Shown piece by piece: positions 1-64,000 of a stretch of DNA of 64,000 nt. The position numbers and the translations under genes were made by a program. This stretch comes from Phytoamicus setariae (GTDB lineage Bacteria; Pseudomonadota; Alphaproteobacteria; Rhizobiales; Rhizobiaceae). Position 1 is the stretch's first letter. Each line of letters starts with the position of its first letter. The stretch covers positions 186,001 to 250,000 of the forward strand of contig NZ_JAEQNC010000007.1 in assembly GCF_016722925.1 (NCBI RefSeq), read 5' to 3'. The notes under the pieces were generated by a model that worked only from the letters and a program-made list of their open reading frames with translations, did not search any database and was not told the DNA's origin.

Positions 1-216
1 TGGCGCGAAAAAATCCAACCGTTCGTCTTCGATATAGTAGGTTCCGCGCCCGCTCGTCCAGAAGGTGATCTGCGCCATGCGGGCGTGGCTGTGCGCTTCC
101 ACCTGGCCGAGATGCAGGTTTTTCCGGGCCATCACCGTTTCCACATGCATGAATCCGACCTCGAGCGGCCGGTCTGGCTCGCCATAGACGAAAAATCTTG
201 GAACGGAACGGGCCAC
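1..216 (-). CDS. AraC-family regulator of the hpa genes, N-terminal part only (cut by window edge)
   Basis: The minus strand reads an open frame from a GTG at 216 to the window edge. It contains PRFFVYGEPDRPLEVGFMHV and, further on, ITFWTSGRGTYYIEDERLDF. This is the cupin-like sensor half found in PobR/HpaA-type AraC regulators of aromatic-acid catabolism; the DNA-binding half lies outside the window. It is divergent from hpaB with about 100 bases between the two starts, which is the usual place for the activator of a 4-hydroxyphenylacetate hydroxylase operon. The GTG start is my choice because no in-frame ATG is close. The role as hpa activator is inferred from position; PobR is the alternative. 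Confidence 0.6.
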   Translation of the reverse strand, partial: MARSVPRFFVYGEPDRPLEVGFMHVETVMARKNLHLGQVEAHSHARMAQITFWTSGRGTYYIEDERLDFFAP

Positions 217-315
217 GGAACCACCGGAAAAAGTACAAGCGATTTTGCAATTCTGTGCATGGAGCGAACGGAATGCAAGGCTTATCATTCGCCGAAATTT
301 GAATGGAGGAGTACT

Positions 316-1878
316 ATGAATATTCACGATCATCGCCCTTTGATGAAGGCTGAGGACTATCGCGCCGACAAGAAGCGCCCTTTCACCGGCGCCGAATATC
401 TCGAAAGCCTGCGTGACGGCCGCGAAGTCTACATCAACGGGGAACGCGTGGCTGACGTGACGGCGCACCCCTCCATGCGCAATTCCGTCCGCTCGCTTGC
501 CCGCATGTACGACGCGCTGCATGACGAGAAGACCAAGGAGCGGCTGACCTCGCCGACCGACACCGGCAGCGGCGGCTATACCCATAAATATTTCCGCGTC
601 GCCAAATCGTCGGCAGAACTTGTCGCCCAGCAGGGCGCGATCGCCGACTGGGCGCGAATGTCCTATGGCTGGATGGGCCGCACCGCCGACTACAAGGCAG
701 CCCTGATGAACACACTGGGCGCCAATGCCGACTGGTACGGCCAGTTCAAGGACAACGCACTGGCCTGGCACAAGCGGGCGCAGGAATCCGTGCTGTTCAT
801 GAACCACGCGATTGTCAACCCGCCGATCGACCGCCACAAGCCGGCCGATCAGGTGAAGGACGTCTTCGTGCATATCACCAAGGAAACCGATGCCGGCATC
901 TATGTCTCCGGCGCCAAGGTGGTAGCGACCTCATCGGCCTTGACCCATTACAATTTCCTCGCCCAGAGTTCGGCGACCGTGACCGAAGACCCGTCGCTGT
1001 CGGTGATGTTTATCGTGCCGATGAACGCGCCGGGCATCAAGATGTTCTGCCGCGTCTCTTACGAGCAGACGGCCAACACCGTCGGCACGCCGTTCGACTA
1101 CCCGCTGTCGTCGCGGTTCGACGAAAACGACGCGATTCTGGTGCTCGACAACGTTTTCATTCCCTGGGAAGACGTGCTGGTGCTGCGCGATGCACAGAAG
1201 ATCCTGTCCTTCCACCCGGCGTCGGGCTTCATGCACGGCTACTGCTTCCAGGGTTGCACCCGGCTTGCAGTCAAGCTCGATTTCCTCGCCGGCCTTCTCG
1301 CCAAGGCGTTGCGCGCCACCGGTGGTGACGCCTTCCGTGGCAACCAGGCCATGCTCGGCGAGGTCATCGCCATCCGCCACATGTTCTGGAGCTTCTCCAA
1401 TGCCATGGCGCACAACCCGATTCCCTGGGCGAACGGCGCGGTGCTACCCAATCTCGAAGCGGCGCTCTGCTACCGCACCTTCATGTCGGAGCAGTATCCC
1501 AAGGTCATCGACCTGATCCGCCGCACGGTGGCATCCGGACTTATCTACCTGCCGTCTTCGGCCAAGGATTTCAACAACCCTGAAATCGACCGCTATCTCA
1601 CCCAGTATGTCCGCGGCTCCAATGACATGGGTCACATCGAGCGCATCAAGGTCATGAAGCTGCTGTGGGATGCGACGGGCACCGAGTTCGGCGGCCGCCA
1701 TGCGCTCTATGAGCTCAACTATGCCGGCGCGCCCGAAGAGGTTCGCCTGCAGGTGCTGAAGGGCGCCGAACGCGGTGGAAGGCTCAGGGAAATGGAAGCG
1801 CTGGTCGATACCTGCATGAGCGACTACGACGAGAATGGCTGGACCGGCGACACCTGGTTGCCGCCACTCAACGGCTGA
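316..1878 (+). CDS. hpaB: 4-hydroxyphenylacetate 3-monooxygenase, oxygenase subunit
   Basis: This 520-residue protein has the full length of the HpaB family, which has an acyl-CoA-dehydrogenase-like fold. With reduced FAD from HpaC it hydroxylates 4-hydroxyphenylacetate to 3,4-dihydroxyphenylacetate (homoprotocatechuate) in the cytoplasm. The N-terminal RPFTGAEYLESLRDGREVYI and the later WYGQFKDNALAWHKRAQES are typical of the family. I chose the ATG at 316 because GGAGG lies six bases upstream and family members begin here. The frame stays open upstream to 85, but that part overlaps the divergent regulator and does not look like protein. hpaC follows after 12 bases. Confidence 0.93.
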   Translation: MNIHDHRPLMKAEDYRADKKRPFTGAEYLESLRDGREVYINGERVADVTAHPSMRNSVRSLARMYDALHDEKTKERLTSPTDTGSGGYTHKYFRVAKSSAELVAQQGAIADWARMSYGWMGRTADYKAALMNTLGANADWYGQFKDNALAWHKRAQESVLFMNHAIVNPPIDRHKPADQVKDVFVHITKETDAGIYVSGAKVVATSSALTHYNFLAQSSATVTEDPSLSVMFIVPMNAPGIKMFCRVSYEQTANTVGTPFDYPLSSRFDENDAILVLDNVFIPWEDVLVLRDAQKILSFHPASGFMHGYCFQGCTRLAVKLDFLAGLLAKALRATGGDAFRGNQAMLGEVIAIRHMFWSFSNAMAHNPIPWANGAVLPNLEAALCYRTFMSEQYPKVIDLIRRTVASGLIYLPSSAKDFNNPEIDRYLTQYVRGSNDMGHIERIKVMKLLWDATGTEFGGRHALYELNYAGAPEEVRLQVLKGAERGGRLREMEALVDTCMSDYDENGWTGDTWLPPLNG

Positions 1879-1890
1879 GGAACAACTGAC

Positions 1891-2403
1891 ATGGAGGAGG
1901 CAGTTTCCAAGACCGAGTTTCGCGATGCCATGGCGCGTGTCTGCGCGCCAGTCAACGTGATCACCACGAATGGCCCGGCGGGACGCGGCGGGTTTACCGC
2001 TACCGCCATGTGCAGCGTCACCGACGAGCCGCCGACGCTGCTCGTCTGCATGAACGGCAAATCGGCGCAATGCGGCCTGTTTCTCGAAAACCGCCGCTTC
2101 TGCGTCAATGTGCTGGCGCAGGACCACCAGGAACTGGCCGGCTATTTTGCCGGCCGCCAGGCGGACATGGCGGCGCGCTATGCAGCAGCCGAATGGGTCG
2201 ATATGCCCTCGGGCAGCCAGGCACTGGCCGGCGCCATGGTCTCGCTCGACTGCCGCCTGACGGAGGCGCGGCTGGTGGGCACCCACCACATCTTCATCGG
2301 CCAGGTTATCGGCATCCGTTCAAGGGCGGACGGCAACGCGCTGCTCTATTTCGACCGGAGCTACATCAACGTCCCGACGCAAGTGGGGAGTTTCGGCGGG
2401 TAA
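1891..2403 (+). CDS. hpaC: Flavin reductase partner of HpaB
   Basis: This 170-residue protein of the flavin reductase (FMN-binding split-barrel) family supplies reduced flavin from NAD(P)H to the HpaB oxygenase. The segment GFTATAMCSVTDEPPTLLVC is the flavin-binding signature of the family, followed by FCVNVLAQDHQELAGYFAG. It sits 12 bases after hpaB and is clearly in the same transcript, which ends at the hairpin at 2440-2466. Length and domain content are normal for HpaC. Without the neighbour it could only be called a short-chain flavin reductase. Confidence 0.9.
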   Translation: MEEAVSKTEFRDAMARVCAPVNVITTNGPAGRGGFTATAMCSVTDEPPTLLVCMNGKSAQCGLFLENRRFCVNVLAQDHQELAGYFAGRQADMAARYAAAEWVDMPSGSQALAGAMVSLDCRLTEARLVGTHHIFIGQVIGIRSRADGNALLYFDRSYINVPTQVGSFGG

Positions 2404-2439
2404 GAACGCGCCGGGGGACACCCCTGAATAGATAAGACC

Positions 2440-2466
2440 ATGGCGCCGCAAGTTCTGCGGCGCCAT
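2440..2466. terminator. Bidirectional hairpin terminator between hpaC and the DUF6455 gene
   Basis: A perfect 11-bp stem, ATGGCGCCGCA pairing with TGCGGCGCCAT, has a five-base loop. It is followed on the plus strand by TTTGTGT. It lies between two convergent genes and would serve both. Confidence 0.75.
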
Positions 2467-2471
2467 TTGTG

Positions 2472-2894
2472 TCAGGCGGCGTGCATCGTTTCCTGCGAGG
2501 CCATTTCAACGAGCTCTTCGCTATTGGGGCAGAAGGACCGCATCGAGCTCGCCGCGGTGCCGTCGGCAAGCCTCGCTCGGCAGATTTTCTTGGCGTCGCA
2601 CGTTGCGCAAGTCGCTCTCAAATCGCGCATCTCGGCGACCCGTGGGGTTAGCCCCGTCGTCTTGTCGATCCCGAGAGCAGCCATCATGCGATCCAGTTCA
2701 TCTGTCGCATGAGGACCCGCGACAACGAGTTTCTCGAATTGATACCGGGTGAGACCGATGTCAGCACTTAGCAGTTCGATTTCACGGGCGCTCAGCGAGT
2801 ACAATTCCCGCAGGTCGCGCGCCCGCGCGGTTCGCGCATTCCACCATCGGCTCACGTTGGTGGAACAATGCTGTAGCGATGTAGCAAGTGACAT
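2472..2894 (-). CDS. DUF6455 small cysteine-motif protein, predicted microaerobic
   Basis: This 140-residue protein resembles the DUF6455 family of alphaproteobacteria. The N-terminal half (about 20-50) is a short helical segment like DUF1127 proteins. The C-terminal third carries four cysteines, Cys96, Cys99, Cys105 and Cys122, in the pattern C-x2-C-x5-C then FCPN. The function of the family is not established; the cysteines could bind a metal or iron-sulfur centre, which is inference. A perfect FNR-type box (2949-2962) and a hairpin that covers the ribosome binding site (2902-2923) lie upstream, so expression is probably tied to oxygen or nitric oxide level. It is a single-gene transcript, convergent with hpaBC. 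Confidence 0.75.
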   Translation of the reverse strand: MSLATSLQHCSTNVSRWWNARTARARDLRELYSLSAREIELLSADIGLTRYQFEKLVVAGPHATDELDRMMAALGIDKTTGLTPRVAEMRDLRATCATCDAKKICRARLADGTAASSMRSFCPNSEELVEMASQETMHAA

Positions 2895-2901
2895 GAAACA
2901 A

Positions 2902-2923
2902 CCTCCATCTATTAAGATGGAGG
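2902..2923 (-). promoter_or_regulatory. Perfect hairpin that hides the ribosome binding site of the DUF6455 gene
   Basis: Read as mRNA on the minus strand, CCTCCATCT pairs perfectly with AGATGGAGG across a four-base loop (TAAT). The GGAGG of the second arm is the Shine-Dalgarno sequence, seven bases before the ATG at 2894. When this structure forms, ribosome access should be blocked. If transcription starts about 41 bases from the FNR box centre (near 2914), the first arm is missing and the site is free. The pairing is seen directly; the switch is inference. The same inverted repeat could instead be a DNA operator. Confidence 0.6.
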
Positions 2924-2948
2924 CTATCCGGATGCTTGCTCCGCAACG

Positions 2949-2962
2949 TTGATATGGATCAA
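2949..2962. promoter_or_regulatory. FNR/FixK/FnrN-type binding site
   Basis: TTGATATGGATCAA matches the TTGAT-N4-ATCAA consensus of FNR, Anr, FnrN and FixK proteins exactly. Its centre is about 61 bases upstream of the DUF6455 start codon, compatible with activation of that gene. No FNR-type regulator gene is in the window. Confidence 0.75.
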
Positions 2963-3100
2963 AGATAAATCAGTACTTCAGGAACCAGCGCCACACCTGT
3001 CGCCCGCACCAGCCGGCTACATCAGTTCACAGGAATGACGGAGTTGAAGAAGGTGGCCGCGGAGTAACAACCCTGCCCCCCTCGCCACCGAATTTCCTGC

Positions 3101-4279
3101 CTAAAACGCGACCTCCAGCGATACCGGCGCGCGGAATTCCCATCCTCTGAAGCGCACCGGTTTTTCGTCCGCAAGCCTGATATCGGGCACGTTGTCGATC
3201 AGATAACGAAGGGCCACGGTGATCTGCTGGCGGGCAAACCAGCGGCCGGCGCAGAAGTGGTGACCGAAGCCGAAGGCAGCATGATTGCCCTCGTTTCGAT
3301 GCAGATTGAAACGGCCCGGCTGGCTGAATCGGCTTTCGCAATGTGAGGCGGAGGCCAGAACCGCGGCAACCGGCTGGTTGGCGGGAATCGTCACGCCGCC
3401 GATTTCCACATCCCGCGTCGTCTGCCGTGTCTGGGTGCCGATCGGCGTCACCCAGCGCAAGCCCTCGTCGACCGCGCGCGGCAGCAGCTTGTCCATCTCT
3501 GCCTTGACCTCGGCGAATTGATCGGGATTTTGCAGCAGTCCCGCCATGATCGAGCCGGCGCCATGGCCCGGCTCCTGCATGCCGCCCAGCAACATGACTT
3601 TCAATGTCGGCAGAAGGAACGGAAAGGGACGGGTTTCGCCCACCGCCATGCCATCATGCAACATGTGGGACAGCGCGGAATCGTCGGGCTCCCTGCTCAA
3701 GCGTTCCATCACCGGCGTGACGATTTCGGTAATCTCAGCGCTGATCTCATCGGCAATCTTTTGCCGTTCCGGATCGCATTCGAAATTGATCGCGCCCTGT
3801 GCCAGCCCGAAGAACCAGCGGCGGAGCGTGTCGAGATCGACATCGCCAAGACCAAGCGAACGGGTCAGGCTGAGGATAGAGATCGGCTCGAAATAATCCG
3901 ACATCAGATCGCCGCCGCCTTTGGCCCGCAACGCGGAGAGACAGGCGCTGGCGATCGGCATGACCAGATCGTCCATATAGGTCGCTACGCGCTTGGGGCT
4001 GTATTTCGGATCGACGCCGCTCCGCAGGCATTTGTGCACCGGTCCATCGGAGGTGAGGATCGTCGGCTTGCCCCAGGTCTTGTCGAGCGGCGAGCTTTCC
4101 ACCTCGGCGGCGAACAGCTCAGGGGTTTTCGACAGATATTCCACGTCCTTGAAGCGGGTTACGAACCAGAGATTGACCGCCGGGATATAAGCGACCGGCG
4201 CTTCCCGCCGCAACCGCTCGTAGATCGGATAGGGGTCGTTCTCCAGTTGCTCGACCGTCACCTCGTCCAAGAATGTCAT
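3101..4279 (-). CDS. Cytochrome P450 with an atypical I-helix
   Basis: This 392-residue soluble bacterial P450 has the haem-binding loop FGFGHHFCAG at 336-345 with thiolate Cys343, and the ExxR motif at 272-275 (EGLR). The I-helix reads LLGGMQEPGHG (231-240) where most P450s have AGxDT, so the usual acid-alcohol pair for proton delivery is replaced. It is the last gene of a minus-strand set APC permease - aldehyde dehydrogenase - P450, 31 bases after the dehydrogenase, and no ferredoxin or reductase gene is nearby. A role in hydroxylating or dealkylating the amine imported by the permease is likely from context; the substrate is unknown. Confidence 0.85.
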   Translation of the reverse strand: MTFLDEVTVEQLENDPYPIYERLRREAPVAYIPAVNLWFVTRFKDVEYLSKTPELFAAEVESSPLDKTWGKPTILTSDGPVHKCLRSGVDPKYSPKRVATYMDDLVMPIASACLSALRAKGGGDLMSDYFEPISILSLTRSLGLGDVDLDTLRRWFFGLAQGAINFECDPERQKIADEISAEITEIVTPVMERLSREPDDSALSHMLHDGMAVGETRPFPFLLPTLKVMLLGGMQEPGHGAGSIMAGLLQNPDQFAEVKAEMDKLLPRAVDEGLRWVTPIGTQTRQTTRDVEIGGVTIPANQPVAAVLASASHCESRFSQPGRFNLHRNEGNHAAFGFGHHFCAGRWFARQQITVALRYLIDNVPDIRLADEKPVRFRGWEFRAPVSLEVAF

Positions 4280-4310
4280 TTCGGGCCTCCCTCCCTCAAA
4301 TCTCTATCTT

Positions 4311-5789
4311 TTACAATTGTATCCACGCCGTTTTCAGATCGACATATTTGTCCAGCGCATGCAGCGACTTGTCGTGACCGTTGCCGGATTGCCTGACGCC
4401 GCCAAGCGGCACGGTGTTGTCCGAACCGCCATAGGTATTCACATGCACGACGCCGGCCTTGATGCCGCGCACCATGCGGTGGGCGCGTGAAAGATTGGAT
4501 GTCCAGACCGCCGAGGCCAGCCCATAATCAGTGGCATTGGCGATCTGTAGGGCTTCGGCCTCGGTCTCGAACGGGATGATCGACAGGATCGGCCCGAACA
4601 CTTCTTCCCGCGCAAGCGTCATACCGGGCGTCACGTCGAAGACGGTCGGCTGCATGTAGAAACCACCAGTCTCCTGCATAATCTGCTTGCCACCGGTGCG
4701 AAGCGCGGCGCCTTCCGAAAGTGCCTGCTCGGCATAACCGAGATCCTTCCGGAGCTGTATTTCGCTGGAGATCGCCCCGGCTTCGGTGGTCAAGGCCAAG
4801 GGATCGCCAAGCTTCATGCCAGCTGCGATCTTCGCCACCTTCTCTGAAAATTCCTCGTGAATTGATTTTTCCACCAGCAACCGCGAGCCCGCCACGCAGA
4901 CCTGGCCGGAATTGCGGAAGATCCCGTAAGCCGACACCTTGGCGGCCTGGTCGAGGCTGGGCGCGTCGGCAAAGACTATGTTGGGCGACTTGCCGCCGAG
5001 CTCGAGATAGACGCGCTTGAGGTTCGAGCGAGCGGAATATTCCAGCAGCCGGCGGCCGACAGGGCCTGAGCCGGTAAACGCCAGTACGTCGATATCCATA
5101 TGCAGGCCGAGCGCTTCGCCGCTGACCGCCCCCCTGCCCGTCACGACATTCAGCACGCCTTCCGGCAATCCCGCTTCGGCGCACAACGCGGCCAATTTGA
5201 GCAGCGAAAGCGAAGCGCCCTCTGCCGGCTTCAACACCACGGAATTGCCCGCCGCCAATGCAGGCGCGATCTTCCAGGCACCGATCATCATCGGGAAATT
5301 CCACGGCACGATGGCCGCGATGACGCCGACCGGCTCGCGATGCACGAGGCCGAGCACATTTTCTGCCGTGGGTGCGATCTCGCCATAGACCTTGTCGATC
5401 GCCTCCGCATAGTAGCGGAAGGTGCCGGCCGCACTACCCGGCTCGGCCTTGAGCGCCATCGAAATTTCGGTGCCGTTATCGCGCACGCCGAGCACGGCAA
5501 GCTCCAGTGCGTGTTTCTCGATCAGTTCGGCAATTTTCAGCAGGACCTTTTTGCGCTCTGCGGGCGCGGCTTTCGACCAGCTTCCCTTTTCGAAGGCAGC
5601 ACGTGCCGCCTTGACTGCCAGATCGACATCGTCAGCCCCGGCGTCGCCGATGGTGGTCAGCTTGCAGCCATCGATGGGCGAAATGACGTCCATCGTCGCG
5701 CCGTTGACAGGCTCGCGCCATGTCCCGCCGATGAACAACGACTGCGGGGCGATTGCGAGTGTGCGGAGTTGGTCGATCTTGTCCTGCAT
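4311..5789 (-). CDS. NAD(P)-dependent aldehyde dehydrogenase, PuuC-like
   Basis: This 492-residue protein of the aldehyde dehydrogenase superfamily has normal length. Catalytic Cys298 lies in FRNSGQVCVAGSR, general base Glu263 in LELGGKSPN, and the oxyanion Asn164 in PWNFP. The closest family feel is gamma-glutamyl-aminobutyraldehyde or betaine-aldehyde type enzymes. It lies between an APC permease and a P450 on the same strand. It is divergent from the IclR-led operon that contains two class III PLP enzymes and a kinase. It is therefore the natural enzyme to oxidise the aldehyde those PLP enzymes release. Substrate identity is inference. Confidence 0.88.
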   Translation of the reverse strand: MQDKIDQLRTLAIAPQSLFIGGTWREPVNGATMDVISPIDGCKLTTIGDAGADDVDLAVKAARAAFEKGSWSKAAPAERKKVLLKIAELIEKHALELAVLGVRDNGTEISMALKAEPGSAAGTFRYYAEAIDKVYGEIAPTAENVLGLVHREPVGVIAAIVPWNFPMMIGAWKIAPALAAGNSVVLKPAEGASLSLLKLAALCAEAGLPEGVLNVVTGRGAVSGEALGLHMDIDVLAFTGSGPVGRRLLEYSARSNLKRVYLELGGKSPNIVFADAPSLDQAAKVSAYGIFRNSGQVCVAGSRLLVEKSIHEEFSEKVAKIAAGMKLGDPLALTTEAGAISSEIQLRKDLGYAEQALSEGAALRTGGKQIMQETGGFYMQPTVFDVTPGMTLAREEVFGPILSIIPFETEAEALQIANATDYGLASAVWTSNLSRAHRMVRGIKAGVVHVNTYGGSDNTVPLGGVRQSGNGHDKSLHALDKYVDLKTAWIQL

Positions 5790-5849
5790 GTTTCCATTCC
5801 CTCAAAGAAAATGGCGGGCGAAGCGCCCGCCATCATAGTCTGTCGACGA

Positions 5850-7301
5850 TCAGGCTTCCTGCCCCGCGCCGAGCCGCGCAAATCCGGGGGAGTCGGCGGA
5901 TTTCAGCCGTGCTGCAGCGATAAAGCCGATGACAGCTGCGATCACCACCAGACCCGGGAGGAATACCGCCAGGAAGCCGCTCGCGCCGGCAATCGTGCCG
6001 AAATTGGTGGCGATATAGAAAACCAGCGCCAACAGGACCAGGCCTGTGAGAACAGGAAGCACCTTGGTCGCAAGCACGCTGCTTTCCAGGCCCGGATTGC
6101 GGGAGAAGAAAGCCACGATCGCGAAGGCAGTGAACGCCATCAGCAGCATGATCGCCAGAGTACCGACATTGGTCAGCCATGAAAAGAGCGCCAGCACGGG
6201 ATCCTGACCAGTGAAGGCAAAGAGCGCGACGACGAGCACGGCGATGACCGTCTGGATCACCGAGCCGACATGCGGGCTCTGGAACACAGGATGAGTGACG
6301 CCCACCGACTTCGGCAACAGGCCTTCGCGACCAGCAACATACATGTAGCGGGCAACGCCGTTGTGGAAGGCAAGCACGCCGGCAAACAGGCTGGTGACGA
6401 ACAGCACGTTCATGGTGACGACGATCCAGTGGCCCACATAACGGTCGGCAAGGCCGAACAGGAAGGTGGTGGGATCAGCAAGGCCCTGCAGTTCCGGCAC
6501 CAGCTTGTCGACGCCGGCACCGTTGACCATCAGCCATGAGGTCAGCATGTAGAACAGGCCGATGATCAGCACCGAGATGTATGTGGCGCGCGGCACGGTC
6601 TTGTGCGGCTCGCGGGCTTCTTCGCTGTAAATGGTTGTCGCTTCAAAGCCGATGAAGGCGGCAAAGCAGAACAGGATGCCGACAGCGGGCACACCGCTCA
6701 GAAAGGCTGTCGGCGTGAACGGCGCGGCGGAAATGCCGCTGTCGCCACCCTTGAACAGGATCGCGGCATCGATGATCAGCACAACGAGGTATTCGAGAAC
6801 GACGAGAACCGTCAGCACCTTGGCCGACAGATCGACACGGCGGTAGCCGAATACTGCAACGAAGGCGATACCAATAAAGGTCCAGACCCACCATGGCAGG
6901 TCGAGGCCGATGCCGGCAAACAGACCCTGTGTGGCAGCGCCAAAAAGACCGAAGATGCCGATCTGCATGGCGTTATAGGCGAGAATGGCAACCAGCGCGG
7001 CAGCCCCTCCCATCATGCCGCCGAGACCCTGGGCGGTATAGGCATAGAAGGCGCCGGCATTTCTGATGTGGCGGGCCATGGCCACATAGCCGACTGCAAA
7101 CAGCAGCAGGATTGTGGTGACCAGCAGGAATGTCAGTGGAATGCCCGGACCATTGCCGAGCAACATCGATAGCGGCACGCCGCCGGCGACCGCGGTTAGC
7201 GGCGCTGCCGCAGAAACCACAAGAAAAGTGACGGCGCCGACGCCGAGACTGTTCTTGCGCAGCTGGTTTGCACCGCTGGCTTGTGAAGATGAATTGCTCA
7301 T
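5850..7301 (-). CDS. APC-superfamily amino acid/amine permease
   Basis: This 483-residue integral membrane protein has about 12 hydrophobic segments spread over its length and the APC-family sequence YVAMARHIRNAGAFYAYTAQ near residue 75. It should import an amino acid or amine across the inner membrane with a proton or by exchange. It is the first gene of the minus-strand operon with the aldehyde dehydrogenase and P450, divergent from the IclR gene at 7582, which probably controls both sides. The cargo cannot be read from the sequence. An amine or amino alcohol fits the neighbouring enzymes best. Confidence 0.87.
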   Translation of the reverse strand: MSNSSSQASGANQLRKNSLGVGAVTFLVVSAAAPLTAVAGGVPLSMLLGNGPGIPLTFLLVTTILLLFAVGYVAMARHIRNAGAFYAYTAQGLGGMMGGAAALVAILAYNAMQIGIFGLFGAATQGLFAGIGLDLPWWVWTFIGIAFVAVFGYRRVDLSAKVLTVLVVLEYLVVLIIDAAILFKGGDSGISAAPFTPTAFLSGVPAVGILFCFAAFIGFEATTIYSEEAREPHKTVPRATYISVLIIGLFYMLTSWLMVNGAGVDKLVPELQGLADPTTFLFGLADRYVGHWIVVTMNVLFVTSLFAGVLAFHNGVARYMYVAGREGLLPKSVGVTHPVFQSPHVGSVIQTVIAVLVVALFAFTGQDPVLALFSWLTNVGTLAIMLLMAFTAFAIVAFFSRNPGLESSVLATKVLPVLTGLVLLALVFYIATNFGTIAGASGFLAVFLPGLVVIAAVIGFIAAARLKSADSPGFARLGAGQEA

Positions 7302-7407
7302 ATCGCTTAGCTCCCCTTTGCGATTTCTCCTCCGTCGATCAAGCGACGGCCCCAGTTCGCTCCGGTTGCCTGTAGTTATTTTTATGCTTGCAAGCCGGCC
7401 TGCGCAA

Positions 7408-7428
7408 TCGGTTCACTATTCAAACCGA
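7408..7428. promoter_or_regulatory. Inverted repeat in the permease/iclR divergent region, candidate IclR operator
   Basis: TCGGTT and AACCGA form a perfect six-base inverted repeat with a nine-base spacer. It lies about 110 bases from the permease start and 154 bases from the iclR-type gene. It does not match the classic IclR box, so this is only a candidate. Confidence 0.3.
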
Positions 7429-7581
7429 CGCTTCAAATATAGACTTGCAAATAGAAACGGTTCCTGTCAAGTTATTTCGCATGTTAAGTATCTCGACGCA
7501 TGAGGAAGCGGACTTGACAGGTGGCACCCCTACCATTTCGGAGGCCCAAAGGGCATTCCAGCAGGCGAGGAAACGAGAAAA

Positions 7582-8367
7582 ATGGGAACGATCAGTAAAG
7601 CGCTGACATTACTGGATACGCTGTCGCTCATGCAGAGCGAAGCGGGGCTGACGGAGATTGCCAAGGCATGCGACCTGGATAAGGCCACTGCCCGACGGTT
7701 CCTCGTCGAGCTTGAAAAGCATGGCTTTGTCGAGCAACTGGCCGAGTCGCGCAAATACCGGATCGGCTCTGCCCCCGTTCGCCTCGGACGGATCCGGGAA
7801 GCGTGCTATCCTTTCCTGCGTACGGCAATGCCCTTCGTCAAGCGACTGGTCGAGGAGGTGGACGAGACCGTACATCTTTCCGAATTCACCGGCGGCCGGC
7901 TATCGACCGTGCATGTAGAGGACTCGACCAAGGCGCACCGGGTCTTCGTCGCGGTCGGCACTTTGCTGCCGTTTCATGCCACGGCTTCGGGTCTAGCCTT
8001 CATCTCGTCCTGTCCTGCAGCCGATATCGAGGCCGCCATCTCGGCCCCACTACAAAGTTACACGGACTACACACTCACGGATCCGGCCTCGTTTCGCCAG
8101 AGCATCGAACAGACCCAAGCGGACGGCTACTCGGTCAGCCGGCAGGGCTTGGAGGCGGGTGTAATCAGCACCTCTGCCGCGATCCTCACGCCGGGGGCGA
8201 GGCCCGTCGGCTGCATCACCATTGCGGCCCCCCTTGTAAGAGCCGATGCCGGAAAGGTTCGCGAGCACGGACTCGCCGCAGCTTCGACGGCCAGGAGAAT
8301 TTCAGACGCATTCTTCGGCGCGGACCGGCAAGTCCGGACCGTGCCGCAATCGAGGAGGACGAATTGA
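7582..8367 (+). CDS. IclR-family transcriptional regulator
   Basis: This 261-residue protein has an N-terminal winged helix-turn-helix (about 1-65, with DKATARRFLVELEKHGFVEQ as recognition region) and a C-terminal IclR effector domain. The effector domain shows FHATASGLAFIS and SRQGLEAGVISTSAAIL, typical of the ligand pocket. It starts the plus-strand operon, and its stop overlaps the start of the UPF0261 gene (TGATG). It is divergent from the permease operon, so it most likely senses the pathway substrate or an intermediate and controls both transcripts. Confidence 0.9.
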   Translation: MGTISKALTLLDTLSLMQSEAGLTEIAKACDLDKATARRFLVELEKHGFVEQLAESRKYRIGSAPVRLGRIREACYPFLRTAMPFVKRLVEEVDETVHLSEFTGGRLSTVHVEDSTKAHRVFVAVGTLLPFHATASGLAFISSCPAADIEAAISAPLQSYTDYTLTDPASFRQSIEQTQADGYSVSRQGLEAGVISTSAAILTPGARPVGCITIAAPLVRADAGKVREHGLAAASTARRISDAFFGADRQVRTVPQSRRTN

Positions 8368-9620
8368 TGAGCGTGAATGCTCGAATGCCCCATATACTTG
8401 TGATCGGCACCGGTGACACCAAGAGCGATGAGCTGACCTTCATGGCTGATGTGATCGGCAAGGCCGGCGGTCTTCCGGTCATGATCGATGTCAGCATTCT
8501 CGGCGATCCGGCTTATAGCCCGGAATACACCAAGCACGATGTCGCCAAGGCCGCTGACACGACCATCCAGGCGATTATCGACAGTGGCGACGAGCACTCC
8601 GCCATGGAACTGATGGCAAAGGGGGCTGCGGCCCTCGTGCGCCAGCTCTACGATGTTGGTCAGGTCGACGGCGTGATCGTCCTCGGCGGCTCGTTGGGCA
8701 CGGATCTGGCGCTCGATGTTGCGGCAGTCCTGCCGCTCGGGGTACCGAAATTCGTCATCTCCACCATCGCCTACTCCCACCTCCTGCCACCCGAGCGCAT
8801 TGCGCCGGACCTGATGATGATCCTCTGGGCCGGCGGCCTCTATGGCCTGAACGGCATCTGCCGCTCGGTGCTGTCGCAGGCAGCCGGTGCCGTTGTTGGT
8901 GCAGCCCTGCACGGCCAGAAGCCGAACACCGACAAGCCACTGATCGGCATGACCTCGCTCGGCTCCTCCTGCCTGAAATACATGAAATACCTGAAGCCCG
9001 AGCTGGAGAAGCGCGGCTACGACGTCGCCGTCTTCCACGCCACCGGCATGGGCGGCCGCGCCTTTGAAGCGATTGCCGCCCAGAAGGGTTTCGCCGCTGT
9101 CTTCGACTTCTGCATCCAGGAGGTTTCCAACCATCACAACGGAACCGTCGTGACATCTGGCCCTGACCGGATGGAAAATGCCGGTCGCGCAGGTATACCG
9201 CAGATCGTCGCTCCCGGCGCAATAGACATGGTCGACCTGCCGGCATGGCAGCCCCTGCCCGAACGATTTGCCGAGCGCCCTTATCATGCGCACAACCGAC
9301 TGATCGGCTCGGTGACGACCGATCCGCAAGGGCGTCGCGCCATCGCCCGCGTCATCGGCGAAAAGCTTGCGGGCGCGAAGTCCCCTGTCGCTTTCGTTCT
9401 ACCCACCAAAGGCATTCAGGAATGGGATCAGGAGGGCGAACCGCTCTACGAACCCGAAGCGCTGGACGCCTTCGTCGACGAGATGCGGCGTGCAGCTCCG
9501 GCCTCCGTCATCTTCGAAGAAATCGACACCCATATCAATTCACCCGAATTCTCTGAAACGGCACTCGAAATCTTCGACCGCTGGGTCGCCGAAGGCGTGG
9601 TTCCGGGAGGCCGCCGATGA
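8367..9620 (+). CDS. UPF0261 / Tm-1-like ATP-binding domain protein
   Basis: This 417-residue protein belongs to the UPF0261 (Tm-1-like) family. The N-terminal nucleotide-binding domain starts ILVIGTGDTKSDELTFMADV and has GVIVLGGSLGTDLALDVA around residue 100. The second domain carries VFHATGMGGRAFEAIAA. The start chosen is the ATG at 8367, coupled to the iclR-type stop and preceded by GGAGG; the frame is open further upstream, but that part lies inside the regulator. Biochemical function of the bacterial family is not settled. Its presence in a catabolic operon suggests a ligase or lyase-like role. Confidence 0.85.
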   Translation: MSVNARMPHILVIGTGDTKSDELTFMADVIGKAGGLPVMIDVSILGDPAYSPEYTKHDVAKAADTTIQAIIDSGDEHSAMELMAKGAAALVRQLYDVGQVDGVIVLGGSLGTDLALDVAAVLPLGVPKFVISTIAYSHLLPPERIAPDLMMILWAGGLYGLNGICRSVLSQAAGAVVGAALHGQKPNTDKPLIGMTSLGSSCLKYMKYLKPELEKRGYDVAVFHATGMGGRAFEAIAAQKGFAAVFDFCIQEVSNHHNGTVVTSGPDRMENAGRAGIPQIVAPGAIDMVDLPAWQPLPERFAERPYHAHNRLIGSVTTDPQGRRAIARVIGEKLAGAKSPVAFVLPTKGIQEWDQEGEPLYEPEALDAFVDEMRRAAPASVIFEEIDTHINSPEFSETALEIFDRWVAEGVVPGGRR

Positions 9621-10267
9621 ATTCCCACAAGGCTCTGATCCTCGATTTCGGCGGTGTCGTCACCCGCACGCTGTTCGAAACCCACGACCTTACCGAGAGT
9701 GCCCTTGGGCTGGCGCCGGGAACGCTGAGCTGGCGCGGACCATTCGACCCATCGACCGATCCGCTCTGGGTGTCCATGCAGAACCGCGAGATCACCGAGC
9801 GCGACTACTGGATGACCAGGACAAAGGAAGTCGGCGCGCTGGTCGGCGAAGATTGGCCCGACATGCAGACCTTCGTCCAGCGGGCACGCGGTGCCGAACC
9901 CGGCCTCGTGCTGCGGCCCGAGGCGCGCGCCGCCATCATCAGGGCGAAGGATGCGGGGCTCAAACTCGCCATCCTGTCGAACGAGCTCGACCTGTTCTAT
10001 GGCGTCGAGTTCCGCAAGCGTTTCCCGCTGATCGAGCTGTTCGACGTTATCGTCGATGCGACCTACACCAAGATCCTGAAGCCCGACCCGCGCGCCTACG
10101 AGCTGGTGCTGGGCGAGCTCGGTCTCGATCGCAAGGACTGCGTCTTTGTCGACGACCAGAAGAAGAACATCGAGGGTGCTGAAGCAGTCGAACTGCCCTA
10201 CGTGCATTTCGACGTCACCCGCCCCGCCGAAAGTTATGCCCAGGCACTCAAGATGCTTGGAATATGA
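9617..10267 (+). CDS. HAD-superfamily hydrolase (epoxide-hydrolase N-terminal/dehalogenase-like)
   Basis: This 216-residue HAD subfamily IA protein has the nucleophile Asp10 in ILDFGGVVT. The second Asp of the usual DxD is a Gly, so phosphatase activity is not certain. Motif II is SNELD, motif III Lys is in ILKPDPRAY, and motif IV is VFVDDQKKNI. It overlaps the UPF0261 stop by four bases (ATGA), which shows translational coupling. In a pathway with a phosphorylating kinase and a phospho-lyase it may recycle or clear a phosphorylated intermediate, which is inference. Confidence 0.82.
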   Translation: MNSHKALILDFGGVVTRTLFETHDLTESALGLAPGTLSWRGPFDPSTDPLWVSMQNREITERDYWMTRTKEVGALVGEDWPDMQTFVQRARGAEPGLVLRPEARAAIIRAKDAGLKLAILSNELDLFYGVEFRKRFPLIELFDVIVDATYTKILKPDPRAYELVLGELGLDRKDCVFVDDQKKNIEGAEAVELPYVHFDVTRPAESYAQALKMLGI

Positions 10268-10279
10268 AAGGAAAATCCG

Positions 10280-11638
10280 ATGCGTGAAACCAACTTCCTG
10301 ATCGAAAACAATGCCCGCCACCTTTGGCATCCGATGGCGCACCCGGCCGAAATGCTGGCCAATCCACCGCGCATCATCAATGCAGCTGAAGGCGTCGACG
10401 TCATCGATATCCACGGCAAGAAGGTCCTCGATGCCGTGGGCGGACTGTGGAACGTCAATCTCGGCTATTCCTGCGAGCCGGTGAAGAAGGCGATCCGCGA
10501 CCAGCTCGAAGAGTTGCCCTATTACTCGACCTTCCGTGGCACCACCAATTCGCCGCTGATCGAGCTATCCTACGAGCTCGCCGAATGGTTCAAGGAAGAC
10601 GGGCTGGTGCGCGCGTTCTTCACTTCGGGCGGTTCGGACTCGGTCGAAACGGCACTGCGGCTCGCCCGTCAGTATCACAAGATCAACGGCCAGCCGGAGC
10701 GCACCAAGTTCGTGGCGCTGAAGAAGGGTTACCACGGCACGCATTTCGGCGGCGCATCGGTCAACGGCAACTCGAATTTCCGCCGCAACTACGAGCCGCT
10801 GCTGCCGGGGGTCTTCCATCTTGCTGCCCCCTACACCTACCGCAATCCGTTCAACACCACGGATGCGGCTGAAATCGCTCAGGCGATCGCCCGCCAGTTC
10901 GAAGACGAGATCGCTTTCCAGGGCGCAGACACCATTGCCGCGCTGATCATGGAGCCGGTGCTGGGCGCCGGCGGCGTCATTGTTCCGCACGAAACCTTCA
11001 TGCCGCTGATGCGCGAGATCTGCGACAAGCACGGCATCCTGCTGATCGCCGACGAAGTCATTACCGCATTCGGCCGCACCGGCGCCTGGACGGGTTCGCG
11101 CGGTTGGGGCGTCAAGCCGGACATGATGTCGACAGCCAAGGCCATCACCAACGGCTATTTCCCGTTTGGCGCAGTCATGATTTCCGAGAAGGTCACAGCC
11201 GCTTTCGAAAGCAACAAGAACTCGTTCGGCTCGATCGGCCACGGCTACACCTATTCCGGCCATCCCGTGGGCGCCGCTGCCGCCCTCGCAACCCTGAAGG
11301 AAACCAAGCGCCAAAACACTGCCGCCAACGCTGCTGCACGCGGCGCCGAGTTGATGGCTGGCCTGGAAGGGCTGAAGGCCAAGCACGAGCTGGTTGGTGA
11401 TGTGCGCGGCAAGGGCCTGATGGCAGCGCTCGAACTCGTCTCGGATCGGCAGAAGAAATCGGCCGCCGCCAAGGATGTGGTCGCCAAGGTCTACGACACC
11501 GCCTATGAGGCCGGCGTCATGGTCCGCACCTCAGGGTCCAACGTCATCATCTCGCCGCCGCTCGTCATCTCCGCAGGGGATGTCAGCCGTATCATCTCCG
11601 CGCTAGACGAAGGTCTTTCGGCAGCTGGAGGAAAATAA
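10280..11638 (+). CDS. Class III PLP omega-aminotransferase
   Basis: This 452-residue fold-type I class III aminotransferase has the PLP lysine Lys287 in STAKAITNGYFPFGAV and Asp258 in LLIADEVITAFGRTG, which holds the pyridine nitrogen. The N-terminal HLWHPM and the length fit beta-alanine/diamine:pyruvate aminotransferases. It would transfer an amino group from an amine to pyruvate, giving an aldehyde for the dehydrogenase encoded at 4311-5789. It has a good ribosome site (AAGGAAA) 12 bases after the HAD gene and is followed after one base by the AGXT2L-like gene. The amine substrate is not known. Confidence 0.88.
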   Translation: MRETNFLIENNARHLWHPMAHPAEMLANPPRIINAAEGVDVIDIHGKKVLDAVGGLWNVNLGYSCEPVKKAIRDQLEELPYYSTFRGTTNSPLIELSYELAEWFKEDGLVRAFFTSGGSDSVETALRLARQYHKINGQPERTKFVALKKGYHGTHFGGASVNGNSNFRRNYEPLLPGVFHLAAPYTYRNPFNTTDAAEIAQAIARQFEDEIAFQGADTIAALIMEPVLGAGGVIVPHETFMPLMREICDKHGILLIADEVITAFGRTGAWTGSRGWGVKPDMMSTAKAITNGYFPFGAVMISEKVTAAFESNKNSFGSIGHGYTYSGHPVGAAAALATLKETKRQNTAANAAARGAELMAGLEGLKAKHELVGDVRGKGLMAALELVSDRQKKSAAAKDVVAKVYDTAYEAGVMVRTSGSNVIISPPLVISAGDVSRIISALDEGLSAAGGK

Positions 11639-11639
11639 G

Positions 11640-12923
11640 ATGTCCGACAACAAAGCGTTGCTTGCCAGGCGCGAAAAGCTCCTCGGCAAGAACATGTCGA
11701 CCTTCTATCAGGACCCCGTGCATCTGGTACGGGGCGAAGGTGTCTGGCTCTGGGATGCCGACGGCAAGCGCTATCTCGACTGCTATAACAATGTTCCGCA
11801 TGTCGGCCATTGCCATCCGCGCGTGGTCGAGGTGATCACGCGCCAGGCGTCGACACTCAACACCCATACGCGTTACCTGCACGAGGGTATTCTCGACTAT
11901 ATCGAACGCCTGACAGCGACCTTCGACGACAGCCTCGATACGGCGATCCTCACCTGCACCGGCAGCGAGGCCAACGATATCGCGCTGCGCATGGCCCAGG
12001 CCGTCACCGGCAAGACCGGGGTGATCGCCACCGATCATACCTATCACGGCAACACGGCGGCGGTGTCGCAGCTATCGACCCGCATGCCACCGGTCGGTGG
12101 CTATGGCGGCCATGTCCGCCACGTTCCGGCGCCGGACGGCTATCGTCCGCTCGGCGGCGAACCGGGCGAAGCCTTCACCGATGCCTGGGCGGCCGAGATC
12201 GAAAAGGCCATCGCCTCGTTGCAGCAAACGCCGCATGGTTTCTCCGCGCTGATCATCGATCCCTTCTTCGCCAATGAAGGTTTTCCGGATCTGCCGGACG
12301 GCTTCCTGCAAAAGGCGGCGGCCATCGTCAGGAAAGCAGGCGGCCTACTGATCTGCGATGAAGTGCAGCCGGGATTTGGCCGTACCGGTAACCATATGTG
12401 GGGCCACCAGCGGGCAGGCATCGTTCCCGATGTCGTCACGCTCGGCAAGCCGATGGGCAACGGCCATCCGGTCGGCGGCGTGGTCGCCAATTCGGAAACG
12501 CTGAACGCCTTCCGCAAGGCATTCCGCTATTTCAATACCTTCGGTGGCAACCCGGTTTCCTGTGCGGCAGCCATGGCGGTACTCGATGTCATCAGGGACG
12601 AAAACCTGCTCGAAAATGCCCGGATCGTTGGTGCCTATGCACAGGCAGGGCTGCGCAAGCTCGCGGAGAAGCATGACGTGATCGGCAATGTGCGCGGCAG
12701 CGGCCTGTTTTTCGGAGCCGAACTAGTGCTCGATCAGTCTACGAAGGCACCGGCCACCGAATTGGCAACCACCGTCATCAACGAGATGCGCGAACGCGGC
12801 GTGCTGATGGGCAAGCTGGGTATCCACCAGAATGCCACCAAGATCAGGCCGCCGATGCCTTTCAGCACCGAAAATGCCGATTTCATGCTCTCGACTCTCG
12901 ACGACGTGCTGGCGGGACTCTGA
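11640..12923 (+). CDS. AGXT2L-like PLP enzyme, predicted amino-alcohol phosphate phospho-lyase
   Basis: This 427-residue class III PLP protein has Lys270 in LGKPMGNGHPVGG and Asp240 in ICDEVQPGFGRTG. The N-terminal YLDCYNNVPHVGHCHP and LNTHTRYLHEGILDYIERL closely follow the pattern of ethanolamine-phosphate and 5-phosphohydroxylysine phospho-lyases (AGXT2L1/AGXT2L2), not ordinary transaminases. Such enzymes eliminate phosphate and ammonia from an O-phosphorylated amino alcohol to give an aldehyde. The next gene overlaps by one base and encodes a kinase of the kind that makes these substrates; in some bacteria the two activities are fused. A plain transaminase remains possible. Confidence 0.72.
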   Translation: MSDNKALLARREKLLGKNMSTFYQDPVHLVRGEGVWLWDADGKRYLDCYNNVPHVGHCHPRVVEVITRQASTLNTHTRYLHEGILDYIERLTATFDDSLDTAILTCTGSEANDIALRMAQAVTGKTGVIATDHTYHGNTAAVSQLSTRMPPVGGYGGHVRHVPAPDGYRPLGGEPGEAFTDAWAAEIEKAIASLQQTPHGFSALIIDPFFANEGFPDLPDGFLQKAAAIVRKAGGLLICDEVQPGFGRTGNHMWGHQRAGIVPDVVTLGKPMGNGHPVGGVVANSETLNAFRKAFRYFNTFGGNPVSCAAAMAVLDVIRDENLLENARIVGAYAQAGLRKLAEKHDVIGNVRGSGLFFGAELVLDQSTKAPATELATTVINEMRERGVLMGKLGIHQNATKIRPPMPFSTENADFMLSTLDDVLAGL

Positions 12924-13909
12924 TGTCAAGCATACTTGATGATCTCAAGGCGCGCGCCCGAAAGGCCCTCGCCTGCTGGGCCCTGTCCGAACAGGAGCCG
13001 AAGCTGCTGAAATACCGCGAGAATGCGGTGTTCAGGGTCGAGCTTCCAAACGGCGAAGGTGCGGCGCTGCGCCTGCACCGACCCGGTTACCATTCTGAGG
13101 CGGCACTCAGATCGGAACTTCTCTGGATGGACGATCTTCGTAACAACGGCCTTGATGTGCCGCGGCCTATTCCGGCTGCGGACGGGTCGCTGCTGGTGGC
13201 GCTCGACCGGTCGAATGAACAGTATGCCGATCTCATCGGCTGGGTCGACGGCCAGCAGATAGGCGAGAGCGGCAAACTGCTCGAACATACCGCCGACGAA
13301 TTGGCACGCATCTACCGGTTGGTCGGCGCGTCCATGGCCGAGATGCACAACATCTCCGATCGCTGGTCACCCCCGGCGAGCTTCACCCGAAGCGCCTGGG
13401 ATCGGCAGGGCCTGTTGGGAGAGTCGCCGCTCTGGGGGCGCTTCTGGGATTGCCCCGGCTTGTCCACCGAGGATCGAACATTGCTTGCCGGACTGAGAAT
13501 CGAGCTGCAGCAAAGAATGGACGCGCTTTCAGCTGATCTAGATTACGGCCTGATCCACGCGGATCTCGTGCGCGAGAATGTACTGGTGAATGGCGATCGT
13601 GTGGCTCTGATCGATTTCGACGACAGCGGCTACGGCTACAGGCTGTTCGAAATTGCCACGGCATTGCTGCGGAACCGGCGCGAGCCCCACTATCCGCTGA
13701 TCGTGTCGTCGCTTATCGAAGGGTATCGATCAAAGCGGTCGCTGAGTGACGCGACGCTTGCAAATCTGCCGCTCTTCCTGCTGCTGCGCAGCCTGACCTA
13801 TATCGGCTGGGCGGGAGAGCGATCGGAACTACCCGACGCAGGCGACCGGTTGGCACGGTACATCCGGGATACGCGGGAACTCGCGCAAGCCGTCGAAACC
13901 GCCGGATGA
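12923..13909 (+). CDS. Aminoglycoside-phosphotransferase-fold kinase, predicted amino-alcohol kinase
   Basis: This 328-residue APH-family protein has the catalytic loop HADLVREN at 212-219 (Asp214, Asn219) and the metal-binding IDFDD at 230-234. It resembles hydroxylysine kinase and homoserine-kinase-II-like proteins. Its ATG overlaps the stop of the phospho-lyase-like gene (TGATG), so the two should be made in step. I infer that it phosphorylates the hydroxyl of an amino alcohol, and the lyase then removes phosphate and ammonia. It is the last gene of the plus-strand operon and ends three bases from the convergent hpaR gene. Antibiotic resistance is unlikely in this context. Confidence 0.8.
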   Translation: MSSILDDLKARARKALACWALSEQEPKLLKYRENAVFRVELPNGEGAALRLHRPGYHSEAALRSELLWMDDLRNNGLDVPRPIPAADGSLLVALDRSNEQYADLIGWVDGQQIGESGKLLEHTADELARIYRLVGASMAEMHNISDRWSPPASFTRSAWDRQGLLGESPLWGRFWDCPGLSTEDRTLLAGLRIELQQRMDALSADLDYGLIHADLVRENVLVNGDRVALIDFDDSGYGYRLFEIATALLRNRREPHYPLIVSSLIEGYRSKRSLSDATLANLPLFLLLRSLTYIGWAGERSELPDAGDRLARYIRDTRELAQAVETAG

Positions 13910-13912
13910 CGC

Positions 13913-14392
13913 TCACTGCGTTTCGTTGAAGGTCGCGACCTCGTCGAGCATGTCGAGCAACTGCTCGATCTTGTCACGGCCGAAGCGCTTTTCGAGCCGA
14001 TCGTAGATCAGGCGGCTTTCAGGGCTAACCTCGTTTATGATCGCCATGCCGGCCGGCGTGATCCGGAGCAGGACACGGCGGCCGTCATTCTCGTCCTTGT
14101 GCTTGGTGATAATACCGCGCTCTTCGAGCGAGCGGATGATCCGGGTCAGGCTGGGCGCGAGGATAAAAGCCTTGTCGGCCATCTCCGACGCATCGACAAC
14201 TTCCTGCTCGGCAAGGATGCGGATCACGCGCCACTGCTGCTCGGTCATCTCGTGTTCGGCAAGCATCGGCCGAAAATGGCTCATTACCGCCTCGCGCGCT
14301 CGCAACAGCGCGATCGGCAGCGAACGGCGGGTGTTGCGAGGAAGCAGTGCGTCCTGCTGCAGCTTGGATTTGGCGGAGGATTGTTCGGTCAT
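13913..14392 (-). CDS. hpaR: MarR-family repressor of homoprotocatechuate degradation
   Basis: This 159-residue MarR protein has the HpaR signature RRSLPIALLRAREAVMSHFR, the winged helix at about 55-110 with APSLTRIIRSLEERGI, and DENDGRRVLLRITPAG in the wing. HpaR represses the meta-cleavage genes until the pathway compound binds. I chose the ATG at 14392 because GGAAG precedes it; an in-frame start 17 codons upstream lacks a ribosome site. The gene is divergent from hpaF. The palindrome at 14484-14495 in the shared promoter is the likely operator. Confidence 0.88.
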   Translation of the reverse strand: MTEQSSAKSKLQQDALLPRNTRRSLPIALLRAREAVMSHFRPMLAEHEMTEQQWRVIRILAEQEVVDASEMADKAFILAPSLTRIIRSLEERGIITKHKDENDGRRVLLRITPAGMAIINEVSPESRLIYDRLEKRFGRDKIEQLLDMLDEVATFNETQ

Positions 14393-14483
14393 GACAGTTC
14401 TATCTTCCATTTCACACGGATTTGCAATTGCCCGTTTCACCACGAGAAATCGACGAAACCTCTTGACATCAACCGCGATATCA

Positions 14484-14495
14484 TTAACATGTTAA
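14484..14495. promoter_or_regulatory. Palindrome, likely HpaR operator
   Basis: TTAACATGTTAA is a perfect 12-bp palindrome in the hpaR/hpaF divergent region, 30 bases before the hpaF start. A TTGACA hexamer lies at 14463-14468 on the plus strand, so binding here would cover the downstream promoter half. MarR proteins bind such short palindromes. Confidence 0.55.
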
Positions 14496-14524
14496 ATATA
14501 TAAGAAAGACGCATGGGAGGAACG

Positions 14525-14917
14525 ATGCCGCATTTCACGTTCGAGTATTCGGCCAATCTGGACAACCAGGTTGACTTTGCCGCGCTCTGCCGCGCAGTGC
14601 ACGAGACGATCATGAAGACCGGCCTGTTCGAGCTCGGCGCTGTGCGCGTACGCACCATCCGATGCGACGCCTATGCGATCGCCGATCTCCTGCCGGAAAA
14701 CGCCTTCATCGACATGTCGTTCCGTATCGGCGTCGGCCGCACCAAGGACGAGCGCAAGGCCACGGGCGATGCGATCTTTGCAACTGTTACCGACTTTCTG
14801 GCGCCACTGTTTGCCACGCCGCATTTCGCGCTGACGCTTGAGATCCGCGAGATCGATCCGGATCTCAGCTGGAAGAAGAACGCCATTCACCCAAGGCTCC
14901 GCGCCAAGAGCAGCTAG
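14525..14917 (+). CDS. hpaF: 5-carboxymethyl-2-hydroxymuconate isomerase
   Basis: This 130-residue protein of the CHMI branch of the tautomerase superfamily isomerises 5-carboxymethyl-2-hydroxymuconate in the meta-cleavage pathway. The start is the ATG at 14525, preceded by GGGAGG. It puts Pro right after Met (MPHFTFEYSANL), and the exposed N-terminal proline is the catalytic base in this family. An ATG four codons upstream would block that proline and is rejected. The conserved RIGVGRTKDERKATGDAIF helix follows near residue 75. It is first in the hpaFEDGHI run; hpaE starts 76 bases later. Confidence 0.9.
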   Translation: MPHFTFEYSANLDNQVDFAALCRAVHETIMKTGLFELGAVRVRTIRCDAYAIADLLPENAFIDMSFRIGVGRTKDERKATGDAIFATVTDFLAPLFATPHFALTLEIREIDPDLSWKKNAIHPRLRAKSS

Positions 14918-14993
14918 GCGCCACCCGCCCCTGGATATTCCGACAACACGCCCGTTCTCGAAACAGGGCGACTGACCGCCTGATGGAGATGAA

Positions 14994-16508
<1,515 letters not shown>

Positions 16509-16565
16509 CGATGGAGATCGTATCCAGGACGCCTTTTGCCGCTACACATATCTGAGGAGGAAACC

Positions 16566-17546
16566 ATGGCTCTGCCGAAACCCAATCTCTACCCCGCCTT
16601 CAACATCGTCCGGCTGTCCCATGTCGAACTCGCCGTTACCGATCTGGCCAAGTCCCGCGCCTTCTATGTCGACACGCTCGGCCTGCAGGTGACGGATGAA
16701 GACAAGGACACGATCTATCTGCGCGCCATGGAAGAACGCGGCCATCACTGCATCGTGCTGAAGAAGTCCGGCAAGGCTGAAGCCCGCGACCTCGGCTTCA
16801 AGGTTTTCTCGGATGAGGACCTCGACAAGGCCGAGCACTTCTTCAAGGGCAAGGGCCTGCCGGTCGAATGGATCGACCGTCCCTACCAGTCGCGGACCTT
16901 CCGCACCCGTGACCCGCATGGCATTCCTCTGGAATTCTATTCGAAGATGGACCGCCTGCCGCCGATCCACCAGAAATACGCGCTCTACAAGGGCGTCAAA
17001 CCGCTACGCATCGACCACTTCAACTGCTTTTCGCCGAATGTCGATGAATCGGTCGCCTTCTACAACGAACTCGGCTTCCGCGTCACCGAATACACCGCCG
17101 ATGAGGAAACCGGTCGCCTCTGGGCCGCATGGACGCACCGCAAGGGTGGCGTGCATGACATCGCCTTCACCAACGGCCGCGGCCCGCGCCTGCATCACAC
17201 CGCCTTCTGGGTACCGACGCCGCTCAACATCATCGACCTGCTCGACCTGATGTCGACCACTGGCTGGCTGGCGAACATCGAACGCGGCCCCGGCCGCCAC
17301 GGTATTTCCAACGCCTTCTTCCTCTACATCCGCGATCCCGACGGCCATCGCATCGAGATCTACTGCTCGGATTACCAGACGGTCGATCCCGATCTCGAGC
17401 CGATCAAGTGGGACCTCAAGGACCCGCAGCGCCAGACGCTCTGGGGCGCACCGGCACCGAAGTCATGGTTCGAGGAGGGCAGCACGTTTGCCGGAACCGA
17501 GGTTCGGGATTCGATCCTCAAGGCCCAGCCAATCGTCGCGCCCTGA
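16566..17546 (+). CDS. hpaD: 3,4-dihydroxyphenylacetate 2,3-dioxygenase (type I extradiol)
   Basis: This 326-residue protein has two vicinal-oxygen-chelate modules. The metal ligands of the family fall at His151 (RIDHFNCF), His210 or 211 (RLHHTAFWV) and Glu264 (HRIEIYCSD). It cleaves homoprotocatechuate next to the two hydroxyls. It is of the Brevibacterium/Arthrobacter HPCD type, not the LigB-type HpaD of E. coli. The ATG at 16566 has GAGGAGG just before it; the open frame extending ten codons upstream is non-coding. A RIME-like repeat separates it from hpaG. Confidence 0.92.
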   Translation: MALPKPNLYPAFNIVRLSHVELAVTDLAKSRAFYVDTLGLQVTDEDKDTIYLRAMEERGHHCIVLKKSGKAEARDLGFKVFSDEDLDKAEHFFKGKGLPVEWIDRPYQSRTFRTRDPHGIPLEFYSKMDRLPPIHQKYALYKGVKPLRIDHFNCFSPNVDESVAFYNELGFRVTEYTADEETGRLWAAWTHRKGGVHDIAFTNGRGPRLHHTAFWVPTPLNIIDLLDLMSTTGWLANIERGPGRHGISNAFFLYIRDPDGHRIEIYCSDYQTVDPDLEPIKWDLKDPQRQTLWGAPAPKSWFEEGSTFAGTEVRDSILKAQPIVAP

Positions 17547-17560
17547 TACTTGGGGCTTCT

Positions 17561-17735
17561 GCCCCTCATCCGGCTGCCGCCACCTTCTCCCCGTAATAAC
17601 GGGGAGAAGGAACGTGTGGTACGCTCCCGGGTCAAATTGAGCGGAATTGAGCGCGGCAAGCGCCAGCGAAGTTCCCTCTCCCCGTTCTTACAGGGAGTGG
17701 GCTAGAGCAACTAAGTTGCTCCCGGGGTGAGGGGC
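17561..17735. repeat. RIME-like rhizobial intergenic mosaic element
   Basis: The 175-bp element is bounded by GCCCCTCA and TGAGGGGC. Inside are a perfect hairpin CCTTCTCCCCG / CGGGGAGAAGG (17583-17610), a second CTCTCCCCG block, and GAGCAACT-A-AGTTGCTC (17705-17721). This matches the known layout of RIME elements scattered through rhizobial genomes. It sits between hpaD and hpaG, so it is transcribed within the operon and may affect mRNA processing or attenuation. Confidence 0.75.
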
Positions 17736-17750
17736 AAAGAGGATCACAAG

Positions 17751-18617
17751 ATGCCGCCAAAAATCGCAAGTTTCTCCACCGCCAAGGGCAAAGGCTACGG
17801 CGTTGTCACCGATAGCGGTATCATCGACCTTTCCGCGCGCCATGGCGAAGTCTGGCCGACGCTCAGAGAGGTGATCGAGGCAGGAGCGCTTAGCCGCCTG
17901 GCCGAAGAGGCCGCAACGATGACGCCCGATCTCGCACTTTCGGACATTCGTTTCGAAATCCCGATTCCGATGCCGGAGAAGCTGATCTGCGTCGGCGTCA
18001 ACTTTCCCGACCGCAACGAGGAATACAAGGACGGCCAATCGGCTCCCTCCAATCCGTCGCTGTTCATCCGCTTCCCTCGTTCCTTTACCGGCCATGACCA
18101 GCCGCTGATCCGCCCGCCGGAAAGCCCACAGCTGGATTACGAGGGTGAAATCGTCATCGTCATCGGCAAGGGCGGGCGGCGCATCCCGGAAGCCGAGGCA
18201 CTCGGCCACATCGCGGCACTGTCGCTGTGCAACGAAGGCACGATCCGCGACTGGGTCCGGCATGCCAAGTTCAACGTCACGCAGGGTAAGAATTTCGACC
18301 GGACAGGCTCGATCGGGCCGTGGCTTGTGCCGTTCACCGATGAGGCGCAGCTCGCCGACATCAAGCTCGAGACCCGCGTCAATGGCGAAGTCCGCCAGCA
18401 GGACCGCACGTCGCGGATGATCTTTTCCTTCCGCAAGATTATCAACTATATCTCGACGTTCACGACACTGGTGCCCGGTGACGTCATCGTCACGGGAACG
18501 CCAACCGGTGCCGGCGCCCGTTTCGATCCGCCGATCTGGCTGAAGCCGGGCGATGTGGTCGAGGTGGAGGCCGACGGTATCGGAATTTTGCGCAACACCA
18601 TCGCCGACGAGGCCTGA
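17751..18617 (+). CDS. hpaG: FAH-family decarboxylase/isomerase of the homoprotocatechuate pathway
   Basis: This 288-residue single-domain fumarylacetoacetate-hydrolase-family protein has the metal site in LDYEGEIVIVIGKGGR (Glu-x-Glu) with the later Asp/Glu, and the C-terminal TGTPTGAGARFDPP. In the pathway it carries out the HpaG steps, decarboxylation of 5-oxopent-3-ene-1,2,5-tricarboxylate and isomerisation. In E. coli HpaG is a tandem of two such domains; here there is one copy, and HpaH follows. The ATG at 17751 lies just after the RIME element. Assignment rests on family and position between hpaD and hpaH. Confidence 0.82.
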   Translation: MPPKIASFSTAKGKGYGVVTDSGIIDLSARHGEVWPTLREVIEAGALSRLAEEAATMTPDLALSDIRFEIPIPMPEKLICVGVNFPDRNEEYKDGQSAPSNPSLFIRFPRSFTGHDQPLIRPPESPQLDYEGEIVIVIGKGGRRIPEAEALGHIAALSLCNEGTIRDWVRHAKFNVTQGKNFDRTGSIGPWLVPFTDEAQLADIKLETRVNGEVRQQDRTSRMIFSFRKIINYISTFTTLVPGDVIVTGTPTGAGARFDPPIWLKPGDVVEVEADGIGILRNTIADEA

Positions 18618-18618
18618 C

Positions 18619-19422
18619 ATGCTGACTTCCGACCAGATCGCCGCCGCCGCATCCGCCCTCGACACTGCCGAGAAGAACCGCCAGCAGACAGGCCTTCTCT
18701 CGCTTGCGCATCCCGGCATGACCATGGATGACGCCTATGCTGTACAGGCTGCCTGGGTGAAACGGAAGATCGATGGCGGCCGCAAGGTGATCGGCTGGAA
18801 AATCGGACTGACGTCGAAGGCGATGCAATATGCGCTCAACATCGACATCCCCGATTCCGGCGTGCTGTTCGGTGACATGTATTTCGATGACGGTGCGGTG
18901 ATCCCTGATGATCGCTTCATCCAGCCGCGCATCGAAGCCGAGATCGCATTCGTGATGAAGGCACCGCTTGACGGACCCGGGGTGACGGTGTTCGACGTGC
19001 TGAACGCCACCGATTACGTGACTCCGGCGCTCGAAATCCTCGATACCCGAATCCTGCGGGTGGACCCGGAAACGAAAAAGGCCCGTACCATCGTCGACAC
19101 GATTTCCGACAATGCCGCCAATGCAGGTATCGTCATCGGCGGCCGGCAGATGCGCCCGGATGCGGTCGACATGCGCTGGATGGGCGCGATCGTCAGCCGC
19201 AATGCCGAAGTCGAGGAAACCGGACTGGGCGCCGGCGTGCTCAACCACCCTGCCCGCGGCATTGCCTGGCTTGCCAACCGGCTGGCCGAGTATGGCGACG
19301 GAATCGAAGCGGGGCAGATCGTGCTGGCGGGTTCGTTCATCCGGCCCATCGAGGCCCGGCATGGCGACACGATTACCGCCGACTTCGGCCCCTACGGCAC
19401 GATCAGCTGCTTCTTTAAGTGA
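18619..19422 (+). CDS. hpaH: 2-oxo-hept-4-ene-1,7-dioate hydratase
   Basis: This 267-residue hydratase of the FAH-like HpaH/MhpD family has the conserved VIGWKIGLTSKAMQ and the metal-binding segment RIEAEIAFVMK. It adds water to 2-oxohept-4-ene-1,7-dioate, making the substrate for HpaI. It starts one base after the hpaG stop, so the two are coupled. The ATG at 18619 is chosen over the open frame upstream, which lies inside hpaG. Confidence 0.9.
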   Translation: MLTSDQIAAAASALDTAEKNRQQTGLLSLAHPGMTMDDAYAVQAAWVKRKIDGGRKVIGWKIGLTSKAMQYALNIDIPDSGVLFGDMYFDDGAVIPDDRFIQPRIEAEIAFVMKAPLDGPGVTVFDVLNATDYVTPALEILDTRILRVDPETKKARTIVDTISDNAANAGIVIGGRQMRPDAVDMRWMGAIVSRNAEVEETGLGAGVLNHPARGIAWLANRLAEYGDGIEAGQIVLAGSFIRPIEARHGDTITADFGPYGTISCFFK

Positions 19423-19429
19423 GAGTTAC

Positions 19430-20242
19430 ATGCCTGCACCAAAGAATACATTCAAGGCGGCCCTCAAGGAGGGCCGTACCCAGTTGGGCCTGTGGGTCGC
19501 TCTGACCAGCCCCTACACCGCCGAGATCTGCGGCGGCGCGGGTTACGATTGGCTGCTGGTAGATGCCGAACATGCGCCCAATGACATCCAGACGCTGGTC
19601 GCCCAGTTGCAGGCACTGGCGAAGCATCCGGTCCATCCGATCGTCCGGCCGCCGATCGGCGAAGCCTGGATTATCAAGCAGATCCTCGACATCGGCGCGC
19701 AGACGATATTGGTGCCGATGGTGGAGACGAAGGAACAGGCCGAGGCCCTGGTCCGTGCCGTCCGGTATCCGCCACATGGCATTCGTGGCGTCGGCGCGTC
19801 GCTTGCGCGCGCCTCAAGCTTCAACCGCATTCCGGACTATCTTCAGACGGCCAACGACGAGATCTGCCTGCTCCTGCAGATCGAAAGCCGGGCCGGGCTT
19901 GCCAATCTCGATGAGATTGCCGCGACCGAAGGCGTCGACGGGGTGTTCATCGGCCCCGCCGATCTCGCCGCCGACATGGGTTTTCTCGGCAAGCCGGGCG
20001 CGCCCGAGGTCCAGCAGGCGGTGGAAGCCGCACTTGCCCGCATTCAGTCATTCGGCAAGGCCGCAGGCATCCTGACGGCCGATCAGTCGCTCGCCAAGCG
20101 TTACGTCGAGCTCGGCGCGACCTTTGTGGGTATCGGTTCCGATGTCGGCTTGTTCGTCAACGCGACGACAAAACTGCTGGCCGATTTCAAAACGGCAAAG
20201 GCAGCGGAAGCCGGAAAAAGCGAAAACGCGAAGGTCTACTGA
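19430..20242 (+). CDS. hpaI: 4-hydroxy-2-oxoheptanedioate aldolase
   Basis: This 270-residue class II pyruvate aldolase of the HpcH/HpaI family has His48 in DAEHAPND, metal ligands Glu152 (LLQIESRAG) and Asp178 (FIGPADLAAD), and GIRGVGASLARAS in the substrate region. It cleaves 4-hydroxy-2-oxoheptanedioate to pyruvate and succinic semialdehyde, the last step of the pathway. It starts seven bases after hpaH. Its stop codon lies inside the hairpin at 20221-20256, so the operon ends here. Confidence 0.92.
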   Translation: MPAPKNTFKAALKEGRTQLGLWVALTSPYTAEICGGAGYDWLLVDAEHAPNDIQTLVAQLQALAKHPVHPIVRPPIGEAWIIKQILDIGAQTILVPMVETKEQAEALVRAVRYPPHGIRGVGASLARASSFNRIPDYLQTANDEICLLLQIESRAGLANLDEIAATEGVDGVFIGPADLAADMGFLGKPGAPEVQQAVEAALARIQSFGKAAGILTADQSLAKRYVELGATFVGIGSDVGLFVNATTKLLADFKTAKAAEAGKSENAKVY

Positions 20243-20256
20243 GCTTCGCGTTTTCG
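20221..20256. terminator. Hairpin overlapping the hpaI stop codon
   Basis: CGAAAACGCGAAG and CTTCGCGTTTTCG form a perfect 13-bp stem with a ten-base loop that contains the hpaI TGA. It lies between convergent hpaI and the GNAT gene. There is no long T-run on the plus strand, so it may act mainly to stabilise the 3' end or as a two-way terminator. Confidence 0.6.
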
Positions 20257-20288
20257 TTGGGGGACCCCTCCCCGTTTCTAGTCACGAT

Positions 20289-20732
20289 TTAGAGAACCAG
20301 ATCGTAGGTCGTCCAGTTGGTCTTCGTCGCCAGCCGGTCATAGACCGCCCGGGCGCGATAGTTGTCCTCGCGCGTGATCCAGCGGATCAGCGACCAGCCA
20401 CGCGCGCGCCCCAGGTCCTTTGCCGCAGCGAACAGATCATCGACGACACCGGCCCCGCGGAGGGTCGGATCCACATAGAGATCGTCGAGATAGCCTCCGA
20501 CCGTTGCCATCAACGGTCGGATGAACTCCCTGACATGGGCGATGCCGACGGGTCTGCCGTCCGCATCGAGTGCCATCAGGCAATTGGTCCTGCCTTCCCG
20601 GATCCAGTTCCAGACCTTGTCGCGCATCTCGGCTGACTGCTCGACCTTGTAGTAGGTCGCATAGCCCGCATAGAGCCGCTCCCAGTCTTCGCGGTATTCT
20701 GATACATCGGAAATGATCCGGTGGTTTGGCAT
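20289..20732 (-). CDS. GNAT-family N-acetyltransferase
   Basis: This 147-residue protein has the acetyl-CoA-binding GNAT core. The motif YLDDLYVDPTLRGAGVVDDL (about 80-100) is motif A with the R-G-A-G pyrophosphate loop, and NYRARAVYDRLATKTNW is motif B. The ATG at 20732 has GGGAG six bases upstream. It is 12 bases downstream of the hyuA-type gene on the same strand, so it may be the third gene of that transcript. The acetylated substrate is unknown; an amine related to the HyuAB substrate is possible. Confidence 0.8.
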   Translation of the reverse strand: MPNHRIISDVSEYREDWERLYAGYATYYKVEQSAEMRDKVWNWIREGRTNCLMALDADGRPVGIAHVREFIRPLMATVGGYLDDLYVDPTLRGAGVVDDLFAAAKDLGRARGWSLIRWITREDNYRARAVYDRLATKTNWTTYDLVL

Positions 20733-20744
20733 TCTCAACTCCCC

Positions 20745-22829
<2,085 letters not shown>

Positions 22830-22850
22830 GATGGTATCTCTCCTGAACGG

Positions 22851-24650
22851 TTAGGCGGCAGCGCGGGCTGTCGTGCGAAGCTTGGCGGTTGCAGCAAGGT
22901 CGACTTTCAGCGTTTCGCTGCAGGTGACGACCACGCCATAGTCGAGGCGCGCGCCTTCGAGCGACACAAGGCCATTGCGGATATCGTCGACGACCTTTTC
23001 TACCGGCCGCATCATCGGGTCGCCGAAGCCGCCGCCGCCGGGATTCATGTTGGTGACGGTTTCGCCCGGCTTGATCACGTCAATGACATTGTCGCGGATG
23101 GTGGTAGAAGCGCCGTTCTTCTTGAGCTCCAGCCGGCCGACCTTCGGATCGATCAACTGCGATTCCGCGCCTGCGGCACCCAGCGCCGGAATACGGCGGC
23201 CTTCGCCGAACATGATGAAAGTCATGTCGTTGTTGAGCGGCTCGACTTCCCAGGCCGTGCCCGAACCGCCACGGAACATCCCTGCCCCACCGGAATCGGT
23301 CATCAGCGAGTAGCGATGGATGATGATCGGATAGGAGTATTCGAGCAGTTCGATATCGCCCGAGGTCAGCGCCCCGAAGCAGCATTCCGGACCGCAGGCA
23401 TGCCAGCCATCCTGATGCGGCGTCGCACCGGCACCCGAGATGATGGTGGCAAGCACCATCGTGACGTATTCCTCATTGTGGCGGCTGTCCCAGCCGGCGA
23501 TGTTGAGGCCGTTGGCATGGCCCCACGATGCCGAAACCTTGGAGGGCACCGCCTGCTCGAAGGCGAGCCGGACGGCGTCGGTCAGCGTTTCCATCGGCGT
23601 GGTGGTGCAGTTCATGTGCGGCGCCGGTTCCACCGCATTGCAGAGCGTGCCCTTCGGCCCCATGTTGACCGTGACGCAGCGATAAAGCCCTTCATTGTAG
23701 GGCGGCGGCAGCTGGGCAAACATCATCAGCCCGAGATAGACGCCCGAATAGGAATTGCCCTCGTAGGAGTTGATGAAATACGGGATCTGCGGCGGGCTGG
23801 AGATCTCGATGTGGCAATTGTCGTCCTTGACGGTGACCTTGGCCTTGATCTCGAAATCGCCGAAGCCGTGGCCGGCGTCCTCGAGGATTGCGACGCTGCT
23901 GTAGGTGCCATCCGGAACGCTCTTGATCAGGCTGCGCATCTGGCGCTCTGCCATGTCGAGCAGTTCCTCGATGCAGGCATCGACGGTTTCCTTGCCGTAT
24001 TTGTCGAGCATGGCGATCAGGCTACGCTCGCCCACCTGGCAGGCGCCGATCAGTGCTTTGAAGTCGCCTTCCTGGTCGCGACGGGCACGCATGTTGGTCA
24101 GGATCATGTTGAGCACGTCGTGGCGCGGCTTGCCCTTGTCCCAGATCTTGACCGGCGGAATGCGCAGGCACTCGGCGTAGATTTCCTTGGCGGAGGGGTT
24201 GTAGCCGGCAGGGACCGGGCCGCCGATATCGGTCAGATGGCCCTTGCAGACAGTCCAATAGACGAGCTCGCCCTTGTAGAACACCGGCTTGTACATGCAC
24301 ATGTCGATCGCATGACTGCCGCCATAGGCGGGGTCATTGTGGAGGATGAGATCGCCCTCGTGGATGTCGTCGCCGAAATAGCCCTGAACGATCTTCATGG
24401 CCGGAATGAGCGAGCCCAGATGGATCGGAATGTCCTGTCCCTGCAGGATCATCTCCGGCTTGCCGTTGAACAATGCCGTGGAATAGTCGTGCGCCAGATT
24501 GAACACACTCGAGCGTGCCGTCTTTTCAAGCGACAGGGTCATCTCGCGCTGGGTGGTTTCGAGAATGCCGCGAACCACCGATAGAGTGATCGGATCGACG
24601 GGTTTTCTGGGCTTCGCCTTGCCCGGAGATTTTGCGGTTTTCTTCGCCAT
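22851..24650 (-). CDS. hyuB: Hydantoinase/oxoprolinase family protein, B subunit
   Basis: This 599-residue HyuB-type protein has the family's KPEMILQGQDIPIHLGSL, EGDLILHNDPAYGGSHAIDM and, near the C terminus, NMNPGGGGFGDPMMRPVE. It is the partner of HyuA in ATP-dependent hydrolysis or carboxylation. The N terminus is a basic, Lys/Pro-rich stretch (MAKKTAKSPGKAKPRKP), longer than usual. It is first in the transcript hyuB-hyuA-GNAT, divergent from the AraC-type gene 193 bases away. Confidence 0.88.
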   Translation of the reverse strand: MAKKTAKSPGKAKPRKPVDPITLSVVRGILETTQREMTLSLEKTARSSVFNLAHDYSTALFNGKPEMILQGQDIPIHLGSLIPAMKIVQGYFGDDIHEGDLILHNDPAYGGSHAIDMCMYKPVFYKGELVYWTVCKGHLTDIGGPVPAGYNPSAKEIYAECLRIPPVKIWDKGKPRHDVLNMILTNMRARRDQEGDFKALIGACQVGERSLIAMLDKYGKETVDACIEELLDMAERQMRSLIKSVPDGTYSSVAILEDAGHGFGDFEIKAKVTVKDDNCHIEISSPPQIPYFINSYEGNSYSGVYLGLMMFAQLPPPYNEGLYRCVTVNMGPKGTLCNAVEPAPHMNCTTTPMETLTDAVRLAFEQAVPSKVSASWGHANGLNIAGWDSRHNEEYVTMVLATIISGAGATPHQDGWHACGPECCFGALTSGDIELLEYSYPIIIHRYSLMTDSGGAGMFRGGSGTAWEVEPLNNDMTFIMFGEGRRIPALGAAGAESQLIDPKVGRLELKKNGASTTIRDNVIDVIKPGETVTNMNPGGGGFGDPMMRPVEKVVDDIRNGLVSLEGARLDYGVVVTCSETLKVDLAATAKLRTTARAAA

Positions 24651-24843
24651 GATTTCGTTCCCTCGTCCTTTTTGATGCGATGGGACAAAGACTAGTCACG
24701 TCAAACGGCATCCGTCTTTCATTGCCGTGCAGTAAAATTTGACTTCCAGCGCACTGCGACAGGTTTCCGCTTTGTGATTTCGGCGATCTCGGCATAGAGT
24801 TAAAAAAAACGGGAACTACACCACATCTACTGGGACGCATGCC

Positions 24844-25803
24844 ATGGAAACCGTGATCAGCACGGCCGGAATGGATCCGGCAAGCCGTAGCACTTACTGG
24901 CATCAGGCCATTGCTGAAGCCTATTTTTCGCTGAACCTGCAGTTCGGCGATTCCGCCCATTTCAATGGCGAACTGCTGAGCTGGAACCTTGGTTCGGTAT
25001 CGCTTTCGCGGTTGCGCAGCGGCGCGCTGCAATACAAGCGGCTGAAGAAGCATCTGGTTCAGGACTGCGACGAGCAGCTGTTGATCACCATTCCCGCCCG
25101 TTCCGAGGTGTTTTTCTCCCAATGTGGCAATGAGGTCCGCTGCAGCCCGGGCAGCTACATTCTCGAACGCAGCCACGAACCCTACGAATTCTCCCATTCC
25201 GAAGACGCCGATCTCTGGGTGCTGAAGATCGCCACCAAGGCGCTGGCCGGCAGGATCCGCGCGCCCGACCGCTTCTGCAGCATGCAGTTCAACGCCACTA
25301 ATGGCGTCGGCGGCCTGTTCACCGACCTTATCCATCATATCCCCGAACGTTTCGCGACCATGCCGGCGGCGGCCCGCGAAGCCATCGGCAACCAGCTGGT
25401 CGACCTGCTGGCGCTCTCCATCGAATCCGATGAACGGACGTTGACGTCTGGCGCATCGACGGTTCGCACCGCTCACCTCACCCGCATCGAGAACTATGTC
25501 AGGGCAAACCTGCATCGCCTCGAGCTCGACCCGGAACTGATCGCCGGCGAATGCGGCATCTCCATCCGCTATCTGCACGAACTGTTCCGCGACACCAATC
25601 AGACGCTCGGCCAATGGATCCGCGACATGCGGCTCGAAGCAGCAAGGGAAGACCTTCTCACCACCAGAAATCCGCTGTCGATTTCCGAGATCTGCTATCG
25701 GCGCGGCTTCTCCGACCAGGCCTATTTCTCGCGCGTGTTCAAATCGAAATTCGACCTGAGTCCTCGCGACTATCGTCAGCGCAATCTCGGGCGGCTGAGC
25801 TAA
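24844..25803 (+). CDS. AraC-family regulator, FeaR/NphR-like
   Basis: This 319-residue protein has an N-terminal AraC-binding-like sensor domain (GSVSLSRLRSGALQYKRLKK, then RCSPGSYILERSHEPYEF). Its C-terminal double helix-turn-helix runs from about 220 to 315, with LHELFRDTNQTLGQWIRDMR and ending FSDQAYFSRVFKSKFDLSPR. The layout is that of FeaR and NphR, activators of aromatic-amine or nitrile breakdown. It is divergent from hyuB, so it most likely activates hyuBA. The inducer is unknown. Confidence 0.87.
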   Translation: METVISTAGMDPASRSTYWHQAIAEAYFSLNLQFGDSAHFNGELLSWNLGSVSLSRLRSGALQYKRLKKHLVQDCDEQLLITIPARSEVFFSQCGNEVRCSPGSYILERSHEPYEFSHSEDADLWVLKIATKALAGRIRAPDRFCSMQFNATNGVGGLFTDLIHHIPERFATMPAAAREAIGNQLVDLLALSIESDERTLTSGASTVRTAHLTRIENYVRANLHRLELDPELIAGECGISIRYLHELFRDTNQTLGQWIRDMRLEAAREDLLTTRNPLSISEICYRRGFSDQAYFSRVFKSKFDLSPRDYRQRNLGRLS

Positions 25804-25824
25804 CCGCCGCATAGGCCGACGTCA

Positions 25825-25838
25825 GGGCTGATCAGCCC
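25825..25838. repeat. 14-bp perfect palindrome after the AraC gene
   Basis: GGGCTGATCAGCCC lies 22 bases after the AraC-type stop codon. It could be a weak terminator stem (five base pairs, four-base loop) or an operator for the next gene. There is no T-run. Confidence 0.3.
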
Positions 25839-25950
25839 CAGCCGGGATACAAAAGCGCCACGACAACAGATTTCCGCTTCGAATCCCGGTTTGCGTCTGA
25901 TATCCCCCGACATCGACAATGGGGCGTTAGAGCAAAGGCTGACCAAGGCA

Positions 25951-26649
25951 ATGAGTTTGGAGACCGCGCTCTATCCGCCTGTCAAACTGTTCCTGGAGGC
26001 GGCGGGCTATGCCGTGAAGGGCGAAATAGGTGGCTGCGACATCGTTGCGCTATGCGATGGCGAACCGCCCGTGCTCGTGGTTTGCGAACTCAAGCTGACC
26101 TTCAATCTCGAACTCATATTGCAGGCCGTCGACCGCGCAAGCAGTGCCGATGAAGTGTGGATCGCCGCGCGGGTTTCCGCCAAGGGCAAGGGCCGCGAAT
26201 CCGACCGCCGATTCAGGGATCTGTGCCGTCGGCTGGGTGTCGGCATGCTCGCTGTCGCCGAAAATGGGACGGTCGACATCATCGTCAGCCCGGACGCGCC
26301 GATGCCGCGAAAGAACCCCAGGCGCAGGTCGCGCCTCGTGGCGGAGCACCGTCGCAGGAAGGGAGATCCGGCACTGGGCGGCGGAACGCGCGCGCCGATC
26401 ATGACAGCCTATCGCCAACAGGCCTTGGCGTGCGCCGCCGCGCTGCAGAATGGTCATGTGCGTCCCCGCGACATCAAGCCATTTGCCCCTGACGCCGCCA
26501 AAATATTGATCCATAATGTCTATGGATGGTTCGACAGGGTCGAGCGCGGCATTTATGCGCTGACGCAATCCGGGGTCGAGGCATTGAGGCGTTGGCCGCC
26601 AGCCGACATCGATGGTACCAATCCAGCAAATAGCAACACCGGCGCGTAA
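25951..26649 (+). CDS. DUF2161 protein with PD-(D/E)XK nuclease-like fold
   Basis: This 232-residue protein matches the DUF2161 family. The N terminus SLETALYPPVKLFLEAAGY is followed by GEIGGCDIVALCDGEPPVLVVCELKL, in which Asp (GCD) and Glu-x-Lys (CELKL) form the catalytic pattern of PD-(D/E)XK enzymes. A C-terminal wing is rich in Arg. The function in vivo is not known. I chose the ATG at 25951 because the family starts here, though the ribosome site is weak; an in-frame TTG lies 20 codons upstream. It is followed by the small gene at 26703. Confidence 0.75.
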   Translation: MSLETALYPPVKLFLEAAGYAVKGEIGGCDIVALCDGEPPVLVVCELKLTFNLELILQAVDRASSADEVWIAARVSAKGKGRESDRRFRDLCRRLGVGMLAVAENGTVDIIVSPDAPMPRKNPRRRSRLVAEHRRRKGDPALGGGTRAPIMTAYRQQALACAAALQNGHVRPRDIKPFAPDAAKILIHNVYGWFDRVERGIYALTQSGVEALRRWPPADIDGTNPANSNTGA

Positions 26650-26702
26650 GCCTCCTGGCAGAGGCCGCCCACAAACCAATCTCGAAACGGAAGATCGACA
26701 CC

Positions 26703-26909
26703 ATGGATACAGTAGAGATTTCATCGCGTAGCGACTTTGCGCAATGGGCAATCGAACGTGCGCGGGAAATCGTCATGAACGAAGGGGCCGCGCTCGCCCT
26801 TGCGTCACGCGATATGAACGAAGAGGCGCTTGCGACATCAGGAACCGCGCTCGGACAGGCAATCGCCGATGCCATGCTTGAAGTCTTCGACGGACTGATC
26901 GAGGATTGA
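26703..26909 (+). CDS. Small acidic protein of unknown function
   Basis: A 68-residue open frame, rich in Ala and Glu (SDFAQWAIERAREIVMNEGA), is preceded by CGGAAG at usable distance. I recognise no family. It lies in a same-strand run with the DUF2161 and J-domain genes, and its base use fits coding sequence, which is the main support. It could still be a chance frame. Confidence 0.45.
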   Translation: MDTVEISSRSDFAQWAIERAREIVMNEGAALALASRDMNEEALATSGTALGQAIADAMLEVFDGLIED

Positions 26910-26964
26910 GTGGCTGTTCGCAGCGACAGGCTGAACGGATTGGCAGTTACATCCGCGATACCGG

Positions 26965-27594
26965 ATGAAAGGACGCATCGTGATCGACCCCTATGAAGCT
27001 CTCGGCATCCCCCGCGATGCCGACGATGAAAGAATCAGGGCAGCCTTTCGTCGCAAGGCGAAGACCGCCCATCCGGATTCGGGTGGAGCAACCGATGCAT
27101 TCGTCGAGATCCAGAAGGCCGGAGAACTGCTTCTCGATCCGGCGCGGCGAAAGTTCTTCGATGCCACCGGCTATGACCCTGACAGCACCGATCCCGGCGA
27201 TCTGCAGGGCCTGCTGCTGATCGAAAGCCTCGTCAATGAAATCGTGCTTGACGAGCGCGAGCCCGGCACATTCGATCCAATCGCCCGCATGCGGGAAAAA
27301 CTGGCCGATGACATCAGCAAGTCGCGCTTTCACATGAAGGAGATGGAGGGGCATGCCAGCCGCATCCGCAGCCACCTCAAGCGGCTGGAGCGGCGCCCGC
27401 AACACGATATGCTCGGACACATGCTACGGGCCCGGATAGAGGCGATCACCGCCTCGATCGAGGAGGCGGCAAAGAAGATTGTGATCACCGAGCGGGCCGT
27501 CGCCATGCTGGCGGACTACGACTACGCCGTCGAACCACCGAGGCAGGCAACGGAAGTTTCCCTCACCCGCCACGCACCGCTGCGCCGACAGTAA
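26965..27594 (+). CDS. J-domain (DnaJ-like) protein
   Basis: This 209-residue protein has an N-terminal J domain (about 7-70): DPYEALGIPRDADDERIRAAFRRKAKTAHPDSGG, with the HPD motif at 36-38 that stimulates DnaK ATPase. The remainder is helical, with many charged residues and no zinc finger or substrate-binding barrel, so it is not DnaJ or CbpA. It probably recruits DnaK to a specific client. It is the last plus-strand gene before the convergent DUF2938 gene, 12 bases away. Confidence 0.82.
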   Translation: MKGRIVIDPYEALGIPRDADDERIRAAFRRKAKTAHPDSGGATDAFVEIQKAGELLLDPARRKFFDATGYDPDSTDPGDLQGLLLIESLVNEIVLDEREPGTFDPIARMREKLADDISKSRFHMKEMEGHASRIRSHLKRLERRPQHDMLGHMLRARIEAITASIEEAAKKIVITERAVAMLADYDYAVEPPRQATEVSLTRHAPLRRQ

Positions 27595-27606
27595 CCACGC
27601 ACAATT

Positions 27607-28098
27607 TCAAAGCACGGGCAGAAGTAGCGCGCTTCCGTAAAGGCCGAGGGCAAATACGGTGTGAGAGACCAGGTTCAACGCCCGCACCTTGGTGGGATTG
27701 GGCGTTTTCGACGCCGCCCAGCCTATGCCCAGCCCCGGCTGCAACAGGAACCACCCGGCGCCTACTGTCAGAATGCTCCAGATCCAGGCCGGCAGGAACG
27801 TCGGTGCCGCAAGCCACCCGCTGCCTACAAACACGACAAGGACAATACCGTAGACGATGCCGACCGCATAATGGCTAATCCAGCCAAGCGCTTGTTCATA
27901 ACGGTAAGGTTGCGCCTTGGCGATATCCGTGTGGAAGACCACGCCGCGGCGCAAATGCCAGAACCACCGCCCGACTGGCGCCCAGTTCGGCTTACTCTGC
28001 CCGAGTGCCTTCCACAATAACACGGCCCATATATCCATGAGCACAGTTGCACCTGCGCCAATCAGGGCGCCGCGCCAGATCAAATCGAACATTCGCAT
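27607..28098 (-). CDS. DUF2938 integral membrane protein
   Basis: This 163-residue protein has about four hydrophobic segments (near 5-30, 70-95, 100-120 and 138-160) and the family's ALIGAGATVLMDIWAVLL and GWISHYAVGIVYGIVLV. DUF2938 proteins are small inner-membrane proteins of unknown function. It is convergent with the J-domain gene. Confidence 0.78.
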   Translation of the reverse strand: MRMFDLIWRGALIGAGATVLMDIWAVLLWKALGQSKPNWAPVGRWFWHLRRGVVFHTDIAKAQPYRYEQALGWISHYAVGIVYGIVLVVFVGSGWLAAPTFLPAWIWSILTVGAGWFLLQPGLGIGWAASKTPNPTKVRALNLVSHTVFALGLYGSALLLPVL

Positions 28099-28158
28099 TC
28101 CAATGATTTTGAGACCAATGCGTCCTTCAAATCATCTCTCGAGGCGACATGCAACCGT

Positions 28159-28179
28159 CAGCGGCAAACGATGCCGCTG
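28159..28179. terminator. Hairpin downstream of the RTX gene
   Basis: CAGCGGCA and TGCCGCTG form a perfect eight-bp stem with a five-base loop. It lies 34 bases beyond the stop of the minus-strand RTX gene. It lacks a T-run, so it is only a possible terminator or 3'-end stabiliser. Confidence 0.4.
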
Positions 28180-28212
28180 CATGTTGACAACGTCGCGGCC
28201 CGAGGCGCTCGA

Positions 28213-29424
28213 CTAGAACAGGAAATCGGACCCGTTCAGGTCGTTGATGTTCACATCCTCGATCGTGATCTTGTGCTGGTTCGTTACCCTTATGACCACG
28301 TCTGCTCCGACCTGCGTCATGTGATGGGTATCCAGATCATTGAAGTTGGTGATCGCGGATACGGCGCGCAGATCGATGCGGTCATGCTGCGCACCGGTCG
28401 CCACGAAGTCGGTGATCACATCCTTGCCCATATTGTCGGCGAACACGAACGTATCTGCGGCAGCACCCCCGGTCAAAATATCAGCACCACCGCGACCGGC
28501 AAGCCTGTCACGGCCGCCCGACCCGTCGAGGTCATTGCCAGCGTTGTTGCCAGTCAGAAGATTGGCTGTGCCATTGCCAGTACCGTCGATGGCACCATTG
28601 CCGGAGAGCGTAAGCCGTTCGATATTTGCGCCGAGCGTATAGGTCACGCTTGAGAGGACCTTATCGACACCTCCACCAATTCCCTCATGCGGTGCAATTC
28701 CTGTATTGCCGAGGATATATGTGTCGTTGCCGAAGCCACCGAACACCTCGCCATTCAGCGTGCCACCGGCGGTATCGAACGTATCGTTGCCCCCAGACAG
28801 GGCGACATCACCGTTCAATGTGCCTCTGTTGATGACCTTGTCGTTGCCGGCACCGCCGACTACAGAGTTTTCCGTTCCGGTGATCGTGCCTGCACCGCCG
28901 TTGACCAGCTCACTCTTGTCTCCCGATCCGGTATCAAGATCGACTCCCACGCTACCGGCAACGTTTGCGTTGATGGTGCCAGTATTCGTGATCTCGCCAC
29001 CAGTACCCTCAATGCGAATCCCCGTCCCCGCACCGGTAATGTTGATCGTGCCCTGGTTCTCTACCTGGCTTTCATCGTCTGTGATACTGATGCCGAAAGC
29101 GGCCGCCTCGATAGTGCCGCCGTTGATATCAACTTGCGAGCTTTTGCCTGTCAGCACTATCGCCGAACCGTCCGAGTCTATGTCACCGGATTGTGTGATC
29201 ACAACCTTGGTATGGTTACCATTGATAAATACTGCATTGACTTGACCGGTGCTTTCGATGGTGCCGGCGACTCTGATGGTATTGCCGGTGAAAGCCGGCG
29301 CTCCAAAGAAAGCCGATTCACCCGAGACGCTGAACGTGTTACCGAGGCTTACAACCCACGTATCATTGTCGGCTTCGAGCAGTTGCTGCGTAGTCTTGCC
29401 TGCTGGTATCGTTTTGGTTGCCAT
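28213..29424 (-). CDS. Secreted RTX-type calcium-binding protein with beta-solenoid body
   Basis: This 403-residue acidic protein is built of short Gly/Asn/Thr-rich turns. Residues about 50-190 form solenoid-like repeats (QVENQGTINITGAGTGIRIE, EITNTGTINANVAGSVGVDL). Later come RTX nonapeptide-like turns (GGAGNDKVINRG, GGFGNDTYILG, GGRDRLAGRGGADILTGGAA). The end DLNGSDFLF, hydrophobic after an acidic tract, fits a type I secretion signal; there is no N-terminal signal peptide. Rhizobia export such proteins by PrsDE; no transporter is in this window. The ATG at 29424 has GGGAG ahead. The role, adhesion or EPS binding, is inference from its place beside the polysaccharide island. Confidence 0.8.
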   Translation of the reverse strand: MATKTIPAGKTTQQLLEADNDTWVVSLGNTFSVSGESAFFGAPAFTGNTIRVAGTIESTGQVNAVFINGNHTKVVITQSGDIDSDGSAIVLTGKSSQVDINGGTIEAAAFGISITDDESQVENQGTINITGAGTGIRIEGTGGEITNTGTINANVAGSVGVDLDTGSGDKSELVNGGAGTITGTENSVVGGAGNDKVINRGTLNGDVALSGGNDTFDTAGGTLNGEVFGGFGNDTYILGNTGIAPHEGIGGGVDKVLSSVTYTLGANIERLTLSGNGAIDGTGNGTANLLTGNNAGNDLDGSGGRDRLAGRGGADILTGGAAADTFVFADNMGKDVITDFVATGAQHDRIDLRAVSAITNFNDLDTHHMTQVGADVVIRVTNQHKITIEDVNINDLNGSDFLF

Positions 29425-29805
29425 GTTCTTGAACTCCCGCTTTACTGTGCCGTGCATTCCACGGCGGACACAATTCGGATTCTCAATGAAACAGTCGGCT
29501 GTGAGACTACATGAACGACCAGTATATTCAAAAGTGTTATTTGAGCTAATTGCTAATATTTAGACCAGAAATGATCCTTTGCTCGCAGGCCATACCCAAC
29601 ACTTGTATGACCCGAAGATGTCTCGACTTTTGCGTTCATGAAAAAACCGGATGATGTAGGTTGCCGCAATTTGCAGCGCGCCATAACTGCCGGCGCGCCA
29701 GTAAAATCGCGAAATATTACAAATCGTGGAATTTGTGCTTTGCGGCACAATCACGGAATGCACCTCTCGGCAGCATCTCGCCCTGCGTTCAAGCCGCTTT
29801 TACCC
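29425..29805. other. Gene-free stretch between the RTX gene and lpsL
   Basis: No coding frame stands out. The half nearest the RTX gene is AT-rich and should hold its promoter. The other half contains a perfect seven-bp inverted repeat GCGCGCC / GGCGCGC with a nine-base spacer (29676-29698), a possible terminator for the lpsL transcript, with a T-rich tract about 30 bases further on the minus strand. Confidence 0.5.
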
Positions 29806-30825
29806 TTACCGCACCAGTTCCGCCTGCACCTGCCGATACCATTCGACAAATGCGGCAATTCCGGTTTTCAGGTCCGTATCCGGCTGATAACCGGTCAGCG
29901 CGTAAAGCAAATCAGGTGCAGCGAAGGTGCGCGGGACGTCGCCCTTTTGCATCGGCAGCATCTTGTGGCTGGTTTTCTTGCCGAGCACCTCTTCGAGCAC
30001 GGTGACGAAATCCATCAGCCCCTGCGGCTGGCCGCCGCCGATATTGACAACCCGATAGGGGGCGACTTTCGACAGCGTATCGATGCCGGCAGGATCGTGC
30101 ACCCTGTTGGCTTCGGCGGGAACGATCGCGCTCAGTCGTACGATGCCTTCGACCAGATCGTCGATGAAGGTGAAATCGCGGCTCATCTGGCCTTCACCGT
30201 AGATCTCGATCTCATGGTTCTCCAGGATTGCCTTGGTGAATTTGAACAGGGCCATGTCGGGCCTACCCCAGGGACCATAGACCGTGAAGAACCGGAATAC
30301 CGTCGTGGGGATCTTGTGCAGGTGCGACTGGCAATGCGCCATTGCCTCCATGCTCTTCTTCGTTGCGGCGTAGATCGTCAGAGGCTCGTCGGCCCGGTCA
30401 GTCTCGCGGAAGGGGATGGAATCGTTCGCGCCATACACTGACGAGGTGGACGCCAGCAGCAGATGTTTGCACTCAGCCTTTCGGGCCGACTCCAGCAGGT
30501 TCCATGAACCGATGAGATTGGACTGGATGTAGGCGTCCGGGTTCTCCAGGCTATAGCGGACACCGGCCTGGGCCGCCAGATGGACGATGACATCCGGCCT
30601 GGACGTACCGATCGCATCCTCCAAATGCTGGCGATCCTCGAGCATGGCGATATGCGGCTCGAATGTCTCGAACTGCTTGAGCGCCGCATGCCGCGCTTCC
30701 TTTAGCCGAACATCATAATAGGGTGTCATCCCGTCGTAACCGGAAACCTGATGTCCCGCTTCGAGCAGCCGTCGCGCGAGGTGAAAGCCGATAAAGCCGG
30801 CCGTGCCGGTTATGAAATATTTCAT
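29806..30825 (-). CDS. lpsL: UDP-glucuronate 4-epimerase
   Basis: This 339-residue extended short-chain dehydrogenase has the NAD-binding [19 protein letters not shown] at the N terminus. It has the catalytic Ser region STSSVYG and the Tyr-Lys pair in [13 protein letters not shown], and the typical [18 protein letters not shown]. It converts UDP-glucuronate to UDP-galacturonate in the cytoplasm. It follows the UDP-glucose dehydrogenase gene by 11 bases, so the two form the route UDP-glucose to UDP-glucuronate to UDP-galacturonate, as in the rkpK-lpsL pair of Sinorhizobium. Confidence 0.9.
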
Positions 30826-30836
30826 CTATAATTGCC

Positions 30837-32138
30837 TCAACGTCCGACGCCGACATAACTGAAACCATGTGGGGTAACTTCGCTGTCTCGATAGACATTC
30901 CTGAGATCGACGAGCACAGGGCTCTTCATCAGTTCCTTGAGGCGTGGGAAATCCAGGGCGCGGAAAACATCCCATTCCGTGACGATCACCAGCGCATCGG
31001 CTCCCTCCGCGATGTCATAGGCGCTGGCGCCGTAGGTGACATTGCCGAGAAAGCTTCTGGCAGCCTCCATGCCCTCGGGATCGTGGGCATGCACGATTGC
31101 GCCGGCATCCTGCAGGGCCTGAATGATCGACAGCGATGGTGCCTCGCGCATGTCGTCGGTATTGGGTTTGAATGTCAGGCCCAGCACGGCAATTTTTTTG
31201 TCGCGAACGCTGCCATTGCAGGCGGCCACCACCTTGCGGGCCATCGCCCTTTTGCGCTTGTCGTTGAAGTTGACCGTCGCCTCTATCAACCCGAGGGAAA
31301 TATCGTTGTCCTGTGCGGTCTTTACGAGCGCCAGCGTATCCTTCGGAAAGCAGGATCCACCATATCCAGGGCCGGCATGCAGGAACTTGTCGCCGATCCG
31401 TTTGTCGAGACCGATACCCTTCGCTACCTTCTGTACGTCTGCGCCCACTTTCTCGCAGAGATCGGCAATCTCGTTGATGAAGGTGATCTTCATGGCAAGG
31501 AAAGCGTTGCCGGCGTACTTGATGAGTTCCGACGTCCGCCGCTCGCAAACCAGGATCGGCGCTTCATTGAGATAGAGCGGCCGATAGACCGCCCGCATCA
31601 CATCTGCGGCGCGCTCGCTGTCAGTGCCGATAACGATGCGGTCCGGACGTTTGAAATCCGAAATCGCCGCACCTTCCCGAAGAAATTCGGGATTGGAGAC
31701 CACCTCGATATCGGCATCCGGATTGACGCGCTTGACGATCCGCTCGACTTCATCGCCGGTACCGACAGGAACCGTCGACTTCGTCACCACGACGGTATAG
31801 CCGGTCGCGGCACGGGCCACCTCTTCGGCAGCCGCATAGACATAGGCAAGGTCGGCATGGCCGTCACCGCGCCGCGACGGCGTGCCGACCGCGATGAACA
31901 CCACATCGGCATCCTGGACCGCATCGGCAAGATCGAGCGAGAACTTCAACCGCCCGGAACTGACATTGTTCTGGACGATTTCGGCGAGCCCAGGCTCATA
32001 GATCGGCATGACGCCATTGCGCAAAGCATCGATCTTTGCCTCAACCTTGTCGACGCAGACCACATCATGTCCGAAATCCGCAAAACACGCTCCGGATACG
32101 AGACCCACGTATCCTGAACCAATCATGACAAGACGCAT
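30837..32138 (-). CDS. rkpK: UDP-glucose 6-dehydrogenase
   Basis: This 433-residue UDP-glucose dehydrogenase has the NAD motif GSGYVGLVSGACFADFGH at 8-25 and the catalytic Cys263 in GYGGSCFPKD. It makes UDP-glucuronate for acidic surface polysaccharides. The ATG at 32138 is chosen because family members start MRLVMIGSGYVG and GGATGG lies six bases upstream. It is first in the transcript with lpsL. The palindrome at 32181-32196 lies in its promoter region. Confidence 0.92.
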   Translation of the reverse strand: MRLVMIGSGYVGLVSGACFADFGHDVVCVDKVEAKIDALRNGVMPIYEPGLAEIVQNNVSSGRLKFSLDLADAVQDADVVFIAVGTPSRRGDGHADLAYVYAAAEEVARAATGYTVVVTKSTVPVGTGDEVERIVKRVNPDADIEVVSNPEFLREGAAISDFKRPDRIVIGTDSERAADVMRAVYRPLYLNEAPILVCERRTSELIKYAGNAFLAMKITFINEIADLCEKVGADVQKVAKGIGLDKRIGDKFLHAGPGYGGSCFPKDTLALVKTAQDNDISLGLIEATVNFNDKRKRAMARKVVAACNGSVRDKKIAVLGLTFKPNTDDMREAPSLSIIQALQDAGAIVHAHDPEGMEAARSFLGNVTYGASAYDIAEGADALVIVTEWDVFRALDFPRLKELMKSPVLVDLRNVYRDSEVTPHGFSYVGVGR

Positions 32139-32547
32139 ATTCGACCATCCGTTCTTTGATACATTTCCTTGCATATTTCGGTGACGAATTTGTCACAAGC
32201 CGAAACGCACAATAGAAATATAATAAATCCCTGATATAACAAAACAACAGTCCACAGTTTGCATTTATTAGGTTAACGTGCACATTATGAACGCGACTTC
32301 GGGTCAAATTTGATTTGCTCTTGTCCCGATTAGTCAACTAACGTGTAGGCATGGCAGCAGTAAACCGTGTATTTTGGCAATGGGCCTTCTCTGTCAAGGA
32401 TGCAGCGGTTGGGGAATGAAATCTGCATAAGCCTGTCGCTCGGCATAGCGAAACGGTCAGCCACTCCTCACGCTGACCGCCGTGGCCTGCCCGACAGAGA
32501 ATTTTACAGCATACATTTCTGCCTCGGACGTCATCGGGAACGCGTAC
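32139..32547. other. Divergent promoter region between rkpK and the GMC oxidoreductase gene
   Basis: There is no convincing gene. It is AT-rich near rkpK, with the GTGAC palindrome at 32181-32196. It should contain promoters for both flanking genes. A frame open upstream of the GMC start (from 32482) lacks a ribosome site and is treated as non-coding. Confidence 0.5.
32181..32196. promoter_or_regulatory. Near-perfect palindrome upstream of rkpK
   Basis: GTGACGAATTTGTCAC has arms GTGAC / GTCAC and inner AATT, with one mismatched pair. Its edge is 43 bases upstream of the rkpK start codon. It looks like a dimer operator, but I cannot name the regulator. The spacing does not fit a CRP site. Confidence 0.4.
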
Positions 32548-34125
32548 ATGAGCATAGTTGTCGGCAGGGATCTTCCGTCGGAAATCCAGTTGGATATCTG
32601 CATAATTGGTGCGGGCGCCGGGGGCCTGAGCCTCGCATCAAACTTTCTTAACAGCAAGCTTAAGGTAGGCATCCTTGAAAGCGGCGGAAACGGTGGCCGA
32701 CCGCTTTCATACGAACCGGACCCGGAGCCGCCTTCGGGGCTGACCTATGCGCCTCTGTCCACGTGCCGTCTGCGAGGTTTCGGCGGAAGCACGCAGACAC
32801 TCGGCTGGGGCGGCTTTTGCAAGCCACTCGACCCACAGGATTTCGTCAGTCGTCCCTGGGTCGCCGATAGCGGCTGGCCCTTCGGGGTCGAGCATCTGCG
32901 GCCCTTCTACGACCGGGCACGCGTGACGCTCGGACTGGATGACATTGACGTATTTGCCGGGCGCAACCATCTCTTTCCAGACCGTTCGGCGCTTGTTTCA
33001 GCGGACAAGGTCGAGCTTTGCCCGAACTATCGCCTTGGGAGACACATGCATGATCCGGTCGAGCGGTCCACCGCAGTCAATGTCCTTACGCATGTACGAG
33101 TGCTGATGCTGGAATATGCCGACGACGGCAACACCATCCGCGCCGCCATATGCGCCGATGCGGAAGACCGTCGTTTCCGCGTTGTCGCAAAGGCGTTTGT
33201 GGTCGCGGCCGGCGGCATCGAGAACGCCCGCCTGCTGCTGGTGAGCAACCAGGCGGCCGGGCGGCCGCAAGGTCTTGTGGGTGCCTACTTCATGGACCAT
33301 CCACGCTTTACCATCGGCACGTTGACGCCCGCCAACGGCAAAGTTCGTGGTGTTCTTGCCCATCTCGATCGCATTCGCGTGGCCAGACGACAACGCATCG
33401 CCCGCAAACTGAAGATCTGGCGAAATCATCATTACCTCGTCAACGGGCTCACCCTGCCCTTCGAGGTGCAGGAACGCGAGAAGCTGCTCAATTACCGTGC
33501 CTGGGTCGAGCCATCCTATGTGGGGCAGAACCCGGAGACTCTCGACATGCTCCGGTCGTTCTTCCTCGAGCATCGCGACCAGTCGATATTGAACGGCAAG
33601 CTGGCCGGGCCGGGCCTGCTGCTAAGACACCTCAGTTGGACGAAGGGTATGCATTTCATTCGGCCTCTGGCATTGGTCAGCAACTTTCGCTTGCACCATT
33701 TCATGGAGCCCGAGCCGCTCGCCGCCAGCGCGGTCAGCCTGTCATCGGCCAAAGATCGCCACGGCATGCCTCTTGCGTCGTTGTCATGGCAACTTTCCGC
33801 GTCCACATTTACCAGTCTCCGCAAGACAATCCATATGCTTCAGCAGGAGTTGCAACACTCGGGGCTCGGCCGGCTGGATGTGGCACCCGAGGAATGGGAA
33901 CAGCTCAAGCGGCCGATGTGGACCTGGCACCATATGGGCACGACACGCATGCACACTGACCCTGCCAAGGGCGTGGTCGATGCAGACTGCCGGGTTCATG
34001 GCGTCGGCAATCTTTTCATCGCCGGCAGTTCCGTGTTCCCCACGGTTGGCAACGACACGCCGACTCTGACGATCGTTGCCCTGGCGCACCGGCTGGCCGA
34101 TCATGTGCTGAAATTCGTAAGCTGA
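32548..34125 (+). CDS. GMC-family FAD oxidoreductase
   Basis: This 525-residue protein has the FAD-binding ICIIGAGAGGLSLASNFL at the N terminus, LRGFGGSTQTLGWGGF in the flavin-ring region, and a GMC C-terminal domain. The C-terminal domain has the catalytic His in HHMGTTRMHTDP and ends GNDTPTLTIVALAHRLADH. Such enzymes oxidise alcohols or sugars. GGGAA lies eight bases before the ATG at 32548. It is convergent with the epimerase gene and overlaps its end by 25 bases. It is a single-gene transcript in a polysaccharide island, so sugar or lipid-linked-sugar oxidation is possible, but no substrate can be assigned. Confidence 0.85.
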   Translation: MSIVVGRDLPSEIQLDICIIGAGAGGLSLASNFLNSKLKVGILESGGNGGRPLSYEPDPEPPSGLTYAPLSTCRLRGFGGSTQTLGWGGFCKPLDPQDFVSRPWVADSGWPFGVEHLRPFYDRARVTLGLDDIDVFAGRNHLFPDRSALVSADKVELCPNYRLGRHMHDPVERSTAVNVLTHVRVLMLEYADDGNTIRAAICADAEDRRFRVVAKAFVVAAGGIENARLLLVSNQAAGRPQGLVGAYFMDHPRFTIGTLTPANGKVRGVLAHLDRIRVARRQRIARKLKIWRNHHYLVNGLTLPFEVQEREKLLNYRAWVEPSYVGQNPETLDMLRSFFLEHRDQSILNGKLAGPGLLLRHLSWTKGMHFIRPLALVSNFRLHHFMEPEPLAASAVSLSSAKDRHGMPLASLSWQLSASTFTSLRKTIHMLQQELQHSGLGRLDVAPEEWEQLKRPMWTWHHMGTTRMHTDPAKGVVDADCRVHGVGNLFIAGSSVFPTVGNDTPTLTIVALAHRLADHVLKFVS

Positions 34126-35024
34126 CCGGTTCGCTCCCAGGCGGCCAATCCGTCCTCAAGCCGCGCCGGCCTGTACCCGAGCATATCGGACGCCTTGGCA
34201 ATGTCCAGGGCAGCAAAGCCATGCGGTTCCGCCGTGCCCTCCACCACGATGAGGCTGCGGTCTGCGCCGACAATGCGGGCAATGGCATGCGCGACATCGA
34301 GCGAGGATCGTGCCTCGCCGGTTCCTACATTGAATATCCCCGCTGCCTTCATATCGACCGCACGCAAAGCCAAGTCTGCGACATCGTCGGCGTAAACCAG
34401 ATCGACGCAGTAGGCGCCGCCGTTCTGGACCGTCACGGTTTCTCCGCTCGCCAGACGCCGAATGAAGTTTGGCAGCATCCCCCTGCCGTGCATTCCCGGT
34501 CCATAAACCGATGCGAGCCGTAAAACGGTGACGTCCAGACCTCGACTCTTGCCCAGCGCCTGCACGCAGAGCTCACCTGCAAGCTTGCTCGCGAGATAAT
34601 AGGTTGCCCTCCCCATCGGATAGGTCGAGGCATCCTCCGACGCCAGAGTTGCTTTGGTGGAATAGATCTGCCCGGAACTGAAATAGACGAACTGTCCGAT
34701 CCCCTGGTCAGCGGCCTGTGACGCCAACGACAGGGAGCTTAATGCATTGGCCTCGAAACAGCGCGCCGCCTCGCCCGGATCTTCGAAGTTGCGGGGTATC
34801 GTCGCCGCAAGGTGACATATTGCATCCGCATCCCCGACGGCGGGAAGACTGTCGCCGAATTCCCAGGTTCGGATGGACAAACCCGGTCTGTCGCGGCGCT
34901 GGATCTTGCCGGGATCTCGCGCCAGCGCCACCACTTCCATGCCCCGATCGAGGGCGGCATCCAGCAGCCGACCGCCGATGAAGCCTGTGGCGCCGGTGAT
35001 CACCAGTCGCTTTGCCTGCCGCAT
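34101..35024 (-). CDS. NAD-dependent epimerase/dehydratase (extended SDR)
   Basis: This 307-residue SDR has the NAD motif ITGATGFIGGRLLDAALDRG, the catalytic Ser in VYFSSGQIYS and the Tyr-x3-Lys in TYYLASKLAGELC. It probably changes the configuration or oxidation state of a nucleotide sugar for the polysaccharide. The ATG at 35024 has GGAGGG upstream. It is the last gene of the minus-strand operon 34101-41579, 25 bases after the ATP-grasp gene. The exact sugar is unknown. Confidence 0.82.
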   Translation of the reverse strand: MRQAKRLVITGATGFIGGRLLDAALDRGMEVVALARDPGKIQRRDRPGLSIRTWEFGDSLPAVGDADAICHLAATIPRNFEDPGEAARCFEANALSSLSLASQAADQGIGQFVYFSSGQIYSTKATLASEDASTYPMGRATYYLASKLAGELCVQALGKSRGLDVTVLRLASVYGPGMHGRGMLPNFIRRLASGETVTVQNGGAYCVDLVYADDVADLALRAVDMKAAGIFNVGTGEARSSLDVAHAIARIVGADRSLIVVEGTAEPHGFAALDIAKASDMLGYRPARLEDGLAAWERTGQLTNFST

Positions 35025-35049
35025 CGCTTTGCCTCCCTCCAATTCCGCG

Positions 35050-36021
35050 TCACGACGCCTGAATGACATCGTCGTTGCGCAGCACCGTCTCCGACCAGTG
35101 CCGCAGGATCGTCACGTCAAGCAGATCGGGCTGGGTGACCGGCTCTCCGGTGAGGATGTACCGTATGCACATCTCGACTTCGTTGAACCCGGCATGATAA
35201 CGCACGCCGGTGGTGCCGGAAAACCGTCCGTTGATCTCGAATATGCGAGGCACGCCTTCGTCCAGCCGGAATTGGAAATTTGCCGGGCCATAGGCTCCGA
35301 GCGCATTGGCGGCTTCCTCGACAGCCCTGTTGAGATCCGAGTAGGGCTGCGTGAAGGCACGATAGGTGTTTCCATCGCGCAGGTCGCGCCGCATGACGAT
35401 GGAAGCGCGGCAAACCCCGTCGAATGTTATTGTTCCCGCCGTGTACTCTGTCTGGTCCGTACCCACATGTTTCTGGATGACAACATCCGGCTGCTCGTGG
35501 ATCGCCCGCTGCAAGCGATCCATATCCCTGATGACGCTGAAACCGATCGAACGCGCGCCGACGCGCGGCTTGACGATCAACGGAAATCCGACCTCGGCAA
35601 TCAAGGCTTCCTCATCTCCTGGCAGGCATGAGGGAACATAACCGAGCCCCTTGTTTCGCAGGAACTCGGCTGTCAGCCACTTGTCGTCGGCAATGGAGAC
35701 CACTTCGGGCGAACTGATGATGACATGGGTATCGAAATCCCTCTCGATGGCCAGACGGTTGGCGGCCATGGTGTGCAGTTCGACGTCGGTGCCGGGAATG
35801 ACGATATCAGGCCGCTCGCGTTCGATGACGGTCCGAAGTTGCTCCAGGTAATCAGGCGCGCTCGCCATCGGCAGAAGATGCGCCTTTTCCCCCCAGTAAA
35901 GCCCCGCCGACAACGGATTTGGATCGGCCGTGACGATCGTCGCGCCCAGCGTCGAATGCTTGAGCGCCCGGATAACGCCCTGGCCAAGAAGCGCACCAGC
36001 GCCGGTGACGAAAACTTTCAC
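35050..36021 (-). CDS. ATP-grasp ligase, carbamoyl-phosphate-synthase-like
   Basis: This 323-residue ATP-grasp protein has an N-terminal Rossmann-like part (MKVFVTGAGALLGQGVIRAL) and a central ATP-grasp with PLIVKPRVGARSIGFSVI. The Mg-binding RIFEINGRFSGTTGVRYHAGF is close to the CarB-like family. Such enzymes join a carboxylate to an amine through an acyl phosphate. Its ATG overlaps the PHP gene stop by four bases. In this operon it may put an amino-acid or carboxylate amide on an amino sugar, which is inference from context. Confidence 0.8.
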   Translation of the reverse strand: MKVFVTGAGALLGQGVIRALKHSTLGATIVTADPNPLSAGLYWGEKAHLLPMASAPDYLEQLRTVIERERPDIVIPGTDVELHTMAANRLAIERDFDTHVIISSPEVVSIADDKWLTAEFLRNKGLGYVPSCLPGDEEALIAEVGFPLIVKPRVGARSIGFSVIRDMDRLQRAIHEQPDVVIQKHVGTDQTEYTAGTITFDGVCRASIVMRRDLRDGNTYRAFTQPYSDLNRAVEEAANALGAYGPANFQFRLDEGVPRIFEINGRFSGTTGVRYHAGFNEVEMCIRYILTGEPVTQPDLLDVTILRHWSETVLRNDDVIQAS

Positions 36022-36734
36022 GATTGTCCAATCCCCATCTGTTTCAGTCTGTCGCGGCAGCGGGCCAGTTCATCCAGCTTGTGCGCATCCGACCCGATCG
36101 ACACGATCGGGTCGATTTCCCGGCAGAGTTCGATAAATCGTTCCATATTGACGAGGTAGGACGAGTTGATCTCGATGGCGATGCCGCGCTCGAGCGTGGC
36201 TAGCATCATCTGCCGGAAATAGTTTTCCGGAAACTCGCCATGCCTGCGCTGGTACATCCCTCCGGGATGACCAAGAACATCGATCGGTGCATTGCGGATC
36301 ATGCCCATCGATAGCCGGAATTCGATATCGGCCGTTTGCTCGGGCGAAAGCGTCTTGAAGTCGAGGTATCCACCAGCTCCATCGGGAAACCGATGCACCA
36401 CACCAAGCACGATGTCGGACGCGGCAAGCACATCGGCAGAAATATCGAGCGTCCCCTCCTCGTCCATCGCCTTGGTTTCGGCGCCGACGAACACCGTCAT
36501 CTCCGGATGGAGCGTGGAGACCGCCCGAATTTCCCGGACGAACTCAGCAAACCAGTCGGTATCCTTGCGGACATGTTCCGTAAAAGCCAGGGCCGCGAGC
36601 CCGCGTTTCGAGGCCACATCAAGCACATCGCTGGAAGTCGCCTGCCCGTCCGTCCAGCTCGTATGCACCTGATACTCGACATTGACACTGGCGGCATCGA
36701 GTTGGCTAAAGCGGCAGAAGACGGGCTTGGCCAT
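36018..36734 (-). CDS. PHP-domain hydrolase with altered first metal motif
   Basis: This 238-residue PHP protein is of the histidinol-phosphatase/polymerase type. Usual motifs can be followed: VEYQVHTSWTDG (20-30), FTEH with His54, GAETK with Glu86, GVVH with His114, GHPGG with His156, and GSDAH with Asp216 and His218. The first motif, normally HxH, reads Gln22-x-His24, so one metal ligand is changed. The ATG at 36734 follows GGAGG inside the DegT gene and lies two bases from its stop. It is probably a phosphoesterase in sugar precursor synthesis. Confidence 0.8.
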   Translation of the reverse strand: MAKPVFCRFSQLDAASVNVEYQVHTSWTDGQATSSDVLDVASKRGLAALAFTEHVRKDTDWFAEFVREIRAVSTLHPEMTVFVGAETKAMDEEGTLDISADVLAASDIVLGVVHRFPDGAGGYLDFKTLSPEQTADIEFRLSMGMIRNAPIDVLGHPGGMYQRRHGEFPENYFRQMMLATLERGIAIEINSSYLVNMERFIELCREIDPIVSIGSDAHKLDELARCRDRLKQMGIGQS

Positions 36735-36736
36735 GG

Positions 36737-37927
36737 TCAAGCCTCCGCCCGGGCGGTCGCATCCATGCCAAGCGTGGCGCTTTCCACGACATCACACAGG
36801 ACCTCGGCGTTGCGTCTCGCTTGCGCCTCGTCGATCGTCGGATCGACGAGTAGCGCAACACTGGTCTCTCCCAACCGACGGGCAACACGGAGACGCTCTG
36901 CGGGTGCAAGCCCAAGATCGGTGAAGCATTTCTCGAGATACATTTCCGAGCAACTGCCGGAAAAGCAGGGCACGCCAGCTGCGTTGATTTCCGCAACGAT
37001 CCGGTCGCGATCATAACCCGGCTTCAGTCGCTCCGGCCGCACGAAAGTGTAAAAACGGTAATAGGCATGGCGAAACCGGGTCTCCGGCTTCGGCGTACGA
37101 AGGGCTCCGAGGCTTTCGGCGGCGGCCTGGAGTATGGCGGCGTTGCGACCGCGTATTTGCCGCCACTCATCGAGCATACCCAGTTGCCGTAAACCGAGTA
37201 CGGCCTGGATGGATGTCATGCGCCAATTGGTGCCGATGGATTCGTGGAGCCATCGAAATCCCTGAGGATGAGCCGTGTTGAATACCGTATCGTAGGACTT
37301 TCCGTGGTCCTTGCGGCTCCAGGCTTTTGACCAGAGCTCGTCGTCGTTCATCGAAATCAGGCCGCCCTCGCCGCCCGTGGTGATGATCTTGTCCTGGCAG
37401 AACGAAAAGGCGGCGATATCGCCGAAGCTGCCCACGGGCTGGCCGTCGATTTCCGCCCCATGCGCCTGTGCGCAATCCTCGATTACCCACAAACCCCTTT
37501 GCCGCGCCAGCGCCATGATGGCGGGCATATCGCAGGGCCAGCCAGCCAGATGCACGACGATGATGCCCCGTGTTTTCGCCGTTATCTTTGCCGCGATTGT
37601 GTCTGCCGTGATATTCTGACTGTCGGCATCGACTTCCGCAAACACCGGCACGCCACCGCTGAACGGCACGCAGGCACCGGATGCGACGAAGCTTCGCGGC
37701 GTGACGATGACCTCATCGCCCTGCCTCAGACCCAGCGCATAAAGCGCGAGATCGAGCGCCACGGTGCCATTTGCCAGCGCGATGGCATGCTTGTTTCCGA
37801 GATATGTCGCATAGGCTTCCTCGAACGCCCGGACATGCGGTCCTGTCCAGGAGTTCACCTCACCCGAGCGCAGCACCGCAACCACGTCCTGGATCTGCTG
37901 CTCATCATAGTCAGGCCATCTTGCCAC
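36737..37927 (-). CDS. DegT/DnrJ/EryC1-family sugar aminotransferase
   Basis: This 396-residue PLP aminotransferase of the sugar-nucleotide type has the PLP lysine Lys180 in FSFCQDKIITTGGEGG. It has WTGPHVRAFEEAYATYLG at the N terminus and VIEDCAQAHGAEIDG before the lysine. It converts a keto sugar nucleotide to an amino sugar using glutamate. The membrane UDP-sugar 4,6-dehydratase at 49882-52059 could supply the keto sugar, and the formyltransferase and ATP-grasp genes in the same operon could acylate the new amine. It ends two bases before the PHP gene. Confidence 0.87.
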   Translation of the reverse strand: MARWPDYDEQQIQDVVAVLRSGEVNSWTGPHVRAFEEAYATYLGNKHAIALANGTVALDLALYALGLRQGDEVIVTPRSFVASGACVPFSGGVPVFAEVDADSQNITADTIAAKITAKTRGIIVVHLAGWPCDMPAIMALARQRGLWVIEDCAQAHGAEIDGQPVGSFGDIAAFSFCQDKIITTGGEGGLISMNDDELWSKAWSRKDHGKSYDTVFNTAHPQGFRWLHESIGTNWRMTSIQAVLGLRQLGMLDEWRQIRGRNAAILQAAAESLGALRTPKPETRFRHAYYRFYTFVRPERLKPGYDRDRIVAEINAAGVPCFSGSCSEMYLEKCFTDLGLAPAERLRVARRLGETSVALLVDPTIDEAQARRNAEVLCDVVESATLGMDATARAEA

Positions 37928-37993
37928 GATCGGACTCCTTGATTGGCGTGGGCGCTATCCGCGTCCCGCTTCCGGATTTATTCTTTCCTTCCC

Positions 37994-38680
37994 TCAACAG
38001 ACATGCCGCACGAGAACAAACGCCTCGGCTGCCTGCTTGAGAACCGTTGCTCCCCGCAATGTCGCGAGAGCCCGCAATGTCGCGACCGACCGCTCGTGCG
38101 GAGGCTCGCGGAGTTGAGAGGCAAAGCACTGCATGGCCTTCATCTTCAGTTCCAGCTGCGCCGAAATGTCGATGAAGACGTTTGGCGTGAATGCCGGCGT
38201 CAGGTAAGGCGCGTTCCAGTTCGTTTCCGACAACGTCTCATAGGCGAGTATCAGCTCGGGATAACGGTGGTGATGGGGTCGCGCCGCCACCAGCGTTGAG
38301 GTGAAAATCAGTTGATGGTCGATATGCATGTCGCCGACAAAGGGAACCAGAATGGTTTTTGGCTTCAGGCGGAAGACTATTTCCTGCAGGGCAGCGTTGA
38401 GGGCAGAATGCGCCGTTTCGGCAAGCGCTGCAGCCGGCAGGCCCAGCCAGAACGTATCCTTGACCCCAAGCAGCCCATGCGCCTCACGTGCTTCTGCCTG
38501 GACGCGCGCGACCATCTCGGCCGGGAATGCCGGCGGCTTTCCCTCTGTCACCACGGCCACATAGACCTCATTGCCGGAGGCAGCCAACCGCGCGATCGTC
38601 CCGCCGGCGCCCAGCACTTCGTCATCGGGATGCGGTGCAATCACCAGCGTTCGGCCGAACATCTCAGGCACCAAGCTCAT
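37994..38680 (-). CDS. PIG-L (LmbE-like) N-acetyl-sugar deacetylase
   Basis: This 228-residue zinc hydrolase has the PIG-L motif APHPDDEVLGAGGTIARL near residue 16 and the second metal site VPFVGDMHIDHQLIF. It removes an N-acetyl group from an amino sugar, leaving a free amine. The ATG at 38680 overlaps the stop of the formyltransferase gene by one base and has GGGGAGA ahead. With the formyltransferase it suggests exchange of N-acetyl for N-formyl. The C-terminal part contains an in-frame tandem repeat of six residues (ATLRAL, ATLRG). Confidence 0.83.
   Translation of the reverse strand: MSLVPEMFGRTLVIAPHPDDEVLGAGGTIARLAASGNEVYVAVVTEGKPPAFPAEMVARVQAEAREAHGLLGVKDTFWLGLPAAALAETAHSALNAALQEIVFRLKPKTILVPFVGDMHIDHQLIFTSTLVAARPHHHRYPELILAYETLSETNWNAPYLTPAFTPNVFIDISAQLELKMKAMQCFASQLREPPHERSVATLRALATLRGATVLKQAAEAFVLVRHVC
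38053..38085. repeat. In-frame 15-bp direct repeat in the PIG-L gene
   Basis: CCCGCAATGTCGCGA occurs at 38053-38067 and 38071-38085, a period of 18 bases. It duplicates six residues near the C terminus of the PIG-L protein. It looks like a recent slippage event. Confidence 0.7.
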
Positions 38681-39588
38681 CAATCTCTCCCCAATACGAC
38701 ATGTCGACCGGGCTTGCCGCCGCCCTGCGATCTCCAGCCGGTGACTTCTATGCAGGCGCTGTCGCCGCAGCGAACGACGAACCCGCTCGCCGTGCTGGTT
38801 TGCACCTGCCCGGTCAGCCCGATATACCGATCACTCATCGCAAACAGCCGTGCTTCGCAGACCACGATGCGTTCTCCCTTGAGCGTCGTGAAGGCGCCGG
38901 GGTAAGGATCTCCGGCGGCGCGGATCAGCGTCAGCACATCGGCCGCCGGCGCGTGCCAATCGATGAGACCGTCCTCGGGACCCCGGCGCGCGCAATAGCT
39001 GATGCCATCCTCGCCCTGCGCATGCCGCTGGGGCGAACCGTTGGCGAACTGCTCCACCACCTCGGGAAGCATCCGCTTGATCGCCTCCAGCTGCTTGTCA
39101 TAGAGACTACGCGCAGTTTCCTCCCTGCCCAGCCGGAAGCGCGACTGCAGGAGGATATCGCCTGTATCGATGCCGTCATCGAGCCAGAAAAATGTGGATC
39201 CCGTGATCTCCTGCCGTGTCAGAATGGTCCAGGGTATCACGGCACGCCCGCGAAGAGAGGGTAAGGCGGACGGGTGAAAACCGATGCAGCCTAGCCGGGC
39301 ACTCGCGCGAAATTCCGCCTTGCAGAGCTGCGACCAGCCGATGACCAGGATCAGGTCCGGCGCGTGCGCCTTCAGTGTCTCCACGGTCTCCCGCGCATTA
39401 ACATCATGGCAATGGTGCAGAGCGATACCAGCGTTTGTCGTTATCGGAGCCAGGTCCATCGCATCCGAATGGCGGGCAAACGCATCCTCGGGCAATGTCA
39501 GCACGAGGCTCGGCGGAGTGCCCGATGCGATCAATGTCTGCAATGCCACTTGTGTCGATTCAACAGCGCCAACGAGAACAATGCGCAT
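38680..39588 (-). CDS. Formyltransferase-family protein (methionyl-tRNA formyltransferase-like), probably amino-sugar N-formyltransferase
   Basis: This 302-residue protein has the formyltransferase N-terminal domain and a C-terminal OB-like domain. The active region reads GCIGFHPSALPSLRGR, with His105, and LDDGIDTGDIL, with Asp141. The Asn that usually completes the triad two residues before His is Gly103. It would use 10-formyltetrahydrofolate to formylate a sugar amine. It sits between the sugar transferase and the PIG-L gene and is coupled to both, with GGAAGG before its ATG. A true initiator-tRNA enzyme is unlikely inside a polysaccharide operon. Confidence 0.8.
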   Translation of the reverse strand: MRIVLVGAVESTQVALQTLIASGTPPSLVLTLPEDAFARHSDAMDLAPITTNAGIALHHCHDVNARETVETLKAHAPDLILVIGWSQLCKAEFRASARLGCIGFHPSALPSLRGRAVIPWTILTRQEITGSTFFWLDDGIDTGDILLQSRFRLGREETARSLYDKQLEAIKRMLPEVVEQFANGSPQRHAQGEDGISYCARRGPEDGLIDWHAPAADVLTLIRAAGDPYPGAFTTLKGERIVVCEARLFAMSDRYIGLTGQVQTSTASGFVVRCGDSACIEVTGWRSQGGGKPGRHVVLGRD

Positions 39589-39590
39589 TG

Positions 39591-40271
39591 TCAGCCTTCC
39601 GCGCCTGAGGGCTGACGTAGGCCGCTACGCTGTCGTAGATGCAGCAAAGCATTTTCGATATTGGCCGTATTGAGCCGTTCCCCCAAAATGATCGTCCGGA
39701 TGGTCAGCAATACGATCCACATGTCCATCGCCAGGCTGTGGTTATCGACATACCAGATATCGAGGGCCATCTTCTGCTCGTCCGTCAGCCTGGTATTGCC
39801 GTTCACCTGCGCCCAGCCGGTCATTCCAGGCGGAACCGAGCAGCGGATGCGCCCACTCTCGCCAAACGCCCTGAGAGTTGCGAGTGGCAGCGGGCGCGGG
39901 CCGACGAAGGACATCTCGCCGCGCAGGATGGCAAAAAGCTGCGGTAACTCATCGACGCGAATGCGCCTGAGGAATTTCGTCAGCCGGGTCTGCCTGAGAT
40001 CGTCGGGCAACAATTGCCCTGCGGCATCCCGGGCATCCGTCATCGTGCGGAATTTACCGATATGGAAGGTCCGCATGAATTGCCCTGCCCGCTCCTGCCG
40101 GAATATCAGCGGCCGTCCAACAGCGACATGAACGGCTGTAGCGGTAGCGGCAATCAACGGTAGGGTGACGATGGACAGGCTGCCGGCAACCAGAAGATCG
40201 AAGAGTCTCTTGACACGCATCGATCCGGCTCGATGCGTCGCGAACGTGGCAAGCTGGGATTCCATGCGCAT
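39591..40271 (-). CDS. Initiating sugar-1-phosphate transferase (WcaJ/ExoY family)
   Basis: This roughly 226-residue bacterial sugar transferase has an N-terminal hydrophobic segment (KRLFDLLVAGSLSIVTLPLI). It then has FRQERAGQFMRTFHIGKFRT, RIRVDELPQLFAILRGEMSF, VGPRPL and PPGMTGWAQVNGNT, all hallmarks of the family. It loads the first sugar phosphate on undecaprenyl phosphate at the inner membrane. The start is uncertain between 40292, 40271 and a later Met; none has a well-placed ribosome site. It follows the export gene and precedes the formyltransferase. Confidence 0.87.
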   Translation of the reverse strand: MRMESQLATFATHRAGSMRVKRLFDLLVAGSLSIVTLPLIAATATAVHVAVGRPLIFRQERAGQFMRTFHIGKFRTMTDARDAAGQLLPDDLRQTRLTKFLRRIRVDELPQLFAILRGEMSFVGPRPLPLATLRAFGESGRIRCSVPPGMTGWAQVNGNTRLTDEQKMALDIWYVDNHSLAMDMWIVLLTIRTIILGERLNTANIENALLHLRQRSGLRQPSGAEG

Positions 40272-40328
40272 CGTACTCAACCCGACCTCCATATGACAGT
40301 CGCGCTATCGACGTTTGACGGCGGTGTC

Positions 40329-41579
40329 TTACATACCATTTATAGCGACGATGACGACATCGCCGGGCAGAACCTCGCTTACCGCCTGGGCAGTGATCCC
40401 TTGCCGCTTGCCGTCGACCTCTCTTCGGATCTGATAGGAGAAGGAGATCTTGTTCTTTTGGGTTTGCTCGACCACCGCCGACGCCATCAGGAAAAATTGT
40501 TCCTCAGAGGAATGCCTGATCGCGATCAGCTTCTTGATGGCGACGTCGCGCTCCTGAATCTTCAGCAGGATATCCTTCTCGCGATCGGCCTGAAGCTTGG
40601 CGAGCTCGAGCCGCAAGCCGCCGAGTTCCCGCTTGGAACGCGACATTTCGGCATAGATCTGCAGCAATTGGCCTTTCTCGTTCGATGCCGAGGTCTTGGC
40701 GCGCAGCCATTCGGCGATGGTGTTCAGCTCGCGTTTACGCATCTGATCCACCCGTTGGAAATCACGCACGTTGCTGTCCACGACTTCTTTCTGCTCGACC
40801 TCGAGTTCCGCGAGAATTTTCAGCCCATTCTCAGCCTCGGCGATGCCCTGCGACAAGATCTCGACCTGCGTCCGGCTGGTCGAAAGGTCAGTATCGAGAA
40901 TTCGCTGTTCAATCTCGAGCACGGACTTGACTGACGTGTTCTGCACGAACGGCTTGGCGATCTCGGGCACATCCTTGAGGTCGACTTTTGTTCGGCCCTC
41001 GAGTTGGGCGATCAGTCGCGCCGCATAGATCGCCTCATGCACGATATCCGCATCCGCCCCGTCGATATCGCCACGCAGGCGGGCGCGTGCAACGATCCTG
41101 TCGGACGGATTGGTCTGGTCAGTCTGGGTGCCACCGGCCAGCCCGATCGCTTGCTCGACGGTCAATCCCGGATAGTAGGGAAACGAGCCGGGGGTTTTCA
41201 CTTCGCCAAGCACGAAGATCGGCCGGAACGTCGTGATGTTCAACGCGATTTTCGGATCGTTGAGGATTTGCCGGCTTTTGTATTGTTCCCGCAGCGCCGC
41301 AAGCGCCTGGGTCACGGTAAGCCCGGCAATCCGCACATCGCCGACAAGCGGAAACTGCACGTCACCATCCGAGGTGACGGTCAGCGTCACCGGCAGTTCT
41401 GCGTCGTCGAGAAAATCGAACGTGACGATATCGCCCGGCGAAAGCCGGTAGTCGTCTGCGCCCGCACGCGCAAGCTGTGCGCTGGACATAACACCAAAGA
41501 AGATCGCGAAGAAAAAAAGCCCGACCATGATGGCTGGAGCGAGCCTGCTACCGGTGAATTCTGGATACGTCATACCCAT
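40329..41579 (-). CDS. Polysaccharide export/biosynthesis protein, ExoF/Wza-related
   Basis: This roughly 416-residue protein has an N-terminal membrane or signal segment (APAIMVGLFFFAIFFGVMSS). A polysaccharide-export domain follows (YRLSPGDIVTFDFLDDAELP, then VTSDGDVQFPLVGDVRIAGL), then an SLBB-like part (FVLGEVKTPGSFPYYPGLTV). A long helical region (about 240-360) probably forms a coiled coil. This is the layout of ExoF-type periplasmic proteins in rhizobia. It is the first gene of the minus-strand operon 34101-41579. The start at 41579 is a choice among three nearby ATGs. Confidence 0.87.
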   Translation of the reverse strand: MGMTYPEFTGSRLAPAIMVGLFFFAIFFGVMSSAQLARAGADDYRLSPGDIVTFDFLDDAELPVTLTVTSDGDVQFPLVGDVRIAGLTVTQALAALREQYKSRQILNDPKIALNITTFRPIFVLGEVKTPGSFPYYPGLTVEQAIGLAGGTQTDQTNPSDRIVARARLRGDIDGADADIVHEAIYAARLIAQLEGRTKVDLKDVPEIAKPFVQNTSVKSVLEIEQRILDTDLSTSRTQVEILSQGIAEAENGLKILAELEVEQKEVVDSNVRDFQRVDQMRKRELNTIAEWLRAKTSASNEKGQLLQIYAEMSRSKRELGGLRLELAKLQADREKDILLKIQERDVAIKKLIAIRHSSEEQFFLMASAVVEQTQKNKISFSYQIRREVDGKRQGITAQAVSEVLPGDVVIVAINGM

Positions 41580-41929
41580 TCCCGTCACTGAATAGTTCAG
41601 TTTGCTCAACATTCGCAGTGCTAGCGAATTTCATTATTGTTCGCGCGGGACTAATTTGACAATAGCAAGTCTCCAAATTTTTATATGCAATATTTACACT
41701 GGTTTACTGAACTCCTCGATTGCCAAGGCGATTGCGAAAGATAAGATGGCGCCGGCCCCTTCCCTCCGTCGCAGGACGGAAGACGAAAGCCCGAACTTAT
41801 GTAATCAATGCACCGGCGCATACCCCATCTATCGGAACCGATTGCTGACGGGATTGCGCACAACTTGAGTGTTTCAGCGCCTGCAAGTCTCATCGGACGC
41901 ATGGCGCTCCCAAAGAAGCAGACGCCTGA
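41580..41929. other. Divergent promoter region between the export gene and the flippase
   Basis: There is no recognisable gene. The sequence is AT-rich next to the export gene (41620-41720). It should carry the promoter of the large minus-strand operon and that of the flippase. Confidence 0.45.
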
Positions 41930-43351
41930 TTGAAAACGTCGGGCGCAATACACCTTTGTACGAGGCCAATATCTCTTCCTGCGTCGAAAGGATATTTTTT
42001 GCCAACGTTCAGCAAGATCAGGACAAAAATCCGAAAACGCTACGGCTCGCTTCGGGACCAGGAAGACTTTACGCAAAGACTGAAGAGCATCGCTCATATG
42101 CTGACGGGCAATTTCTCGGCGTCGCTCATCGGCCTGGCGGGGTTTGCACTGACGGCTCGCGCCCTGGGGCCGGCGGACTACGGCATTCTGGCGCTTTGCT
42201 TCGCCTTCACCCGTGCAGTCGAGCGGCTGGTCAGCTTCCAGTCCTGGCAACCCCTGATCAAGTTCGGTGCGGATGCACTTGAGACCGGCAAGTTGGACGA
42301 TCTGCGTCAGTTGCTGAAGTTCGGCCTGCTGCTGGACATATCCGCAGCGCTCCTTGCCTGGGTCGTGGCGGTGCTGCTGATCTATTTTGCTTCGCCCTTG
42401 TTCGGCATAACCGATGCGACGCGCACATTTGCGCTGATCTATTGCACCGTATTGCCCTTCCAGATCTCGGGAATGCCGACTGCAGCGCTCCGGCTCTATG
42501 GCCGGTTTTCCGTCCTGGCATACGGCCAGGTGTTCGGAAGCATCCTCCGGGTCCTTTTATGCCTCCTGGGCGTTTTCCTCTCCTGGGGCTTGCTGGAATT
42601 CACCCTGATCTGGATGGGCATGCAGATCGCAACCTCTGTGAGCATGACGCTCTACGCATTTGCCGAACTGCGCAGACAAGGTCTGCACGGGACATTCATG
42701 GCACCCTTGCGGGGCGTCACCGAGCGATTTCCCGGGCTCTGGCGGTTTGCGCTCTCCGCCAACGTTTCCCTGACGATCCGGTCCAGCGCCAGCGAGTTCG
42801 ATACCTTGCTCGTCGGCTACCTCGCCGACCCCACGTCCGCCGGGCTCTATCACATCGCCAAGCGCATTGGTCGCATCGCCCAGCAGGCTGGCGTACAGGT
42901 GCAGGCGGTGGTCTATCCCGAGTTGGCCAAACTCTGGGCGACGCGGGCTGTCGGCGCCTTCAATCAAATTGTCAGGCAAACGCAGTGGATTCTACTGGGT
43001 GCGGGCATCGCTCTGGTTGGGGGGATCTATGTCACCATCGAGCCGCTGCTTGTCTGGACTGCCGGCGCCGATTTCCGTGGGGCTGCACCACTCGTCACTG
43101 TCCAGGCCGTTGCTGTCATGATGACGCTTTGCGGTTCGGTGATGCGATCGGCGCTGCTTGCGATGGGGTTGGAAAACTCGGTGTTGCGTAGCGTGCTGAT
43201 TTCAACCGCAGCCTTTCATGCCATCGCCATCGGCCTGATACCGACCATCGGCGCGATGGGGGCAAACATTGCGCATATCGTGATGGCGACGATCTGGATG
43301 GCAACGATGACGCTCAGCTATCGCAAGAATATCTGGAGCCAGGGCGCGTAA
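41930..43351 (+). CDS. Polysaccharide flippase (Wzx/MATE-like)
   Basis: This up to 473-residue integral membrane protein has about 12 hydrophobic segments. The polysaccharide-synthase signature is LTGNFSASLIGLAGFALTAR, then ALGPADYGILALCFAFTR. It moves the lipid-linked repeat unit to the periplasmic face. The start is unsure: the frame opens with TTG at 41930 without a clear ribosome site, and the conserved part begins near Met at 42098. It is convergent with the co-polymerase gene, with a strong hairpin between. Confidence 0.83.
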   Translation: MKTSGAIHLCTRPISLPASKGYFLPTFSKIRTKIRKRYGSLRDQEDFTQRLKSIAHMLTGNFSASLIGLAGFALTARALGPADYGILALCFAFTRAVERLVSFQSWQPLIKFGADALETGKLDDLRQLLKFGLLLDISAALLAWVVAVLLIYFASPLFGITDATRTFALIYCTVLPFQISGMPTAALRLYGRFSVLAYGQVFGSILRVLLCLLGVFLSWGLLEFTLIWMGMQIATSVSMTLYAFAELRRQGLHGTFMAPLRGVTERFPGLWRFALSANVSLTIRSSASEFDTLLVGYLADPTSAGLYHIAKRIGRIAQQAGVQVQAVVYPELAKLWATRAVGAFNQIVRQTQWILLGAGIALVGGIYVTIEPLLVWTAGADFRGAAPLVTVQAVAVMMTLCGSVMRSALLAMGLENSVLRSVLISTAAFHAIAIGLIPTIGAMGANIAHIVMATIWMATMTLSYRKNIWSQGA

Positions 43352-43352
43352 G

Positions 43353-43374
43353 GCGCGGGCAGCCCTGCCCGCGC
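43353..43374. terminator. Bidirectional GC-rich hairpin between flippase and co-polymerase genes
   Basis: GCGCGGGC and GCCCGCGC form a perfect eight-bp stem with a six-base loop two bases after the flippase stop. It lies between convergent genes. There is no clear T-run. Confidence 0.6.
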
Positions 43375-43397
43375 AGCCGTTGGGCGGCCAACACCTG

Positions 43398-45695
43398 CTA
43401 TACCTTGCTCTTGCCCCGCCGAAATGTCTCCAGACGCCGTTCGATGGGAGCCTTGATCCCGGCAAATATTTCCTTGCTGTTTATCGGCCCAAAGCGGGCA
43501 CGGCGCGCTTTGGGCTTGCCGTAGAAGTTCAGGATGCTGCCGATCAGCAGCGCGTGATTGAGGTTCAGCCGTTGCGCCAGCTCCGTCAGCGCCTGGCCAT
43601 GGGTCTTGCCTGCAGCGACGATGATGAAGATGGAGTCCACCTGCGCGGAGAGCCAGATTGCATCGTCGGCCGTCTCGATCGAAGGCGTATCAACGACCAC
43701 CAGATCGTAGCGATCCCGCAACACCGCAAAGAGGCGCTCATAATCCTGCATGGCAGCTCGTGAGGCAATGACATCCAGGAATGGGTGGAGGGAAGACGTC
43801 GCCACGACATCCCGGAGTTCGCCTTTTCCGTCCAGGTATCGCCCCAAGACACCATCGGGCAGCGTCCGGACGCCGCAAAGATCGGCGGCACCTCCGGGCT
43901 GTGGATTGAGATCGATGACGGCGGCACGCAATCCGTTGAGCTTGGCCACCGTCGCCATCGAAAGCGAGAGCGTCGTCTTGCCGTCGCCTTGCGAGGAGGA
44001 CACGAACATCACGATTTTTCCGCCGGCCGAACTGTCGATCGTTCGCCATGCCAGGCAGAGACTTCGCATCGCATTGGCGAAGGAGGAACCGGGATCGCGC
44101 AACAATTGCCTGTAGGGATCGGACACCGGGACGCTGCCCTTTCGATAATCGGGCAGGTGAACCAGATTGGGTCTATTAAGCAATTCTGACGCAGCCTCGG
44201 GCCTGTGGATGCGGTCGTCGATAGCGTCCAGCACGATCATCAGGATTACCGCAAGGATCGCGGAACCGAGTATCCCCGCGGCAATCAGAAACGTCGGTTG
44301 GGGGAAGGATGGCTGAACCGGCACTTCGGCAAAGGACGAGACCATTGCCGTCGCCTTGACCTCTTCCTGGTCCGGATCCAGCGTGCTCAACCGGAGGAGA
44401 ACGGCGTCATAGCGCTTTTGCTCACTCAACAGGTCACGCTCGAGCTCCCTGCGCTTGATTTCAGCGAGGTTGCGTGACTTGATCCTGTCCTGCAGCAGGG
44501 AAACTTCATGCTCGAAGTTCTTGACCCGGACCGTCGCGATCTCGGCAGAATTTTCCAGCTCCTTCAGGATGCGCCCAGCTTCGTCGGCAATCATCGCCTT
44601 GTTCGAGGCGAGTTCGGCATCGGCATCCACGACCAGCGGATGGTTGATGCCGAACTTTGATGTCAGTTGTCCCCTGAGGCGTTGAAGCCGCGCTTCCTCG
44701 GTCCTCAGGCTGGTCAATAGCTCCGACGTGAAAACCTTGCCCGCGCCATCCTGCCCCAGGGCCTTCAAACGTTGCTGTGCTTCGTTCACCTTGGCCCAGG
44801 CGCCCGCTTCATCAACCCGCGCCAGTACGAACTGCTCGTTGAGCTGCTCCATCCGGGCACGCAGAAGATCGTCCTTGGGGTCGAAAGTCAGATCGCTGGT
44901 CGCCGTGAACGAAGCGATCTCACGCTCTCGACGGGTAATAGAGATCGCCAGATCTTCCGCCTGTTTACGCAAGTACTTGACGGTGTCTTTGGTCGCGGCC
45001 TCCTTCAGGCCGGATGTCCAGGAAACATAATATTGGGCAACCGCATTGGCGATCGCAGCCGCCTGAACCGGATTGGCCTGATCGACTCTGATCGACATCG
45101 CCAGGCTGTCGCCCTTGCGATCGACGCTGAACGTGCTGAGCAGGGTTGATATCGCCTTGTCGCGCTGCGCGGATTCGGAAATGATGCGTGTCGTTGTTGG
45201 CGCCTCGGATCCCGCGGCGCTCTTGCCCCTGAATACTCTCCATACAGCCTGGATCGATGAGCGCAACCAGTTGCCATTTTCCATGTCGGCAGCCGGCAGG
45301 TAACTGTTGTAGTAGGGATCATCGACGAGCTTCATGGCATCCACGACAATGCCGACGAACACGCGCGAGCGGATGACATCCAACTCTGTCTCCATGGCGG
45401 ATTTGTCACGTTCCTGTTTTTGAGCTTCAACGACAGCCTCGTATGGTCTGGTGTCATTGCGATCGAAGACGATGGCCGAAGTCGCAGTATAGACCTCGGG
45501 CGTCAGCATGGTGATGATGATGGAAAGAAGAGTCCCCGCAGCAACGAAGGCCGCGAGAAAGCGTTTGTAACGCCACACCAATTGGAACAATTCCGATAGG
45601 CCGTAGGTTTTCAATGATCGTCCAGCATGCGGTGTCCCCGCGGAATGCTGGCTACGCATGGTGAAGGCATCAACTGCACGCTCGGTCGTAAGCAT
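43398..45695 (-). CDS. Wzc/ExoP-like chain-length co-polymerase with degenerate BY-kinase domain
   Basis: This 765-residue protein has two membrane helices (about 44-64 and 480-505) flanking a periplasmic Wzz part with a long coiled coil, then a cytoplasmic P-loop domain. Walker A is SSSQGDGKTTLSL (about 566-578). Walker A' reads VIDLNPQP where active kinases have an Asp-rich motif, and Walker B is LVVVDTPS (Asp669). Only one Tyr occurs in the last 96 residues, so the tyrosine cluster used for autophosphorylation is absent. It probably controls polymer length but may not be a working kinase. The ATG at 45695 has GGAGG ahead. Confidence 0.85.
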   Translation of the reverse strand: MLTTERAVDAFTMRSQHSAGTPHAGRSLKTYGLSELFQLVWRYKRFLAAFVAAGTLLSIIITMLTPEVYTATSAIVFDRNDTRPYEAVVEAQKQERDKSAMETELDVIRSRVFVGIVVDAMKLVDDPYYNSYLPAADMENGNWLRSSIQAVWRVFRGKSAAGSEAPTTTRIISESAQRDKAISTLLSTFSVDRKGDSLAMSIRVDQANPVQAAAIANAVAQYYVSWTSGLKEAATKDTVKYLRKQAEDLAISITRREREIASFTATSDLTFDPKDDLLRARMEQLNEQFVLARVDEAGAWAKVNEAQQRLKALGQDGAGKVFTSELLTSLRTEEARLQRLRGQLTSKFGINHPLVVDADAELASNKAMIADEAGRILKELENSAEIATVRVKNFEHEVSLLQDRIKSRNLAEIKRRELERDLLSEQKRYDAVLLRLSTLDPDQEEVKATAMVSSFAEVPVQPSFPQPTFLIAAGILGSAILAVILMIVLDAIDDRIHRPEAASELLNRPNLVHLPDYRKGSVPVSDPYRQLLRDPGSSFANAMRSLCLAWRTIDSSAGGKIVMFVSSSQGDGKTTLSLSMATVAKLNGLRAAVIDLNPQPGGAADLCGVRTLPDGVLGRYLDGKGELRDVVATSSLHPFLDVIASRAAMQDYERLFAVLRDRYDLVVVDTPSIETADDAIWLSAQVDSIFIIVAAGKTHGQALTELAQRLNLNHALLIGSILNFYGKPKARRARFGPINSKEIFAGIKAPIERRLETFRRGKSKV

Positions 45696-46189
45696 AGCAC
45701 CTCCGGACAGATCATTGCCAGTTATAAACCCGAGCCGCATGCTCGGTTGTGCGCTCCTCCCTCGGCAAGGGTTTCGCCAGGAAGGGTTCGTTTGCTGATG
45801 CATGACCGCGCAAGCCAGCCACTGAGGGAACTGCCTGCCAAGGCCTGCAAACAACCATCAACCCAGATACCGGCAAGCGTCTGTATTAGCTGGCCGGTTG
45901 CACTTCTCTGCTTCTCACGACTTCAGCGTCTTGCCTTGCCCTGCGGCGGCATACGCCGATGAATGCTGATATCGCCGCGTGACATGCCTTCTCCAAGCAC
46001 CGCAACCAACTCTAGTTTGGCGTCGAATTACGGGCAAAGTCAAAGCATTAAAATGCATATTTTACCAATCGCCAATCACAATTGTTGGCATCGTTAAAAT
46101 TATTGTTTAGTATACAATGATTATGGCACTAAATCTTAGCGGGTGCCGATGATTTTCCTCCCTTTCAATCAGAATTTGAAAGGCATGGC
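45696..46189. other. Divergent promoter region between co-polymerase and polymerase genes
   Basis: No gene is seen. The part 46030-46140 is AT-rich and holds an inverted repeat ATTGT-N7-ACAAT at 46102-46118. It is a likely regulatory region for the polymerase gene. Confidence 0.45.
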
Positions 46190-47485
46190 ATGGTCAGGCA
46201 GAGGCCGGTCGGCAACCGTTTCAACGCCCTGACGATGACGGGCGGGGCTGTAGATCTGCCGTTTTCTTCCGGGCAAGGCTTTTGGGACCGAATTCTGGGG
46301 CCGGTCGAGTACGCATTGGCGATCGGCACAGTCTTCTTCTCACCGATGAACTTCCTGCGGCTGCCCTTCTTCTATTTCACGCTCAGCGATGCCCTCGCCT
46401 GCCTCTGCCTTCTTCTGCTGGTCCTTCGCGGTCGCCTGAAGCTGCAGCCGCTCGGTCCAGCCAGTACCGCCATCTGGATGATCGGTCTGACGACAATGCT
46501 GGCAAGCCTTCTGTTGAGCAGCCTTGTCCATGGCGACCCCATGCGGGGCATTGTCTATATCGCCCAGTATTTTTTCGCCTACTTCATTTTGCTTCTGGTC
46601 ATTGGCGGGCGATCAGAGCGGCAGATGATCGTCCTCGCCAAGATGTACGTCCTGTCCATCGTCATCATGTGTATACACGGGGCCTACCTCATCAATATCG
46701 ACGGGCAGACCAACACCGCCTTCGTCAGCGGGAGCGGCAGGTTGACAGGCTTCGTGGAGCGGGAAAACGAATGCGGGGCCGTCATAGCGATGACCGTGCC
46801 CATGCTGCTTCTGCTCTGCGGCAGCGGGCGCTTGACGAAGTTTGCGCTGCTGGCTCTGCCGATAATGGGTTACGCCGTCATGTTAACCGGCTCTAATACG
46901 GGCCTGGCCTCGTTCGCCTATGCGCTGGGCGTGTTTGCTCTGTTCACCCTGAACTGGACGTTTCTGGTGGGCGCGGCGGCAGTGGTCGCCGGTACGGTGC
47001 TGGCGCTTGACCGTTGGGGGCGCGACTACCTGCCAGCAGTCTTTCAACGGCGGGTGCTTGGCGCCCTGGAAAGCGGCGATATCGGCCAGGCGGGCAGTTT
47101 CGATCACAGGCTGGAGCTTATCCACGAGGCGATCGGGCGCGCCAACGATACCATCTTCCTGGGAGTGGGTGCCGATCAATATGCCGTGACGAGCTTTCTC
47201 ATGCAGCCCGTACACAATCTCTATTTGCTGCTGTGGACCGAAGGTGGCCTGCTCTGTGTGGTTGGTTTCTTCGTGATGATTTCCGCCGGCTTCGGACCCG
47301 GACTTGCGGCCCTGAACAAGCCGGGCGGGCGGCTCTTTGCCGCCTGTACGGTAAGTACTGTCAGCCTGTTCTTGTTGTCCATCAACGCATTCCCCAGCGT
47401 CTATGGACGCTTCTGGTCCATGCCGATCATTCTTACCGTGTCGCTGAGCTGTGCATTTCTCTCGCGTCCCTCGCCCGTCCGCTGA
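46190..47485 (+). CDS. O-antigen ligase/polymerase family protein (Wzy-like)
   Basis: This 431-residue membrane protein has 10-12 hydrophobic segments and the Wzy_C signature HNLYLLLWTEGGLLCVVGF near residue 340, preceded by a soluble loop with FLGVGADQYAV. It polymerises lipid-linked repeat units at the periplasmic face or ligates the chain. The ATG at 46190 has AAAGG ahead. It is a single plus-strand gene between minus-strand blocks. Polymerase is preferred over ligase because flippase and co-polymerase genes are next to it. Confidence 0.83.
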   Translation: MVRQRPVGNRFNALTMTGGAVDLPFSSGQGFWDRILGPVEYALAIGTVFFSPMNFLRLPFFYFTLSDALACLCLLLLVLRGRLKLQPLGPASTAIWMIGLTTMLASLLLSSLVHGDPMRGIVYIAQYFFAYFILLLVIGGRSERQMIVLAKMYVLSIVIMCIHGAYLINIDGQTNTAFVSGSGRLTGFVERENECGAVIAMTVPMLLLLCGSGRLTKFALLALPIMGYAVMLTGSNTGLASFAYALGVFALFTLNWTFLVGAAAVVAGTVLALDRWGRDYLPAVFQRRVLGALESGDIGQAGSFDHRLELIHEAIGRANDTIFLGVGADQYAVTSFLMQPVHNLYLLLWTEGGLLCVVGFFVMISAGFGPGLAALNKPGGRLFAACTVSTVSLFLLSINAFPSVYGRFWSMPIILTVSLSCAFLSRPSPVR

Positions 47486-47516
47486 ACCAGCCCGACGCGA
47501 CGCGCTCCGAAAATCG

Positions 47517-48674
47517 CTATGCCAGTTGCATCCGTTCCAGCAGCATCCGATTGACGCGATGAACGTCGAATTTCCGCTTGGCAAGTTCCCGCGAGCGAAG
47601 CCCCATCTTGCGCACGAGGCCCGGCTCGGCGGCAAACGCCATCATCGCGTCAGCCAGCTTTTGCGGATCTTTGGGGGGAACGAGAAAACCGTTCACACCA
47701 TCCTCAACCGTATCCCTGCATCCTTCGAGATTTGTGGTGATGACGGCGCGCCCCGTGGCAAGCGCCTCCAAAATACTGCGAGGAATTCCCTCGCGGTAGT
47801 AGGAAGGCAGCACGAACACATTGCAATCTGCCAAATAGGGCCGCACATCGCGCGTCTCGCCGAGATAGTTGATGACCCCCTCGTCAACCCATGCCTGAAT
47901 CTGCTCACGGGAGATGGCCGCCGGATTGGGATCGAAATGGCCGAGCAGCCGAAATTCGGCCTCGGGATACTTTTCCTTCACCAGCCGGGCGGCTTGCACG
48001 TAATCGACGATTCCCTTGTCCTTGAGCAACCGCGCAATCAGCAGAAACACGGGCCTTCCGACTGGCGCCTCGCTGAAACCAAAATGTTCGAGATCGACAC
48101 CGGAGCCGGGAACGAGTTGCACCAGCGAATTGTCTTTGAGCATCCGGTATCTCCGGATGTCGGCTTCGTCAGCGTCATTGTAGGCGAACACCACCTGCGC
48201 GCCGGAAAATGCAACCTTGTAGAGCGCCACGCTGATAGACCGTACCAGCCTGCCCTTGACGGTTGCAGCGCCCGCATCGGAAAAGACATGCCCCAGCCCG
48301 GTAACGAGAAAGCAGCGGTGGGCAACCCCAACGATCCGTGCGGCAATACCGCCATAGATGATCGGTTTCATCGTATAAGGGATGACCGTATCCGGCGGGC
48401 GCTTTCGAAAGGCCCGAACGAGAAAGGTGAGCGTTCCAAGATCGTCGAGCGGGTTGAGGCCGGTCCGGGCCATCGGCAGGGGTATGAAATCGATGCCGAT
48501 CCGTGCCAGGTCCGCCTTGACGATCGGATCGTCCTCGGGTGCATAGGCGGTCACCGCATGTCCAGCCTCGACCATGCGCTTGAGCAATTCCAGACGGAAA
48601 TTCGTCAGCGATGGCGTATAACTCGCGACAACCGCGATCTGTCGTCGTATCGGTGCGCTGTCCAGCGATGTCAT
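47517..48674 (-). CDS. GT4 glycosyltransferase
   Basis: This 385-residue GT-B fold glycosyltransferase has an N-terminal acceptor domain (TNFRLELLKRMVEAGHAVTA) and a C-terminal GT4 domain. The latter has VFLLIARLLKDKGIVDYVQA and the donor-binding REGIPRSILEALATGRAVIT (E-x7-E). It resembles transferases that add HexNAc to a lipid-linked sugar, such as PglA. Its ATG overlaps the stop of the next GT gene by four bases. The sugar added is unknown. Confidence 0.86.
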   Translation of the reverse strand: MTSLDSAPIRRQIAVVASYTPSLTNFRLELLKRMVEAGHAVTAYAPEDDPIVKADLARIGIDFIPLPMARTGLNPLDDLGTLTFLVRAFRKRPPDTVIPYTMKPIIYGGIAARIVGVAHRCFLVTGLGHVFSDAGAATVKGRLVRSISVALYKVAFSGAQVVFAYNDADEADIRRYRMLKDNSLVQLVPGSGVDLEHFGFSEAPVGRPVFLLIARLLKDKGIVDYVQAARLVKEKYPEAEFRLLGHFDPNPAAISREQIQAWVDEGVINYLGETRDVRPYLADCNVFVLPSYYREGIPRSILEALATGRAVITTNLEGCRDTVEDGVNGFLVPPKDPQKLADAMMAFAAEPGLVRKMGLRSRELAKRKFDVHRVNRMLLERMQLA

Positions 48675-49849
48675 TGCATTCCCCTACGCCGGTGCTGGTT
48701 GTCGATGGCGGCCTCGTAGATCCTGATGTGGCTTTCCGTGTACTTCTCCAGCGAGAAACTGCCGACCACGCGATGGCGTCCGGCCAATCCGAGATTTCGG
48801 CGTTCATCCGCTGTCATTGCAAGAATGCGTCCGATAACGGCCGCCTGCCCGACCGGATCCCTTGGGCGGGAAATCATCTCGTCATTGCCGATGAGCCAGT
48901 TGCAATCCCCGACATCCGTGGCGACGACCGGCACCCCGCATGCCATGGCCTCGCCGACCGACAGCGGAAAAGCCTCGCCCCAGGCGGACGAAAGCAGAAA
49001 GACATCGAGCCCGGGCAGAAACTCGGCAATATCGGAGCGCGGCCCTGGGGTCGTCAGGCGATCGTCGATGTCGAGTTCACGCGCCAGACGGCGGGCAGCC
49101 CCCTCCTCATGGCCCGCACCGACGATTAGTCCATGAACGTCATGGCCCTCCTGTCGGAGCTGGGCGAGCGAGCGGACGAACCCTTCGTGGTCCTTCATCG
49201 GATGCGCGCGCGCGATGTTGCCAATAATCGAACGCTCGGGTGGAATTGAGAACATCGAGCACAGGCGCTGGCGCGCATCCTGCCGTGGCTGAAATTCTGT
49301 GCAATCGATGCCATTGGGAATGATCTCCCGCTTGGAGGGATCAAAGCCGAGCGCTTCGTGCTGGCGCGCAGAAACTCGCGAACAATATGAAATTGCGGCG
49401 GTGCCACGGGAGAGCCTCGCCGAAAGACGGATTAGCATTCGCGTCAGTCGTTTCTCTGCGGCGATGTCGTCAATGGAGTGATGAATGCTCCAGATCACGG
49501 GCAGTCGCCCAATGGCGAGCGCTCCGAGCGATGCCGCAACATTACCGTGATACATCCAGCCATGCAGCAGGTCACTGTCCGTGCGCCTGATACTTGAAGG
49601 CAGCCGCGCGAATGCGCCCAGAGTGATGCGTGCCTCCGCCATCCCCAGCGACGCAACCGGCACGCCATCGCGTTCAAGCAAATCACCCACCGGTCCTGGC
49701 GGCATAAGAGACAGGACCTGCGGCGAATAGGCCGTTTCGCCAAGCTTGCGGGCAAAACGAGCCAGCATCAATTCGGCGCCCCCGAAATTCAGGCCGGTGA
49801 TGCAATTGAGTACTCGGTAATTTTCCAACTCGGCACGATCCCGGTTCAT
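48671..49849 (-). CDS. GT4 glycosyltransferase
   Basis: This 392-residue GT-B protein has the N-terminal ITGLNFGGAELMLARFARKL, which is the acceptor loop of GT4 enzymes. It has IIPNGIDCTEFQP at the hinge and GEAFPLSVGEAMACGVPVV as the E-x7-E donor motif. I start at the ATG at 49849; the frame is open further upstream, but that overlaps the dehydratase gene and reads as low-complexity. It lies 32 bases after the membrane dehydratase gene and is coupled to the GT at 47517-48674. Confidence 0.86.
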   Translation of the reverse strand: MNRDRAELENYRVLNCITGLNFGGAELMLARFARKLGETAYSPQVLSLMPPGPVGDLLERDGVPVASLGMAEARITLGAFARLPSSIRRTDSDLLHGWMYHGNVAASLGALAIGRLPVIWSIHHSIDDIAAEKRLTRMLIRLSARLSRGTAAISYCSRVSARQHEALGFDPSKREIIPNGIDCTEFQPRQDARQRLCSMFSIPPERSIIGNIARAHPMKDHEGFVRSLAQLRQEGHDVHGLIVGAGHEEGAARRLARELDIDDRLTTPGPRSDIAEFLPGLDVFLLSSAWGEAFPLSVGEAMACGVPVVATDVGDCNWLIGNDEMISRPRDPVGQAAVIGRILAMTADERRNLGLAGRHRVVGSFSLEKYTESHIRIYEAAIDNQHRRRGMQ

Positions 49850-49881
49850 TGAAGGCAACGGTGAAGCAGCCCGGCAGGCTC

Positions 49882-52059
49882 TCAATGCGGAATCGACGGT
49901 ACAAACCCCTGCGTGCCAGGCGACCGTCCGGATGCAGGGTCGACCTGGACGCCATCGACGGCAATCGACGAAGCTGGCTGGGCTGCGGCAGATGGTCTGC
50001 GCTGATAGCCGGGAAGCAGGTCGCAAACGATCTTCAGCACCGTGGCTTCTTCGCCAAGTTCACTGTAAAGCTGCAACCGGGCGAAATTATCTTCGAGCAG
50101 GGCCAGAGGCAGAGCTGAAGGCACAGCACCCAGCACGCCGGGAACAGGAGACGCAACCCTCTGCTCCGCCAAATCAAACAGCTCTTCAAACAGCTTTTCG
50201 CCGGGCCGCAGGCCGATAACCTTGATGGCAATATCCACGTCCGGCGTTAGACCTGCGAGCGTGATCATCCTGCGGGCAATTTCGATGATCTTTATGGGTT
50301 CGCCCATGTCGAGGACGAAGATTTCGCCTTGGCCGATTTCACCCTCGAGCCCATAGGACGAAGCTTGGAGAGTCAGTTGAACCGCCTCGCGGATCGTCAT
50401 GAAGAACCGTGTCATCTCCACATCGGTCACGGTCAACGGTCCACCCTTGGCCAGTTGCTTCTTGAACAGCGGCACCAGCGATCCGCTCGAACCCAGCACG
50501 TTGCCGAAGCGAACTGTCATAAAGCGCGGCCCGTTGTGCTTCTCAAAGCCGCGGATATCCTGCGCCTGGCAATAGAGTTCGGCCAGCCGCTTGGTCGCGC
50601 CCATCACATTTGTGGGGTTGACGACCTTGTCGGTGGATACTTGCACCATGGCCAGGGCGCCGGTGCGTTTGGCGGCATTCGCCACGTTCATCGTGCCGAT
50701 GACGTTGGTCAACACACCTTCGCAAGGGTTGAGCTCGACCATTGGCACGTGCTTCAGCGCGGCGGCATGAAAGACCAGCTCCGGCTGGTGCGCATCGAAA
50801 ATATCATCGACGCGCTTGGCACGCCGGACGTTGCACATATGCGCGAACCGCGGGACGGACGGAAACCGTTCCGCCAGTTCCATGTCGATTGCATAAAGAT
50901 TGTATTCGCAGTTTTCGATCAGGATGAGTTCGGAAGGCTCGCAGGCTGCAATCTGCAAGGTCAGTTCGCTGCCGATAGAACCGCCCGCTCCCGTGACCAG
51001 AACCCTGCGCCCCTGGATCAGCCTGACGATGGCATCGTGATCAAGCGACGCCTGTGGACGCTCCAGCAAATCGGTCAGTTCGATAGAACGCAGCTCGTAG
51101 CGGTTTTCACGCTTCGCGTTCCTCAGTTCGGTCATGTGCGATAGCCGTGAAACGGTGATACCCATCGCCTCGGCTTCTTTCAGCAACCGCTCGGACAACT
51201 CCTCGCCAAACGCGGATGGCGCCTCGGTGAACACGACATGCCGGGGAAACTCTCCTGCGCGCTTCAAATCCTGAACAACTGTGTGGAAGTCCTCGAGCGA
51301 CCCGAGGATCGGCACGCCCCTGAGCATCATTCCCTTATGAGCAGAATCGATATCAAGGCAACCGACCGGCGCATGAGGGCAATTCTTGTCGCGGCTCAAG
51401 GCGCGCAGATAGAGATCGGCCGCATCGCGTGCGCCAATCAGGAGCGTAGGCACCCGCTTGCCGACAATGCCGCCCGTGCTTGTAAAAGCCCTTTTCCACT
51501 GGCGCAATTCGTCAAATCTGAAGCTCAGCCGCGAGGCGAGCAGGAACGCCGCCAGCAGCAGGCTGTCCACCAGAATGGCACTGCGCGGTATGTCCTGGAG
51601 ACGTGTGGCAAAAAACAGAACACAAACGAGAATAACCGTTGTGACCGCAACCGCGCGCAAAATTGTGGTGAGATCGGAAATCGAGCCGTAGCGCCAGTTT
51701 CTGGAATAGAGACCGGACAAGGGAAAGACGACCGCACAGACAGCGATATATTGCGGCCCGGCTATGCTCAGCGTCCGCACGAGATCCGGCCTCAATGCAA
51801 CCGTGTCGACGCCGTAGCGAAGCACGAACGCAAACACCAATGCGAGGACAGCGGAAAGCATGTCGGCTATGAACAGCCCGGTCGATTTTCGTACGCTCGA
51901 GAATGCCATCGATGCACGCCTCTTGAAAAAAGGCCATACACTTTTCGACATCACGCCCAGCGGTGAATTCAACAACAGACGGAACCTGCCGGTTTCGTCG
52001 GCGCTCTTGCTTTCAGTACGAGTCTCACGCTTTTGTACACTTGCATCACCGCGTCTCAT
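49882..52059 (-). CDS. Membrane UDP-sugar 4,6-dehydratase (WbpM/CapD family)
   Basis: This roughly 725-residue protein has four N-terminal membrane helices (STGLFIADMLSAVLALVFAF onward), a CoA-binding-like domain, then the SDR catalytic domain. The latter has VTGAGGSIGSELTLQIA and STDKVVNPTNVMGATKRLAE; Met replaces the usual Tyr of the SYK triad, as in WbpM. It makes a 4-keto-6-deoxy-UDP-HexNAc, the precursor for aminotransferases such as the DegT protein in this island. The C-terminal tail past residue 670 is Pro/Ala/Ser-rich. The start at 52059 has GGATGG ahead; 51951 is an alternative. Confidence 0.87.
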   Translation of the reverse strand: MRRGDASVQKRETRTESKSADETGRFRLLLNSPLGVMSKSVWPFFKRRASMAFSSVRKSTGLFIADMLSAVLALVFAFVLRYGVDTVALRPDLVRTLSIAGPQYIAVCAVVFPLSGLYSRNWRYGSISDLTTILRAVAVTTVILVCVLFFATRLQDIPRSAILVDSLLLAAFLLASRLSFRFDELRQWKRAFTSTGGIVGKRVPTLLIGARDAADLYLRALSRDKNCPHAPVGCLDIDSAHKGMMLRGVPILGSLEDFHTVVQDLKRAGEFPRHVVFTEAPSAFGEELSERLLKEAEAMGITVSRLSHMTELRNAKRENRYELRSIELTDLLERPQASLDHDAIVRLIQGRRVLVTGAGGSIGSELTLQIAACEPSELILIENCEYNLYAIDMELAERFPSVPRFAHMCNVRRAKRVDDIFDAHQPELVFHAAALKHVPMVELNPCEGVLTNVIGTMNVANAAKRTGALAMVQVSTDKVVNPTNVMGATKRLAELYCQAQDIRGFEKHNGPRFMTVRFGNVLGSSGSLVPLFKKQLAKGGPLTVTDVEMTRFFMTIREAVQLTLQASSYGLEGEIGQGEIFVLDMGEPIKIIEIARRMITLAGLTPDVDIAIKVIGLRPGEKLFEELFDLAEQRVASPVPGVLGAVPSALPLALLEDNFARLQLYSELGEEATVLKIVCDLLPGYQRRPSAAAQPASSIAVDGVQVDPASGRSPGTQGFVPSIPH

Positions 52060-52805
52060 GGTTACCCATCCAACAAACGACAAACAAAATACCCTGCCTG
52101 GAATCCTGAGACCCCGGCTACTCGATGCATTGCAGTACTTTTCGCTTACCAGTTCAAAGACGCCTTAGCGCCCGAAACTCCAGAAACACAATCCAGAATT
52201 GAAGCAACGCGCGCACCAAAATTACTTCGCGCCCTAGTTCATTAGAATGCTTACATAAACGTAAATTTTTGTAAATGTTTTTTTCTGCACTAGTATTCAC
52301 GTTTCGCATACTGATCAGAGCCTTACCCACTATTTCCGTGATTTGACAAGCATGAAAGCAATGAATGCGATTACTCGACGTTTGACTGCAATATAAGAAC
52401 AGCACAACTTACACTGCCGAAAAACACGATAACCCTTCACATACTAGATCAAATAGAATGACGCGTATCTAAAATACAATCGAATTAAACCATTGAAACA
52501 AAAGAAACATTCAAATTATTTGAATATTAATTTGCATCCAACAACAAATAATCAAGAACAATTAGAAAAATGAAATCAGTAATTATTTGGATTGGATCGA
52601 TGTAGACGTGGAACTAGGCACAACAAATCCGAGCAGCAGCTGAAAAGAATCCCATAAAAATACGAATCCGGAATTAGAATGCAAATTCGAGACAGAGTAA
52701 GTGCGAAGCGTTGAGAAACTAAATGTGACGCCGCATGGTGTACCATCGCGCCAAGTCAATCCTCAGCCGGAGTACCTTCGGCTATGGCGATGGCCAGGGA
52801 ACGCT
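52060..52805. other. Long AT-rich gene-free region
   Basis: About 750 bases lie between two minus-strand genes with no credible coding frame. Base composition is much more AT-rich than the surroundings, with many A-tracts and stop codons in all frames. It contains the palindrome at 52509-52525. It may be the regulatory region of the dehydratase operon, a horizontally gained scar or a site for nucleoid proteins. Confidence 0.55.
52509..52525. promoter_or_regulatory. Perfect AT-rich palindrome in the long gap
   Basis: ATTCAAATTATTTGAAT has two perfect eight-base arms around one central base. It is about 450 bases upstream of the dehydratase start. The regulator is unknown. Confidence 0.4.
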
Positions 52806-53651
52806 CTATGCTAAAATGAGCCCAGTCTGGGCCACCAGACTCTTGGCGGCACTCGTCAATCTCTTGGCACAGTGGCTCTCGACCCGCGCGATCATCGCAG
52901 CGTCGAGATAATCTCCGAACCCACCCGCTTGCCCGCGGCGCATGCGCAGGCTTTCCGTGTCGCTGCGATCATATTCATGCGCCGGCAAGCCCTCTGCCCT
53001 TTCGCGCTCCTGCATTGCCTCAAATCGCCCGGCCTCGACCGCGTTCGCCAACGCAACCTCATCAACCGGACTCCGGAGGAATTGCAGAACCGCCCGGGTC
53101 TCGGCCACGGCATCCGCAGTCAGGGCTTCGTAGCTCAGGATGTGATGCGGCCTGCCGGCAATGCCGCGCGCCCAACCGTCGAGATAGCCGCACATCGCCG
53201 GCATGCCCTGCTCCTGGTCGTCGATGAAGTCCGACAAGGTTCCCTGATACCTGTGTTTGTGCTTGGTGGCGTGAAAATAGGCCGACACGATCACATCGCG
53301 CGGATCCCGTACCATCATGATGACCGGCCGTCGCAGAAACAGGCTCGACCGGTATTCGAGATGGCTCACCCAGATCCGCGGAACAACGCCGGGCGTGCCG
53401 GTAAATCGGAACGCCGGAATGCCCCGCACCGGGTCAAGATCGAAGTTCGGCACGATAGAGAACATGTTATGCAGATCGACTGGCTCCTCAACGTCTGCGA
53501 CGGTGGCAAAATAGTGAGACAGGACATATCGGAACCAGGTCCGCCCGGATTTAGGGTAGGAAACCAGAAAACTGTCGGCAGCGGCAGCGTGACGCGTTAT
53601 CGCGATCCGCTTCTGAACGCGCCGCACAATGCGCCGGGCTATCGAAGTCAT
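52806..53651 (-). CDS. PAPS-dependent sulfotransferase
   Basis: This 281-residue sulfotransferase-domain protein has the 5'-phosphosulfate loop VSYPKSGRTWFRYVLSHYF at 30-48 and the 3'-phosphate segment MVRDPRDVIVSAYFHATKH near residue 118. It moves sulfate from PAPS to a hydroxyl, here probably on a polysaccharide precursor. Its ATG overlaps the stop of the GT4 gene by four bases, so it should act on the product of that transferase. No PAPS-synthesis genes are in the window. Confidence 0.85.
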   Translation of the reverse strand: MTSIARRIVRRVQKRIAITRHAAAADSFLVSYPKSGRTWFRYVLSHYFATVADVEEPVDLHNMFSIVPNFDLDPVRGIPAFRFTGTPGVVPRIWVSHLEYRSSLFLRRPVIMMVRDPRDVIVSAYFHATKHKHRYQGTLSDFIDDQEQGMPAMCGYLDGWARGIAGRPHHILSYEALTADAVAETRAVLQFLRSPVDEVALANAVEAGRFEAMQERERAEGLPAHEYDRSDTESLRMRRGQAGGFGDYLDAAMIARVESHCAKRLTSAAKSLVAQTGLILA

Positions 53652-54808
53652 GCGGTTACCTTCTTTCTGCTGTTAGCAAGAGCCTCGGAAGCGACGCCAT
53701 CCCATTGCGCAAGAATGCGCTCCGGCATGTAGCGGGCTGCGCTTTCAACTGCAGCTTCGGATAGTCGGACGCGCAAGTCGCTGTCGGCGAGCACGCTGGC
53801 GAGCGCATCGGCCAGCGCCTCCGCATTGCCGGACTCCACGAGTAAGCCGTCCTCGCCGTCCGTGACCATGGCGCTCGGGCCGAACTGGCAGTTGAACGAC
53901 ACCACCGGCAGACCGGCGGCCATGGCTTCGAGCAGCACGATGCCCCACCCCTCATAGCGCGACGACAGCACGAACACGTCCGCGGTCTCTATCCATTGCC
54001 CGGGCCGGCCTGTCACGCCCGGCATGTCCACCCGGCCGTCGAGCCCGAGGTCGCGCCTCTTGCCTTCCAGAGCCGCGCGATCCTCCCCCTCGCCCCAGAT
54101 CACCAGTTTCCAGTCGGGAAACGATGCCTCGATACGCGCGAACGCCTCCAGCAGCAGATCAAAGCCTTTTTGATGGGTAAGCCGGCCAACCGCCGTGAGC
54201 CGGTTGCCGCCGCGCATGTTCTTCCATTCCTGCGGCAAGTCGACGGCATTGGGGATGACCCAGGTCTTTCGTCGCCCATGCGGGGCAAAGTAGTCGAGCG
54301 CGCCCTCGGTCATCGTCACCAGTCCGAAAGCATGCGGATAGAGCCGCTTCTGCAGCCACTTCCAGACACCGCCAAACGGCTGAGCCTCGGGATTGTTGCG
54401 TTCCGAGACGATCGTGGGAATGCCGCTGCCCCACGTGGCGATCAGCGACAGGACATTGGTGCGGGTCAGAAAGCTGAGGACGAAGTCAGGCCGCACGGCC
54501 TGTATCGTTCGGCGGATCCTCCGGACGCGTTGCACCGCGAGCCACGCCGCTTTCAGCCGGGACGCCCGCTGAGCCGGCACCCCTACACGAACAATTCGGA
54601 TGGCCGACGAAAAGGAGTAATAGGGCCTGGCATCGGGCGGCTCCAGCGTCACGATGGTCACCTCGAAGCCGAGCCCCACCCAATGATTGGCAACGAGATT
54701 GACGACATGCTCGCTACCGCCCGCGCCGAGAGCGGGTAACACGATGACGACCTTGGTTGGGGTTTCGCCAGTTGCCGCACGCCTCAAGGATCCGACCAAC
54801 TGGTTCAT
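53648..54808 (-). CDS. GT4 glycosyltransferase
   Basis: This 386-residue GT-B protein has an N-terminal VVIVLPALGAGGSEHVVNLV, typical of GT4 enzymes. It has VIPNAVDLPQEWKN at the hinge, GGNRLTAVGRLTHQKGFDLL, and YEGWGIVLLEAMAAGLPVVS as the E-x7-E donor motif. It is first in a two-gene transcript with the sulfotransferase. The sugar is not known. Confidence 0.86.
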   Translation of the reverse strand: MNQLVGSLRRAATGETPTKVVIVLPALGAGGSEHVVNLVANHWVGLGFEVTIVTLEPPDARPYYSFSSAIRIVRVGVPAQRASRLKAAWLAVQRVRRIRRTIQAVRPDFVLSFLTRTNVLSLIATWGSGIPTIVSERNNPEAQPFGGVWKWLQKRLYPHAFGLVTMTEGALDYFAPHGRRKTWVIPNAVDLPQEWKNMRGGNRLTAVGRLTHQKGFDLLLEAFARIEASFPDWKLVIWGEGEDRAALEGKRRDLGLDGRVDMPGVTGRPGQWIETADVFVLSSRYEGWGIVLLEAMAAGLPVVSFNCQFGPSAMVTDGEDGLLVESGNAEALADALASVLADSDLRVRLSEAAVESAARYMPERILAQWDGVASEALANSRKKVTA

Positions 54809-55010
54809 TCGCCACCGCCCCGCAACGATTTGGCGGCGACGGATGGCAACGGCATTCCTCTTTCAAACTCATGCACCCACATCATCGCGCACCGATTGTC
54901 CTCGTCAACACCAGTTGAAATTCAAGCCAGTCTTTCGCTTCAACGCGCCCACTCTCGCCAGCCCCCTATCTTCCACCGCCGGTCGCTGCCGTATTGACAT
55001 AGGCTCCGGC

Positions 55011-56387
55011 TCAGCTCGGATAGTTGCCTGACATGCGATCCTCTGCGAGCTGGTTCATGAACTGATCGAAGTTGGACCATCCATCCCGATCGGAATCCAG
55101 CCAGGGGTCGCTGACGCCCGGTTTGGCCCCTACCGATGCTTCGGCGCTATCGGCCATGCCATCTCCATCCGCATCGACATAGGATGGGCCTTCCTTCAAC
55201 ACCGGCAACGCGCCCGGAGCCTTGACCATTTCGCCTCGTCCAGGCTCGCCAATGGCTCCCATCTCCTCCATCAGCCGTCTGTCGAAGTCGTCTCGAGGAA
55301 AGGCGCCCGCATGTTTGCGAACGTCGGCATAGGCCGCGCGCGCCGGCACGATAGCCGCAACCGACAGCGGACAGGGCGGCACCGGTACGATGTACTGCTC
55401 GGTATCAGGCGCGATCAGCACGACATTGCGCGTGTCCGGGCTCCAGACCTCATTGTCGCGCTGGTAGATCTGCGGCCCGTCCATGCTCAACGTATCGTTC
55501 CAGTTGATCGCATATGTCTCGTCTTCCGTGCTTGGACCGGCCTTGAAGTAGTTGCCGACAAAGGAAATCGGCGTTCCACCCGGATATTGAGAGAACACTT
55601 CCCCCCATTCCGACCGGGCGTTGAAGAAGACGTTGTTGATGATGTCGATGCACGATCCGCCGTAGTGGTTGTCATCGGGATTGCGGTCCCGGTTCGATAT
55701 GCAGGCATTCCTCCAGAACGTGATCTTCTGGGGGATGCGCGGGTCTGAGCCGAGCAGCGCGCACTTGCTGTGTTTGTTCTGGCCTTCGCCGAACACTGAA
55801 TTGGCAATCGTCAACTCTGTCGAGTTGGCATGCGAATTGAAGTTCTCATCGGTCGCCCAGGAACCGGAAACGTGGTCGACATAAACGCGCGTGCTGCTTT
55901 CAATTGTCAGCGCGTCGACGTTCTTGACGGTATTGGGCAGGCGAGGCCGAAAGCGGAGATGCCTGAGGATGACATCGTGGGCACCTTTGACGATCAGCGG
56001 CGTATGCCTTTTCTTCGCGTTCGTCTCATCGATCGTCAGCATGATCCCACCGCCGGGCGCCGTCTGGCCGAGAATGGATAGAAAGCTGTTGTCCTCGGAA
56101 ACCATGATCGAGCTTTTCAGGTGTATGACGCCCCCGACCGCGAAGATGCAGTTTCTCGGCCCTTGCGCTTCCACACAGGCCCTGAGGCTGCCAGGGCCAT
56201 CGTCGGCCAGGCTGGTCACGGCCACGATTGCGCCGCCTCGCCCACCCTGGCTGAACTTGCCATAACCATCGGCGCCGGGGAACGCAGGTGCCTCTGCCGC
56301 ATGTGCAGCTGTGCAAACGGATGCGAACCCCATGAACAAAAACAACAGCAGAAAATGCAAACGCTTCTGGAGTTGCAGCTTACACAT
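55011..56387 (-). CDS. Secreted pectate-lyase-like beta-helix protein with calcium-binding tail
   Basis: This 458-residue protein has a Sec signal peptide (QKRLHFLLLFLFMGFASVCT, cut near AHA-AEA). The body opens with AFPGADGYGKFSQGGRGG, the common start of pectate-lyase-superfamily proteins, and has VYVDHVSGSWATDENFNSHA in the helix core. The C terminus carries two DxDxDG-like turns (DADGDGMAD and DSDRDGWSN), similar to thrombospondin type 3 or EF-hand loops. The ATG at 56387 has AGGG at a good distance. An EPS-cutting or EPS-modifying role is inferred from its place in the island. Confidence 0.8.
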   Translation of the reverse strand: MCKLQLQKRLHFLLLFLFMGFASVCTAAHAAEAPAFPGADGYGKFSQGGRGGAIVAVTSLADDGPGSLRACVEAQGPRNCIFAVGGVIHLKSSIMVSEDNSFLSILGQTAPGGGIMLTIDETNAKKRHTPLIVKGAHDVILRHLRFRPRLPNTVKNVDALTIESSTRVYVDHVSGSWATDENFNSHANSTELTIANSVFGEGQNKHSKCALLGSDPRIPQKITFWRNACISNRDRNPDDNHYGGSCIDIINNVFFNARSEWGEVFSQYPGGTPISFVGNYFKAGPSTEDETYAINWNDTLSMDGPQIYQRDNEVWSPDTRNVVLIAPDTEQYIVPVPPCPLSVAAIVPARAAYADVRKHAGAFPRDDFDRRLMEEMGAIGEPGRGEMVKAPGALPVLKEGPSYVDADGDGMADSAEASVGAKPGVSDPWLDSDRDGWSNFDQFMNQLAEDRMSGNYPS

Positions 56388-56780
56388 CGGCATCACCCTG
56401 TTGGTGGGAAAAGTCTCGTGTACGGCGAAGCTCGGCAGGCACGGCGATGCTCCGGCATACATCTGCCTTTGCTCGTAAAAACGATCATAATCGGCTTGAA
56501 GCTGCGATCAACTGGAATGATGAAGCCGGTGCAAATATTGTCCCGCATGTTTCATTTGAGCGGAAAACAGCTGTACTGGCGATCGCAAGTGTATCGAAAC
56601 CGGTCGGAGAGACTATCCTTGCAACCTTACTCAAGGTTAGGCGTTGACAACCCAAACGCCTCCACACCATGATACAATCCGTGAAGACGGGCCAATTGTG
56701 ACTGTAAATCTTGATGCCGACATGCCGTTCTGAAAGCCGATCTGGGCGAATACCGGTTGTAACGGCGAGGACAGAACAGC
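56388..56780. other. Divergent promoter region between the lyase-like and GT4 genes
   Basis: No credible gene is seen. TTGACA at 56644-56649 with TACAAT 23 bases later (spacing too long for a standard promoter) hints at plus-strand transcription toward the GT4 gene. Confidence 0.4.
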
Positions 56781-57965
56781 GTGAGTACCGAACCGTTCAT
56801 TGTTGCATATCCGTTCATCGGCGATGAGGTTGGCGGAAGCCATATTTCCGCAATCAAGTTGATTACGGCCCTCGATCCCGCGAAGATCAGGGCACTCATC
56901 GTGCTGCATCAACCCGACGGGGTCCTTGCTGGCTATCTCCGCGAAAAGGGTATCTCCTATGTGGCAGCCCCGTCCGACCACGTTCTGACACCGCGCCACA
57001 GGGCGACCGGCAACAATGGCCCGTCCAGCGCACTCGACTATGTCAGATGCTTCCCCAAGCTTGTGCGGTTCCTGCGCCAGCATGGCGTCTCGATTGTCCA
57101 TACCAACGACGGCCAGATGCACGCCACCTGGGCCGTGCCCACCCGCGTTGCCGGCGCCCGACTGCTCTGGCACCACCGGGGAGATCCCACTGCACGCGGC
57201 GTCAACGTTCTGGCTCCGCTGTTTGCAAACCAGATCGTGACAGTCTCCCGATTTTCCCGACCAAGTCGCCCGATCATTGCCGTCGACAACAAGATAACTG
57301 TGCTGCACAGCCCGTTTGATCATCCGGCCGCCCTTCCGAACCGCGACGCCTGCCGCATGGCTTTGGTGCGCGAACTGGGACTGGACGACAATGTGCATTT
57401 CGTTGGCTATTTCGGTTCCCTGAACGAGCGTAAACGGCCGATGCTATTTGTCGAAATCGTTGCCGCATACCTGAAACGTTATCCCGGAACTCCATTGCAT
57501 GGCCTGCTGTTCGGCAAACCTGAACCGGGCGGCCCGCGACTGGACCTTGCAGTCGACGAAACCGCGCGCAAATTGGGTATTTCCTCTTCCATCCACCGCA
57601 TGGGATTTCGCTCTCCCGTGGCGCCGTTTATGTGCGCGGTCGATGCGCTGCTGGTACCGGCGGTCAACGAACCATTCGGCAGGACGCTGATCGAGGCGAT
57701 GCTGTTGGGTACTCCAGTGATCGCCACCGACCATGGCGGCAACCCGGAGGCAATCACCAGCGGCACAAACGGCTATCTCGTGCGCCCAGAGGATCCCGAA
57801 GCTTTTATCGAGCCACTGCGTCGCCTGCTCAGCAACCCCGATGAATGGCACCGCCTCAGCAAATCTGCCCGGGAGCAGGCGCTGGAGCACTACGGTGTCA
57901 AAGCCCATGTGAATGGCATTACCGAGATCTACGAAAAAATGGTCAGACCGACACAAGTACGATAG
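56781..57965 (+). CDS. GT4 glycosyltransferase (GTG start)
   Basis: This 394-residue GT-B protein has an N-terminal FIVAYPFIGDEVGGSHISAI acceptor loop. The C-terminal domain has HFVGYFGSLNERKRPMLFVE and NEPFGRTLIEAMLLGTPVIA as the E-x7-E motif. The start is GTG with GAGG nine bases upstream. The second sulfotransferase gene follows after 58 bases on the same strand, giving a second glycosyltransferase-sulfotransferase pair in the island. Confidence 0.86.
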   Translation: MSTEPFIVAYPFIGDEVGGSHISAIKLITALDPAKIRALIVLHQPDGVLAGYLREKGISYVAAPSDHVLTPRHRATGNNGPSSALDYVRCFPKLVRFLRQHGVSIVHTNDGQMHATWAVPTRVAGARLLWHHRGDPTARGVNVLAPLFANQIVTVSRFSRPSRPIIAVDNKITVLHSPFDHPAALPNRDACRMALVRELGLDDNVHFVGYFGSLNERKRPMLFVEIVAAYLKRYPGTPLHGLLFGKPEPGGPRLDLAVDETARKLGISSSIHRMGFRSPVAPFMCAVDALLVPAVNEPFGRTLIEAMLLGTPVIATDHGGNPEAITSGTNGYLVRPEDPEAFIEPLRRLLSNPDEWHRLSKSAREQALEHYGVKAHVNGITEIYEKMVRPTQVR

Positions 57966-58023
57966 TTGGCGACAAGCCGTCAGCCAGCCATAAAATGTCC
58001 ATGCCGACCCAGGGGAGAGGAAA

Positions 58024-58875
58024 TTGCGCCTGCAAGAAATCGACTTCCTGATCATCGGCGCGACGAAAAGCGCCACGACCTGGCTTCAGCAATCGCTCCA
58101 GCAACATTCGGCAATCCACATGCCGGACCCCGAACTGCACTATTTCAGTCGCTATTATGAGCGTGGCACGGATTGGTACACGCAGCAATTCGCGCGCCAG
58201 CCGCATCACCGGCTGGTGGGAGAAAAATCGAACTCCTACATGGATACGCCCGAGGCTGCCCCACGCATCCGCAGGGATTTGCCGCATATCAGGCTGATCG
58301 CCCAGTTGCGCAATCCGGTGGAGCGGGCCTATTCCGATTATTGCATGCTCTACCGCCGGGGCGAGGTCGGGAAAGACATCGACCAGTATCTCGACCCAAG
58401 GCTCGCCGATGGCGGACGGTTCCTGAATGGCGGTCTCTATTACGACCAGTTGCGCGCTTTCCTGGACCTCTATTCCTCTGATCGACTACTCGTGCTGCTG
58501 TTCGAAAACATCAGGACGCAACCGCAGAGGCAGTTGGACGCCGTGCGCGATTTCCTCCTGCTCGACAGCGAACTGGAAGTTCCTCCCGTCACCACCAAGG
58601 TCAAGGACAAGACGCAGCCGGTTATCAGCCCCGGACTGCGCAAAGTATTGGCGCCACTGAAATCGATCGCCAAGCCATTCCGCCAGAACCCGGTGTTCCA
58701 GGCAGCCAGATCGGTGATCGCCAGGGAGTTGCGCTACCCGCCGCTCAGCAAAGACCTCAAGACGCGGTTGATCGACTATTATGCTCCGCAGGTCGAGCGG
58801 CTGGGTACGACCACCGGGCAGGATCTTTCCGCCTGGCTCAGCAACGTCGTTCCGCAACGCGACCCGGCCGGCTGA
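58024..58875 (+). CDS. Sulfotransferase, heparan-sulfotransferase-like (TTG start)
   Basis: This 283-residue sulfotransferase has the 5'-phosphosulfate loop FLIIGATKSATTWLQQSL at 8-25 and the 3'-phosphate segment LIAQLRNPVERAYSDYCML. This is the pattern of the heparan sulfate N/O-sulfotransferase and NodH-like group, a different branch from the protein at 52806-53651. The TTG start is supported by a strong GGGGAGAGGAAA directly upstream. It likely sulfates a sugar placed by the preceding GT4 enzyme. Confidence 0.84.
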   Translation: MRLQEIDFLIIGATKSATTWLQQSLQQHSAIHMPDPELHYFSRYYERGTDWYTQQFARQPHHRLVGEKSNSYMDTPEAAPRIRRDLPHIRLIAQLRNPVERAYSDYCMLYRRGEVGKDIDQYLDPRLADGGRFLNGGLYYDQLRAFLDLYSSDRLLVLLFENIRTQPQRQLDAVRDFLLLDSELEVPPVTTKVKDKTQPVISPGLRKVLAPLKSIAKPFRQNPVFQAARSVIARELRYPPLSKDLKTRLIDYYAPQVERLGTTTGQDLSAWLSNVVPQRDPAG

Positions 58876-59111
58876 CCCCATCATCGGCGGGAAATGGCAG
58901 ATACAAATTTTGTGTAATACTTGAGCAATACGCACGAGAAACCCCTCGTTTCCGTGGAAAACCGGTATTCATCCGCCGATCACTGCCTTTTGTTGTTGGC
59001 AATTTGGAAAATCCGCCATTGTGGCGAGAATGCCTTCTTTACTCCTATGAATCCTGATGCCAGTTTCAGCAGGAGTTTGAGTACATCAATACGAAGTCAG
59101 GCCCGCATCGG

Positions 59112-59315
59112 ATGCCATTGAAGATGAGTAATCCAATAAATTTGGAAATTGGCCAAATGCACCGCTCCCGCCGAACCGGCAAACAACTGACAATCATCGC
59201 GATCGAGGAAGATCGGGTTTACTACGTCGTTGAGGGCTTCACCACTATTGCACCACTGTTCCTTCCAAAGGAGAAGTTCATCCATCTCGTCGGTCTGGAC
59301 GAGGAACAGAGCTAA
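59112..59315 (+). CDS. Small protein of unknown function
   Basis: This 67-residue frame is MHRSRRTGKQLTIIAIEEDR followed by a beta-rich segment ending HLVGLDEEQS. The mix of residues looks like a real small SH3-like or beta-barrel protein, but I recognise no family. The start could be 59112 or the second ATG at 59124. It is convergent with the Lrp gene; CCGCT-N4-AGCGG (59335-59348) lies between them. Confidence 0.5.
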   Translation: MPLKMSNPINLEIGQMHRSRRTGKQLTIIAIEEDRVYYVVEGFTTIAPLFLPKEKFIHLVGLDEEQS

Positions 59316-59368
59316 GCCGCCGCTCCTCTGGCTGCCGCTGGCAAGCGGACCAAACGCCTCAACTTTGG

Positions 59369-59836
59369 TTAGACAGGTATCGACGTCGTGTATTTGACGG
59401 CTTTCAGCGCAAAATGCGACGACGACGACGCAACCCCGTGATGCGTCAGGATCCCCTGCATAAGCAGCCTTTCGTAACTGCTGACATCGGCAACAAGCAC
59501 CCTCAACAGGTAATCCCACTCGCCCGACATCGAATAGCACTCAAGTATTTCGTTGTGGCTCTCGCAGAACCGCTCGAAATCCCGGCGCACGACCGGATCG
59601 TGGGTCTTCATTCGAACCTGGCAGAATGCATTGAGTCCCCGGCCTACCGTTTCCGGATCGACCAACCGCACCGTACTACCAAGAATGCCTGAGGTCTCCA
59701 TCGCCTTGATGCGCCGCCAGCATGAGGCCGATGACGCCCCCACCAACTCGGCCAGTTCCGCGTGACTGATATCGGCTCGTGCCTGCAATACGTTGAGAAT
59801 CTTGCGGTCGATTGCGTCAATGTCATTCTGTTTCAC
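59369..59836 (-). CDS. Lrp/AsnC-family regulator (BkdR-like)
   Basis: This 155-residue protein has an N-terminal helix-turn-helix (IDRKILNVLQARADISHAEL, then ASSASCWRRIKAMETSGIL) and a C-terminal RAM ligand domain with ECYSMSGEWDYLLRVLV. It is divergent from the 2-oxoacid dehydrogenase operon with 287 bases between. In many proteobacteria an Lrp-type BkdR controls branched-chain keto-acid dehydrogenase in response to branched-chain amino acids. The same role is likely here. Confidence 0.87.
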   Translation of the reverse strand: MKQNDIDAIDRKILNVLQARADISHAELAELVGASSASCWRRIKAMETSGILGSTVRLVDPETVGRGLNAFCQVRMKTHDPVVRRDFERFCESHNEILECYSMSGEWDYLLRVLVADVSSYERLLMQGILTHHGVASSSSHFALKAVKYTTSIPV

Positions 59837-60123
59837 GATCGCACCATTTCTGAGCTGATTGTTTCACCATGCTACCAAATCACGGATCAGAAATACACTC
59901 ACGAACCGTATCCAGGGCGTACGAACCGTCAATCGAACCCGGGTGAACGGTCGCAGGTCGATTCGACAGATCCTTCTTGGCTTCCGATCAGATTGGTTCA
60001 GAAAGCCGGCTATTTCGAAACAGCTACATCAGCAAGCGCTTATTTTCAGCTCGAATTGAACGAAACTCACGGACTGCGTCGACTACTATAGGCAATAGGG
60101 CGCAGTACCGGAGGAGGACCGAG

Positions 60124-62202
60124 ATGCCGCATGCCGTATTGAAGACCGTGGTCAGAGATGTCCCCGATCAATCCGTTGACTGGAAACGCATCGCATCAAA
60201 CATGTTTCTGTCCCGCGCGCTCGACGAGATGGAAGAAAAAAGCCTCGTTCCGGATAAAAAGGTTCTCTATCAGTTTTCCGCCAGGGGCCACGACATGGCC
60301 CAGATCATGCTGGCCTGCCATCTCACTGGCAAGCATGACGCCATTTCGGGATATTACCGCAATCGCCCGCTCCTCTTGACGCTTGGCGTCGATCCGGTCG
60401 ATGCGCTGGGATCCTCGATGGCGCGCATGGGCGGTTACTCCGGCGGCCGCGATATTGGCGTGTCCTTCAACTATCCCAATCTCGATGGCCCGTCGGCTCT
60501 GCCGATGTGCGGCGGCGTCGGCGCGCAATACACGCCGGCGACGGGTTGGGCCAACGCACTCAATTACTATCGCGACACTCTGGGCCAAGGCGAATATGGC
60601 GACAGCATCGTTGTCGCTCTCGGTGGAGACGGTTCGGTTGCCTCCAATGGTTTCTGGTCGGGGCTGACAATTGCCACGACGCAACAATTGCCGGTACTGT
60701 TTTACATCGAAGACAACGGCTATGGCATCTCGGTCCCTTCGCGCTTGCAGACGCCGGACGGCAACATTGCCGCCAATCTCGCAAGCTGGGGCGGCCTTGA
60801 GATTTTCGAAGGCGACGGCACCGATCCGGCCGAAGCGGCACGGCTGACCCGCAAGGCCGTCGAATATGTACGAAAGATCCGCAAGCCGGCCATGTTGCGG
60901 CTGACCGTGCCGCGCCTTGAAGGCCACAGCTACCAGGATACCCAGGCCTACAAGAGCGAGGCGGTGCTGATGTCGGAGCGCGCCCGCGATCCCTTGCCGC
61001 GCCTCAAGGACTACATTGTTCCAGTCATTGTCGGTGCCGATGAATGGGAGGGCCTCGAACGCGCGGCCCAAGCAAAGGCGGAGGCAGCGCTTGCGAAAGC
61101 GGATGAACGCCCGGTTGCCCCACCGGAATCGGTGATGCGCAATATCTTCTTCGAGGGCGACCTGCAGACCATGGGCGGGCAGCATCCCGCCGGCTATCGC
61201 GCCCCGCGGGCAACCGACGTGCCGACCACGGACGGCCAGCGCATCAACATGGTGACGGCGATCCGCCGCACTCTCGAATGCGAAATGGACGTCAACCCCA
61301 AGGTTGTGGTGTTCGGCGAGGACGTGGGACCAAAGGGTGGCGTGCATGCGGCTACTCTCGGCCTGCAGGAAAAATTCGGCGAAAACCGGGTATTCGATAC
61401 CTCGCTGTCGGAGGAAGGCATCATCGGACGCGCCATAGGCATGGCACTCGCCGGCCTGATGCCGGTTCCGGAAATCCAGTTCCGCCGTTATGCCGAGCCC
61501 GCCACCGAGCAAATCAACAACTGCGCCACCATCCGCTGGAGAACCGACAACCGGTTTGCAGCCCCGATGGTGATCAGGATGCCGGGTGGGTTCTTCAAAT
61601 GCGGCGACCCCTGGCACAGCCAAACCAACGAGGTTTCCTTCATTCACCAGCCTGGCCTGAAGGTCGCAGTGCCATCGAATGCAGAAGACGCCGTAGGGTT
61701 GCTCAGGACATCCCTGCGCGGCAACGACCCCGTCGTCTTTTTCGAACACCGCTATCTGCTGGATCATACTTCGGCGCGGCGTCCCTATCCGGGCGATGAT
61801 TACGCCCTGCCATTCGGCAAGGCCCGGCTCGTCCGGCAAGGCAACGACATTACGGTCGTGACCTGGGGCTCGATGGTGCACCGCTGCGAGGAAGCCACCG
61901 AGAACCTGTCCGCCGATGTTATCGACCTCAGGACCCTGATGCCATGGGATCGGCAGGCCGTTCTGGCTTCCGTACGCAGGACGCGCCGCTGCCTGATCGT
62001 GCATGAGGATCTGGCGACGGCCGGTTTCGGGGCAGAGATCTCGGCGGTGGTCGCCGACGAGGCTTTCATGGAGCTCGATGCTCCCGTATCCCGCCTGACC
62101 ATGCCCGACGTGACAAGCCCGCACAATCCGGCTCTCATGAGCTGGGCTGTGCCTTCCGCCGACACTATCAGTCAGAAAATCCTCTCCCTCCTGGAGTTCT
62201 GA
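60124..62202 (+). CDS. 2-oxoacid dehydrogenase E1, alpha and beta subunits fused in one chain
   Basis: This 692-residue protein has an E1 alpha half (about 1-330) and an E1 beta half (about 360-692). The thiamine-diphosphate motif starts GGDGSVASNGF at 167-177 and ends with IEDN (195-198). The beta half has VVVFGEDVGPKGGVHAATLG and MPGGFFKCGDPWHSQTNEV. It decarboxylates a 2-oxoacid and passes the acyl group to lipoate on E2. Branched-chain keto acids are the likely substrate because of the Lrp regulator; acetoin or pyruvate is possible. GGAGG lies six bases before the ATG at 60124; the open frame upstream is not coding. Confidence 0.87.
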   Translation: MPHAVLKTVVRDVPDQSVDWKRIASNMFLSRALDEMEEKSLVPDKKVLYQFSARGHDMAQIMLACHLTGKHDAISGYYRNRPLLLTLGVDPVDALGSSMARMGGYSGGRDIGVSFNYPNLDGPSALPMCGGVGAQYTPATGWANALNYYRDTLGQGEYGDSIVVALGGDGSVASNGFWSGLTIATTQQLPVLFYIEDNGYGISVPSRLQTPDGNIAANLASWGGLEIFEGDGTDPAEAARLTRKAVEYVRKIRKPAMLRLTVPRLEGHSYQDTQAYKSEAVLMSERARDPLPRLKDYIVPVIVGADEWEGLERAAQAKAEAALAKADERPVAPPESVMRNIFFEGDLQTMGGQHPAGYRAPRATDVPTTDGQRINMVTAIRRTLECEMDVNPKVVVFGEDVGPKGGVHAATLGLQEKFGENRVFDTSLSEEGIIGRAIGMALAGLMPVPEIQFRRYAEPATEQINNCATIRWRTDNRFAAPMVIRMPGGFFKCGDPWHSQTNEVSFIHQPGLKVAVPSNAEDAVGLLRTSLRGNDPVVFFEHRYLLDHTSARRPYPGDDYALPFGKARLVRQGNDITVVTWGSMVHRCEEATENLSADVIDLRTLMPWDRQAVLASVRRTRRCLIVHEDLATAGFGAEISAVVADEAFMELDAPVSRLTMPDVTSPHNPALMSWAVPSADTISQKILSLLEF

Positions 62203-62203
62203 G

Positions 62204-63445
62204 ATGTCCGAGCTTGTCGAAGTCAAGGTCCCGGCCGAGCAGGAGGGGACCACAGCCGTCGTGCGCAACTGGCTGAAAGCAATCGGTGATACGGTTTCGG
62301 TCGACGATCCGCTGGTGGAGATCGAAACCGACAAGGTCACTCAGGAAATCCCCTCACCCGTCGCCGGCGTCCTGACCGAAATGTTGATGAAAAGCGGTGA
62401 GGACGCGCAACCCGGCGCTGTGCTTGGGCGCATCCGCCAGGGCGAACGATCTTCAGCCACCAATGGCCATGCGACAGCGGCAAAGCTTCCTGCGGGGACT
62501 GCCGCCCTTGATAACGAAATGCCGATCCGCTACTCGCCCGCTGTTCGGCGTGCTGCGGAAGAATACGGCATCGATCCCGCAACTGTAAAAGGAAGCGGCA
62601 AGGGCGGCAGAGTGACCCGCATGGACATGGACGAAGCCAAAGCGTCAGGTCCGCGCGCGCCCCTATCTCCACCCGTTGCCGAAACGCCTCCTCCATTGGC
62701 GCCCGAATTCAGGCAACCGGAACCGGTGATGCCTGCCATTGAACCAGCAATCGGCAGCCGCAGCGTACCACACTCGCCCATGCGCCTGGCGATTGCCCGC
62801 AACATGGTCAATTCCGTCGCGACGGCGCCGCATGTATCGGCCGTCTTCGAAGCTGATTTCACCGCCATCATCCGGCACCGCGAGCGCAACAAGGCCCTGT
62901 TGGCCGCTGAGGGCATCAACCTGTCCTACACGGCCTATATCATCGCAGCCTGCATTGCGGCCATGCGCAAGGTTCCCGAGATCAACAGCCGCTGGCATGA
63001 CGACCGCCTCGAAGTATTCAACGACGTCAATGTCGGCATTGGCACGGCGCTCGGCGACAAGGGGCTGATCGTGCCGGTGATCCATAAGGCACAACAGCTC
63101 TCGCTCGAAGGCATAGCCGCAAGGCTGCAGGATCTGACCACACGCGCCCGTAGCGGCGCATTGGATCCGGCAGATGTGCGCGGCGGCACCTTCACCATCT
63201 CCAATCACGGCGTATCCGGCTCGCTGCTGGCGACGCCGATCATCAACCAGCCGCAATCTGCCATCCTCGGCGTCGGCAAGGTCGAAAAGCGTGTCGTGGT
63301 GCGCGAAATCGACGGCACCGACACGATGCAGATCCGGCCGCTCGCCTATGTGTCGCTGACCATCGACCACCGGGCCCTCGACGGCTACCAGACCAACGCT
63401 TGGCTTTCTGAGTTCGTCGGCACGCTCGAGAACTGGCCATCATGA
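62204..63445 (+). CDS. Dihydrolipoamide acyltransferase E2
   Basis: This 413-residue protein has one lipoyl domain with the modified lysine Lys44 in VEIETDKVTQEIPSP. An E3-binding domain follows (about 104-145, IRYSPAVRRAAEEYGIDPAT with GSGKGGRVTRMD), then the catalytic domain ending in the acyltransferase motif TIDHRALDGYQT. It moves the acyl group from E1 to coenzyme A and is the core of the complex. It starts one base after the E1 stop and overlaps the E3 start by four bases (ATGA). Confidence 0.9.
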   Translation: MSELVEVKVPAEQEGTTAVVRNWLKAIGDTVSVDDPLVEIETDKVTQEIPSPVAGVLTEMLMKSGEDAQPGAVLGRIRQGERSSATNGHATAAKLPAGTAALDNEMPIRYSPAVRRAAEEYGIDPATVKGSGKGGRVTRMDMDEAKASGPRAPLSPPVAETPPPLAPEFRQPEPVMPAIEPAIGSRSVPHSPMRLAIARNMVNSVATAPHVSAVFEADFTAIIRHRERNKALLAAEGINLSYTAYIIAACIAAMRKVPEINSRWHDDRLEVFNDVNVGIGTALGDKGLIVPVIHKAQQLSLEGIAARLQDLTTRARSGALDPADVRGGTFTISNHGVSGSLLATPIINQPQSAILGVGKVEKRVVVREIDGTDTMQIRPLAYVSLTIDHRALDGYQTNAWLSEFVGTLENWPS

Positions 63446-64000
63446 GCCCAACCCACGACTACGACGTGCTCGTCATCGGTGGCGGTCCGGGCGGCTATTC
63501 CTGTGCCATCCGGGCAGCCCAACTCGGGCTTCGAACGGCCTGCGTCGAGGAACGGGACAAACTGGGTGGCACCTGCCTGAATGTCGGCTGCATTCCCTCG
63601 AAATCGCTGCTTGACGCGTCCCACCATTTCGAGAGCGCCAGCAACGGCCATCTGGCCGCATTCGGCCTCCGGTTCGACAATGTCTCGTTCGATCTTGCTG
63701 CAATGATGCGCCAGAAGGACGATGTTGTCGCGTCGTTGGCAAAGGGCATCGACTTTCTGTTCAAGAAGCATGGCGTCACGCGCCTCAAGGGAACTGCGAG
63801 CTTCGCATCGCCTCATGCGATTGATATCGAAGGAAAGGCGGTAACGGCGCGGTCCATCATCATCGCCACCGGCTCCTCACCATCGGCCATTCCCGGGCTG
63901 GATATCGACAACGAATCCGGTCCTTTCGTGGACTCGACTGGTGCACTCGCACTGGCGCGTGTCCCCGAACACATGGTCGTCGTTGGCGGCGGCGTCATCG
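63442..64000 (+). CDS. lpdA: Dihydrolipoamide dehydrogenase E3, N-terminal part (cut by window edge)
   Basis: The frame opens at the ATG at 63442 (overlapping the E2 stop) and runs off the right edge after 186 residues. It shows the FAD motif VLVIGGGPGGYSCAIRAAQL, the redox-active pair Cys45-Cys50 in GGTCLNVGCIPSKS, and the second dinucleotide start HMVVVGGGVI. It reoxidises dihydrolipoate on E2 with NAD+. A dedicated E3 in the same operon is usual for branched-chain and acetoin complexes. Confidence 0.92.
   Translation, partial: MSPTHDYDVLVIGGGPGGYSCAIRAAQLGLRTACVEERDKLGGTCLNVGCIPSKSLLDASHHFESASNGHLAAFGLRFDNVSFDLAAMMRQKDDVVASLAKGIDFLFKKHGVTRLKGTASFASPHAIDIEGKAVTARSIIIATGSSPSAIPGLDIDNESGPFVDSTGALALARVPEHMVVVGGGVI

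What the first reader, a model, noticed from the sequence alone, without database searches (positions are those of the whole stretch)
7582..13909. Amino-alcohol kinase and phospho-lyase module embedded in the hpa cluster: possible octopamine-type funnel into homoprotocatechuate
The pair at 11640-13909 looks like an AGXT2L-type phospho-lyase (YLDCYNNVPHVGHCHP) coupled by a one-base overlap to an APH-fold kinase (HADLVREN). This kinase plus phospho-lyase plus aldehyde dehydrogenase route is established for 1-aminopropan-2-ol, ethanolamine phosphate and hydroxylysine. Here it sits with an APC permease, aldehyde dehydrogenase, omega-aminotransferase and IclR regulator, directly between hpaBC and hpaR-hpaFEDGHI. 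If the amine is octopamine or a similar beta-hydroxy aromatic amine, the route would give 4-hydroxyphenylacetaldehyde, then 4-hydroxyphenylacetate, which the flanking genes degrade. I know of no described gene set of this kind, but I could not search.
Basis: partly seen in the sequence, partly recalled or inferred. Interest (0 to 1): 0.72.

Follow-up and report, generated by a model that had tools for sequence, protein, structure and literature searches.

The report
Kinase–phospholyase route for octopamine-like amines
A conserved bacterial gene set, wired next to the genes that break down hydroxyphenylacetate, probably uses a kinase and a phosphate-eliminating enzyme to degrade octopamine- or noradrenaline-like amines; this is a known trick on what appears to be a new class of substrate, still unproven at the bench.

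Summary
A class-III PLP phospholyase (11640-12923) and an APH-fold kinase (12923-13909) overlap by one base and sit between hpaBC and hpaR-hpaFEDGHI. Best sequence and fold matches are solved phospholyases (A1RDF1, human ETNPPL) and the microcompartment aminopropanol kinase.

The hpa link is not a local accident. Of 80 related loci, 35 carry hpa genes in the fetched stretch, in many gene orders; in 12 the kinase runs straight into hpaF-hpaE. Of 36 further genomes searched, 30 carry HpaE. In an order-wide sample 9 of 9 genomes with this lyase subfamily have HpaE, against 37 of 288 without. Of 12 hand-picked loci of other phospholyases none is near hpa. Some relatives add an aromatic amino-acid decarboxylase. 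One congener has swapped lyase and kinase together, in place.

Best reading: an aryl-ethanolamine is phosphorylated, then phosphate and ammonia are lost to give (4-hydroxy- or 3,4-dihydroxy)phenylacetaldehyde, which is oxidised into the hpa pathway. The substrate class is well supported by context; octopamine itself is not shown, and the link weakens for more distant lyases.

The parts
310..1878 (+). HpaB-type 4-hydroxyphenylacetate 3-monooxygenase oxygenase (frame open from 85; start chosen by me)
   Evidence: TIGR02310 763.8 bits, cut-off 885.2
1891..2403 (+). HpaC/RutF-type flavin reductase
   Evidence: RutF 184, HpaC 153 bits, both below cut-off
3101..4279 (-). cytochrome P450, accessory; relatives in module clusters L147 (64%) and L123 (57%)
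   Evidence: PF00067
4311..5789 (-). aldehyde dehydrogenase, proposed (hydroxy)phenylacetaldehyde oxidation
   Evidence: PF00171; best NCBIfam PuuC, then BADH and StyD, below cut-off; closest solved KauB
5850..7301 (-). APC-family amine/amino-acid permease
   Evidence: PF13520
7582..8367 (+). IclR-family regulator (PcaR/PobR-like)
   Evidence: PF01614, PF09339; TIGR02431 below cut-off
8367..9620 (+). UPF0261 / Tm-1-like protein, role unknown, module-associated
   Evidence: PF06792, PF23189; NF002676 721 bits over cut-off 556 (scanned from 8376); TGATG overlap with IclR read
9617..10267 (+). HAD-IA hydrolase, phosphatase-like, role unknown
   Evidence: PF00702; TIGR01509 over cut-off
10280..11638 (+). 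class III omega-aminotransferase (AT3), proposed for the amine without beta-hydroxyl
   Evidence: NF005683 784 bits over cut-off 575; closest solved 6s54 and 5lh9 omega-transaminase
11640..12923 (+). AGXT2L/A1RDF1-type PLP phospholyase (LYASE)
   Evidence: 5g4i E 3.8e-123, 6tor E 1.6e-108; top fold match 5g4i TM 0.92
12923..13909 (+). APH-fold amino-alcohol kinase (KIN)
   Evidence: PF01636; 6ef6 aminopropanol kinase top by sequence and fold
13913..14443 (-). HpaR, MarR-type regulator of hpa genes
   Evidence: TIGR02337 175 bits over cut-off 121
14513..14917 (+). HpaF-like 5-carboxymethyl-2-hydroxymuconate isomerase
   Evidence: NF011605 91.7 bits, below cut-off
14994..16508 (+). HpaE
   Evidence: TIGR02299 780 bits over cut-off
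16566..17546 (+). HpaD, homoprotocatechuate 2,3-dioxygenase
   Evidence: TIGR02295 432 bits over cut-off
17727..18617 (+). HpaG-like FAH-family enzyme
   Evidence: TIGR02303 161 bits, below cut-off
18553..19422 (+). HpaH (start approximate)
   Evidence: TIGR02312 439 bits over cut-off
19439..20242 (+). HpaI aldolase (start chosen by me)
   Evidence: TIGR02311 417 bits over cut-off

Best explanation
The module degrades an aryl-ethanolamine, an aromatic amine with a beta-hydroxyl group such as octopamine or noradrenaline. The APC permease imports it. The kinase phosphorylates the benzylic hydroxyl. The PLP phospholyase forms an aldimine with the amine and eliminates phosphate; the enamine hydrolyses to ammonia and 4-hydroxyphenylacetaldehyde (or its 3,4-dihydroxy form). 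The ALDH oxidises the aldehyde to 4-hydroxyphenylacetate (or homoprotocatechuate), and hpaBC and hpaDEFGHI finish the job. The omega-aminotransferase probably brings the plain amine (tyramine, dopamine) into the same aldehyde. Shown here: gene order, families, folds, genomic linkage, joint exchange of the pair. Inferred: every reaction step and the substrate.
For: Lyase: the best solved relatives by sequence and fold are phospholyases, far ahead of the next (415 and 367 bits against 212). Kinase: top match by profile and fold is 6ef6, titled aminopropanol kinase; 1-amino-2-propanol is R-CH(OH)-CH2-NH2 with R = methyl, the proposed class with another R. Linkage: hpa genes in 35 of 80 loci, 14 neighbourhood types among hpa-bearing loci; in 12 of 80 loci hpaF then hpaE follow the kinase on the same strand, 51-103 bases between the matches; kinase at the end of an hpaE-D-G-H run in L109. 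HpaE in 30 of 36 searched genomes lacking local hpa genes, and in 9 of 9 against 37 of 288 in the order sample, Fisher 1.6e-7 without the own genome. Local hpa genes in 6 of 8 subfamily loci of that sample against 0 of 12 hand-picked loci of other phospholyases. A decarboxylase of the aromatic-amino-acid type (7xin DOPA decarboxylase, E 2e-116) lies between hpaD and hpaG in seven module loci. In G007 lyase (63%) and kinase (46%) were replaced together by homologues grouping with Rhodobacterales ones (support 99 and 97), while the neighbours stay 75-93% identical.
Against: No activity is tested. Adjacency outside rhizobia is only 13 of 57 loci. Four genomes with lyase and kinase lack HpaE (L096, L105, L106, L107); all four have hmgA and one has PaaA, so another sink or another product is possible there. 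In the Rhodobacterales sample HpaE co-occurrence falls from 10 of 10 to 2 of 15 with lyase divergence. UPF0261 and HAD have no role in the scheme. The genomes are related, so Fisher values overstate independence, and the 80 loci are the best-scoring of at least 569. The ALDH is no clear phenylacetaldehyde dehydrogenase.
Confidence: 0.7

Rival explanations
1. The pair serves a non-aromatic amino alcohol (ethanolamine phosphate, 1-aminopropan-2-ol, hydroxylysine) and merely lives beside hpa genes in shared catabolic islands.
For: The closest characterised relatives act on such substrates. More than half of the sampled relatives show no hpa gene in the fetched stretch (45 of 80). Four module genomes lack HpaE.
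Against: Different gene orders still bring kinase/lyase and hpa together; genome-level co-occurrence with HpaE; 12 loci of other phospholyases show no hpa gene; DOPA-decarboxylase-type gene in the same clusters.
Confidence: 0.12
2. The cluster is a tyramine/dopamine funnel: both class III proteins are transaminases and the kinase does something unrelated, such as detoxification.
For: Both PLP proteins are class III; an aminotransferase plus ALDH alone would suffice for tyramine (established chemistry).
Against: The 11640-12923 protein is closer to phospholyases than to any solved transaminase; 76 of 80 loci keep a kinase match in the stretch, and the pair was exchanged together in G007.
Confidence: 0.07
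3. Same chemistry, but the natural substrate is an N-methylated or O-methylated aryl-ethanolamine (synephrine, adrenaline, normetanephrine type), with P450 or dimethylglycine-dehydrogenase-like genes removing the methyl groups.
For: A DMGDH-like gene occurs in 9 of 57 non-rhizobial loci and a P450 in 13 of 57; a P450 lies in the window next to ALDH and in L147.
Against: None of the 23 rhizobial loci of that sample has the DMGDH-like gene or a P450 above threshold, so these look like accessories. Methyl removal is inferred from family names only.
Confidence: 0.11

Closest known systems
(S)-1-amino-2-propanol kinase of the RMM/aminoacetone microcompartment (PDB 6ef6; paper known to me by title from reference lists)
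   Same: Closest solved kinase by sequence and fold; substrate class R-CH(OH)-CH2-NH2
   Different: 31% identity in the fold alignment; here the context is aromatic catabolism. Shell genes were not searched for.
A1RDF1 phospholyase (5g4i) and human ethanolamine-phosphate phospho-lyase ETNPPL (6tor)
   Same: Closest solved PLP proteins, 46% and 43% identity in the fold alignment
   Different: By the alignment, A1RDF1 keeps P208 and E213 of this clade but differs at N212, F215 and P216; ETNPPL differs at all five. What these residues do was not mapped.
Hydroxylysine kinase / 5-phosphohydroxylysine phospho-lyase (recalled)
   Same: Kinase plus phospholyase making an aldehyde
   Different: Amino-acid substrate; hpa link not known to me
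Tyramine/dopamine 3,4-dihydroxyphenylacetate catabolon of Pseudomonas putida U (title seen in a reference list)
   Same: Aromatic amine funnelled into homoprotocatechuate
   Different: The substrates in its title lack the beta-hydroxyl, so no kinase/phospholyase would be needed
Aromatic biogenic amine catabolism of P. aeruginosa PAO1 by meta cleavage of homoprotocatechuate (Cuskey and Olsen 1988; title only)
   Same: Aromatic amine use through homoprotocatechuate; that octopamine is among them is recalled
   Different: Text not seen; genes for the beta-hydroxyl step not known to me

Membership tests
Class III PLP phospholyases (AGXT2L/A1RDF1 type) | Class III aminotransferase fold | tested here: met
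   PF00202; TM 0.92 to 5g4i
Class III PLP phospholyases (AGXT2L/A1RDF1 type) | Closer to known phospholyases than to transaminases | tested here: met
   415 and 367 bits against at most 212 bits for other solved chains
Class III PLP phospholyases (AGXT2L/A1RDF1 type) | PLP lysine kept (K270 in LGKPMGNGHP; assignment recalled) | tested here: met
   K270 invariant in 23 aligned sequences
Class III PLP phospholyases (AGXT2L/A1RDF1 type) | Elimination of phosphate from an O-phospho-amine | not testable with these tools
   needs assay
APH-fold amino-alcohol kinases (6ef6 type) | APH fold, nearest solved relative the aminopropanol kinase | tested here: met
APH-fold amino-alcohol kinases (6ef6 type) | Catalytic HxD...N and DFD-type motifs (roles recalled) | tested here: met
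   H212, D214, N219 and D231-F232-D233 invariant in 23 aligned sequences
APH-fold amino-alcohol kinases (6ef6 type) | Kinase activity on a 1-amino-2-ol | not testable with these tools
   needs assay
Homoprotocatechuate (hpa) pathway | HpaD, HpaE, HpaH, HpaI and HpaR present | tested here: met
   all over NCBIfam cut-offs
Homoprotocatechuate (hpa) pathway | HpaB, HpaC, HpaF, HpaG present | tested here: inconclusive
   right families but below the curated cut-offs
RMM/aminoacetone microcompartment | Shell-protein genes nearby | not tested
   no shell-protein search was run; none of the window proteins scanned matched one

The most novel reading that the evidence does not exclude
A dedicated bacterial pathway for beta-hydroxylated aromatic amines (octopamine, noradrenaline) that primes the benzylic hydroxyl with ATP and then eliminates phosphate. 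It would be carried by plant-associated rhizobia and marine Rhodobacterales, in some lineages combined with a DOPA-decarboxylase-type enzyme that makes the amine from a beta-hydroxylated aromatic amino acid, and with N-demethylating genes that admit synephrine- or adrenaline-type compounds. UPF0261 would gain a metabolic context.
Probability: 0.45. Interest if true: 0.82.

Novelty: new variant of a known kind. Interest (0 to 1): 0.66.

Why it matters
If true, it supplies candidate genes for microbial breakdown of octopamine- and noradrenaline-type amines, messengers of invertebrates and vertebrates that also occur in plants. It extends the phosphorylate-then-eliminate strategy from small aliphatic amino alcohols to aromatic amines. 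It gives UPF0261 proteins a pathway in which their role can be tested, and it re-labels genes now annotated 'aspartate aminotransferase family protein', 'phosphotransferase' or 'homoserine kinase'.

Tried and rejected
Chance or misread ORFs: rejected, the order recurs. Two transaminases plus an unrelated kinase: unlikely. Mere synteny inherited in one genus: rejected, the association is seen in records titled Rhizobium, Ensifer, Mesorhizobium, Rhodobacteraceae genera and Granulosicoccaceae bins, in different orders. Phenylacetate (paa) as the sink in HpaE-negative genomes: PaaA in 1 of 6. Homogentisate: hmgA in 4 of 4, but tyrosine users commonly have it (recalled), so it says little. A decarboxylase in the window's own cluster: none found there; the genome has one at G000:C33 with no reference gene of the module detected in the 20 kb around it. 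Literature: searches showed no title or abstract start describing a kinase/phospholyase route for octopamine, but lists were capped (20 of 29, 15 of 189, 25 of 1,000) and only open-licence papers are held. Three papers asked for by id were not held.
Full report
WHAT IS THERE. The window is part of a 5.6-Mb genome (G000:C35:186001-250000). The closest named relatives of its lyase are in records titled Rhizobiales bacterium, Rhizobium, Ensifer, Shinella and Mesorhizobium. Genes: hpaB and hpaC on the plus strand; P450, aldehyde dehydrogenase and APC permease on the minus strand; then on the plus strand IclR, UPF0261, HAD hydrolase, class III aminotransferase (AT3), phospholyase-type PLP protein (LYASE) and APH-fold kinase (KIN); then hpaR (minus, convergent, three bases after KIN) and hpaF, E, D, G, H, I. 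IclR/UPF0261 and LYASE/KIN each share one base (TGATG) and UPF0261/HAD overlap by four, which suggests translational coupling (inference). Family scans of UPF0261 used 8376-9617; the start read is 8367. I did not examine the window beyond about 26 kb.

WHAT THE TWO ENZYMES ARE. LYASE: among solved structures the phospholyase A1RDF1 (5g4i, 415 bits) and human ethanolamine-phosphate phospho-lyase (6tor, 367 bits) stand far above dialkylglycine decarboxylase (212 bits) and GABA transaminases. An AlphaFold2 model (mean pLDDT 86.6, with low stretches at 21-25, 51-53, 76-78 and 273-275) has 5g4i as best fold match, TM 0.92, then 6tor. KIN: the best sequence and profile match is 6ef6, also the best fold match of a model with mean pLDDT 94.3, titled 'microcompartment-associated aminopropanol kinase'. 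1-Amino-2-propanol and octopamine share the skeleton R-CH(OH)-CH2-NH2 (established chemistry). NCBIfam gives neither protein a family over its cut-off among the rows shown (25 of 69 for LYASE, 8 of 8 for KIN).

COMPARATIVE GENOMICS, SAMPLE 1. With the thresholds in the script, 35 of 80 have an hpa gene in the fetched stretch: 22 of 23 rhizobial loci (80% identity or more) and 13 of 57 others (62-75%). Kinase: 23 of 23 and 53 of 57. UPF0261: 22 of 23 and 34 of 57. Of the 45 loci without hpa genes I gave 37 to a genome-wide HpaE search; one was not held; 30 of 36 have HpaE over the cut-off. Nine of the 45 were thus not tested (L088, L091, L092, L118, L124, L128, L132, L134, L135). Some loci are short, so local absence can be a cut contig; in G361 (L116) HpaE lies 11 kb from the lyase.

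GENE ORDERS. One search sorts hpa-bearing loci (with plasmid and congener loci, so not only the 80) into 14 neighbourhood types. In 12 of the 80 loci hpaF and hpaE follow the kinase on the same strand with no hpaR between and only 51-103 bases between the matches; eleven are rhizobial, one (L089) is a Rhodobacterales bin. In L068 and L075 the kinase is followed by hpaBC and hpaFED. In L109, a Granulosicoccaceae bin, the kinase ends a run hpaE-hpaD-hpaG-hpaH-KIN and the lyase lies on the other side of hpaR. Annotated plasmids: Rhizobium leguminosarum ATCC 14479 and Agrobacterium tumefaciens CFBP7129 with hpa genes; Shinella WSC3-e with no hpa gene in the 25 kb shown but with a decarboxylase; Ruegeria pomeroyi DSS-3 with AT3, ALDH, LYASE, KIN and UPF0261 and no hpa gene in the 31 kb shown.

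SAMPLE 2, WITH BACKGROUND. In 297 genomes of the window's order (Hyphomicrobiales by inference; the tool does not name it), lyase matches split cleanly: nine genomes at 629 bits or more (67% identity up), the rest at 505 bits or less. HpaE over cut-off: 46 of 297, that is 9 of 9 with the subfamily (own genome included) and 37 of 288 without; leaving out the own genome, one-sided Fisher p = 1.6e-7. Of 17 genomes picked because they carry the subfamily (these nine and eight congeners or family members), 17 have HpaE. Local hpa genes: 6 of the 8 non-own subfamily loci (not L144 or L146), 0 of 12 loci that I picked by hand from the lower-scoring places (439-505 bits); one of the 12 has a 36% ALDH-type match to HpaE, not counted (p = 7e-4). 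In 244 genomes of the order of a Ruegeria locus (Rhodobacterales by inference), scored with the Lutimaribacter lyase, HpaE accompanies 10 of 10 lyases at 660 bits or more, 10 of 16 at 600-660, 7 of 16 at 575-600 and 2 of 15 at 500-575, against 77 of 244 overall. So a core subfamily is tied to hpa, and outer relatives are not. The genomes are related and the p-values ignore that.

AROMATIC AMINE SIGN. The Shinella decarboxylase is closest to the solved DOPA decarboxylase 7xin (E 2.2e-116), then to other aromatic-L-amino-acid decarboxylases. The same gene family lies between hpaD and hpaG in L056, L058, L068, L075, L112, L123 and L140, and beside the module in L060 and L074. It is found in 6 of 23 rhizobial and 3 of 57 other loci. 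The window's genome and six congeners each have an orthologue (76-86%); in the window's genome none of the reference genes was detected within the 20 kb around it, while in G008 it lies about 1 kb from HpaE. It can make aromatic amines (family knowledge); whether from beta-hydroxylated amino acids is unknown. Three Shinella loci (L060, L074, L140) and the plasmid recorded as Roseateles XES5 (L141) also carry a LigB-type extradiol gene beside UPF0261; the L141 protein is over the HpaD_Fe cut-off, and my first scan missed it.

A NATURAL SWAP. In congener G007 (L044) module and hpa neighbours are 75-93% identical to the window, but LYASE is 63% and KIN 46%. The lyase groups with L117, L128 and L130 (support 99) and the kinase with L117 and L130 (97); L117 and L130 are titled Tabrizicola and Rhodobacter (quick trees in which long branches are flagged). 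The two were exchanged together and in place, which suggests that they act as a pair and that both kinds of pair do the same job (inference).

CLADE MARKS. The lyase clade (103 rows) keeps 19 residues, each in at least 90% of rows, that at most 15% of the 19 other fetched lyases share, among them P208, N212, E213, F215 and P216. Against the solved A1RDF1 only N212, F215 and P216 of these five differ (alignment). I did not map them onto the active site.

MECHANISM. See best explanation. Phosphorylation of a beta-hydroxyl followed by PLP-dependent 1,2-elimination is the type of reaction described for ethanolamine-phosphate phospho-lyase (elimination: passages of PMC8154272). The aldehyde-to-acid step and entry into hpa follow from the families. 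AT3 would let tyramine or dopamine, which have no leaving group, enter at the aldehyde. HAD and UPF0261 remain unexplained.

AGAINST. L096, L105, L106 and L107 carry lyase and kinase but their genomes lack HpaE; L102 and L108 lack both kinase and HpaE. The first four have hmgA; of the six, one has PaaA. No substrate was tested.

NOVELTY. Seven literature searches showed no such route in their listings; several lists were capped and only open-licence papers are covered. Use of aromatic biogenic amines through homoprotocatechuate is old physiology (title of Cuskey and Olsen 1988 seen), and kinase-phospholyase chemistry is known, so I file this as a new variant of a known kind.

Noticed in passing
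window 8367-9620; L046, L078, L082, L094, L120: UPF0261 (unknown function) tracks the kinase-lyase module (22 of 23 and 34 of 57 loci), and in five loci sits between a dimethylglycine-dehydrogenase-like and an old-yellow-enzyme-like gene, a hint at N-methyl amine catabolism.
   Followed up: partly
window 3101-4279; L147 16.4 kb; L123 12.2 kb: A P450 of one type (57-64% to the window's) recurs at different positions in module clusters: between APC and ALDH in L147, after the kinase in L123.
   Followed up: partly
L109 7410-9949 and L088, L096, L097, L098, L101, L111, L115, L116, L121, L128: A second type of P450 is paired with a glutamine-synthetase-family gene (perhaps gamma-glutamylation of an amine) in 11 of 57 non-rhizobial module loci.
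   Followed up: partly
L016 / G012:C50 near 214710: Lyase and kinase matches share one long open frame, with the last 40 lyase residues in another frame: fusion, frameshift or assembly error.
   Followed up: no
G000:C32:375945-377207 and G000:C1:245847-247109: Two further phospholyase-like paralogues in the same genome (52% and 37%), the second in a 993-codon open frame, perhaps a fusion protein.
   Followed up: no
G000:C33:271133-272530 (L162): Orthologue of the aromatic amino-acid decarboxylase stands apart from the module; none of my reference genes was detected in the 20 kb around it.
   Followed up: partly
L010-L014 against the window: In five congeners the lyase is 87-88% identical to the window's while its partner kinase is only 56-61%, so the kinase changes much faster.
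   Followed up: no
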